Shown: piece after piece, positions 1 through 34,124 of the stretch | How the letters are laid out: each line of letters starts with the position of its first letter | Numbering within the stretch: position 1 is the stretch's first letter | DNA from: an uncultured Anaerolineaceae bacterium | Lineage (GTDB): Bacteria; Chloroflexota; Anaerolineae; Anaerolineales; Anaerolineaceae | Length of the DNA stretch: 34,124 bases | Reading direction: 5' to 3' | NCBI GenBank assembly: GCA_927443345.1 | Contig: CAKMKJ010000015.1 | Coordinates: 1 to 34,124 of the forward strand | Position numbers and translations under genes: made by a program | The notes under the pieces: model-generated | Seen by the model: the letters and a program-made list of their open reading frames with translations, nothing else | Databases searched by the model: none | What the model was told of the DNA's origin: nothing

Positions 1-968
1 GGAACTCTCTCTTTTTGCAACCCCTTCTATGGGTTTTCCATACTGTAACGTCTTTAGGTCATGCACTTGAAAATAACGCAAGTATATATTTTACTCAATT
101 GATAGGTACTTCGGGTTATAACTATTGGTCAATGCCAAGAATTGTATATGTACTTTTTCCAATTGCCATAATAGTTGGGTTATGCCTTGATGATTTCAAG
201 AACACTTTAACCAACAGACAAAGATTCATATTTGTAATTACTGGTCTCATAAATATTTTAGTTATTTTTTTGCTATTCTTTGTTGCGAATACTCCCACAG
301 GCTCGACCACAATTATAGGAGTATCAGGAAGATATTTCACCCCGTTTTTACCACTTCTGCTATTACCGTTTGTTTTTTACTTTCCTAAAAGAGTATTGCG
401 CCCTATTTTTGTCGGGTTAATTGGGTTGACTAGTGTTGCTATTGTGGCGACTTTGTTTATGGCGTATCATGTTGTGTGCGGAGGATTCTGGATCACAAGT
501 CAAACCTGCAAGATCCCCTATTATAAAAACTGGGGACCTGAAACATTTATTTCTGCAAATCTATCCAAAGGCTCTGCCATCAATCAAAACATTATTGTTG
601 ACTGCCAAACGATCTCACATATAGATATTTGGCCGTTGCAAAACAACACACTTACAGATCAACAAGTTGTATTAAATGTGCGTACAGGTTCCGGGGATTT
701 ACTTGCAACGAGCTCGTTTTCTACGAAGGGAATTACTCCGAATGAATGGTACAGTGTAGATATCTCAGATGTGGTTGGGATGAAGGGATCGGCGATCACA
801 ATTGAGATTGTACCTGCTGATGACCATGACTTATCACAATTTTCGTTGGGAGTTTTCCCAACTAATGAATACACAAAAGGAGAGTTGTATATTAAAGATG
901 GTGAAACAGGAAAATCAACAACTGCTGATAACGATCTTATCTTTAAATACCAATGTGAAAAAAACTAA
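1..968 (+). CDS. DUF2142-type polytopic membrane protein, C-terminal part (5' end outside window)
   Basis: The reading frame is open to the left edge (first full codon at position 3), so this is the 3' part of a longer gene; a TTG at 15 need not be the real start. Several hydrophobic helices are followed by a roughly 165-residue polar C-terminal region that is probably outside the membrane. The segment SGRYFTPFLPLLLL matches the late-membrane motif of the complete DUF2142 protein at 12320-14251 (QGRYFVPYMPLL), and the tails match too (GELYIKDG versus GSLMIDDQ; ending FKYQCEKN versus FFYTCRK). Four cysteines (155, 165, 197, 314 counted from the TTG) are conserved between the two. DUF2142 proteins are believed to act in cell-surface polysaccharide biosynthesis and resemble GT-C glycosyltransferases; the substrate is unknown. 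Paralogy is read directly from the sequence, the function is inferred. Confidence 0.8.
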   Translation, partial: NSLFLQPLLWVFHTVTSLGHALENNASIYFTQLIGTSGYNYWSMPRIVYVLFPIAIIVGLCLDDFKNTLTNRQRFIFVITGLINILVIFLLFFVANTPTGSTTIIGVSGRYFTPFLPLLLLPFVFYFPKRVLRPIFVGLIGLTSVAIVATLFMAYHVVCGGFWITSQTCKIPYYKNWGPETFISANLSKGSAINQNIIVDCQTISHIDIWPLQNNTLTDQQVVLNVRTGSGDLLATSSFSTKGITPNEWYSVDISDVVGMKGSAITIEIVPADDHDLSQFSLGVFPTNEYTKGELYIKDGETGKSTTADNDLIFKYQCEKN

Positions 969-1583
969 GATAATTGTCTAGATTAATAGTTGCTATTTTT
1001 GAGACCCCACGGTTATATCCTGAGTTCTCCCAGACTCCCAATCCTACCCTGGCTGATGCTATTCTGGATCGACTGGTTCATACTGCAAACCGAATATAGC
1101 TTATTGGTGAAAGTCAACGCAAACTTCGTTCTCCAATTCGGAGCATGTTGCACACTTAAGTTACAATAACCTTACCTGTCTATTTTCCTTACCACTGTGC
1201 GGCATGCTCCGTTTAACTGTGCGATTTGACCGAAATTCGCAATTTGATGTTGATGTTCAAAAAACCTCTTTGAACAAATCTGTTTAAGGAGAGAAACTCA
1301 TTAGACTAAAGTGGACCCCATTAAAATATTTGATTCTGGTCTATTGCATCCATATTGTCTCCTAAGCAGCAACAAGTTCAACATTACTAAACATTACAAA
1401 AATGGAATACTCCCAACAGCTTAATTCCATAAATCAAATTACCAAAAATTCCCAAAAAGCTAATCTATATATAGTCATGGTTATCATTAGCACTATGGGC
1501 ACTTCAAAGAATGGTTTTGATGTTTTATCCTATACTTGTAAAAATATAACTATAAACCAAATAACTTACAGGAGTTAGTTAAA
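969..1583. other. Gene-poor spacer with IS debris
   Basis: This 615-bp stretch separates the DUF2142 gene from degV. Apart from the istB fragment listed separately, I see no reading frame with family similarity. The AT-rich part next to degV must hold its promoter. A candidate -10 hexamer TATACT lies at 1531-1536, but no convincing -35 sits at the right distance. Confidence 0.6.
1019..1159 (+). pseudogene. istB: IS21-family istB helper ATPase, C-terminal remnant
   Basis: Translation from 1019 gives a recognisable IstB C-terminus: a PTLADAILDRLVHTANRI segment, an in-frame TAG where a leucine-type codon would be expected, then LIGESQRKLRS, ending at TAA 1157-1159. IstB proteins normally end with the pattern 'AD.ILDRL.H....I.L.G.S.R'. 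IstB is the AAA+ helper of IS21 transposition. Only about 45 codons remain, the Walker motifs are missing, no istA is nearby and the frame contains a stop. It is therefore a decayed insertion-sequence scar. I could not define the terminal inverted repeats. Confidence 0.75.
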
Positions 1584-2456
1584 ATGCAAATTGTCACCGA
1601 TAGTGGTACGGATGTATATTTTTCTGGGGATGAACTGAAGAAGTTCAATATTCATGTGGTTCCACTTGTGGTGACATTGGGTGGCAACTCATACAAAGAG
1701 GGGATTGATATTCAACCAGATAAGTTCTATCCGATGTTGGAAGCAACGGATGAATTGCCAGTTACTTCACAACCTTCTGCTGGTGATTTTGCAAAAATGT
1801 ATACTGACCTGGCAAAAATTGACCCCGATATTCTCTCAATCCATATTTCTTCTGGCCTAAGCGGCACCTCGGCATCTGCAATTGCAGGAGCAGCAATGGT
1901 TCCACAGGCAAATGTGACAGTGATTGATACCAAGACCCTCTCAGCGCCAGCAGGCTGGCAGGTTGAAGTCGCAGCGAGGGCAGCCAAAGCGGGTTGGGAC
2001 AAAGAACGGATTTTGGAAGCAATGAAAAAGATTGGTGATGCTACTGATGTCGTGTATACACTTAAAGAATTGAAATACCTTATCCATGGCGGGCGCATCA
2101 GCCATATGAAAGGGCTGATTGCATCACTACTCAATATCAAACCCATGATAGGGGTTGAAAAAGTAAAGGGCACCTATGTACAGTACGGAATGGCGCGAAC
2201 GTTCAACGGTGCGATCCATGGAATCGGTCATTATGTGTCAAAAAAATTCAAAGCTGGAAGTGCATTACGCGTTCAGGTGCTGCATTCCTACAATCCTGAA
2301 GGCGCTCAATTACTTATTGATGAAATGAATAAACACTTCAAGTGCCAGTGGCTGCCAACAGGTCTGCTTTCACTGGTATTAGGCGCTCATGTTGGCAAGA
2401 GCATGGTGGGTGTTGCTTTTGCTCCTGAAGACGCTTTTGCAGGTTTGCCGCAATAG
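1584..2456 (+). CDS. DegV family fatty-acid-binding protein
   Basis: A complete 290-residue protein, the usual DegV length. The N-terminus MQIVTDSGTDV is the family's opening strand with the TDS motif. The lipid-head-group pocket is visible as TSQPSAGDF near residues 61-69 and HISSGLSGT near 86-94. The second domain contains LKYLIHGGRIS (about residues 163-173), the typical L.YL...GRI signature, followed by LNIKPMI. DegV/FakB-type proteins bind long-chain fatty acids; FakB partners hand them to the kinase FakA. No fakA lies in the window, so a kinase partner is not shown. The ATG is preceded by GGAG at 1571-1574. The gene is monocistronic: spacer before, strong terminator after, neighbour on the opposite strand. 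Confidence 0.93.
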   Translation: MQIVTDSGTDVYFSGDELKKFNIHVVPLVVTLGGNSYKEGIDIQPDKFYPMLEATDELPVTSQPSAGDFAKMYTDLAKIDPDILSIHISSGLSGTSASAIAGAAMVPQANVTVIDTKTLSAPAGWQVEVAARAAKAGWDKERILEAMKKIGDATDVVYTLKELKYLIHGGRISHMKGLIASLLNIKPMIGVEKVKGTYVQYGMARTFNGAIHGIGHYVSKKFKAGSALRVQVLHSYNPEGAQLLIDEMNKHFKCQWLPTGLLSLVLGAHVGKSMVGVAFAPEDAFAGLPQ

Positions 2457-2468
2457 GCCAAAAAAGAT

Positions 2469-2500
2469 AAACGATCCGGAAAATTATTTCCGGATCGTTT
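2469..2500. terminator. Bidirectional intrinsic terminator after degV
   Basis: A perfect 14-bp inverted repeat (2469-2482 and 2487-2500; core acgatccggaaa) with loop atta. A-rich sequence lies on the left and T-rich on the right, so it can act for degV on the plus strand and for the convergent gene ending at 2535 on the minus strand. Confidence 0.88.
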
Positions 2501-2534
2501 TATGTCTAATACCATTCACAACATTGATTGTCTA

Positions 2535-4631
2535 TTAATTGGTCCCTAAAAAATAGATAGAATACGACGAGTTCTTTCCCAGCAATTTCATATTTGAGGG
2601 AGGGGATAGAGCTAAGGAATTACTGACAAGCATATATCCTTGTCTGGCATCAGAAATTTCTGATATTGGATTTACAATGCGGCTGCGGTTCTTTCCGAAG
2701 AGGGCATATTCAATCGGGCTTCTGGTAATCAGGATTGAAAGCGGTTCTCCCTCAGGGAGGATTTTATTAATGAATTCTATATCCTTTACAGAATATATAC
2801 TTGAAAAGAAAAGGCGATCAAAATAAGTTGCTTCATAAATATTTACGAGCTGGCTTGAATAGGGCGTAGGATAAGTTAATTTGAGAAGCGTTTTTTTGAA
2901 GAATTTTTGAATTCCGCTATTCTCTGGAAGCGGATTAAAAAAGTTGTTGATAATATCGTTTTGGGTTCTGGCTGTGATTATTGGTTTTGAATCATTCAAC
3001 AATGTCGTGTTGATGATCAGCAGTAAACAAATAGGCACGAAAGTTCCAATGACGATTCCTCGTAAAACTGCTTTTTTCGGAAGAAGCATCGAAACCAATG
3101 GGATAAAGGGTAAAAGTGAAAGAATGAAATAGCGTCCTTGATAAGGGTCCCAACCAGGTCTCTGGATTATTACTAAAAAGATGTAGATAATTGAGTTAAT
3201 GAAACATATTAGTGCATAATTTCTGCGCAACTTATTTTTGCTGAAAAAGCTTAATATTGTTGAAAGTGGTATAAAAAGAATCGCGAAAGGTCCAAACCAA
3301 GCAGTGTCTTCAGAAAGCCTGGGAATTGCTTGATATTGAAAGCTTTCATTTTCATCATATCCGGATTGAAGGAACACTTTTTTTTCTAAATCCAGGCCTA
3401 ATGGCTGTAATATTGCAGTAAAGATATTTTCTTTAATATGAGTTAAGGTGGGTTGAATTGGACGTGGAAGTCCTTCAACACCAATAAATTGATAGGTAAA
3501 CCGGGGAATCAAATAGGTTGCTTTATCTGAAATTCTGGAAATCGAGGGATATTTTTCATTAAGTACTGAATCCAGCCCAAAAACAGAGCCGGTGTGAACG
3601 ATGTTCAAAATGTATTGATAGCTTGAAAATAAAATGGCCAAAACTAATAGTAACCATGAGTATTTAAGAAACTTAGTTACACCTTTATCTTTTACTAAAA
3701 CCAGAAGATTTACTAAGATTGCTGCAGGGAGGATAAAAAAAGCTGTTTGTTTTGTACCTAAAGCTAAAAGTAGACTTAAAATAGCAAACCACAAGAATTT
3801 TATTTTTTTTGTTAGATATAAGTTAAAGAAGAAAGCGATGAAAACCATCAACAATGCTGTTACTGTAAGATCCCCTTGAAAGGAGAAAGTTTGAAGCAAA
3901 ACAACTGGCAAAGAGAGTCCTACTAATGTACTAAACAAAGCTTGAGTTGTTGAAAAATTCAGAGATTTAGATATTTCAAAAGTTGAAGCAGCAATTCCTA
4001 CTAAGGAAAACCACTGTACCAGAAAGAAGAGATTCTCATTTTGTCCAAGTGAGAATAGCCATAAGGCTTGAATATGAGCATTAATGGGATAAATTAGTTG
4101 GTATCGATTTAACGAAGTTAACGTGGTCCAATAATCGAGTGATCCATGTTGCAACCAGTAATAAATTCGCGGTAAATGAGTAGCTAAACTGTCTATGTTA
4201 TTTATCGGAGTCGTGATTCCAACGGCAAAAAAACCAATAAAAGTTGCTGATATAAGCGTTATGAGAACAATATCAATAAGATTGACTCGAAAAAAATTAA
4301 AATGATAAACAGATATATAGGTTTGTTTTGAAAATGGAAAAAAATGATGGACTAGCAATACTACAATGAGGCAAAAAATTGTTTGAGTACCCAGATATAT
4401 CCATGGGCGGTTAAGAAGATTTAATAAACTGAGAATTTCAGAAACCAGAACATTAATTGAGAATACAGTTAAAAAAAAGACTAACAGTATTTTGGAAAAT
4501 GTAGCTTTCTCAAAAATACGGGGATAAATAAATAGTGATAAAAACAGGTAAACAATAATAGAAACTAATAGCATGTTTCCCCAGTGATTGATAAAAATAT
4601 TGAGAATTGAAAAGCTATCAAATTCTACCAT
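2535..4631 (-). CDS. Polytopic membrane protein, GT-C/GT39-like glycosyltransferase
   Basis: 698 residues with a long series of hydrophobic helices and a polar C-terminal tail of about 140 residues. The first long loop contains INNIDSLATHLPRIYYW (about 143-159), then HGSLDYW and RYQLIYPINAHIQALW. A loop-1 acidic residue followed by a helix with a P-R-I-x-Y-W pattern is typical of GT-C fold enzymes (ArnT/PMT type), in which that acid is catalytic. RYFILSLLPFIPL later resembles the GRYF-type late motif of this superfamily. Such enzymes transfer sugars from polyprenyl-phosphate donors on the outer face of the membrane; the substrate here is unknown. No clear ribosome site precedes the ATG at 4631, so the downstream ATG at 4574 (codon 20) is also possible. 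It lies behind the ABC exporter operon but a hairpin separates them. Confidence 0.75.
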   Translation of the reverse strand: MVEFDSFSILNIFINHWGNMLLVSIIVYLFLSLFIYPRIFEKATFSKILLVFFLTVFSINVLVSEILSLLNLLNRPWIYLGTQTIFCLIVVLLVHHFFPFSKQTYISVYHFNFFRVNLIDIVLITLISATFIGFFAVGITTPINNIDSLATHLPRIYYWLQHGSLDYWTTLTSLNRYQLIYPINAHIQALWLFSLGQNENLFFLVQWFSLVGIAASTFEISKSLNFSTTQALFSTLVGLSLPVVLLQTFSFQGDLTVTALLMVFIAFFFNLYLTKKIKFLWFAILSLLLALGTKQTAFFILPAAILVNLLVLVKDKGVTKFLKYSWLLLVLAILFSSYQYILNIVHTGSVFGLDSVLNEKYPSISRISDKATYLIPRFTYQFIGVEGLPRPIQPTLTHIKENIFTAILQPLGLDLEKKVFLQSGYDENESFQYQAIPRLSEDTAWFGPFAILFIPLSTILSFFSKNKLRRNYALICFINSIIYIFLVIIQRPGWDPYQGRYFILSLLPFIPLVSMLLPKKAVLRGIVIGTFVPICLLLIINTTLLNDSKPIITARTQNDIINNFFNPLPENSGIQKFFKKTLLKLTYPTPYSSQLVNIYEATYFDRLFFSSIYSVKDIEFINKILPEGEPLSILITRSPIEYALFGKNRSRIVNPISEISDARQGYMLVSNSLALSPPSNMKLLGKNSSYSIYFLGTN

Positions 4632-4654
4632 TGAACAGGTAGAGACATATTAAA

Positions 4655-4673
4655 TCCCGCTTGTCAGGCGGGA
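4655..4673 (-). terminator. Hairpin after the ABC-2 exporter operon
   Basis: Inverted repeat tcccgc/gcggga (4655-4660, 4668-4673), 7 nt past the last permease stop codon. Read on the minus strand it is followed by a short T-rich stretch (tttaatat). It probably ends the exporter operon, with some read-through possible into the glycosyltransferase gene that starts only 24 nt later. Confidence 0.6.
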
Positions 4674-4679
4674 CTTCGA

Positions 4680-5879
4680 TCATTCGTATTTAAATCTCAC
4701 GATGCCTATTATCATAAAAATTAAAGTAAAACCTAGAAGTACACCAGCTTCGGGTAGAATGGACGTCAAACCTTGACCGCGTAAGACAATATCCAGCAAA
4801 CCTTGCATTGCCCAAGTGGTTGGTAGTACCTTCACTATTTGTTGAACGGTCTGCGGGAAGAGTTCCAAAGGATACCAGCATCCACCCATTAACGCCATAA
4901 CCATACCGATCATGATACTTAACCCATTGGCCTGACTTTCAGTTTTTACAAAGGTTCCCACCATAGTGCCGAGAGCAGCAGCAGCCAATGCGGATGAGAT
5001 TAACATAACTGCCAAAGCCATAGGCGCTTGAGCCCAGTTCAGCTTCATAACAAATATACCAAAGAGCACAAGCAAAAGCATCTGTACTATTGCAGTCATT
5101 ACTTGCCCGATGATGGTACCGGTTAGGAAAAGACCCTTGCTGGTAGGGGTTGTTAGCAATCGGCGCAGCGTGCCTTTTTGTCTTTCATAAGCGAAAGAAC
5201 CAGAAAGCCCGATCAATGGGATAAACACCCAGGTGATTAGCTGCCCTGCGCTGGCGTTTGATCGCGGATCAAATTCAACAGAATCTTTGGTTTTTCCTTT
5301 TTCTTCAATTATACGATTAGGTGAGTCGGCCAAAAGCGTTTGAGCTTTTTCAAGCGACGAATCAAAAAAAACTTGTAGGGCGGCTTCAGATTCAAATTTA
5401 AAACCAGGCAGGCTTTCAGCACGGGCGACACTGCCGTTTGCGATATCTACGACGCTGCTTACCCTTGAAAGTACTGCTTGAACAGCTTGTTGAGCAATCA
5501 AAGCTTCAGTGTTGTTGGGAAGTTGCTGCAATTCAAGCTCCGCGTTCTGGCTAACCAGACTTTGTTGGTTGAAGTTTTCAGGGATAATCAATACTGACGA
5601 AATCTTTTTTTGCTCCAGGGCAGAATTTGCATCTTCAATTTCTCTTATTTCGATTTTGATTGATGAAGAAGATTCTAATGAAGTGATCAGGGTTTCAGAT
5701 AGCGAATTATTGGCTTGATCAACGACAATCATATTCACTCGGTCATCACCAGAAGGACCAGAACTGGCACCAATCACGACTGTAAAGATAATCGGCAGAA
5801 CTAAAAAGAACACCCATTCTATGGGACTGGTAAAGCGGACAAGAGTATCTTTAAATATTATTGCTAATATTTTTTTCAT
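4680..5879 (-). CDS. ABC-2 family exporter permease (second permease of operon)
   Basis: 399 residues with the layout of ABC-2/YhgE-like permeases: one N-terminal membrane helix (about 18-38), a large polar domain of roughly 170 residues outside the membrane, then about five helices from residue 215 on. The region before the membrane block includes FAYERQKGTLRRLLTTP (about 229-245), the conserved E-x-G-T-x-x-x-L-x-x-x-P cytoplasmic element of the family. It starts 9 nt after the previous permease ends. Together with the ATPase and the other permease it should form a heterodimeric exporter. Such DrrAB-like pumps export drugs, lipids or surface polymers; the substrate cannot be read from the sequence. 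Confidence 0.9.
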   Translation of the reverse strand: MKKILAIIFKDTLVRFTSPIEWVFFLVLPIIFTVVIGASSGPSGDDRVNMIVVDQANNSLSETLITSLESSSSIKIEIREIEDANSALEQKKISSVLIIPENFNQQSLVSQNAELELQQLPNNTEALIAQQAVQAVLSRVSSVVDIANGSVARAESLPGFKFESEAALQVFFDSSLEKAQTLLADSPNRIIEEKGKTKDSVEFDPRSNASAGQLITWVFIPLIGLSGSFAYERQKGTLRRLLTTPTSKGLFLTGTIIGQVMTAIVQMLLLVLFGIFVMKLNWAQAPMALAVMLISSALAAAALGTMVGTFVKTESQANGLSIMIGMVMALMGGCWYPLELFPQTVQQIVKVLPTTWAMQGLLDIVLRGQGLTSILPEAGVLLGFTLIFMIIGIVRFKYE

Positions 5880-5888
5880 GGCAGATCC

Positions 5889-7148
5889 CTATTCCTTTCC
5901 AATTCCGCGGCGGCTAAAGAGCACAACGGAAACTAGAAAGAGTGCGGCAGCCATAATTAACAAGGCGATAACAGGGATCATAATGTTAGCCAGGTTACCT
6001 CCCATTGCCAGAGTTGTGAAACCATCTAACCCCCAACGGTTGGGAGAGATACGGCTAATCCACTGCACCCAATTTGGCATGATGGCAATATTGGTGAAGC
6101 TTCCACCAAGAATGCCAAAGATCAACATGATGGCTGAACCAACGGCAGAAACCTGACCAGGGGACTTAAGCAGCGCCGCTAGAAAAATACCCCAACCCGT
6201 AGCTGCGAGTGCTGAACAACCTACCAGAACAACCACAGCGAATGGAGCACCCCAGTCCAACTTAAAGAGTAGGGTCGTACCGAGGATAAGGATTAGCAAT
6301 TGTGCCAACCCGGTTAGAAAAATACCAAAGACCTTACCGCCCAGGATTTGAAATGAAGAAGTGGGTGAAATTAACATACGCGGAAGAGTGCCGCCAGCTT
6401 TTTCTACCAGTAAGGTTCTGCCTCCATTACTAACTGTGTACATCAAGAACATCAGTGCCATGCCGGGAGCCAGCAAAGCCAGCATATTAAATTTAACTTC
6501 AGTCCCTGCGGCGGTTACATTGTTTAATTTAATTGAAGAGGTGCCAACCTGGGTATCCGTTTGCAATTCTCCCACTGCCTGGCCGACCTTCAGCGCTTGA
6601 GAAGGATCAATGGCTCCGCTTTCGAGAAGCTGGGTCACGGCTAATGTGCCGCTGACACGGCCTACTTCTACCTCGCTGAAGAATTGTTCAAGCAAATTTC
6701 TAACAATTCCAACGCCAGTTGGCGAGGAGGGGTTGCCGTAAAGTTCAAGTTGGATAATTTGCGTTGAATGTGAGGTGACATCATTGGGGATGATGGAATT
6801 TGTAAACCCAGCAGGAACATAAACCACAGCAACAGTTTTATTGTCATCGACCATTTTACGCGCTATCTTGAGATCAGTGAGAAATTCTGGCTCTAAAAGA
6901 TCCGCGAGTTGATCAGATTGAACCATTTCCACTAAGGCATTGCCAAGCTGGCCATTGTCATCATTAACAATTACTATTGGCAAGTCGAGAATACCAGAAT
7001 TTGACTTTCCTGAAAAACTGCCAGTTGCCAGGCCAAGCCCAATTGTGAGCGCAAAGGGAGCTAAAAACATAAAAAGAAGTGCTGCTCGGTCGCGGAAAAT
7101 GAGTAAAACATCTTTGAAGGCGATTATTAATAATTTGCGCATAGTCAA
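5889..7148 (-). CDS. ABC-2 family exporter permease (first permease of operon)
   Basis: 419 residues with the same architecture as its downstream neighbour: N-terminal helix (about 22-42), large exported domain, then five to six C-terminal helices. The element VEKAGGTLPRMLISP (about 249-263) corresponds to the E-x-G-T-L coupling segment. The two permeases are alike in plan but clearly diverged, so the exporter is probably a heterodimer. The start overlaps nothing and sits 3 nt after the ATPase stop, implying translational coupling. An ATG two codons further in (7142) is an equally good start. The C-terminus RRGIGKE is cytoplasmic by the charge pattern. Confidence 0.9.
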   Translation of the reverse strand: MTMRKLLIIAFKDVLLIFRDRAALLFMFLAPFALTIGLGLATGSFSGKSNSGILDLPIVIVNDDNGQLGNALVEMVQSDQLADLLEPEFLTDLKIARKMVDDNKTVAVVYVPAGFTNSIIPNDVTSHSTQIIQLELYGNPSSPTGVGIVRNLLEQFFSEVEVGRVSGTLAVTQLLESGAIDPSQALKVGQAVGELQTDTQVGTSSIKLNNVTAAGTEVKFNMLALLAPGMALMFLMYTVSNGGRTLLVEKAGGTLPRMLISPTSSFQILGGKVFGIFLTGLAQLLILILGTTLLFKLDWGAPFAVVVLVGCSALAATGWGIFLAALLKSPGQVSAVGSAIMLIFGILGGSFTNIAIMPNWVQWISRISPNRWGLDGFTTLAMGGNLANIMIPVIALLIMAAALFLVSVVLFSRRGIGKE

Positions 7149-7151
7149 TCT

Positions 7152-8096
7152 CTAATCCCTTAAAGCGCGGCCAGTGAGGTTCAAAAAAACTGCCTCAAGG
7201 TTAGGCTCGCGAATATCAATTGACTTGATTTTTATTCCCAGGTTATTTGCATGGGTTACGACCTGAGCCAGTAATTCCTCCGCTGTCGGGGTAATAATGG
7301 AAACTTGGTGGTCGGTTACTTCGGCTTTGAGAACACCTTTGATTTTTCGTACTTCCTCAGCCAGGGTTTCTGGGTTGGTTTCTTCACCAACATGCAAAAT
7401 GAGCGTGTCCGTTTCACCAACAGATTTAGTCAATTCTTCTTGAGAACCAATGGCAATCAAATCGCCATGATCAATGATGCCAACCCGGTTAGAGAGTTCT
7501 TCTGCTTCTTCCATATAATGGGTGGTGTATAGCACGGTCATACCATTTTTATTGAGGTCCTTCACGGAATCCAGAATAGCACGTCTAGATTGGGGGTCAA
7601 TGCCTACTGTGGGTTCATCCATAAAGAGAAGGCGCGGTTGATGCAGTAAGCCAACACCGATATTGACGCGGCGTTTCATGCCTCCTGAATAGGTTTTAAC
7701 TTTCAATTTTGCTTTGTCAAGAAGGCCGATTTGTTCAAGCACCTCATCGATGCGGATTTTCAAGGATTTGCCAGAGAGGCCGTACATCTGTCCCCAGAAA
7801 CTGAGATTTTCGCGAGCTGAAAGGTCTTCATAAAGGGCCAGATCTTGAGGAACAACACCTATACATTTTTTAACAGCCATTGTGTCATTAGTGATGGAAT
7901 ATCCGCAGATTGTGGCTTCACCACTGGTAGGTGTGTAAAGGGTGGAGAGCATGGAAATTGTTGTCGTTTTACCAGCGCCATTGGGGCCAAGGAGGCTAAA
8001 TATTTCTCCTTCATGAATCTCAAAAGAAATTCCTTTAACTGCATCAAAGTTACCATAGCTTTTTGCTAAATTATGTACTTCAAGAATTGCAGACAT
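7152..8096 (-). CDS. ABC exporter ATPase, DrrA-type
   Basis: 314 residues. The nucleotide-binding domain shows Walker A GPNGAGKTTT (37-46), Q-loop VVPQD (81-85), signature YSGGMKRR (136-143), Walker B LLFMDEPTVGIDP (156-168) and the switch histidine in TTHYMEE (H193). A C-terminal extension of about 90 residues resembles the DUF4162 domain of DrrA-like multidrug or lipid exporters. It is the first gene of a three-gene operon with two ABC-2 permeases. The ATG at 8096 is preceded on the minus strand by AGGAG (8103-8107). An imperfect inverted repeat overlaps this ribosome site (see separate entry). Confidence 0.95.
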   Translation of the reverse strand: MSAILEVHNLAKSYGNFDAVKGISFEIHEGEIFSLLGPNGAGKTTTISMLSTLYTPTSGEATICGYSITNDTMAVKKCIGVVPQDLALYEDLSARENLSFWGQMYGLSGKSLKIRIDEVLEQIGLLDKAKLKVKTYSGGMKRRVNIGVGLLHQPRLLFMDEPTVGIDPQSRRAILDSVKDLNKNGMTVLYTTHYMEEAEELSNRVGIIDHGDLIAIGSQEELTKSVGETDTLILHVGEETNPETLAEEVRKIKGVLKAEVTDHQVSIITPTAEELLAQVVTHANNLGIKIKSIDIREPNLEAVFLNLTGRALRD

Positions 8097-8225
8097 ACAG
8101 ACTCCTAATAATTATTGGATAATTAGTCTACGTCGTAATACCATTTAAGTTGTTTAAACCAATTATAATGAAGAAGGTTTGCCTTCTAGGTTAAGAAATT
8201 ATTAATAGTTACGGGTAGAGGATCA
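8097..8225. promoter_or_regulatory. Divergent control region between ABC exporter and LOG gene
   Basis: This 129-bp region must drive both the minus-strand exporter and the plus-strand LOG gene. AGACT (8099-8103) and AGTCT (8125-8129) form the ends of an imperfect 31-bp inverted repeat that covers the exporter's ribosome site, so it could be an operator or an mRNA hairpin. TATAAT at 8164-8169 is a good -10 candidate for the LOG gene, without a clear -35. A 6-bp hairpin, agaagg/ccttct with loop tttg (8172-8187), lies in the presumed LOG leader, and gagga at 8218-8222 is its ribosome site. No regulator gene is adjacent. Confidence 0.5.
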
Positions 8226-8822
8226 ATGGGTTTTCCTTATCGTTCCATATGCGTTTTTTGTGGATCTGCTGATGGACTTAATCAGGTCTATTATGATGCT
8301 GCCATGGAGATGGGCAAGCATTTAGCCTCAAATGAAATTCGATTGGTTTATGGAGCTGGCCGAACTGGATTAATGGGGGTTCTCGCGCAAAGTGTTTTAG
8401 AAAATGGGGGAGAGGTCATCGGGGTTGCCCCAAAAGGACTCGATAGTCCTCAGTTGATACAATCGTCTGGATTAACGAGCCTTGAAATAGTTGAGGATAT
8501 TCAAGTACGTAAGGCTAGAATGATTGAACTTTCTGATGCATTTATTTCTATGCCTGGCGGATACGGAACAGCAGATGAACTCTTTGAGGTGTTAACCTGG
8601 TCGCAAATTGGACTGTTGCGAAAGCCTATGGCGATTTTGAATACCAACGGTTATTTTGACTCTTTGTTGGCGTGGATCAATCGTGCTTTTTCGGATAGTT
8701 TTATCTATGATGAGCATTTGCAATTGTTTGTGAGTGATTCCCATCCTGCAGGTTTACTCACAAAACTAGAAAATTATCAATTTCCTGAAAATATAGGACG
8801 CTGGCTTGAAAGAGAAGAATAA
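8226..8822 (+). CDS. LOG family nucleoside 5'-monophosphate phosphoribohydrolase (TIGR00730 type)
   Basis: A complete 198-residue protein of the usual length. It shows the N-terminal strand ICVFCGSA (8-15), LVYGAGRTGLMG (40-51), the conserved basic region RKARMIELSDAF (95-106) and the hallmark PGGYGTADE (110-118), which fits the PGGxGTxxE motif with E118. LOG enzymes hydrolyse cytokinin riboside monophosphates or ordinary nucleotides such as AMP to free base plus ribose 5-phosphate, acting in the cytosol as dimers. In bacteria the role is usually nucleotide salvage or housekeeping; older 'lysine decarboxylase' labels for this family are wrong. The next gene begins 55 nt later on the same strand. 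Confidence 0.93.
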   Translation: MGFPYRSICVFCGSADGLNQVYYDAAMEMGKHLASNEIRLVYGAGRTGLMGVLAQSVLENGGEVIGVAPKGLDSPQLIQSSGLTSLEIVEDIQVRKARMIELSDAFISMPGGYGTADELFEVLTWSQIGLLRKPMAILNTNGYFDSLLAWINRAFSDSFIYDEHLQLFVSDSHPAGLLTKLENYQFPENIGRWLEREE

Positions 8823-8877
8823 CTTTCAAACTTGCTTGTGATGCGGGTTTTTTTTCGATAAAGGAAGCATAAATCTC

Positions 8878-10323
8878 TTGGAATCTGAGAATTCAAATTT
8901 ATCAGCAGAAGAACACAGATTAGTCCGCAGCGAACACTGGAATAAAGTGGCGATGAAGATGCATTCATGGCGTGGTTGGGGGGGATATTATCATAAACGG
9001 CTAAATGAAATCTATTCCACGGTGGTTCCGTCTGGTTTGAAGGTTTTGGAACTTGGATGCGGAAATGGTGAATTATTAGCTGCTCTAAATCCACTCGTTG
9101 GGGTAGGGGTCGATTTTTCGGCTGAGATGATTTCCTTGGCAAGTAAACGCCAGCCAGGTTTGCAGTTTATCCAGGCTAATGCAGAAGAGTTTTCAAGTGA
9201 AGAAAAATTTGATATTGTCATCCTTTCAGATATTCTCAATGAAGTATGGGATGTGCAGGAGCTGTTTGAGAATGTGAGAAGGCTGATAAAGCCGAACGGA
9301 CGATTATTGATCAATGTGCATAGTCGCTTATGGGAATTGCCGCTTACACTTGCGGTAAAATTACGGCTGGCAAAACCCGGATTAGGTGAAAACTGGTTAA
9401 CGGTCTCTGACGTAGAGAATTTGCTTAACCTTTCAGATTTCGAAACAATAAAATCATCACATGAGATTCTCACTCCATTTGGAATTCCGTTATTGGCGCC
9501 ATTTCTGAATAAGTTTTTGGTTCGCTTTTGGCCGTTTAATCACCTGGGATTAACCAATTTTATCGTTGCCAGACCTTCCGTAATTGCGCGTAGCCATAAA
9601 ACCCAACCAAAGGTCAGTGTTATCGTTCCGGCAAGAAATGAAGCCGGCAATATTGAAAATATATTGTCTCGCGTACCCGAGATGGGTGGGGGAACAGAGA
9701 TTGTATTTGTGGAGGGTAATTCCACCGATAATACCTGGGAGACTATTCTTGAGGGAATAAAGCAACATCCAGAAAAAAATTGCCAAAGCTGGCAGCAAAC
9801 TGGAAAGGGCAAAGGGGATGCCGACCGGCTTGGTTTTGCGAAAGCCACCGGTGAAATTCTCATGATCCTTGATGCTGATCTGACAGTTCCGCCTGAAGAT
9901 CTGCCCAGGTTCTATGATGCTCTAGTTTCTGGTAAGGGCGATTTTATCAATGGCGTTCGGCTAGTTTATCCGATGGAAGAAGAAGCCATGCGTTTTTTCA
10001 ACCTGATCGGTAACAAGTTTTTTAGCCTGGCATTCTCATGGTTGCTAGGGCAGCCAGTCAAAGACACATTGTGTGGGACGAAAGTTTTATGGAAAATAGA
10101 TTATGAACGCATTGCGAATAACCGCCATGTGTTTGGAGAGTTTGATCCCTTTGGTGATTTTGACTTGCTTTTTGGGGCCGCTCGCTTGAATTTTAAAATT
10201 ATTGATCTGCCAATTCGATATAAGGCACGTACATACGGCACAACTAACATTGAACGCTGGAAACACGGTTGGCTACTGTTGCGGATGGTGGCTTTTGCTG
10301 CCAGGCGTATCAAATTTATCTAA
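8878..10323 (+). CDS. Fusion: class I SAM methyltransferase + family 2 glycosyltransferase
   Basis: 481 residues in two domains. Residues 1-235 form a class I methyltransferase with motif I VLELGCGNGELL (56-67), the acidic ribose-binding residue in GVGVDFSAEM and the post-motif FDIVILSDILNEVWD. The preceding GWGGYYHKRLNEIY is typical of this subgroup. Residues 245-481 form a GT2 enzyme of the polyprenyl-phosphate sugar synthase lineage: VSVIVPARNEAGNIENIL, a D-x-D site in LDADLT (331-336), the LIGNKFFS helix and LCGTK. There is no membrane anchor at the C-terminus. Start: TTG at 8878 with aaggaag about 10 nt upstream; the next ATG would cut into conserved N-terminal sequence. It probably methylates and/or glycosylates a lipid-linked surface glycan; acceptors are unknown. 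The following membrane-protein gene is 16 nt away. Confidence 0.9.
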   Translation: MESENSNLSAEEHRLVRSEHWNKVAMKMHSWRGWGGYYHKRLNEIYSTVVPSGLKVLELGCGNGELLAALNPLVGVGVDFSAEMISLASKRQPGLQFIQANAEEFSSEEKFDIVILSDILNEVWDVQELFENVRRLIKPNGRLLINVHSRLWELPLTLAVKLRLAKPGLGENWLTVSDVENLLNLSDFETIKSSHEILTPFGIPLLAPFLNKFLVRFWPFNHLGLTNFIVARPSVIARSHKTQPKVSVIVPARNEAGNIENILSRVPEMGGGTEIVFVEGNSTDNTWETILEGIKQHPEKNCQSWQQTGKGKGDADRLGFAKATGEILMILDADLTVPPEDLPRFYDALVSGKGDFINGVRLVYPMEEEAMRFFNLIGNKFFSLAFSWLLGQPVKDTLCGTKVLWKIDYERIANNRHVFGEFDPFGDFDLLFGAARLNFKIIDLPIRYKARTYGTTNIERWKHGWLLLRMVAFAARRIKFI

Positions 10324-10339
10324 TGGATTAATCATCTAG

Positions 10340-12226
10340 ATGTCTTCCGTTGCGAACAAATTGCACCTCAATTTAACCATCTGGCGGACTTTGACAGCAT
10401 GCATTGCCGCGTTTATGGTATATGTGTTAATGATATGGTTTCCCATCCCTGAGGTGCTTGGGCTTTTTGTCCGTTATAACCTGGTGCTGGTCACTCTGAT
10501 CGCTCTACCTCTGATCTACCTCACATACCGCATTAAAGGGATTCTTGGTATATTTGCAGGTTTGAGTTTAACTTTGCTTCTTTTTGGACTCCCACTAAGC
10601 GGATTATGGCAGAGTGGTGCAAGCGAGCCGTTTATTATTGGCGGACTTTTGCCTTTCAGCGATGCTGCGAGTTATTATAGTGATGCGTTGCGGGTAGTTG
10701 AGGGGTATCGTTTTTCCGCTTTTTCAGCCAGAAGACCACTGTTCCCTGCTTTGCTAACTGTGTTGTTGGCAATCACCGGGCAAAACCTTGTCGTTTCCAT
10801 CGCCATTCTTGGTGCGATTATAGCTGCCATCTGCTATTTGGCGGCAAGAGAAATGCAGCGCTCTCTCGGAACATTTTGTGCATCTGTCTTTCTCTTTATT
10901 TTGTTCCTTTTCTACCGGCGGATTGCCGGTACAACCATGACCGAGAACCTTGGTCTGCCTCTGGGAGTGGCCGCTTTTACCATTCTTTGGAGTGCAGCGC
11001 GTAGAAAATATCTCTGGCAGACGGCAGTAGGATTGCTGCTCCTAACATTAGCCCTAAATGCCAGGGCAGGAACCTTTTTCATTTTACCTGCGCTGTTGCT
11101 GTGGTGTGGATTTGCATTTAGAGGTAACCGCTTATTTTCTATTCCGGCAGTTGTTATCTGCACACTGTTTGTAGCAATAGGTTTTGGGCTCAACATGTTG
11201 GTGTTTAACCTGGTGGCAGATCCGGGGGGTATGGTTTTTTCTAATTTCTCGTACACCCTTTATGGCGTAGTGGCTGGTGGTAAAGGATGGATGCAAATCC
11301 TCATTGATCACCCAGAGCTAGCCAAATTAGATGATGTCTCACGTTCAGCACAGACCTATGCGCTGGTTTTAGAAGCCTGGAAAGGCAATCCGTTTAATAT
11401 ATTTATTGGCGCATTTAAAAACTGGTTCGACTATCTCATGCCGCGTGGTGCAGGCGCTTTTGGATTTATCCGCGGCATTGAGGCAGTAAGCTGGGCTAAT
11501 TATGCCGTTCGAATCGTATTATCTATCTTTGCAGGTTGGGGGCTTGTCATTGCCTGGAAGCAGCGCAAAAAAGAACCATATTCGCTGATGTTATGGGCTG
11601 CTGCTGGCATCTTTTTATCTGTGCCGTTTGTGCCACCTAATGACTCAAACCAAATGCGGGTGTACGCTGCAACAGTGACCTTTCTACTTGCTTTCAGTAC
11701 AATTGGATTGAAATCCATTTTGGGGTTTGTGACTAAACATCAAAAAATAGATTTTCAGATTCAAGAATCAAAACCTGGTGTTGCCATAATTTTTGGTTTA
11801 ACACTGGCAACGGCAACAATCGTTGGCGTTTTACTTGTAAAAGTCATTGCGAAACCGCAAGATTTAGTACCGGTAGAATGTCCGACCGGAGAGACACAGA
11901 TGTTGGTACGGTTCACGTCAGGCAGTATGGTGAAGATTGGTGTGGAGCCTATTTCTCAACAATTTAGTGTGCCTCTTAATAGTTTTGTCGAAATCTATGA
12001 AGGTTATCCTGAAATGCATGCTGCATTGGTCCAGGCAGTGGGGGAGGGAGCCGTATTAGCCAGACCGTTGGATTTACTTTCAATGCGATATCCTTTGTTA
12101 GTGATTAACGATGACGATTTTAATAATTCGTCTGGTGTTTATGCATTATGTGCTGTCTCTTTTGAAGATGAAGAGTTAACTCGCCGGGGTTGGATGGAAG
12201 TACAGTCTTTAATGAAGATTCAATAA
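10340..12226 (+). CDS. Polytopic membrane protein, putative GT-C-like glycosyltransferase
   Basis: 628 residues with about 11-13 predicted membrane helices in the first 480 residues and a soluble C-terminal domain of roughly 130. After the first helices comes a loop with GLLPFSDAASYYSDALRVV (about 101-119), an acidic loop followed by a Y-rich amphipathic segment as in GT-C enzymes, then SARRPLFPALLTVLL. The S-D-x-x-x-Y-x-x-x-A loop supports a glycosyltransferase-like role, but I do not recognise a named family. It begins 16 nt after the methyltransferase-GT2 gene and is probably cotranscribed with it, so the two may serve the same glycan. No strong ribosome site precedes the ATG. Confidence 0.72.
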   Translation: MSSVANKLHLNLTIWRTLTACIAAFMVYVLMIWFPIPEVLGLFVRYNLVLVTLIALPLIYLTYRIKGILGIFAGLSLTLLLFGLPLSGLWQSGASEPFIIGGLLPFSDAASYYSDALRVVEGYRFSAFSARRPLFPALLTVLLAITGQNLVVSIAILGAIIAAICYLAAREMQRSLGTFCASVFLFILFLFYRRIAGTTMTENLGLPLGVAAFTILWSAARRKYLWQTAVGLLLLTLALNARAGTFFILPALLLWCGFAFRGNRLFSIPAVVICTLFVAIGFGLNMLVFNLVADPGGMVFSNFSYTLYGVVAGGKGWMQILIDHPELAKLDDVSRSAQTYALVLEAWKGNPFNIFIGAFKNWFDYLMPRGAGAFGFIRGIEAVSWANYAVRIVLSIFAGWGLVIAWKQRKKEPYSLMLWAAAGIFLSVPFVPPNDSNQMRVYAATVTFLLAFSTIGLKSILGFVTKHQKIDFQIQESKPGVAIIFGLTLATATIVGVLLVKVIAKPQDLVPVECPTGETQMLVRFTSGSMVKIGVEPISQQFSVPLNSFVEIYEGYPEMHAALVQAVGEGAVLARPLDLLSMRYPLLVINDDDFNNSSGVYALCAVSFEDEELTRRGWMEVQSLMKIQ

Positions 12227-12271
12227 ACACACTAATTATTAAAAACTATTGTGTAAATTTTAATCAAGCTG

Positions 12272-12291
12272 GAAAATCAATTATGATTTTC
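12272..12291. promoter_or_regulatory. Leader hairpin before the DUF2142 gene
   Basis: An 8-bp perfect stem gaaaatca/tgattttc with a 4-nt loop lies 28 nt upstream of the DUF2142 start. It has no T-tract. It could be a weak attenuator or chance in AT-rich DNA. Confidence 0.35.
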
Positions 12292-12319
12292 AATAAACAA
12301 AAACGGAGTAATAGAAGTT

Positions 12320-14251
12320 ATGCAAAATGAGAGAATTGATGCAAAAGAAAAGAGTATTCCGCAAAAATTATCACTCCTCTGGGAAAAAACTGTGAGCGAA
12401 ATTAGATCAACGGGGAATTCCAGTAAAAATCGTTTTGTTAACATAATATTAATCACAGGTTTTTGCTTGGGAATACTTTTTTGTATTTTTATCCCTTATG
12501 GAGCGGGATTTGATGAAGAACATCATATAATGCGAATTTATGATATATCTGGTTTTAACATCATGCCAAACCAGGAACCAGGAAACAAAACAATTGGGTT
12601 TTCGGAATTTTTTACACTTTCATATCAAAGACGTTATTTTCAATCATCCGCTATCGATTTGTTTAACAAAGATAACTTCTTAACTAAAGCCAATTATGAC
12701 AGCATGGCAATCACAAAAACGCGTTCAGATTATTCGCCGATATTATTTTTACCACAAGCATTTGTAACAGGCATTATCTGGCGATTGTTTGATATCCCGA
12801 TAATTCCTGGAGTGATGATTCTAAGGCTAACGGGTTTTTTGATATATTTTCTGATGGTTAGTTTGGCAATTCGGTTTATTCCAGTAGGAAAATGGGTTCT
12901 GGCGGTTTTGGCCTTTTCACCAACCGCCTTATTTCAAGCTGCTACGATAAATGCGGATGTATTCACTAATGGCGTCTGTTTTTTCTTTATTGGTTATGTG
13001 TTACATCTTGTAGTTAATGACGAAAAAGTAATTTCCCCTAATGAATTGTGGTTATTAATACTTGCAACTTTGTTGATAGGTTTTGCCAAACCGACAATTT
13101 CTAGCTTGGCACTATTATTGCTGATCATTCCAAAGAAGAAATTAGGATCCAAGAAAAACACAATACTAATTTTTGTCATAGCAGTTATTTCAATTATTAT
13201 TAATATGGGTTGGACAGTCTTGGTAAATGAAAGTGTGAAAATTGGTAATATAGATTCTGGGGTTTTGAACCCAGATGTTAATCTTTTCGAAAAATTTAAT
13301 CTAATTTTTGAAAACCCATTTGATTTTGTTTCGCTATTTTTTAGTGGAATTTTTCCGTCATTTATTCCTCGTTACCAGGCATGGGTTGGAGTATATGGAT
13401 ATTGGGTAGGAACTGTACCAGGAGTTATTTACTGGCTATATCCGATTCTTGTACTATCAGCGGTTTTGGCTGACTCTCATTCGACTAGGTATGACAAGAA
13501 AACTGTTATTTGGCTATTAGTAACCTTTTTTATTTGTGCATTTGGAATTAGCGCGTTAAACACTGGACTTATAGCGGTTTCTATTTTAGCTGGGACTGAT
13601 AGATCAATACTCGACAGTCAAGGTCGTTACTTTGTGCCTTATATGCCTTTATTAGTTATTGCATTAGGAAGTTTAATAAAAACTAAATTCCGTGATTTGT
13701 TTTGGCCACGTTGGCTTGCCATAGCATTGTTTGTTACAATTTCTGGGTTCTATACATTTGGATTATTTACTACTTATTACTCGGATTGTGGCTACGAATA
13801 TTTTGTGGGGAGTAATTGTAGAATGCCTAAGTACAAAAACTTGGAGATTGCCGACGCTCCTGTTGTTTCCCTATATCAAGAAAATTCTATAAATCAGTCA
13901 TTTATAAATACTTGCAGAGAAATCGAAAACGTACAAATTTATGTAAAATCAACGAATTCAAAGAATGGAATGATTCAGGTATCTCTGATTAATAAGGATA
14001 ATTCTGAATTATTGACCTCACACCTATTTGATATTGAAAACTTAAATAATCAATCATTTTTGACTCTCCCATACAGCGGTTTAGTCGATAAAGGTTCTGA
14101 ATATGTGATTGATTTGAAAGCAACTGATCTGGATAAATCCACGGGTGTTGATTTAGGTATTCGCCCTGAAAATGTCTATGAAGGTTCTCTGATGATAGAC
14201 GATCAATTATCTGATGGGGATCTAATATTTTTCTATACTTGTAGAAAGTGA
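12320..14251 (+). CDS. DUF2142 family membrane protein (complete)
   Basis: 643 residues. A cytoplasmic N-terminus of about 38 residues precedes the first helix. GAGFDEEHHIMRIY (61-74) is the D-E-x-H-x-x-R loop typical of DUF2142. Ten or so more helices follow, with NADVFTNG (211-218) and SQGRYFVPYMPLL (433-445). From about 485 an exported domain begins with C490 and C500 (CGYEYFVGSNC), then C532 and C641. The truncated gene at the left edge repeats this tail with identical 10- and 32-residue cysteine spacing. DUF2142 members are associated with surface polysaccharide synthesis and are related to GT-C transferases. GGAG at 12305-12308 is the ribosome site, 11 nt from the ATG. The 93-bp gap before it may hold its own promoter. 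Confidence 0.88.
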   Translation: MQNERIDAKEKSIPQKLSLLWEKTVSEIRSTGNSSKNRFVNIILITGFCLGILFCIFIPYGAGFDEEHHIMRIYDISGFNIMPNQEPGNKTIGFSEFFTLSYQRRYFQSSAIDLFNKDNFLTKANYDSMAITKTRSDYSPILFLPQAFVTGIIWRLFDIPIIPGVMILRLTGFLIYFLMVSLAIRFIPVGKWVLAVLAFSPTALFQAATINADVFTNGVCFFFIGYVLHLVVNDEKVISPNELWLLILATLLIGFAKPTISSLALLLLIIPKKKLGSKKNTILIFVIAVISIIINMGWTVLVNESVKIGNIDSGVLNPDVNLFEKFNLIFENPFDFVSLFFSGIFPSFIPRYQAWVGVYGYWVGTVPGVIYWLYPILVLSAVLADSHSTRYDKKTVIWLLVTFFICAFGISALNTGLIAVSILAGTDRSILDSQGRYFVPYMPLLVIALGSLIKTKFRDLFWPRWLAIALFVTISGFYTFGLFTTYYSDCGYEYFVGSNCRMPKYKNLEIADAPVVSLYQENSINQSFINTCREIENVQIYVKSTNSKNGMIQVSLINKDNSELLTSHLFDIENLNNQSFLTLPYSGLVDKGSEYVIDLKATDLDKSTGVDLGIRPENVYEGSLMIDDQLSDGDLIFFYTCRK

Positions 14252-14963
14252 CGGTGAATACTTGGATGTAACGATTCTGGTCAGATCTTAAGGAAAACCA
14301 AAATTATTGAAGTTTGTGGATCTTTGTGGAATATATAGATACTCTGAAAAACTATTTTGAATACTCTTATAAATGTTTAGGCTTGACGACAATCATTTTG
14401 CTTAGTTATTGGAAATATTTAGGTAAGTATTGATATTTGATATTTATAACTTCTGATTAGTTTAAATAATCAGAAGTAATGTCGAAGATGAGTTCAGAAA
14501 ACCCAAATTAACCTTCCGATTATTAAAGTAAACCAGTAAGGTGTTTTCCTTCTTCTGATTTTGCATGAATGGACTTCAAAAACCTGCACAGAATCGGAGT
14601 TTATTTGATAGTTAAGAGATAGCCTTAGATATACTTCTTCAATCACTTGACACCTGAGACTATATCATGGACAACATATACTCTCAACTATAACCGGATA
14701 ATTTTTAAAAGTAACTCACTTTCTGGAGAGCCTAAATATGAACCGTTTGTACTAATTTTGATTATGGAAATTTATCAAATCACTTATGATTAAGATGCTA
14801 GTTACATATTTACTCCACATAGAAAAAGATTTCTAAAATTTGTTTTTTTTTTGATATGGTGTTTTAGAGTGTTATGGAAAAATTATTTTTGTGTAAAAGT
14901 CAGCAGTATAAGGGTATAATTCTAAAAATATTTTTCAAATTCAGAGAAAACAGTAAATTAATT
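14252..14963. other. AT-rich spacer without recognisable gene
   Basis: About 700 bp of AT-rich DNA with stop codons in all frames. It contains one strong hairpin (14449-14477, separate entry). A plausible promoter for the downstream GT2 gene has TATAAT at 14915-14920, with TTGTGT at 14889-14894 and a 20-nt spacer. I see no RNA gene or IS fragment I can name. Confidence 0.5.
14449..14477. terminator. 11-bp perfect hairpin in spacer after DUF2142 gene
   Basis: acttctgatta (14449-14459) and its exact complement (14467-14477) with loop gtttaaa, about 200 nt after the DUF2142 stop codon. There is no T-tract on either side, so termination is uncertain; it may be a repeat or IS scar. Confidence 0.4.
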
Positions 14964-15686
14964 ATGAAACTTTCTATAATCGTCCCCTGCTACAATGAAA
15001 AAAATACCATCTCGAAAATCGTCAAAGCAGTAAATGACTCTTGTAATTATGAAAAAGAAATCATCATTGTGGATGATTGTTCTAATGATGGAACACAAGA
15101 TATATTACGAAATGAAATAACAAATATTGTTGACCGAATAATTTATCATGAGAAGAACCATGGAAAGGGTGCGGCTCTTAGAACTGGAATTTCTTATGCC
15201 ACAGGTGACATAATTGTGATTCAGGATGCTGACCTTGAATACGATCCTCAAGAATATCCTATTTTGGTAAACCCGATAATTGAGAACAAGGCAGATGTCG
15301 TTTTTGGCTCCAGGTTTATGGGAGGCAGGCCTCATCGCGTTCTTTACTACTGGCATAGTGTTGGAAATAAGTTTTTAACCCTTGTATCAAACATGTTCAC
15401 CAATTTAAATCTTACGGATATGGAAACTTGTTACAAAGTATTCAGAAAAGAGATTATTCAATCCATCACCATCGAAGAAAATCGATTTGGGTTTGAACCC
15501 GAAATTACCGCAAAGATCGCCAAACTCAATTGCCGAATTTTTGAAGTTGGAATTTCATATAATGGCCGAAAATATGAAGATGGCAAGAAAATTGGTTGGA
15601 AAGATGGGGTTAGAACACTTTATTGTATTTTGAAATATAATTTATTTCGATCACGTGCAATAAACCCAGCTTTTATAAAAAAATAA
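14964..15686 (+). CDS. Family 2 glycosyltransferase, polyprenyl-phosphate sugar synthase type
   Basis: I start it at ATG 14964 (240 residues). There [16 protein letters not shown] is the canonical GT2 N-terminus, and the candidate -10 at 14915-14920 lies inside the longer frame that opens at 14874. Motifs: [12 protein letters not shown] (33-44), [10 protein letters not shown] (66-75), [11 protein letters not shown] with D-x-D at 88-90, and GSRF; a late [15 protein letters not shown] completes the DPM1/DpgS-like fold. There is no C-terminal membrane anchor. These enzymes move a sugar from a nucleotide onto polyprenyl phosphate on the cytosolic face, making the donor for GT-C transferases. The two membrane-protein genes directly downstream (4-nt gap, then overlap) are the likely partners. 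Confidence 0.92.
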
Positions 15687-15690
15687 GATT

Positions 15691-16266
15691 ATGGCTAACT
15701 CGCTAAAAAACATATACTTTAGATTTCAAAATCGTATCAACTTGATATTAATTTTTCTTCTTGTTGTTGTTTTTGCTTTTTTTGCATGGCAACTGGAGAA
15801 TAGAGTATATGCAATTTTCATTCTATCATTCTATATTGTTGCCTTGTTTTTCAAACAAAGGCTTCACTTTGAACTAATCATTGTGCCTATAATTCTTTTT
15901 TTTATATTTAATACTCTGACTCTTGAAGCATTGTTATTACTTAAAAAATCTGATTTACCTTCGATTCAACATCCCAAAGCTGAATTATCAAATCTTTTTA
16001 CTCCTCATTCTGGCCAAGGCGTCTTACCTTCAAAAGTTCTCGATATGATTTCGATATTAAATAAGAATGATGTTGAAACATATAAATTATCAGAAAAATT
16101 TTCATCAGATATAGTCATTTATCAGCGAATCGTTGAAGGCGCATGGCCGATTAAACCAGACAATAATTCGGCTTTTACTTTAATCGCAATCGACGAGATG
16201 GATAAATACAAAGATTGCATAACCATCGATGAAATAGAGGATGTAGTTCTTGTTAACTGTCGTTAA
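15691..16266 (+). CDS. Small membrane-anchored protein of unknown function
   Basis: 191 residues. Three hydrophobic helices (about 14-33, 38-54, 58-82) are followed by a polar domain of about 105 residues that is probably exported, containing DIVIYQRIVEGAWPIKPDNN. I do not recognise a family. It starts 4 nt after the GT2 stop without its own ribosome site, and its 3' end overlaps the next gene by 17 nt, so the three genes form a tightly coupled operon. A role as accessory or sensor subunit of the adjacent glycosyltransferase pair is plausible but unproven. Confidence 0.72.
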   Translation: MANSLKNIYFRFQNRINLILIFLLVVVFAFFAWQLENRVYAIFILSFYIVALFFKQRLHFELIIVPIILFFIFNTLTLEALLLLKKSDLPSIQHPKAELSNLFTPHSGQGVLPSKVLDMISILNKNDVETYKLSEKFSSDIVIYQRIVEGAWPIKPDNNSAFTLIAIDEMDKYKDCITIDEIEDVVLVNCR

Positions 16267-17629
16267 TGCACTTTCTTTATTTTTACTCATCTCCCTGGGA
16301 CTATTCTATTTTCTGGGTTTAGGATGGTTGGTTATTGGGCCAATATTTCATGGCAGTTTAATCAAGCGTAAAAATAATGATTCTCGTTTTATTGAGTTAC
16401 CGATAATTTTCATCAGTGGATTAATCATTAATTACGGGATCGTTTTACTTGTTCAATCTTTGAAGATAAGTTTTATCATTTGCTGTATTTTAGCAATTAT
16501 TGGTTCTTTTTTTTATTCTGCAATGTTGTTCAAAACGTTAAAACAAAAGCCACTTTCACACAATTCGATCCTGAAAATGTTTGGGGTTTTCTTGGTTTGT
16601 GGACTCTTTTTAGGACCAATCCTGTTTATACCATTGATGGAATGGGATGCACGATCGATATGGTTTTTCCATGCAAAGATGATTTTCAGCGCAGGTACTT
16701 TTAGTCAATTAACAGGATGGCAGAATCCGGCGGTGATTGATTTTTCACATGCTGATTATCCAAATCTTTTGCCAACAATGGCTGCACAAATATCATATGT
16801 GATGGGCTTTTGGAATGAATATCTGCCAAAGCTTTCATTATTCTTTCTCTTGGTTCCTGCGGTTTCTTTATTATTTACATTTACAAAACGCTCAATTAGT
16901 TTTCTTTTTTTGATAATCATTATTGTTTTTAGTTTTTCACCTAAATTATGGGATGGTCATATGGATGGCTACCTGGCTTTATATTTTGCCATCTCTATGC
17001 TTCTATTGGGAAGATATTATAAATATTCAAAAACCATTGACTTGTTCTCAAGTCTTATTTTCTTGTTGGTTCTTCTCTATTTTAAAAATGAAGGAAATTT
17101 GGCACTAATTTCAGGATTCAGTTCTGTATTGTTTGTAATTCTCTTTAAGAAAAAAAGTATTTGCTTGCATTTATTAGTTAGAAAATATTGGAAATATGTG
17201 GCCTTCTTAATTGTGTTGTTATTGCCCTTTGGAATATGGAATATTTATAAACATCAATGGGGTTTATCCAATGATTTAGGAATAGGAACTAATCAATCTA
17301 TTGAACAATTATTGATTCGATTAAATGACGGTTCTTTTAAAATAATCCTTGAAAATGTTTATGGGCAGCTTCAAAATAGCTTTATGCTCTTAGGATTTTT
17401 AATCATTGCTTCGTTGTTATTTTTGAATAAATTGGACAAAGAGATTCTTCCCCCATTAATTGCGGCTGGAATTTATTGTCTTGGTATGATATCAATTTAT
17501 CTCATAACCCCATTAAATTTAGTAAACCATTTAAATGATTCGGTATTTCGAACCATGCTTTCAGTAACTGCTTGTATATATATTGCTTGTTATTACCAAG
17601 TTGTGTCTTTGGAAAATCACGAAAAATGA
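16250..17629 (+). CDS. Polytopic membrane protein, GT-C-like glycosyltransferase
   Basis: 459 residues, mostly hydrophobic, about 11 helices. The key loop reads MEWDARSIWFFHAKMIF (130-146), followed by HADYPNLLP (168-175 region), then LWDGHMDGYLALYF. The W-D-x-x-S-x-W plus Y-P arrangement recurs in the 680-residue protein at 31588-33630 (KWDEFSYWG then NNYPPF), so the two belong to one family; the loop acid is the probable catalytic residue as in other GT-C enzymes. The start is TTG at 16250, with gagga at 16237-16241 inside the preceding gene, giving a 17-nt overlap. It probably uses the lipid-linked sugar made by the GT2 two genes upstream. Confidence 0.75.
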   Translation: MLTVVNALSLFLLISLGLFYFLGLGWLVIGPIFHGSLIKRKNNDSRFIELPIIFISGLIINYGIVLLVQSLKISFIICCILAIIGSFFYSAMLFKTLKQKPLSHNSILKMFGVFLVCGLFLGPILFIPLMEWDARSIWFFHAKMIFSAGTFSQLTGWQNPAVIDFSHADYPNLLPTMAAQISYVMGFWNEYLPKLSLFFLLVPAVSLLFTFTKRSISFLFLIIIIVFSFSPKLWDGHMDGYLALYFAISMLLLGRYYKYSKTIDLFSSLIFLLVLLYFKNEGNLALISGFSSVLFVILFKKKSICLHLLVRKYWKYVAFLIVLLLPFGIWNIYKHQWGLSNDLGIGTNQSIEQLLIRLNDGSFKIILENVYGQLQNSFMLLGFLIIASLLFLNKLDKEILPPLIAAGIYCLGMISIYLITPLNLVNHLNDSVFRTMLSVTACIYIACYYQVVSLENHEK

Positions 17630-18657
17630 CTTGGTTTTAGCCGACACAAAGTACCGGTAAGTTTTTTGAGAATGATAGTATTTGCGCACTAAATCGGTGT
17701 TATTTTACAAAATATTTGTAATGACACAGCTTGGAGTGCTGACACCCTGCTCTTCCAATTGCGGATGTAGTTATTCTTTAATGGAGGAAGAGCATGTTTG
17801 AGTGTGATTGCAAAGTATCCTTGTGACGAAAATTTTGATCAAATTCCTTTGCCAGCCTACCTCTACCCTTCCATACTGGATGTAATAAACTAACAGCTTT
17901 CCAAGTATTTTCAAAATAAACGCGGATTTTTTGATTTAGCTGAATGATTTATATAAAATTCGAAGGTAATTACTTAGTTATTAACTTTATTAATTGGTTA
18001 GTATGATCTTTGAACTTATATAAGAATTGTTCATATTTATTGTGGAAAATTGACTACGCGCAATAACTCTTTGTGTTTTTTATCAGTCAAAGTGATCATC
18101 AAATAAATCGACCTCCCATATTATTCAAGCATCGCCGACAATTGCGCCCATGTTTGCTTGAATTTGCTGCGTTAGACGCAGAGTGACCTGGCTTGTAGAT
18201 TAACGAGCTGAACGATATTATGAACAATACTATTCTGGCGATACAGATAACCAAAAGAAAAATGAGTAACTTGATTATCTGGCATGCCACCAATTCTGTT
18301 CGCCGCTGCAGTTATCTCTGTTTACTTGACCAGATCTCTAATCTTCCTGGACTCATCCCTTCACCCCCACCCTTAACATGACTTCAATGCCATTCGGCTT
18401 ACCAGTGAATTCTCAGTTTTTTAAATAAATTATTCATTATTTTTTCCTCATCAACATAAACAAAAAACTCGTGCATAGATTAATTAACGACGATGGTCAG
18501 GATTAGCATCGGAAATCGTGCTTCAGCTATTGTCCCACTGCTATCAAATAGGGTATTACGCCCGCAAAAACATTGGTTGCCTAAAAGAGCTATGAACCCA
18601 CTGGCATCGAATGCCGGTTATGCTGCTTTCAGCGCAGAATTCTTCATCGAAAAACAC
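17630..18657. other. ~1 kb spacer without recognisable gene
   Basis: No frame shows family similarity. Two short open frames (minus 18099-18293, plus 18493-18726) lack ribosome sites and recognisable motifs. A 9-bp inverted repeat, tgctcttcc/ggaagagca (17748-17756, 17786-17794), is the only notable structure. It lies between two convergent membrane-protein genes, so no promoter is required. It looks like decayed intergenic DNA. Confidence 0.5.
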
Positions 18658-20280
18658 TCATTTTACAACGATTACCGATTCGCAAGAAAAAATATTTTGA
18701 TGAACTGCCTCAAAACTAACCAATAAACAATCATTAGGATTCTTATAATAATCGTCGATAGGCCGAACCCCAACATCAACCTTCCCACCCGAAGACCATA
18801 AACCCAGTTCGTTTTCAAGTGATACTTCTAACTTACTAAAACTTTCTTTGTAATCCGCTGGAGGGTCACGATAAATATAAATATCATTAGTCACCGAATC
18901 ACTTCTCAAAAAGCGAATATAACTAATAATCTTTTCATAATCATTCTCTGATTTTTTTCCGTAGAAAACAATGGCTGAATTTTGATTAGTTATAGAAAAA
19001 TATTTAATATCATCCATACTTGATGCAAACTCTTGAGTTATTACAACATATTCTTTACTAATATTTCTTAATAAAAATAGATTATGAGGGTTGATGAAGA
19101 ATATCGCTATTACAACACTAATTCCTATCGTTGTCAGATGTGATAAAAATTTGTTTCGATTGTAAGGAAGGTTCTGAACAAAATTTGCCACCAAACTTAG
19201 CAAAAGAGGCAGAAATAAAGCGTATGGAATATTGTATCGACCCCAAATTGATCCAGAATAAAAATACTGCTGCGAAAAAATGAGAAGCAAAATCCCGCAG
19301 GTCCCGAAAACAAGGGTTAAAAAACGAAATCGTAAATGCTTAAATCCTTTTCTAGTCAAACCGATAATTCCGATAATTAATACAATCCCCAAAAACAACA
19401 TCACTAAATAGTTTTCAGTAAAATAATGACCGAAAAAGAATAAACGATCGAAAATTCCAATTGAATTGCCATAAAAGTCAGCGCCATTAGTCTTCATTCG
19501 AATAAATAAAGTTAAAACAATCCAGAATGTCATCAAAATCGAAATACTAATCATGAAAATTGGGAAAATGTTACGATTTATTGGCTTTCTGAAGAATAAT
19601 CCGAACAGAAATAATTCTGGGACAAGTATAATTATCATATTTTCCTTGCTGCCAATTGCTAGAACGGTACCAACCATAATTAAGAACCAAGAGATATTGC
19701 TTTCTTTGTTCTTTGATAATACGAGCACTCCTATCATAAATAAACTAAATCCAATAATTGCATATGTCTCAGATGGACCCAATCTAGAAAAAATACCATT
19801 CCAAAAATTGAACGTAGCAACCAGTATCGTAATGATTCCACCCAGAAGGCGACCATTAAAGCGTTTAAAGAATATATACAAGACGCTTGTAAAAAAAATA
19901 AAAATAAAAATTCTGGCTAGATACCAAGGAAATGGCGACTCTGAGGACCAAAGTCGAGTTTCAACCAATCGTAAAAAATAATAAACTGGTCTGAATCTTG
20001 GAATTGTTGAACTTGGGCTTATTTCTGTCTTCGACAATAAAGTGGGGATCAAATCACTAAAACCCATTGGATGAGAGGAAGGTGAATAATACACAATTTC
20101 ATGGTCATCGAGAATTCCCCATTGTGAATATAGGGATGGTTCAAATATAAAAAAAGCAATCGCGATCACTATCCCAATAATTAGACAATCAAAATAATGT
20201 TGAATTTGAACCAGATCAAAAAAAGAGAACGCTTTTTTTACTCTATTTTTGAAATAATTTCCAAATCGAGTTAAAACCAT
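18658..20280 (-). CDS. Polytopic membrane protein, GT39/GT-C-like
   Basis: 540 residues with about 11 helices. After the first helix (about 32-50) the exported loop contains SQWGILDDHEIVYY (52-65), a D-D/E acidic pair, then STIPRFRPVYYFLRLVETRLW. The helix-linking SRLGPSETYAI and IGSKENMIIILVPEL are typical of the PMT/GT39-like group, where GxKE often follows a helix pair. The C-terminal 150 residues are polar and exported, containing two cysteines near the end. A sugar transferase on the outer membrane face is the best guess. It is a lone gene: the next gene on this strand (hydA) ends 690 bp upstream of its start, behind IS debris. Confidence 0.72.
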   Translation of the reverse strand: MVLTRFGNYFKNRVKKAFSFFDLVQIQHYFDCLIIGIVIAIAFFIFEPSLYSQWGILDDHEIVYYSPSSHPMGFSDLIPTLLSKTEISPSSTIPRFRPVYYFLRLVETRLWSSESPFPWYLARIFIFIFFTSVLYIFFKRFNGRLLGGIITILVATFNFWNGIFSRLGPSETYAIIGFSLFMIGVLVLSKNKESNISWFLIMVGTVLAIGSKENMIIILVPELFLFGLFFRKPINRNIFPIFMISISILMTFWIVLTLFIRMKTNGADFYGNSIGIFDRLFFFGHYFTENYLVMLFLGIVLIIGIIGLTRKGFKHLRFRFLTLVFGTCGILLLIFSQQYFYSGSIWGRYNIPYALFLPLLLSLVANFVQNLPYNRNKFLSHLTTIGISVVIAIFFINPHNLFLLRNISKEYVVITQEFASSMDDIKYFSITNQNSAIVFYGKKSENDYEKIISYIRFLRSDSVTNDIYIYRDPPADYKESFSKLEVSLENELGLWSSGGKVDVGVRPIDDYYKNPNDCLLVSFEAVHQNIFSCESVIVVK

Positions 20281-20436
20281 TGAAAACCCATCCCATCAGA
20301 AAGAATAAATACAGTAGCAATTATAACTGATTGAAGAACTACCGAATTGACTCAAAACAAATCTTGCCACAGTATAAAACGGTGACTCATAAAAGATGTT
20401 ACTCTAAGGCGGAAATCAGTTCCGCAGAGAGAGAAA

Positions 20437-20711
20437 ATGATGAGTCAACGGAGCAAACGAGAAATGATCGAATCGATTCGTCCAAGATATTTGAAAGCTA
20501 ATCGAGCTACTAAACACAAATTCTGAATGAATTAATTGCAACCACTGGTTATCACCGGAAATATGCACTACGAGTTCTACAACATGATCCAAAACCAAAA
20601 GGGTTAAAGAAACAAGGTCGCCAAAAGATATTTCAATGCATTATGGTTACGCGCATTTTATCCAACTATTTCAAGGGTCTACGAAAAAGTTGGATAAAAT
20701 CCTCAGAATAA
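20437..20711 (+). pseudogene. Transposase (integrase-core type) N-terminal fragment, frameshifted
   Basis: From ATG 20437 the frame reads MMSQRSKREMIESIRPRYLK, continuing to KHK at 20520, then hits TGA. One base out, from 20520, it continues ILNELIATTGYHRKYALRVL, then PKGLKKQGRQKIFQ. Joined, this matches the N-terminal helix-turn-helix region of IS transposases with a downstream integrase catalytic core ('IRPRY.KA.. ..K..IL.E....TGY.RKYA..LL'). Loss of one A in an A-run at about 20517-20520 explains the break. Similarity fades after about 20645, and the catalytic DDE domain is absent. It is clearly a non-functional relic. Confidence 0.8.
20655..20700. repeat. 13-bp perfect inverted repeat inside transposase relic
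   Basis: attttatccaact (20655-20667) and its exact complement (20688-20700) flank a 20-nt spacer. It lies where similarity to the transposase stops, so it may mark a junction, a small insertion or a hairpin. Confidence 0.6.
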
Positions 20712-20896
20712 CCTGCTGCCTTGCCGTGCAAGATGCCTTGTCACTGTGCCACGCAACAAAATGACCGAGTGAGATGGGAAAACGCATCATCACACTGCCG
20801 TTGATTCAATAGACAAGTAAAAACCAGCTAGATTTCTTGACCGATCATTTGATAATGTTTTGCTGCAGATCATCAATCAATTTGTGAATTTATACC

Positions 20897-20929
20897 TAGA
20901 GTCTCCGGGATTCGACCCCGGAGACTCTA
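20897..20929. terminator. Strong GC-rich hairpin downstream of hydA
   Basis: A 13-bp perfect stem (20897-20909 and 20917-20929; core gagtctccggg) with a 7-nt loop, about 42 nt past the hydA stop. It probably ends the hydrogenase operon or protects its 3' end. There is no T-tract. The loop region resembles a tRNA T-arm, but no cloverleaf can be drawn. Confidence 0.6.
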
Positions 20930-20970
20930 ACTTACTAGGACTACCAGTGACCTAATTGGTCTATGCGCTA

Positions 20971-22719
20971 CTACTTCATTCGCGCGTCCATTGGTGTTAA
21001 TACTTCCACATGTAGAATTTCGTGGGCTAGATGGCTTCCTGCTTCTCCGAGATATTCTTGATATAAAGCCTGAATGGCAGGGTTAAGATGCGACTTACGC
21101 ACTTTCGAATTACGGTCAATCTGATAAAGTCCTTGCAAACGCTTTTCTATGATCTCTTCACGCTCTTCTGCATAAGGCTGCCCTCCCCCGTTCACACAGC
21201 CGCCCGGACATGCCATGATCTCAATCACATCGAAATGTTCTTCATTTTTTTTGATTTTCTCTAACACCTGGCGAGCGTTGCCCAAACCTGAGACCGCTGC
21301 AACCCTAATACTCTTTTCTCCAATATTAACTTCTGCTACACGAATACCCGCCATACCGCGGACTGCGGTGAAATTTACATCTACCAACTCGCTGCCGGTT
21401 ATTTTGTAATAAACAGTGCGCAGTGCAGCTTCAAGAACACCGCCTGAACCACCAAAAATAGCACCCGCGCCTGAAGAGATGCCAAGGGGATTATCAAATT
21501 CTTCATCCTTTATATGGCTCAAGTTAACTGAACCTTCCTTCAACATCTTGGCAATTTCACGCGTGGTGAGAACAATATCCACATCACGCAGTCCGTACGT
21601 TTCTTCAGATGGTAAAGCCGCTTCATATTTCTTTGCAATACAAGGCATGATGGAGATAACCACCACATTTTTAGGATCGATGCCCATCTTTTGGGAATAA
21701 TAAGTTTTGGCAATCGCTCCTGTCATTTGCTGAGGTGACTTGCAGGTGGAGGCAACGTACTTTAATTCGGGGAACTGATGCTCCAAAAAGTTGATCCAAC
21801 CAGGGCAGCATGATGTTAAGATAGGCAAACCATCAGGGTTTTCTTGCAACCGCTCGACAATCTCTTTAGATTCTTCAATGATGGTCAGGTCAGCCCCAAA
21901 ATTGGTATCAAATACTGCGTTGAACCCCAGCTTGCGCAAGCCGGCAACAAGTCTTCCGGTGACTGCCTGTCCAGCAGGCATACCGAATTCTTCACCGATA
22001 GCTACGCGCACAGCAGGCGCAACCTGTACCACTACATGTTTCTTGGGATTAAACAAGGCAGCCCATGCTTCTTGAATGTAACCGATGCCTGTAAGGGCTG
22101 CTGTTGGGCATACACTCACACACTGTCCACAATAGACACAGGAAGATGTGACAATGGGGTTCATCTCAGCAGGAGCCACGACAGTGTGAAAACCGCGGCC
22201 ATAGGCAGTCAGTGCACCAACCGTCTGCACTTCATTGCACATTGTTTCACAGCGCCGACACATGATGCATTTATTTGGATCTCGTTTGAGCGCACAGCTG
22301 GATTTATCCATGGGATGCTCTGAGCGCTCACCCGTATACCGTTGGGTATTGATGCTAAACTCCCAGACCCTTTTTTGTAATTCACAATCTGTAGATTTAC
22401 CGCAAACAAGACAATCAAAGGGATGGTTGGAAATGATCAATTCAAGGTTTTTACGCCGTGAAGAAAGCACACGTTTGGAATTGGTTATCACTTTCATTCC
22501 CTCAAAGACAGGTGTGGCGCAAGCAGGTGCAAGATTGCGGCGTCCTTCCACTTCGACCACACACACACGGCAAGAAGCAACTTTATTCAGATATTTAATT
22601 TTCTCAAGGTTCAAGTAGCAAAGCGTTGGAATATCCAGGTTAAGCTTGCGTGCGGCATCCAATACATTGGTTCCGTCAGGAACACTTACTTGTTCTCCAT
22701 CAATAGTCAAGTTAATCAT
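20971..22719 (-). CDS. hydA: [FeFe] hydrogenase catalytic subunit HydA (NAD-linked, HydABC type)
   Basis: 582 residues. N-terminal [2Fe-2S] ligands C34, C50, C53 and C67; His-ligated [4Fe-4S] site H99-x3-C103-x2-C106-x5-C112; two ferredoxin clusters (C151, 154, 157, 161 and C194, 197, 200, 204). The H-cluster domain has all three signatures: TSCCPGW (302-308), MPCIAKK (358-364) and EIMACPGGCVNGGGQP (500-515), including the proton-transfer cysteine C304. It is shorter than Thermotoga HydA, lacking a C-terminal [2Fe-2S] domain. With HydB and HydC it should form the cytosolic complex that produces or consumes H2 using NADH and reduced ferredoxin (electron bifurcation or confurcation is family knowledge, not visible here). 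Ribosome site AAGGAG precedes the ATG; hydB ends 9 nt upstream. No HydEFG maturases lie in the window. Confidence 0.97.
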   Translation of the reverse strand: MINLTIDGEQVSVPDGTNVLDAARKLNLDIPTLCYLNLEKIKYLNKVASCRVCVVEVEGRRNLAPACATPVFEGMKVITNSKRVLSSRRKNLELIISNHPFDCLVCGKSTDCELQKRVWEFSINTQRYTGERSEHPMDKSSCALKRDPNKCIMCRRCETMCNEVQTVGALTAYGRGFHTVVAPAEMNPIVTSSCVYCGQCVSVCPTAALTGIGYIQEAWAALFNPKKHVVVQVAPAVRVAIGEEFGMPAGQAVTGRLVAGLRKLGFNAVFDTNFGADLTIIEESKEIVERLQENPDGLPILTSCCPGWINFLEHQFPELKYVASTCKSPQQMTGAIAKTYYSQKMGIDPKNVVVISIMPCIAKKYEAALPSEETYGLRDVDIVLTTREIAKMLKEGSVNLSHIKDEEFDNPLGISSGAGAIFGGSGGVLEAALRTVYYKITGSELVDVNFTAVRGMAGIRVAEVNIGEKSIRVAAVSGLGNARQVLEKIKKNEEHFDVIEIMACPGGCVNGGGQPYAEEREEIIEKRLQGLYQIDRNSKVRKSHLNPAIQALYQEYLGEAGSHLAHEILHVEVLTPMDARMK

Positions 22720-22728
22720 TTTTGCTCC

Positions 22729-24606
22729 TTAATTACGTACCACAGCGCCAAATTTACAACGGGTCATACAAGCACCACATTTGATGCATTTGGATTGGTC
22801 AATAGTGTGAAGTTGTTTCACCGCTCCAGAGATACAGTTCACCGGACAGTATCGCGCACAAGAGGTACATCCGATGCATTTTTCGGATAAAATTTCATAA
22901 ATCAGCAGTTTCTGGCATACGCCTGCCGGGCATTTTTTGTCAATAACATGGGCTTCATATTCATCCATGAAATACTTCATTGTGCTCAACACTGGGTTTG
23001 GTGCAGTCTGTCCCAGACCACAAAGCGACGTATCAATAATCGTTTCTGAAAGTGCACGAAGTTCATTCAAATCATCAAGCGTACCCCGCCCCTCGGTGAT
23101 GCCAGTGAGAATTTCAAACATGCGTTTGTTTCCGATACGGCACGGCACACAGCGTCCGCAGGATTCCTCGACAATGAATTCCATGTAGAAACGGGCAATA
23201 TTGACCATGCAGTCATTCTCACTCATGATGATCATGCCACCAGACCCCATCATAGAGCCAATCGAAGCCAGAGATTCATAATCAATTGGTGTATCAAGAT
23301 ACTGCTTGGGGATGCAGCCGCCTGACGGACCGCCTGTCTGAGCTGATTTGAACTCAGCACCACCTTTGATGCCACCTCCAATACTAAAGATGATCTCACG
23401 CAGGGTGATTCCCATAGGTACTTCAACAAGACCTACATTATTAACTTTACCTGCAAGAGCAAATACCTTGGTACCCTTTGAAGTTTCAGTACCAATAGAA
23501 CTAAACCATTTGGCTCCACGGGTTATAATTTCAGGCACATTTGCCAGAGTTTCGACATTATTTACAATTGTTGGTTTGTTCCACAATCCGCTTTCAGCCG
23601 GGAAAGGTGGCTTTGTGCCAGGCTCGCCGCGTAGTCCTTGAAGAGAATGAATCAACGCAGTTTCTTCGCCACACACAAAAGCACCTGCGCCCAAACGGAT
23701 AGAGATATCAAAATCAAAATCGGATCCAAGTATGTTTCTACCGAGCAACCCCATCTGACGAGCTTGTTCAATGGCGATCTCAAGCCGGTGAACCGCAAGA
23801 GGATATTCAGCCCGAATATAGACGACACCTTGTTGTGCTCCAATGGCGTAACCCGCGATACACATACCCTCGATGACGCTATGAGAGTCGCCTTCCATAA
23901 TTGAACGATCCATGAATGCTCCAGGGTCGCCCTCATCTGCATTGCAAATGATGAATTTTTCATCATTTTGATACTTGCTGGCGAATTCCCATTTCTTGCC
24001 AGTGGAGAAACCTGCCCCACCGCGTCCGCGCAAACCGGAAGCGATCATTTCAGTAATAACCTCTTGAGGAGTCATTTCAGTAAGTACTTTAGAAATTGCC
24101 TGGTAGCCGCTTGCTGCGATATATTCTTCAATTTTTTCAGGATTGATCAAACCGCAGTTGCGCAGTGCCACCCGCTGCTGAAGTTTATAAAATGAAATAT
24201 CTTCTGAAGTCTCTTTCTTTTCTTTGAGAATGGGATCTTCATATAAAAGCCTGGTGACTTTTTGGCCATTCAGGATGTGTTGGGTAAAGATATCTTCTAC
24301 GTCTTCCGGTTTTACCTGCACATAAAACACATTCTCAGGGAAAATCTTAATGATGGGGCCTTGTTCACAGAACCCGAAACAGCCAGAAATGGAGGCAAAA
24401 ACCTTACCTTCAAGATTGTTTTTTTTAATCTGATCTTCAAAATTCTTGACGATCTTCTCGCTTTCTGAAGCGTGACACCCCGTGCCGCCACAAATGAGGA
24501 TCATTCGTGTATCGTCATCAATAACCGTGCCCAGTCTGGTGGCAAGCAGACCTTTATATTGTTCGTATGCGCTTGCTAATTGTTCACTTGACCGAATCTC
24601 AGACAT
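22729..24606 (-). CDS. hydB: NAD-linked [FeFe] hydrogenase subunit HydB (NuoF-like, FMN/NADH site)
   Basis: 625 residues. An N-terminal thioredoxin-like [2Fe-2S] domain (C39, C44, C76, C80) is followed by the NuoF core: GLRGRGGAGFSTGKKW (191-206) for NADH, CNADEGDPGAFMDR (221-234) for FMN, and GAGAFVCGEETAL. Next comes the [4Fe-4S] site ESCGRCVPCR with C483, 486, 489 and C529. H553, C559 and C564 fit the extra metal (zinc) site described for HydB proteins. The C-terminus is a two-cluster ferredoxin (C577-587, C607-617). This is the full HydB layout and length. It oxidises or reduces NAD(H) and is the presumed bifurcation site. Its ATG overlaps the hydC stop by 8 nt; hydA follows after 9 nt. 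Confidence 0.97.
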   Translation of the reverse strand: MSEIRSSEQLASAYEQYKGLLATRLGTVIDDDTRMILICGGTGCHASESEKIVKNFEDQIKKNNLEGKVFASISGCFGFCEQGPIIKIFPENVFYVQVKPEDVEDIFTQHILNGQKVTRLLYEDPILKEKKETSEDISFYKLQQRVALRNCGLINPEKIEEYIAASGYQAISKVLTEMTPQEVITEMIASGLRGRGGAGFSTGKKWEFASKYQNDEKFIICNADEGDPGAFMDRSIMEGDSHSVIEGMCIAGYAIGAQQGVVYIRAEYPLAVHRLEIAIEQARQMGLLGRNILGSDFDFDISIRLGAGAFVCGEETALIHSLQGLRGEPGTKPPFPAESGLWNKPTIVNNVETLANVPEIITRGAKWFSSIGTETSKGTKVFALAGKVNNVGLVEVPMGITLREIIFSIGGGIKGGAEFKSAQTGGPSGGCIPKQYLDTPIDYESLASIGSMMGSGGMIIMSENDCMVNIARFYMEFIVEESCGRCVPCRIGNKRMFEILTGITEGRGTLDDLNELRALSETIIDTSLCGLGQTAPNPVLSTMKYFMDEYEAHVIDKKCPAGVCQKLLIYEILSEKCIGCTSCARYCPVNCISGAVKQLHTIDQSKCIKCGACMTRCKFGAVVRN

Positions 24607-25144
24607 TGGCTGCCTCTTTCTCTGCTACTTCTTCTTCAATAAAGAATTTTTCAAGGATCTCTCTGACATCACCGGCTTTTACTTTTCCAAAGACTTTATC
24701 GTTGATCGTTACCACTGGTGCCAGACCGCAAGCCCCTACGCAACGCAGACTTTCAATAGAGAATTTGCCGTCTTCGGTCACCTGACCGGATCGAACTCCA
24801 ATCACCTGCTCGAATTCTTGCAGAACCTTATCGGCACCGTTAACATAGCAAGCGGTTCCAAGGCATACATTGACCTGTATTTTGCCTTTGGGTGTGGTGG
24901 TGAAAAAATTGTAGAAACTGATCACACCAGAAACATCCGCATGCGGGATGGAATAATGGTTTGCGATGAAAACCTGTACGATCTCTGGCAGGTAACCAAA
25001 AATTTTTTGTGCACGATGTAAGGTCATGATTAGTGTGTCTTTACGTCTGGGATTCTCATGATTAATTTTCAAACTATCAATATATTGTTGAAGATCTTTG
25101 AATTGTGGATGATTCTTTTCTATCGAACATGTTGGTGAAATCAT
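24599..25144 (-). CDS. hydC: NAD-linked [FeFe] hydrogenase subunit HydC (NuoE-like)
   Basis: 181 residues of the NuoE/24-kDa thioredoxin-like [2Fe-2S] family. The helical N-terminal part contains RAQKIFGYLPEIV and GVISFYNFF; cluster ligands are C94 and C99 (CLGTACYV) and C135 and C139 (CVGACGLAPVV). HydC passes electrons within the HydABC complex. A strong ribosome site AAAGGAG sits just before the ATG at 25144. The stop codon overlaps the hydB start, implying coupled translation. Upstream, the ABC ATPase ends only 17 nt away on the same strand, so there is no room for a separate hydrogenase promoter there; the ABC genes and hydCBA probably share a transcript. Confidence 0.96.
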   Translation of the reverse strand: MISPTCSIEKNHPQFKDLQQYIDSLKINHENPRRKDTLIMTLHRAQKIFGYLPEIVQVFIANHYSIPHADVSGVISFYNFFTTTPKGKIQVNVCLGTACYVNGADKVLQEFEQVIGVRSGQVTEDGKFSIESLRCVGACGLAPVVTINDKVFGKVKAGDVREILEKFFIEEEVAEKEAANV

Positions 25145-25161
25145 ATACTCTCCTTTTGCCT

Positions 25162-25863
25162 TTAATGGCTTGGCACAAAAACTGGCGCCGGATTTAATAG
25201 CCCTGAAAACAGGCTTTGAAAATCAAATGAATTCAACTTTGAAGGGGTCACAAGTTGGTTTGATACAAAATAATAGACCGAATCTGTCAGCAGAGGAATT
25301 TCCTCAAGGCTATGGGTAGCCATCAAAATCGCTAGATTTGGATAGTGCCGCTTGATAAACTCAATAATGGTTGTCTTGGCTGCCTGACCAATAGATTGAA
25401 AAGGTTCATCCATCAACACCAAAGCGGGATTGCCTAAAAATCCGCGAATCAATGCTGCTTTTTGCCGCATACCTCCAGAAAGTTGGTAAGGATAATGATT
25501 CTTCCAGGCGTTTAATTCGCAAACACGCAGCCATTCTTGATAATGCAGTTGTGTTTGAATTGTCCAACTGTCTTTTTTAATGCGCCAGGGCAGCTTAATG
25601 TTTTCTTCCACTGTCATGTAAGGAAAGAGTCGCGGTTCCTGAAAAAAGACAACCGGTGCCGTTTCATTCACCAGAAGACTGCCGCTGGTTGCGGGTTCCA
25701 GCCCGGCTAGAATGTGGATGAGCGTGGTTTTGCCTGCGCCTGAAGGTGCAAAGAAAGCAATGCGTTCACCGCGTTTGAGTTCAAACGATAAATTATGAAT
25801 TACCTCATGACTTTGATAAGTTTTGCTCAGTTCGAAGGTTTTGATGATTGTATCCGGGGTCAT
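25162..25863 (-). CDS. TauB/SsuB-like ABC uptake ATPase
   Basis: 233 residues: Walker A APSGAGKTT (39-47), Q-loop FFQEPRLFPYMTVEEN (73-88), signature LSGGMRQK (128-135), Walker B LVLMDEP (148-154) and switch histidine in MATHSLEE. The pattern matches nitrate/sulfonate/taurine/thiamine-precursor importers. The D-loop reads PFQSIGQ instead of the usual PF.ALD, so the catalytic-dimer aspartate is missing at that position. The ATG overlaps the permease stop in an ATGA junction (25860-25863). Together with the permease and lipoprotein it forms a complete importer directly upstream of hydCBA. The substrate cannot be predicted. Confidence 0.92.
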   Translation of the reverse strand: MTPDTIIKTFELSKTYQSHEVIHNLSFELKRGERIAFFAPSGAGKTTLIHILAGLEPATSGSLLVNETAPVVFFQEPRLFPYMTVEENIKLPWRIKKDSWTIQTQLHYQEWLRVCELNAWKNHYPYQLSGGMRQKAALIRGFLGNPALVLMDEPFQSIGQAAKTTIIEFIKRHYPNLAILMATHSLEEIPLLTDSVYYFVSNQLVTPSKLNSFDFQSLFSGLLNPAPVFVPSH

Positions 25864-26627
25864 CTGGCCTCCGGATAAGCAAATTTTTTCAGCGACACTG
25901 TGAACACAAGAGATTGAATGGCCTGAAATGCCAATGAGAAAGCCATCAACAACAACAGATAAAAGAAGACTTCCTGCATATTGAAAATAATACGGGCGCG
26001 ATTGAGCAAATACCCCAAACCGTCTTGTGAACCGATAAACTCGCCCAACACCACTACTTTGACGGCCATACTGATGCCCAAACTAAGATTACTTTGAATA
26101 ACTGGTACAAGCGCTGGCAGATAGCTGTAACGAATAATTTGCCATTTTGAAGCCTTGATTGAGTGCAAGTAATTTTCAGTTCCAGTATTACGCTTTGAAA
26201 TTCCGTTTGTGGTATTTATCGCGAGCGTTGGTAGCGTAAGAAAAGCCACGAGAAGAATCGGTGTTGCGCTGCCAATGCCAAACATCAGTAAAAAGATCAC
26301 CCCCAGGATCGTTCCTGGTACGACTTGCAAGGCAACCATTAAGGAGTTAACCGGCTTATCTGCCCTGGCAAGCATTGACAATATGCCACCAAATGTGCCT
26401 AGAAGAAAGGCGATTAAGAATCCAGTTAATATTCGATACAAAGTAACCGCCAAGTGCCCTGAAAGACCTACAGGTAATTCACTTGAAATACCCTTAAGCG
26501 TTTCAACTGGAGACGGGATGATATAAGGGGGATAGAAAGTCGATACCCCGCCCCATATCACCAGAATCACCAGGATCCCGACCGCTTCAGTGAGTAGCGC
26601 TGAAATAAAAATCCGAGAAGTTTTCAT
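25860..26627 (-). CDS. TauC/SsuC-like ABC uptake permease
   Basis: I place the start at ATG 26627 (255 residues). A TTG at 26663 would add 12 residues, but the family usually starts near the first helix. About six helices are seen. YIIPSPVETLKGI after helix 1 is the classic P-S-P segment of this permease family. The cytoplasmic loop NYLHSIKASKWQIIRYSYLPALVP is the EAA-type coupling region, in degenerate form, and GEFIGSQDGLGYLLNRAR is the usual end of that block. The 5' end overlaps the lipoprotein gene by 41 nt; the 3' end overlaps the ATPase by 4 nt. It imports a small molecule with the adjacent ATPase and binding protein. Confidence 0.9.
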   Translation of the reverse strand: MKTSRIFISALLTEAVGILVILVIWGGVSTFYPPYIIPSPVETLKGISSELPVGLSGHLAVTLYRILTGFLIAFLLGTFGGILSMLARADKPVNSLMVALQVVPGTILGVIFLLMFGIGSATPILLVAFLTLPTLAINTTNGISKRNTGTENYLHSIKASKWQIIRYSYLPALVPVIQSNLSLGISMAVKVVVLGEFIGSQDGLGYLLNRARIIFNMQEVFFYLLLLMAFSLAFQAIQSLVFTVSLKKFAYPEAR

Positions 26628-27576
26628 CGAGTGGTTTACCAATTGTTTGATAGTAGCTTTCAATTGAGGCTTGCATCTCGGAACCTGACAGAAGCAGATA
26701 ACGAGTACGAGAGACTGATGTCATCAGTTTTCCTGGAGACAACTTGTACTGATCTTTGATCTGGTCAATTGCTGCTTGTGGATCTTCTTGCACAGATTGG
26801 ATAGCGCTTGCCAATGCCGAGTTGAAATCTCTAAGGAAGGCTTCATTTTCAGCAGCCCAATCGGGATTCACCAAAGAAGCCACTTGAGGATAACCATGCT
26901 GGCTGCCAGTGCTACGGTTCCATTCTTTTGCGAGATCAAGTGAAATGAACACATTAGGTTGACCTTCGACCAGTGTAACCATAGGTTCAGGAAGAACCAC
27001 TGCATCTGCTTTACCTTGTTTGAGTAGTTCAATAGAAGACTCAAAGGGTGAATAGACAGCCGAGATGTCTTCTTTCCAGGTCATTCCCTCTGAGGCTGCC
27101 AGGAATCCGACTACCTCATCGATGGGAGAACCCTCAAACGGAACATAGATGGATTTGCCAACCAATTCCTTCAGGCTGGTGACCGGTGTGCCATAAGTTA
27201 CCAAATAGGAGAGACCTGAAACAATTGAATTGGCTGCTTGAACCGGCACACCATTCTTATAAAGATCAATCCCGACTGACAAACCACTGACCAAAATTGA
27301 AACATCCCCGCGGATGAACTCAGTGTTAGCTTGTGACTGATCGGCGAACAGAATCATTTTTACATGGGGAAACTGGCGGGCAGCCAGAATTACCGGGATA
27401 GATGAAGTAGACATGGGCGCATAGATTGTGATTTGTTCGATAAAATCTGGAGAAACTGTAGTCTTGGTGTCTGCTTTTTCGCCTTGAGTTGACGTGCCTT
27501 TTGAAGTTGAACTGCAACCACTCATGGTGCTTAAAAATAACCCAAGAATCAGAATTACCAGTAATTTGTTTTTCAT
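26587..27576 (-). CDS. ABC importer substrate-binding lipoprotein (SsuA/NMT1-like)
   Basis: I start it at ATG 27576 (329 residues), with aaggaaa upstream. There MKNKLLVILILGLFLSTMSGC is a standard lipoprotein signal with the cysteine at the end of STMSGC; a frame from 27618 adds 14 unlikely residues. The mature protein has the two-lobe layout of NMT1/SsuA-like proteins: a first lobe with VILAARQFP, a hinge with GKSIYVPFEGSPID and GKADAVVLPEPMVTLV, typical of the aromatic-sulfonate, nitrate and HMP-binding relatives. It should deliver the unknown ligand to the permease-ATPase pair. The preceding four-CBS gene ends 117 nt upstream. Confidence 0.9.
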   Translation of the reverse strand: MKNKLLVILILGLFLSTMSGCSSTSKGTSTQGEKADTKTTVSPDFIEQITIYAPMSTSSIPVILAARQFPHVKMILFADQSQANTEFIRGDVSILVSGLSVGIDLYKNGVPVQAANSIVSGLSYLVTYGTPVTSLKELVGKSIYVPFEGSPIDEVVGFLAASEGMTWKEDISAVYSPFESSIELLKQGKADAVVLPEPMVTLVEGQPNVFISLDLAKEWNRSTGSQHGYPQVASLVNPDWAAENEAFLRDFNSALASAIQSVQEDPQAAIDQIKDQYKLSPGKLMTSVSRTRYLLLSGSEMQASIESYYQTIGKPLDENFSDFYFSATH

Positions 27577-27670
27577 ACTTACATTTCCTTTTATAGACAT
27601 TATTAATAAACCCATCACTAGTGTTGTGAGAGAGAATAAATAGAGTAATAATGAACTATTTGAGAGTGTC

Positions 27671-27690
27671 TACCCTCGAAAAGCGGGGTA
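27671..27690 (-). terminator. Weak hairpin between CBS protein and binding-protein genes
   Basis: taccct/ggggta with an 8-nt loop, 3 nt past the CBS gene's stop codon. There is no T-tract, so it is at most a partial terminator or processing site; read-through to the ABC genes remains possible. Confidence 0.3.
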
Positions 27691-27693
27691 ATC

Positions 27694-28530
27694 CTAATAG
27701 AATTTTTGAATCACCATTAAGAACAAATCACTTTCAGTAAGAATACCGATCAGTTTCTTTTTCTCATCAAGAACGGGCAATACATGGATTTTCTGTTTAA
27801 CCATTATTCTGGCAGCTTCATTGACTTCAATATTCTGCCCAATGGTCATTACATCTTTTGTCATCAACTTTTCAAGATCCTGAGTGAGAATCTTCAACGA
27901 GAGTTCCTGATTATTACGTGAAGCCAGACGGGAAGGATCACTGCTCATCAGATCAGTACGAGTCACCAGACCGACTAGGTGATCATTTTCAACCACAGGT
28001 AAACTACGGATTCTCTTGGTGCCCATCAGACTGTGCGCTTCAAGCAGGCTGGTATAACGGCCTACAGTTACGACTTCATCTGTCATGCAGTTTTGCACTA
28101 ACACCGGTTTTGACAGTTCGGGATAACCAGTGATCAAGAACCTCAAAACATCAGAATTGGTTAATATTCCAACCAGGCTACCTTTTACAACCACTGGCAG
28201 CGCAGTAATTTTGTTTTCAAGCATCACCCTCGCAGCTTTGGGTACGGTGGAATCAGGAGTTACGGTTAACGGCTTGAGGGTCATCACATCCCTAACTTTG
28301 CCATCCTCGAAATCAGCGTTGCTGTTCCAAGTTTCAATTCCGAGCACTGAAAGATCAAGACGCAGCAATCCGCGTTTGGTAATAATGCCCACCAGCTTAT
28401 TGTCTTTCATAACCGGAAGTGCTCTAATTTTATTTTCCGAGATCAAGCTTCGTGCATCCTTCAAGGTTGTATCAGGCGTTACAGTTATTACTTTTGACGA
28501 CATCCAGGCTTTTACAAGTCGATTTTCCAT
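27694..28530 (-). CDS. Protein of four tandem CBS domains
   Basis: 278 residues made only of CBS repeats at about 9-58, 77-133, 143-198 and 219-271, forming two Bateman modules. Each repeat has the form 'MT..V.TV.P...L.EA...M....I..LPVV....LVGI.T..DL'. CBS modules bind adenine nucleotides or NADH and serve as energy or redox sensors, but no effector domain is attached, so it must act through a partner protein. GGAGGGA sits 5-6 nt before the ATG. It lies between a response regulator and an ABC-hydrogenase block on the same strand, which would fit a sensor of cell energy state (inference). A short palindrome atact/agtat (28561-28573) overlaps a candidate -10 (TATACT on the minus strand). Confidence 0.9.
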   Translation of the reverse strand: MENRLVKAWMSSKVITVTPDTTLKDARSLISENKIRALPVMKDNKLVGIITKRGLLRLDLSVLGIETWNSNADFEDGKVRDVMTLKPLTVTPDSTVPKAARVMLENKITALPVVVKGSLVGILTNSDVLRFLITGYPELSKPVLVQNCMTDEVVTVGRYTSLLEAHSLMGTKRIRSLPVVENDHLVGLVTRTDLMSSDPSRLASRNNQELSLKILTQDLEKLMTKDVMTIGQNIEVNEAARIMVKQKIHVLPVLDEKKKLIGILTESDLFLMVIQKFY

Positions 28531-28634
28531 TTAGTCCCTCCAAAGTCAATGCCAATTTTCATACTCAGAGTATAGTGTTTACCATTGATTCACACATCGG
28601 AATAAAAGGTGAACATTTTGACCCAAATCGATGA

Positions 28635-28666
28635 GAACGGCATCATCATTAATGATGATGCCGTTC
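28635..28666. terminator. Perfect 32-bp palindrome after the response regulator gene
   Basis: gaacggcatcatcatt (28635-28650) is followed directly by its exact complement (28651-28666). As RNA it folds into a long stem with a tiny loop. It lies 37 nt past the regulator's stop codon and 105 nt before the CBS gene. It is likely a terminator or RNA stabiliser, though without a T-tract on the minus strand. Confidence 0.7.
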
Positions 28667-28703
28667 ATTATTTTGAATGATTTGTGTAAGAAATGTTGGA
28701 TTT

Positions 28704-29384
28704 TTAGTTTGATGTTCCGTTTTCATCTTGCACTTGGGAGATCACCCCTGCCCGCATCGCGTAGACAACCGCCTGTGTGCGGCTGGAAACATCAAGTTTT
28801 GCCAAAACTCTGCTCACATGCGTGTGCACCGTTGCTGCACTGAGAACCATGATTTTTGCAATTTCCTGATTGGAGTGCCCTTTTGCCATCAAACGCAAAA
28901 CATCCAGTTCACGTTCAGTGAGTTTTTCAATCAAACCCGTTTGTTCATCGCTATTATTGATTTGTTTAAGTACATGGCCAACTACAGAGGGATGCAGCCA
29001 GGGTTCACCTTTGGCGATAGAACGTATCGCCTGAAGTATATCTGGTTCAGGTGCATCCTTAAGAATGAAACCGATTGCGCCAGCATTAAGTGCTGGCATG
29101 ACTCTATCGCTTTTATTGACACCAGAAAAAATGAGTACATTAATTGAAGGATTAATTTTTCGAATTTCTCGAGTGGCTTCAATTCCATCCATTTCTGGCA
29201 TAATCAAATTCATCAGAACAACATTAGGAACCTGAGACTTCGCCAATTCAATCGCTTTGCGTCCATTGCTTGCCACACCTACCAACTCAATATCCGGGTG
29301 GTTCTTTACCATAGATACAAGCCCACTAAGGACCACCGGGTAGTCGTCTACAATTAAAAGTCGAATAGTTGTACTTTCTTTCAT
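28704..29384 (-). CDS. NarL/FixJ-type response regulator with Asn at the phosphoacceptor site
   Basis: 226 residues: receiver domain 8-125 and LuxR-type helix-turn-helix about 155-215 (LTERELDVLRLMAKGHSNQEIA, then VHTHVSRVLAKLDVSSRTQA). The receiver keeps the acidic pair D13-D14, the switch serine S87 and lysine K109. However, the phosphorylated Asp is Asn59, in VVLMNLIMPEMDG (codon AAT at 29208-29210 on the minus strand). Ordinary phosphorylation should therefore be impossible; the protein may be constitutive, ligand-controlled or regulated through a partner. No histidine kinase is in the window. It is divergent from the MFS gene and faces three tandem repeats in the shared control region. 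Confidence 0.93.
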   Translation of the reverse strand: MKESTTIRLLIVDDYPVVLSGLVSMVKNHPDIELVGVASNGRKAIELAKSQVPNVVLMNLIMPEMDGIEATREIRKINPSINVLIFSGVNKSDRVMPALNAGAIGFILKDAPEPDILQAIRSIAKGEPWLHPSVVGHVLKQINNSDEQTGLIEKLTERELDVLRLMAKGHSNQEIAKIMVLSAATVHTHVSRVLAKLDVSSRTQAVVYAMRAGVISQVQDENGTSN

Positions 29385-29452
29385 GGATAATCAACCAAAC
29401 CTTTTGTGACCATCATTATTTAAGCTAATTGTACCTTATTTAACTTCCAAGC

Positions 29453-29492
29453 TTTCGTACAACAGTTTCGTACAACAGTTTTCTTACAAAAG
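29453..29492. repeat. Three tandem 13-bp repeats, probable regulator binding sites
   Basis: tttcgtacaacag occurs at 29453-29465 and 29466-29478, then with two changes (tttcttacaaaag) at 29480-29492. The 13-14 bp period is not a full helical turn. The array ends 21 bp upstream of the MFS -35 element, a classical activator position, and about 70 bp from the regulator start codon. Confidence 0.75.
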
Positions 29493-29513
29493 ACACCCTC
29501 GTTTTTCCGCTAT

Positions 29514-29542
29514 TTGACGCTTACCCTGATCGGGTCTAAAAT
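29514..29542 (+). promoter_or_regulatory. Sigma70-type promoter of the MFS gene
   Basis: TTGACG (29514-29519), 17-nt spacer, TAAAAT (29537-29542). Transcription would start near 29549, leaving a leader of about 38 nt before the ATG, with GAGGAG at 29575-29580 as ribosome site. Confidence 0.75.
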
Positions 29543-29586
29543 AAGTCATTCTCACAACACCCTATAACCTTACTGAGGAGCGTTTC

Positions 29587-30903
29587 ATGGACGTAACCGA
29601 AGCCAAAGATATAAAGCCCAGAATGAACCGGGGGGCTAAAACGACTGTGGCGGTGTTTTTCGTTTTCATGCTCTTGCACCAAACTGATAAGCTTTTAATC
29701 GGCCCGCTCCAAACCCCCATCATGGATACCTTTAAAATGACTTACACACAATGGGGATTGATAAACTCTGGTGCGTTGATAGTTGGTACGCTCTTCTATC
29801 CACTTTGGGGATGGTTGAGTGACAAATATAACCGCGGCAAACTCTTGGCACTTGCTTCGTTTATATGGGGATCCACAACCTGGTTAAGCGCTCTTGCACC
29901 CAACTTCAAAACCTTTTTATTGACCCGTTCTTCTACCGGTATTGATGACTCAAGCTACCCCGGTATGTACAGCTTGATCTCTGATCTTTATTCTCCAAAA
30001 GTCCGCGGCAAGGTTTATGGGATTTTGCAATTGACCCAACCCATCGGTTATCTGATCGGTATGGTTGTTGCGCTGATGCTCACTGAAGTTGTCGGAGGGT
30101 GGCAAAACATCTTCATTATTACCGGTTCTCTTGGCATCGTGCTGGCTGTGGTGATTTACTTCACGGTCAAGGATGTCCCCCGCGGTAGCTGTGAAACCGA
30201 ATTGCAAGGCGTCGAAGTTCAACAGCATAAATTTAACTGGAAGGCTCTTAGCCAAATCTTCAAAAAGAAAAGCCTGTGGATGGTATACGCCCAGGGATTT
30301 GCGGGGGTATTTCCATGGAACGTGATAACCTATTACATTTTTGGGTATTTGGGAACCGAACGCGGATACGATGAAACAACAACCTTAATGGTCATGGGCC
30401 CCGCGATTCTTCTGATGGCTGCCGGGTATCCAACAGGAGGATGGCTAGGAGACAAACTATTCAAGAAAACCAAAGGTGGTCGTTTGATTGCCAGTGAGAT
30501 TGGTGTCGTTTTAGGGATGGTTGGACTTTTCCTAGCGATGAACACACCCAATGAACAGGTTCTTATGTTTGGTATCTTGCTTTGCCTCACAGCATTTTTC
30601 ATGCCCTTCGCATCCCCGAACATCATCTCCACAATGTATGATGTGACGCTGCCTGAAGTGCGTTCTTCTGCCCAATCTGTTGAGAGTCTGATCGAAACCG
30701 CTGGTGCCTGGACGGCTCCTATCCTTGCCGGTGTGCTGGCAGACGCAACTTCAGTTGGTTTTTCAATAAAGTTGATCTGCACCGCAGCATGGTCTTTGTG
30801 CGTTGTATTCCTTCTTGCCGCCATATTCTTCATTCCGAAAGATATCAATGCCCTTCACAAAGAACTTGAAGCACGTGCCTTAGAAGCTGCAAAATCAAGT
30901 TAA
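29587..30903 (+). CDS. MFS transporter
   Basis: 438 residues with the usual 12 helices in two bundles. After helix 2, GWLSDKYNRGKLLAL is the MFS motif A (G-x-L-x-D-x-x-x-R-G/R). TRSSTGIDDSSYPGMYSLISDLYSPKVRGKVYG corresponds to the helix 4-5 region typical of spinster-like or organic-anion MFS members; acidic D-D in helix 4 is notable. A second-half motif A copy is GWLGDKLFKKTKGGR. The substrate is unknown; sugars, organic acids or lipids are possible. GAGGAG precedes the ATG. It is transcribed from its own promoter, divergently from the response regulator, and followed by an 8-bp hairpin. That regulator, with three tandem repeats between, is the obvious candidate controller. Confidence 0.92.
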   Translation: MDVTEAKDIKPRMNRGAKTTVAVFFVFMLLHQTDKLLIGPLQTPIMDTFKMTYTQWGLINSGALIVGTLFYPLWGWLSDKYNRGKLLALASFIWGSTTWLSALAPNFKTFLLTRSSTGIDDSSYPGMYSLISDLYSPKVRGKVYGILQLTQPIGYLIGMVVALMLTEVVGGWQNIFIITGSLGIVLAVVIYFTVKDVPRGSCETELQGVEVQQHKFNWKALSQIFKKKSLWMVYAQGFAGVFPWNVITYYIFGYLGTERGYDETTTLMVMGPAILLMAAGYPTGGWLGDKLFKKTKGGRLIASEIGVVLGMVGLFLAMNTPNEQVLMFGILLCLTAFFMPFASPNIISTMYDVTLPEVRSSAQSVESLIETAGAWTAPILAGVLADATSVGFSIKLICTAAWSLCVVFLLAAIFFIPKDINALHKELEARALEAAKSS

Positions 30904-30987
30904 TTAAGAACGAAAATCCAGTCTTGCTGCATGAGAAATTCAATTGTTTCGTTAGAAATGTGTCCGAAAAGTCATGCTAGTCTTTGA

Positions 30988-31009
30988 ATGTGGGGGATAA
31001 ACCCCACAT
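30988..31009 (+). terminator. Hairpin after the MFS gene
   Basis: An 8-bp stem atgtgggg/ccccacat with loop gataaa, about 85 nt after the MFS stop codon. It is not followed by a T-tract. It probably ends or stabilises the transcript. Confidence 0.5.
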
Positions 31010-31125
31010 AATGATGATTAATTGATGTCGCACCCCATCATAATGCCAATAATTTTGTAAAATTTATCCTTCATGTGGGAGGATTGTGAAGTCTTAAAAT
31101 ACAAATAGGGGGTTTCGGCTGTACT

Positions 31126-31263
31126 TCAAGGACACAATGGCTCGGAGGCAATATCTCCCAGGCATAATACCCGTTCAACTTGACGGCTATTATGGTCCGC
31201 AATTACTTTTTCGATGGCTGGCACGTTTTCATGTAAATCATAGAGTATGGCAATCTTGGTCAT
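31126..31263 (-). pseudogene. Metallophosphoesterase, truncated N-terminal fragment
   Basis: The 45-codon frame from ATG 31263 begins MTKIAILYDLHENVPAIEKV and continues to VERVLCLGDIASEPLCP. It matches the start of YfcE/MJ0936-like phosphodiesterases (usually 'M.KIAILSDIHGN..AL..VL.....D.V..LGDI'). The metal-binding D-x-H and G-D pairs are present, but SDIHGN has become YDLHEN and the protein stops where the catalytic core should continue, without the downstream N-H and G-H motifs. A ribosome-like AGGA lies just before the ATG. This is best read as a decaying remnant of a gene of about 230 residues. Confidence 0.75.
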
Positions 31264-31396
31264 GTAAGATCCTGTGTGAACTAATCATAAATTATTCGAT
31301 AATGTGATGAAAAACCGGAATGAGGATTCGCAGATTTTCAATAATTTGAATTGTTACCAACTCTGTCATCAACAAGAATACAACAATCTTTGTTGA

Positions 31397-31582
31397 CTAT
31401 GCTGAAACTGGTTTGAGTATGGGTTTAAGTTTACCCATCAGGTTATCGAGATTCTCTGGGGCTGCCATTGCTCCACAGTGAAGCGGGATGAGAAATGACA
31501 GAATATACCAGGGAGATTTGGCCAGCACAATTCCGATCAAAAAGGTTCCAATCACGAGCAGCCTGGCAAAAAGTATTGACAA
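31397..31582 (-). CDS. Small hydrophobic protein
   Basis: 61 residues from a TTG at 31582, 5 nt after the preceding gene's stop codon. There are two short hydrophobic segments (about 5-22 and 24-40), then a polar, basic tail. The pattern 'ARLLVIGTFLIGIVLAKSPWYILSF' is vaguely like the small DUF2892/YgaP-type membrane proteins, but I cannot confirm the family. It could be translationally coupled to the upstream membrane glycosyltransferase gene, or be a degraded fragment; a GTG a few codons inside is an alternative start. Confidence 0.4.
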   Translation of the reverse strand: MSILFARLLVIGTFLIGIVLAKSPWYILSFLIPLHCGAMAAPENLDNLMGKLKPILKPVSA

Positions 31583-31587
31583 TACCT

Positions 31588-33630
31588 CTAATTTTTAATC
31601 TGTAAAGGAATATTTATCAACTTTATTTGTGTTACAGAAAATAACTGGGGAACATTTGCATCTTGATAAGTATCAAATAGAGAATAATAAGTATCCCAAA
31701 AAACCTGATCTGAAGAGCAAACTAGAACATGAGTATAGCCTTGATCATTCAGCAGCCTCATCCACTCATCTGGGCTCATTTCAATGGAATTCTCATCATC
31801 AATGGTTAGTAAGTTTCCATCATTTTCAGGCGAATAAACCAATCGCCAACCATAATTGTTAGTGGCAATTGGTGTTAAATGGTACTTCATCATGTAATGA
31901 CTCAACCCATAGTATGAGTCAACTTGCCAAATGACAAAAATTTTATCTTTTCTAGAAAAATTTTCTTTGGCTACTTTCGAGATACGACTAACTTCAAACC
32001 TTCGCGAATCATCAGGGGAATTTGGAGAATGAATATAAGCTGACAAGGGTGTAATAAGCACGAAGACAAGCATTAACGCTGCAGTTATCACACTTGAAGC
32101 CTTGGCATTAATTCCTGGAATTTCAATTGAATCTTGTTGGTAGATAATGCATAGAATAAGTAACCACCATCCTAAAAGGTAACTTGAGAGATATCTATTT
32201 ACACTCGGAACACCGATTCCAGCCATAGGTGGAAAATAATAAATATATGCAAATAGTAAAGTAAAACCATAAATGACAATTCCGAGGAATAAGATAATCG
32301 TGGTTTGGGATAAGGCGCTTTCTTTTCGAGATTGTTTTGAGGTGAATGAATATATCAATAAAGAAGTGAACAAGATAAACAGCAAGGCATTAAACGATGT
32401 AATTCGAACAGTTTCAAAAGTTTGCGTAGAAACATTGGAAACAAAGTTTTGAATAATTAATTTCGTCCGATAAGGAATATTTACAGTAAAAGTACGAAGT
32501 ATCCCAGTTAAGCTGATATTTATCGCAGTTGGTTGATCCAAAACATAGGTGTTTTTGTCATAGCGAGCTGCTTGGTCTTCTAACTTACCGAGATAAAATA
32601 CAGGGTCTCCCGGATAAATCTCTTCGATAGAAACAGGATTATCATTAAAACTCAGATTGACAGCTATTTTGCTAAATTGCTTTGTGTGGATGTTCCAACT
32701 TATTAACGACAATACTGTCAAACTGATAATTATGAGAATCTTGGGTTGCACCAATAAAGTTAAAAAGGATTTCCATAAGCCCTTTATGGAATGGACTTGA
32801 TTTTTTTCCAAAAGCACATTAAGAAAAAGCACAACGATGCAAATTAAAGCAAGAAGAAATCCTAAAGGTTTTGTTAATGTAAGCGCTACTGCGGCAAAAA
32901 TTATGGCAACAACTCGATCGTTGGCTAAATTGTTATTAAATACAGCCAAAGCCAATCCTATCCCAAAAAGCAATCCGATTGTTAAATCAACATACAAAGA
33001 CTGAAATCTTAGGTCAATAGGAAATATAGCAAGGACACATAGGAGAAATACCGACAAATATTTTTTCCAGTTTCCCCATTTATTATTAGGAAGGATGGCA
33101 ATGACTGAGCTAAATGACAGTAGTAAATGTGCGAAATACGCGCTGGACTCTGAGTTGTTCAGGATTGTTCCAACAAAATATTGAAATAGTGCTGTAAATG
33201 GTGGGTAATTATTGACTAAAAAATTACTAGTTATATCAGGCAGATGGTTGGTCGCCATCAAATACCGAAATATTAGTCCCCAATAAGAGAACTCATCCCA
33301 CTTATAAAATAATGTTCCCAAGGTATAAAATGCGATTAACAGAAAAGTGATTAGCCAAACAACTAATGGAAGTGATAAGGTTTTGTTCTCTTTTGGAGTT
33401 TTTTTTTGCCAATCCAGAATAGAAAGAATCCCCATGCCAATCAGTACTATAATCGTGATAACCAAACCCGGTTTGAGAAAATTGAATAAGGCGAAAACAT
33501 ATAAACCAATCGTTATCCCGCCAATTGTTATAAATGGGGCTAAGAATTGAGATATTGATAACTTGCGGACCAGAAATAGAATTCCTGAGCCAAGTAGAAT
33601 AAATAGAAAGAATATTTTTACTATTATCAT
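31588..33630 (-). CDS. Polytopic membrane protein, GT-C-like glycosyltransferase
   Basis: 680 residues, about 13 helices, then a polar exported tail of about 150 residues. The first long loop reads LFYKWDEFSYWGLIFRYL (107-124), followed by FLVNNYPPFTALFQYF (about 137-152). The W-D-x-x-S-x-W...Y-P motif pair also occurs in the 459-residue protein at 16250-17629, so I place both in one family. W-D with an acidic second residue in the first exported loop suggests the catalytic base of a GT-C transferase. The tail begins near VSRISKVAKENFSRKDK and includes YTHVLVCSSDQ. A ggtgga ribosome site lies upstream of the ATG. The gene is not preceded by another within the window. Confidence 0.75.
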   Translation of the reverse strand: MIIVKIFFLFILLGSGILFLVRKLSISQFLAPFITIGGITIGLYVFALFNFLKPGLVITIIVLIGMGILSILDWQKKTPKENKTLSLPLVVWLITFLLIAFYTLGTLFYKWDEFSYWGLIFRYLMATNHLPDITSNFLVNNYPPFTALFQYFVGTILNNSESSAYFAHLLLSFSSVIAILPNNKWGNWKKYLSVFLLCVLAIFPIDLRFQSLYVDLTIGLLFGIGLALAVFNNNLANDRVVAIIFAAVALTLTKPLGFLLALICIVVLFLNVLLEKNQVHSIKGLWKSFLTLLVQPKILIIISLTVLSLISWNIHTKQFSKIAVNLSFNDNPVSIEEIYPGDPVFYLGKLEDQAARYDKNTYVLDQPTAINISLTGILRTFTVNIPYRTKLIIQNFVSNVSTQTFETVRITSFNALLFILFTSLLIYSFTSKQSRKESALSQTTIILFLGIVIYGFTLLFAYIYYFPPMAGIGVPSVNRYLSSYLLGWWLLILCIIYQQDSIEIPGINAKASSVITAALMLVFVLITPLSAYIHSPNSPDDSRRFEVSRISKVAKENFSRKDKIFVIWQVDSYYGLSHYMMKYHLTPIATNNYGWRLVYSPENDGNLLTIDDENSIEMSPDEWMRLLNDQGYTHVLVCSSDQVFWDTYYSLFDTYQDANVPQLFSVTQIKLINIPLQIKN

Positions 33631-34124
33631 GTTTTATCCACCATATGCTTTAATCTTTTTCCACCAAGTATGGAAAGCTTAATTGTTGTGAGTCCAATTT
33701 GAAGGTGATGATGCTTATAAGATGTTATTTTGTGTTTTCTAAGCAAGTTGGTAAAAACTCATGATGGTTTTAATTTTATCAGTAAAGTGAAATTGGTGAT
33801 TTTCCTAAAAGAATCCTCCCCACAGGTTGCTGCGAGGAAGGTTAATGTGATACCTAAATTTCACGTCAAAAGATAATTACCATCATTTAAATCCATTTTG
33901 TGAAAAATTTATAGAAATGTTACTTTGGCATAGCATTTTCTGCGTCTCCTTGCCTCGAAATTATCGATTATTTCTTTCAATTCAGAATATTGGGTATGGT
34001 AAACGCTCCTCATCAAACATATTAGAACCATCGCTGACTACTTAACAACACCCTCTTAGGACAATGAGTTATTATACACAACTTGATACGGATGTTTTAT
34101 CGAAAGCTTCATCAATATAAATCG
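33631..34124. other. Spacer at right edge without recognisable gene
   Basis: No family similarity is visible. A 40-codon minus-strand frame (34031-33909; MVLICLMRSV start, basic RRRRK near the end) has no ribosome site. It should include the promoter of the 680-residue gene, but I do not see a consensus one. Confidence 0.4.

Follow-up and report, generated by a model that had tools for sequence, protein, structure and literature searches.

A NarL-type regulator with asparagine at the phosphoacceptor position beside an [FeFe] hydrogenase operon, and its kinase-coupled sister clade

Introduction

Receivers without the phosphorylatable aspartate are an established class: PMC4395418 puts them at up to 4% of receivers (2,976 sequences), gives Asn as 16% of the substitutions, and names Chloroflexi among the groups enriched in them. 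A review of 2025 defines an aspartate-less receiver (ALR) by the absence of Asp from the phosphorylation position, and calls the switching of pseudo-receivers, of which ALRs are a subset, a mystery (PMC12632262). One described case is RitR of Streptococcus pneumoniae, in which mutation of Asn53 is reported to have left DNA binding and promoter activity unaffected (PMC4395418). As described there, RitR resembles the regulator treated here in having Asn at the phosphoacceptor position and a DNA-binding output, but it is of the OmpR/PhoB type with Lys at the second acidic position, whereas the present protein is of the NarL type with a pocket that is otherwise intact. Our regulator, unlike RitR, also adjoins a hydrogenase operon and has a sister clade with both Asp and a kinase.

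VraR and NarL, members of the same NarL/FixJ family, are among the nearest solved structures and align with our regulator over nearly the full length. Both have partner kinases; NarL has the Asp, as do three aligned entries named VraR, unlike the window regulator. BldM and WhiI of Streptomyces are of the NarL/FixJ type as well. They are described as orphan atypical response regulators, but they control development (PMC4125116). For VraR, a dimer centred on helix alpha1 is known (PMC6612188).

A hydrogenase operon under a response regulator is described for the HupT/HupR pair of Rhodobacter capsulatus, where HupR activates when unphosphorylated and deletion of the kinase gives constitutive activation (PMC5133592). 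By that account, HupR has in common with the scheme proposed below that it is the response regulator of a hydrogenase operon and is active unphosphorylated; it differs in its target, an uptake [NiFe] hydrogenase. The window regulator is not of the HupR type, as the NtrC-type AAA+ domain is absent from its Pfam matches. HupR-type proteins are marked by that domain and by dependence on sigma-54, and HupR itself, an NtrC-type regulator, keeps its Asp. The two may share only their logic.

Among the papers that our searches of one open-access library listed, judged by title and the start of the abstract, we found nothing on the window regulator, on a block of histidine kinase, response regulator, CBS, and Hox genes, or on an [FeFe] hydrogenase controlled by an aspartate-less regulator. 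Asn-type ALRs are already known; what is new is the [FeFe] hydrogenase setting, together with a sister clade in which kinase and Asp are still present and, in 5/7 cases, another hydrogenase as well. The reading we prefer, at a probability of about 0.6, is that the protein is a pseudo-receiver NarL-type transcription factor, phosphate-free at residue 59, that descends from a kinase-coupled regulator most likely belonging to an NAD-linked [NiFe] Hox operon; it would bind DNA as a dimer and control the CBS-ABC-HydCBA genes.

The regulator and its residue 59

The window, i.e., the whole stretch of DNA analysed, comprises 34,124 nucleotides from an uncultured Anaerolineaceae bacterium (genome G000), which by its gene content would be an anaerobic member of the Chloroflexota. 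Its minus strand carries, at 28704-29384, an open reading frame for a response regulator of 226 amino acids, in which a receiver (Response_reg, PF00072, residues 10-121, 86.6 bits) is followed by a LuxR/GerE helix-turn-helix (GerE, PF00196, residues 154-209, 73.3 bits), both matches being far above the cut-off. This domain order and the alignment with VraR and NarL place the protein in the NarL/FixJ family. The sequence-only reading had reported the codon AAT, and hence Asn, at residue 59 with the rest of the active site kept, and this was borne out: on a second reading, bases 29210-29208 of the minus strand gave AAT (29208-29210), the alignment puts this codon at the phosphoacceptor position, and D13, D14, S87, and K109, which were checked against the set of active-site residues in PMC12632262, are all retained. 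The receiver also has Pro at D+4 and Gly at D+8, and the phosphoacceptor is the only active-site loss. A canonical two-component response regulator has a phosphorylatable Asp together with the DD, T/S, and K residues; the absence of Asp59 sets the window regulator outside that class, and with Asn in 9/9 members of its clade it is an ALR. It is also an orphan response regulator, its neighbors being a CBS protein and a divergent MFS transporter, with no adjacent sensor kinase.

A single Asn clade among Asp regulators

A search of 147 genomes of the family (E <= 1e-62) yielded 15 regulator matches in 14 genomes among the at most 20 candidates scored per genome, and a class-wide sample of 396 genomes (E <= 1e-60) contributed one further sequence, G529, which has Asp, and none with Asn among the best few candidates scored per genome. 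Residue 59 is Asn in 9 of the 16 aligned sequences (the window's own genome, G115, G004, G002, G008, G028, G166, G165, and G144) and Asp in the other seven (G114, G025, G116, G034, a second copy in G115, G118, and G529). The question left by the sequence-only reading, whether Asn59 is fixed among homologues, is thus answered: it is fixed in 9/9 members of the clade, and 7/7 of the nearest relatives have Asp. The codon is AAT in seven cases and AAC in two, i.e., it varies synonymously, and the nine sequences come from nine separate genomes; with Asn in every clade member, a sequencing slip is ruled out.

The maximum-likelihood tree contained 35 rows, made up of the 16 clade and sister sequences and 19 of the further regulators fetched. 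The Asn group forms one side of a single branch (support 100/100) with a stem of 0.64 changes per column. Asp occupies the site in 29/29 counted rows of the wider regulator set without the Asn clade, two of the 29 being sisters; rows L031 and L047 (wrong strand) and L008 (a distant regulator that is gapped at this position) were left out of this count. From the tree and these 29 rows, Asp is judged ancestral and replaced once, and the comparison shows, for the sequences sampled, that the Asn clade arose a single time among regulators with Asp. One point against our reading is that the fork setting G118 (Asp) outside the other 15 sequences, and with it the nesting of the Asn clade within the Asp sequences, is supported at 94/94, just below the 95 mark.

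That long stem is what a decaying gene or an assembly error might produce, but this explanation is barely credible, as it is contradicted by orthologues from nine genomes, all with Asn. The frame is also open, the helix-turn-helix is on average 81% identical within the Asn clade (65% between clades), and nonsynonymous distances lie far below synonymous ones. In five Asn-clade pairs, the nonsynonymous distance of the receiver is 0.05-0.28, whereas the synonymous distance runs from about 2.5 to saturation; the low former and the saturated or nearly saturated latter indicate purifying selection on the regulator gene, and a formal dN/dS ratio was omitted because of the saturation. Receiver identity averages 68% within the Asn clade and 54% between clades. 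As the Asn clade shows no variation in 42/118 receiver columns, an invariant Asn59 is by itself weak evidence for selection on Asn.

G115, which carries both an Asn and an Asp copy, is listed with 6% contamination, and one protein encoded nearby has its best match among nine other genomes in G118 (90%), outside its own genus; the Asn copy in this one of the nine genomes may be native, transferred, or misbinned. The distance and gene-order comparisons did not include G529, which was placed by search coordinates only. A search of the genome contigs with the regulator gave only three weak loci, at 28-34% identity, which were set aside.

The window's genome encodes other NarL-type regulators with Asp, and a heterodimer is reported for the atypical BldM and WhiI (PMC4125116). 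The Asn59 regulator might accordingly be imagined to act only in mixed dimers with another NarL-type regulator, or in competition with one, as a repressor or dominant-negative form. We consider this unlikely because a close partner is wanting: the next best regulator in the genome is 40% identical.

Hydrogenase operons of the two forms

All genes of the row downstream of the regulator lie, like it, on the minus strand. The first encodes a four-CBS-domain protein (27694-28530), and it is followed by genes for an NMT1/SsuA-like substrate-binding protein of a NitT/TauT-type ABC transporter (26587-27618), an ABC permease (25860-26663), an ABC ATPase (25162-25863), a HydC/NuoE-like subunit (24599-25144), a HydB/NuoF-like subunit (22729-24606), and HydA (20971-22719), all called from Pfam and, for the binding protein and the three Hyd subunits, NCBIfam. 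The NF040763 match of HydA (839.5 bits, cut-off 765) makes it an NADH-dependent [FeFe] hydrogenase of group A6; the hydrogenase block that had been recognized beside the regulator from the letters alone is thus rightly named, 20971-25144 being HydA, B, and C of that group. The same row (CBS, NitT/TauT-type ABC, HydC, HydB, HydA) follows the Asn regulator in the window, G115, G004, G008, G166, and G165. At the G144 locus the match to the binding protein is missing, and at the G002 locus the contig ends inside HydB.

The ninth Asn regulator, that of G028 (L065, 1619-2281, minus strand), is on a 3.3-kb contig with none of the CBS, ABC, or Hyd genes, and that genome yielded a match neither to CBS (E <= 1e-40) nor to [FeFe] HydA (E <= 1e-150). 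This regulator, in which the second acidic residue, D14, is also replaced by Asn, therefore either acts on something else or is a remnant; its persistence without CBS or HydA matches counts against our reading. The frames neighboring it are without a match to the window's genes.

The Asp form stands in another setting. In G025, G116, G034, and G118 it is followed by a four-CBS gene and HoxE, F, U, Y, and H-like genes (those of G025 were scanned), and in G529 the coordinates place CBS and HoxH after it; in 5/7 cases, then, the Asp form, a four-CBS gene, and [NiFe] HoxH lie in one block. The regulator and CBS genes are separated by extra genes in G025, G116, and G114 (one extra frame in the last). 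The G115 Asp copy is at a contig end. In G114 (L069) the kinase, Asp regulator, and CBS genes are together and the next frame matches one located after HoxH in G025, but HoxH itself was not matched at E <= 1e-40; Hox genes seem to have been lost from, or to be missing in, this genome. The Asp form is consequently not tied to Hox everywhere, which is a further point against the preferred reading. Conversely, HoxH of at least 77% identity was found in 0/9 Asn genomes; eight have a relative at 48-49% and G144 has none.

ABC-HydCBA also exists on its own. In G025, G116, and G114 it lies in a stretch with no regulator or CBS match (the G114 stretch starts within abcS), and the same holds in G122, G142, G143, and G127. 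The block is thus independent of the Asn59 regulator, and it is the regulator-CBS pair that switched place or partner: the gene-order comparison shows this pair upstream of ABC-HydCBA in the Asn clade instead of upstream of Hox. The direction of the change, from Hox to Hyd, would follow from the tree. A NitT/TauT-type ABC transporter (25162-27618, minus strand, in the window) is found upstream of [FeFe] HydCBA in the window and seven other Asn-regulator loci, and also in 7/14 further loci (G025, G116, G114, G122, G142, G143, and G127); there was no match to it upstream of HydCBA in G105, G101, G094, G031, and G104, and the G017 and G136 loci are cut or different.

The sensor kinase

In 6/6 readable loci the frame upstream of the Asp regulator overlaps it by 4 bp. 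Three of these overlapping frames were scanned and contain GAF, HisKA_3, and HATPase_c domains, i.e., they encode histidine kinases, with GAF in two stretches of each by at least one GAF model. When 15 genomes were compared, a match to this kinase (54-100% identity) was present in 7/7 genomes with the Asp form, being split over two contigs in G114, and there was no match at E <= 1e-60 in 6/9 Asn genomes, including that of the window. Two of these six, G144 and G002, are only 62% and 84% complete, respectively, and absence there is weak evidence. G166 and G165 each have one distant relative of the kinase (35-37%) elsewhere in the genome, and the sole Asn genome with a close kinase is G115, where a 70% match lies beside the Asp copy. 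With these qualifications, the comparison shows the GAF-containing histidine kinase of the Asp form to be absent from the Asn clade.

The proposal of the sequence-only reading that the regulator is not switched by phosphate at residue 59 is now well supported by the fixed Asn, the mostly absent kinase, and two variable positions near the phosphorylation site that are described below; its companion proposal, that the regulator acts constitutively, is plausible. On one and the same branch the phosphate site is lost, the kinase is missing, and the target operon is another one, and close relatives keep the old arrangement; for this reason the conversion can be tested with natural pairs of protein and promoter.

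Changes in the receiver

The clade comparison found 19 protein positions that differ cleanly between the two forms. Changes in the Asn clade include Tyr for His at position 15 (9/9), Leu for Arg at 19 (9/9), mostly Ser (7/9) for Lys or Arg at 20, and Asn for Asp at 59, and further F86 for Leu, G88 for Ser, A98 for Ser, and E113 for what is mostly Pro. T+1 is Gly in 9/9 Asn sequences and Ser in 7/7 Asp sequences. Retained in the Asn clade are D13 (9/9), D14 (8/9), Ser/Thr87 (9/9), and K109 (9/9), which a fully freed receiver need not keep, and to that extent the pocket speaks against our reading.

D+2, T+1, and T+2 are reported to affect phosphorylation kinetics directly (PMC12632262). Among the 68 receiver columns that are invariant in the Asp clade, D+2 (residue 61, six residue types) is the most variable in the Asn clade, and T+2 (residue 89, five types) is tied for second; their summed variability is reached by only 2/2278 column pairs, a figure that is descriptive because this pair was picked after the table had been seen. 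T+1, unlike these two, is not variable but fixed to Gly. The contrast at D+2 holds only against the sister clade, and so tells somewhat against the preferred reading, because nine residue types occur there in the 29 wider Asp rows; T+2 is Phe or Tyr in 27/29 of those rows and in 0/9 Asn rows. The comparison nevertheless shows that constraint was lost, relative to the sister clade, at two positions reported to affect phosphotransfer, and the pattern is compatible with relaxed selection on phosphotransfer while the fold was retained.

The same columns bear on whether Asn59 might deamidate to Asp and then be phosphorylated by another kinase or by acetyl phosphate. This is very improbable, given that most Asn genomes yielded no match to the sister kinase, that D+2 and T+2 vary widely, that D14 too is lost in G028, and that Asn is followed by Leu, Val, or Ile, none of which favors fast deamidation. 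What can be said for it is the largely complete retention of the other active-site residues and a report of an Asn receiver that reverts to Asp, in a paper that also raises deamidation for such receivers (PMC4395418).

Positions 15 to 20 align with the VraR segment containing Met13, which lies in alpha1 at the dimer center (PMC6612188); the aligned residue, V17, is invariant in both clades. The new hydrophobic residues of alpha1 may favor a phosphate-free dimer, and in the mechanism we propose their contacts would support it: the regulator would bind DNA as a dimer without phosphorylation, being most simply always competent, and would act on the conserved promoter of the CBS-ABC-HydCBA genes, to which its position and a shared promoter element would link it. 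Output would be set by the amount of regulator, by other factors at the promoter, or by a new input, in place of the kinase. If the Asp ancestor was active unphosphorylated, as HupR is, losing both the kinase and the Asp would lock the regulator on.

Alternatively, the receiver could be a switch gated by a ligand or protein, its pocket or its changed alpha1 face binding a partner that relays redox or energy state, possibly the four-CBS protein as a sensor of adenylates or NAD(H). The retained pocket skeleton and the new residues at 15, 19, 20, and T+1 would suit such a switch, as would a CBS match in the same block at 8/9 Asn-form and 6/7 Asp-form loci. The last count cuts both ways, however, since the kinase-coupled Asp form also comes with the CBS gene and the CBS protein is thus no replacement for the kinase; G028, moreover, has the Asn regulator with no CBS match. 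We regard a gated receiver as doubtful. Of the suggestion made from the letters alone that the four-CBS protein provides the input, an association is what the comparison bears out, for the two reasons just given; as the regulator's partner the CBS protein is possible but not favored. A broader and equally tentative version is that an entire control module of response regulator, four-CBS protein, and promoter element moved from the [NiFe] Hox to the [FeFe] Hyd operon and on the way exchanged its kinase for an intracellular signal that acts directly: the CBS protein would sense adenylate or NAD(H) state, and the ALR would read it. If this were true, the two sister clades would document, as a natural pair, how a two-component system looks before and after its conversion into a one-protein regulator.

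Upstream regions and remaining genes

A -10-like box, TATACT, lies upstream of the CBS gene (28569-28574, minus strand), and 24-21 bases upstream of it is a GATG element (28595-28598, minus strand). Both G residues of this element, at -24 and -21, are invariant in 12/12 loci of both forms (2.18 bits, kinship between the sequences being uncorrected), the comparison limit being 1.05 bits (95%) for the best column in 500 shifted sets. Conservation of the box itself is built in because the loci were aligned on it. G165 is outside the 12-locus statistic owing to a weak -10 match, and by eye has CGATG at the same distance. The box is absent from the promoters listed by a sigma-70 scan, which is compatible with an activator-dependent promoter, and the element common to both clades may be a candidate site of the Asn59 regulator or of something else.

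Between the regulator and CBS genes there is a perfect 32-nt palindrome, GAACGGCATCATCATT/AATGATGATGCCGTTC (28635-28666), which a scan called terminator-like on the plus strand only, i.e., the strand opposite to these two genes. Similar TCATCATTAATGATGA cores lie upstream of CBS in G115, G004, and G144. A Rex-type operator was sought upstream of the regulator, CBS, and abcS genes, but the outcome is given no weight as evidence: a site with one mismatch in the 14 fixed bases occurs only upstream of CBS in G165 and G114, every other listed site has 3-4 mismatches, and the region upstream of CBS in the window's genome has no listed site. The stretches upstream of the stand-alone ABC-HydCBA blocks of G025 (L110, 5469-5759) and G116 (upstream of abcS, L111) resemble each other, and each holds a candidate stretch of Rex-type appearance, TGATGAAATTCACAAG in G025 and TGATGTTTTTCACAAG in G116.

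The MFS transporter gene divergent from the regulator (29587-30903, plus strand) had no match beside the regulator in 14 related stretches; its best subfamily match is of galactonate type, below the cut-off. Downstream of HydA, a frame of 540 amino acids (18658-20280, minus strand) had no Pfam or NCBIfam match at E <= 0.001, and the large frames at 2535-4631 (minus), 10340-12226 (plus), and 31588-33630 (minus) are without a Pfam match. The frames at 15-968 and 12320-14251 match DUF2142.
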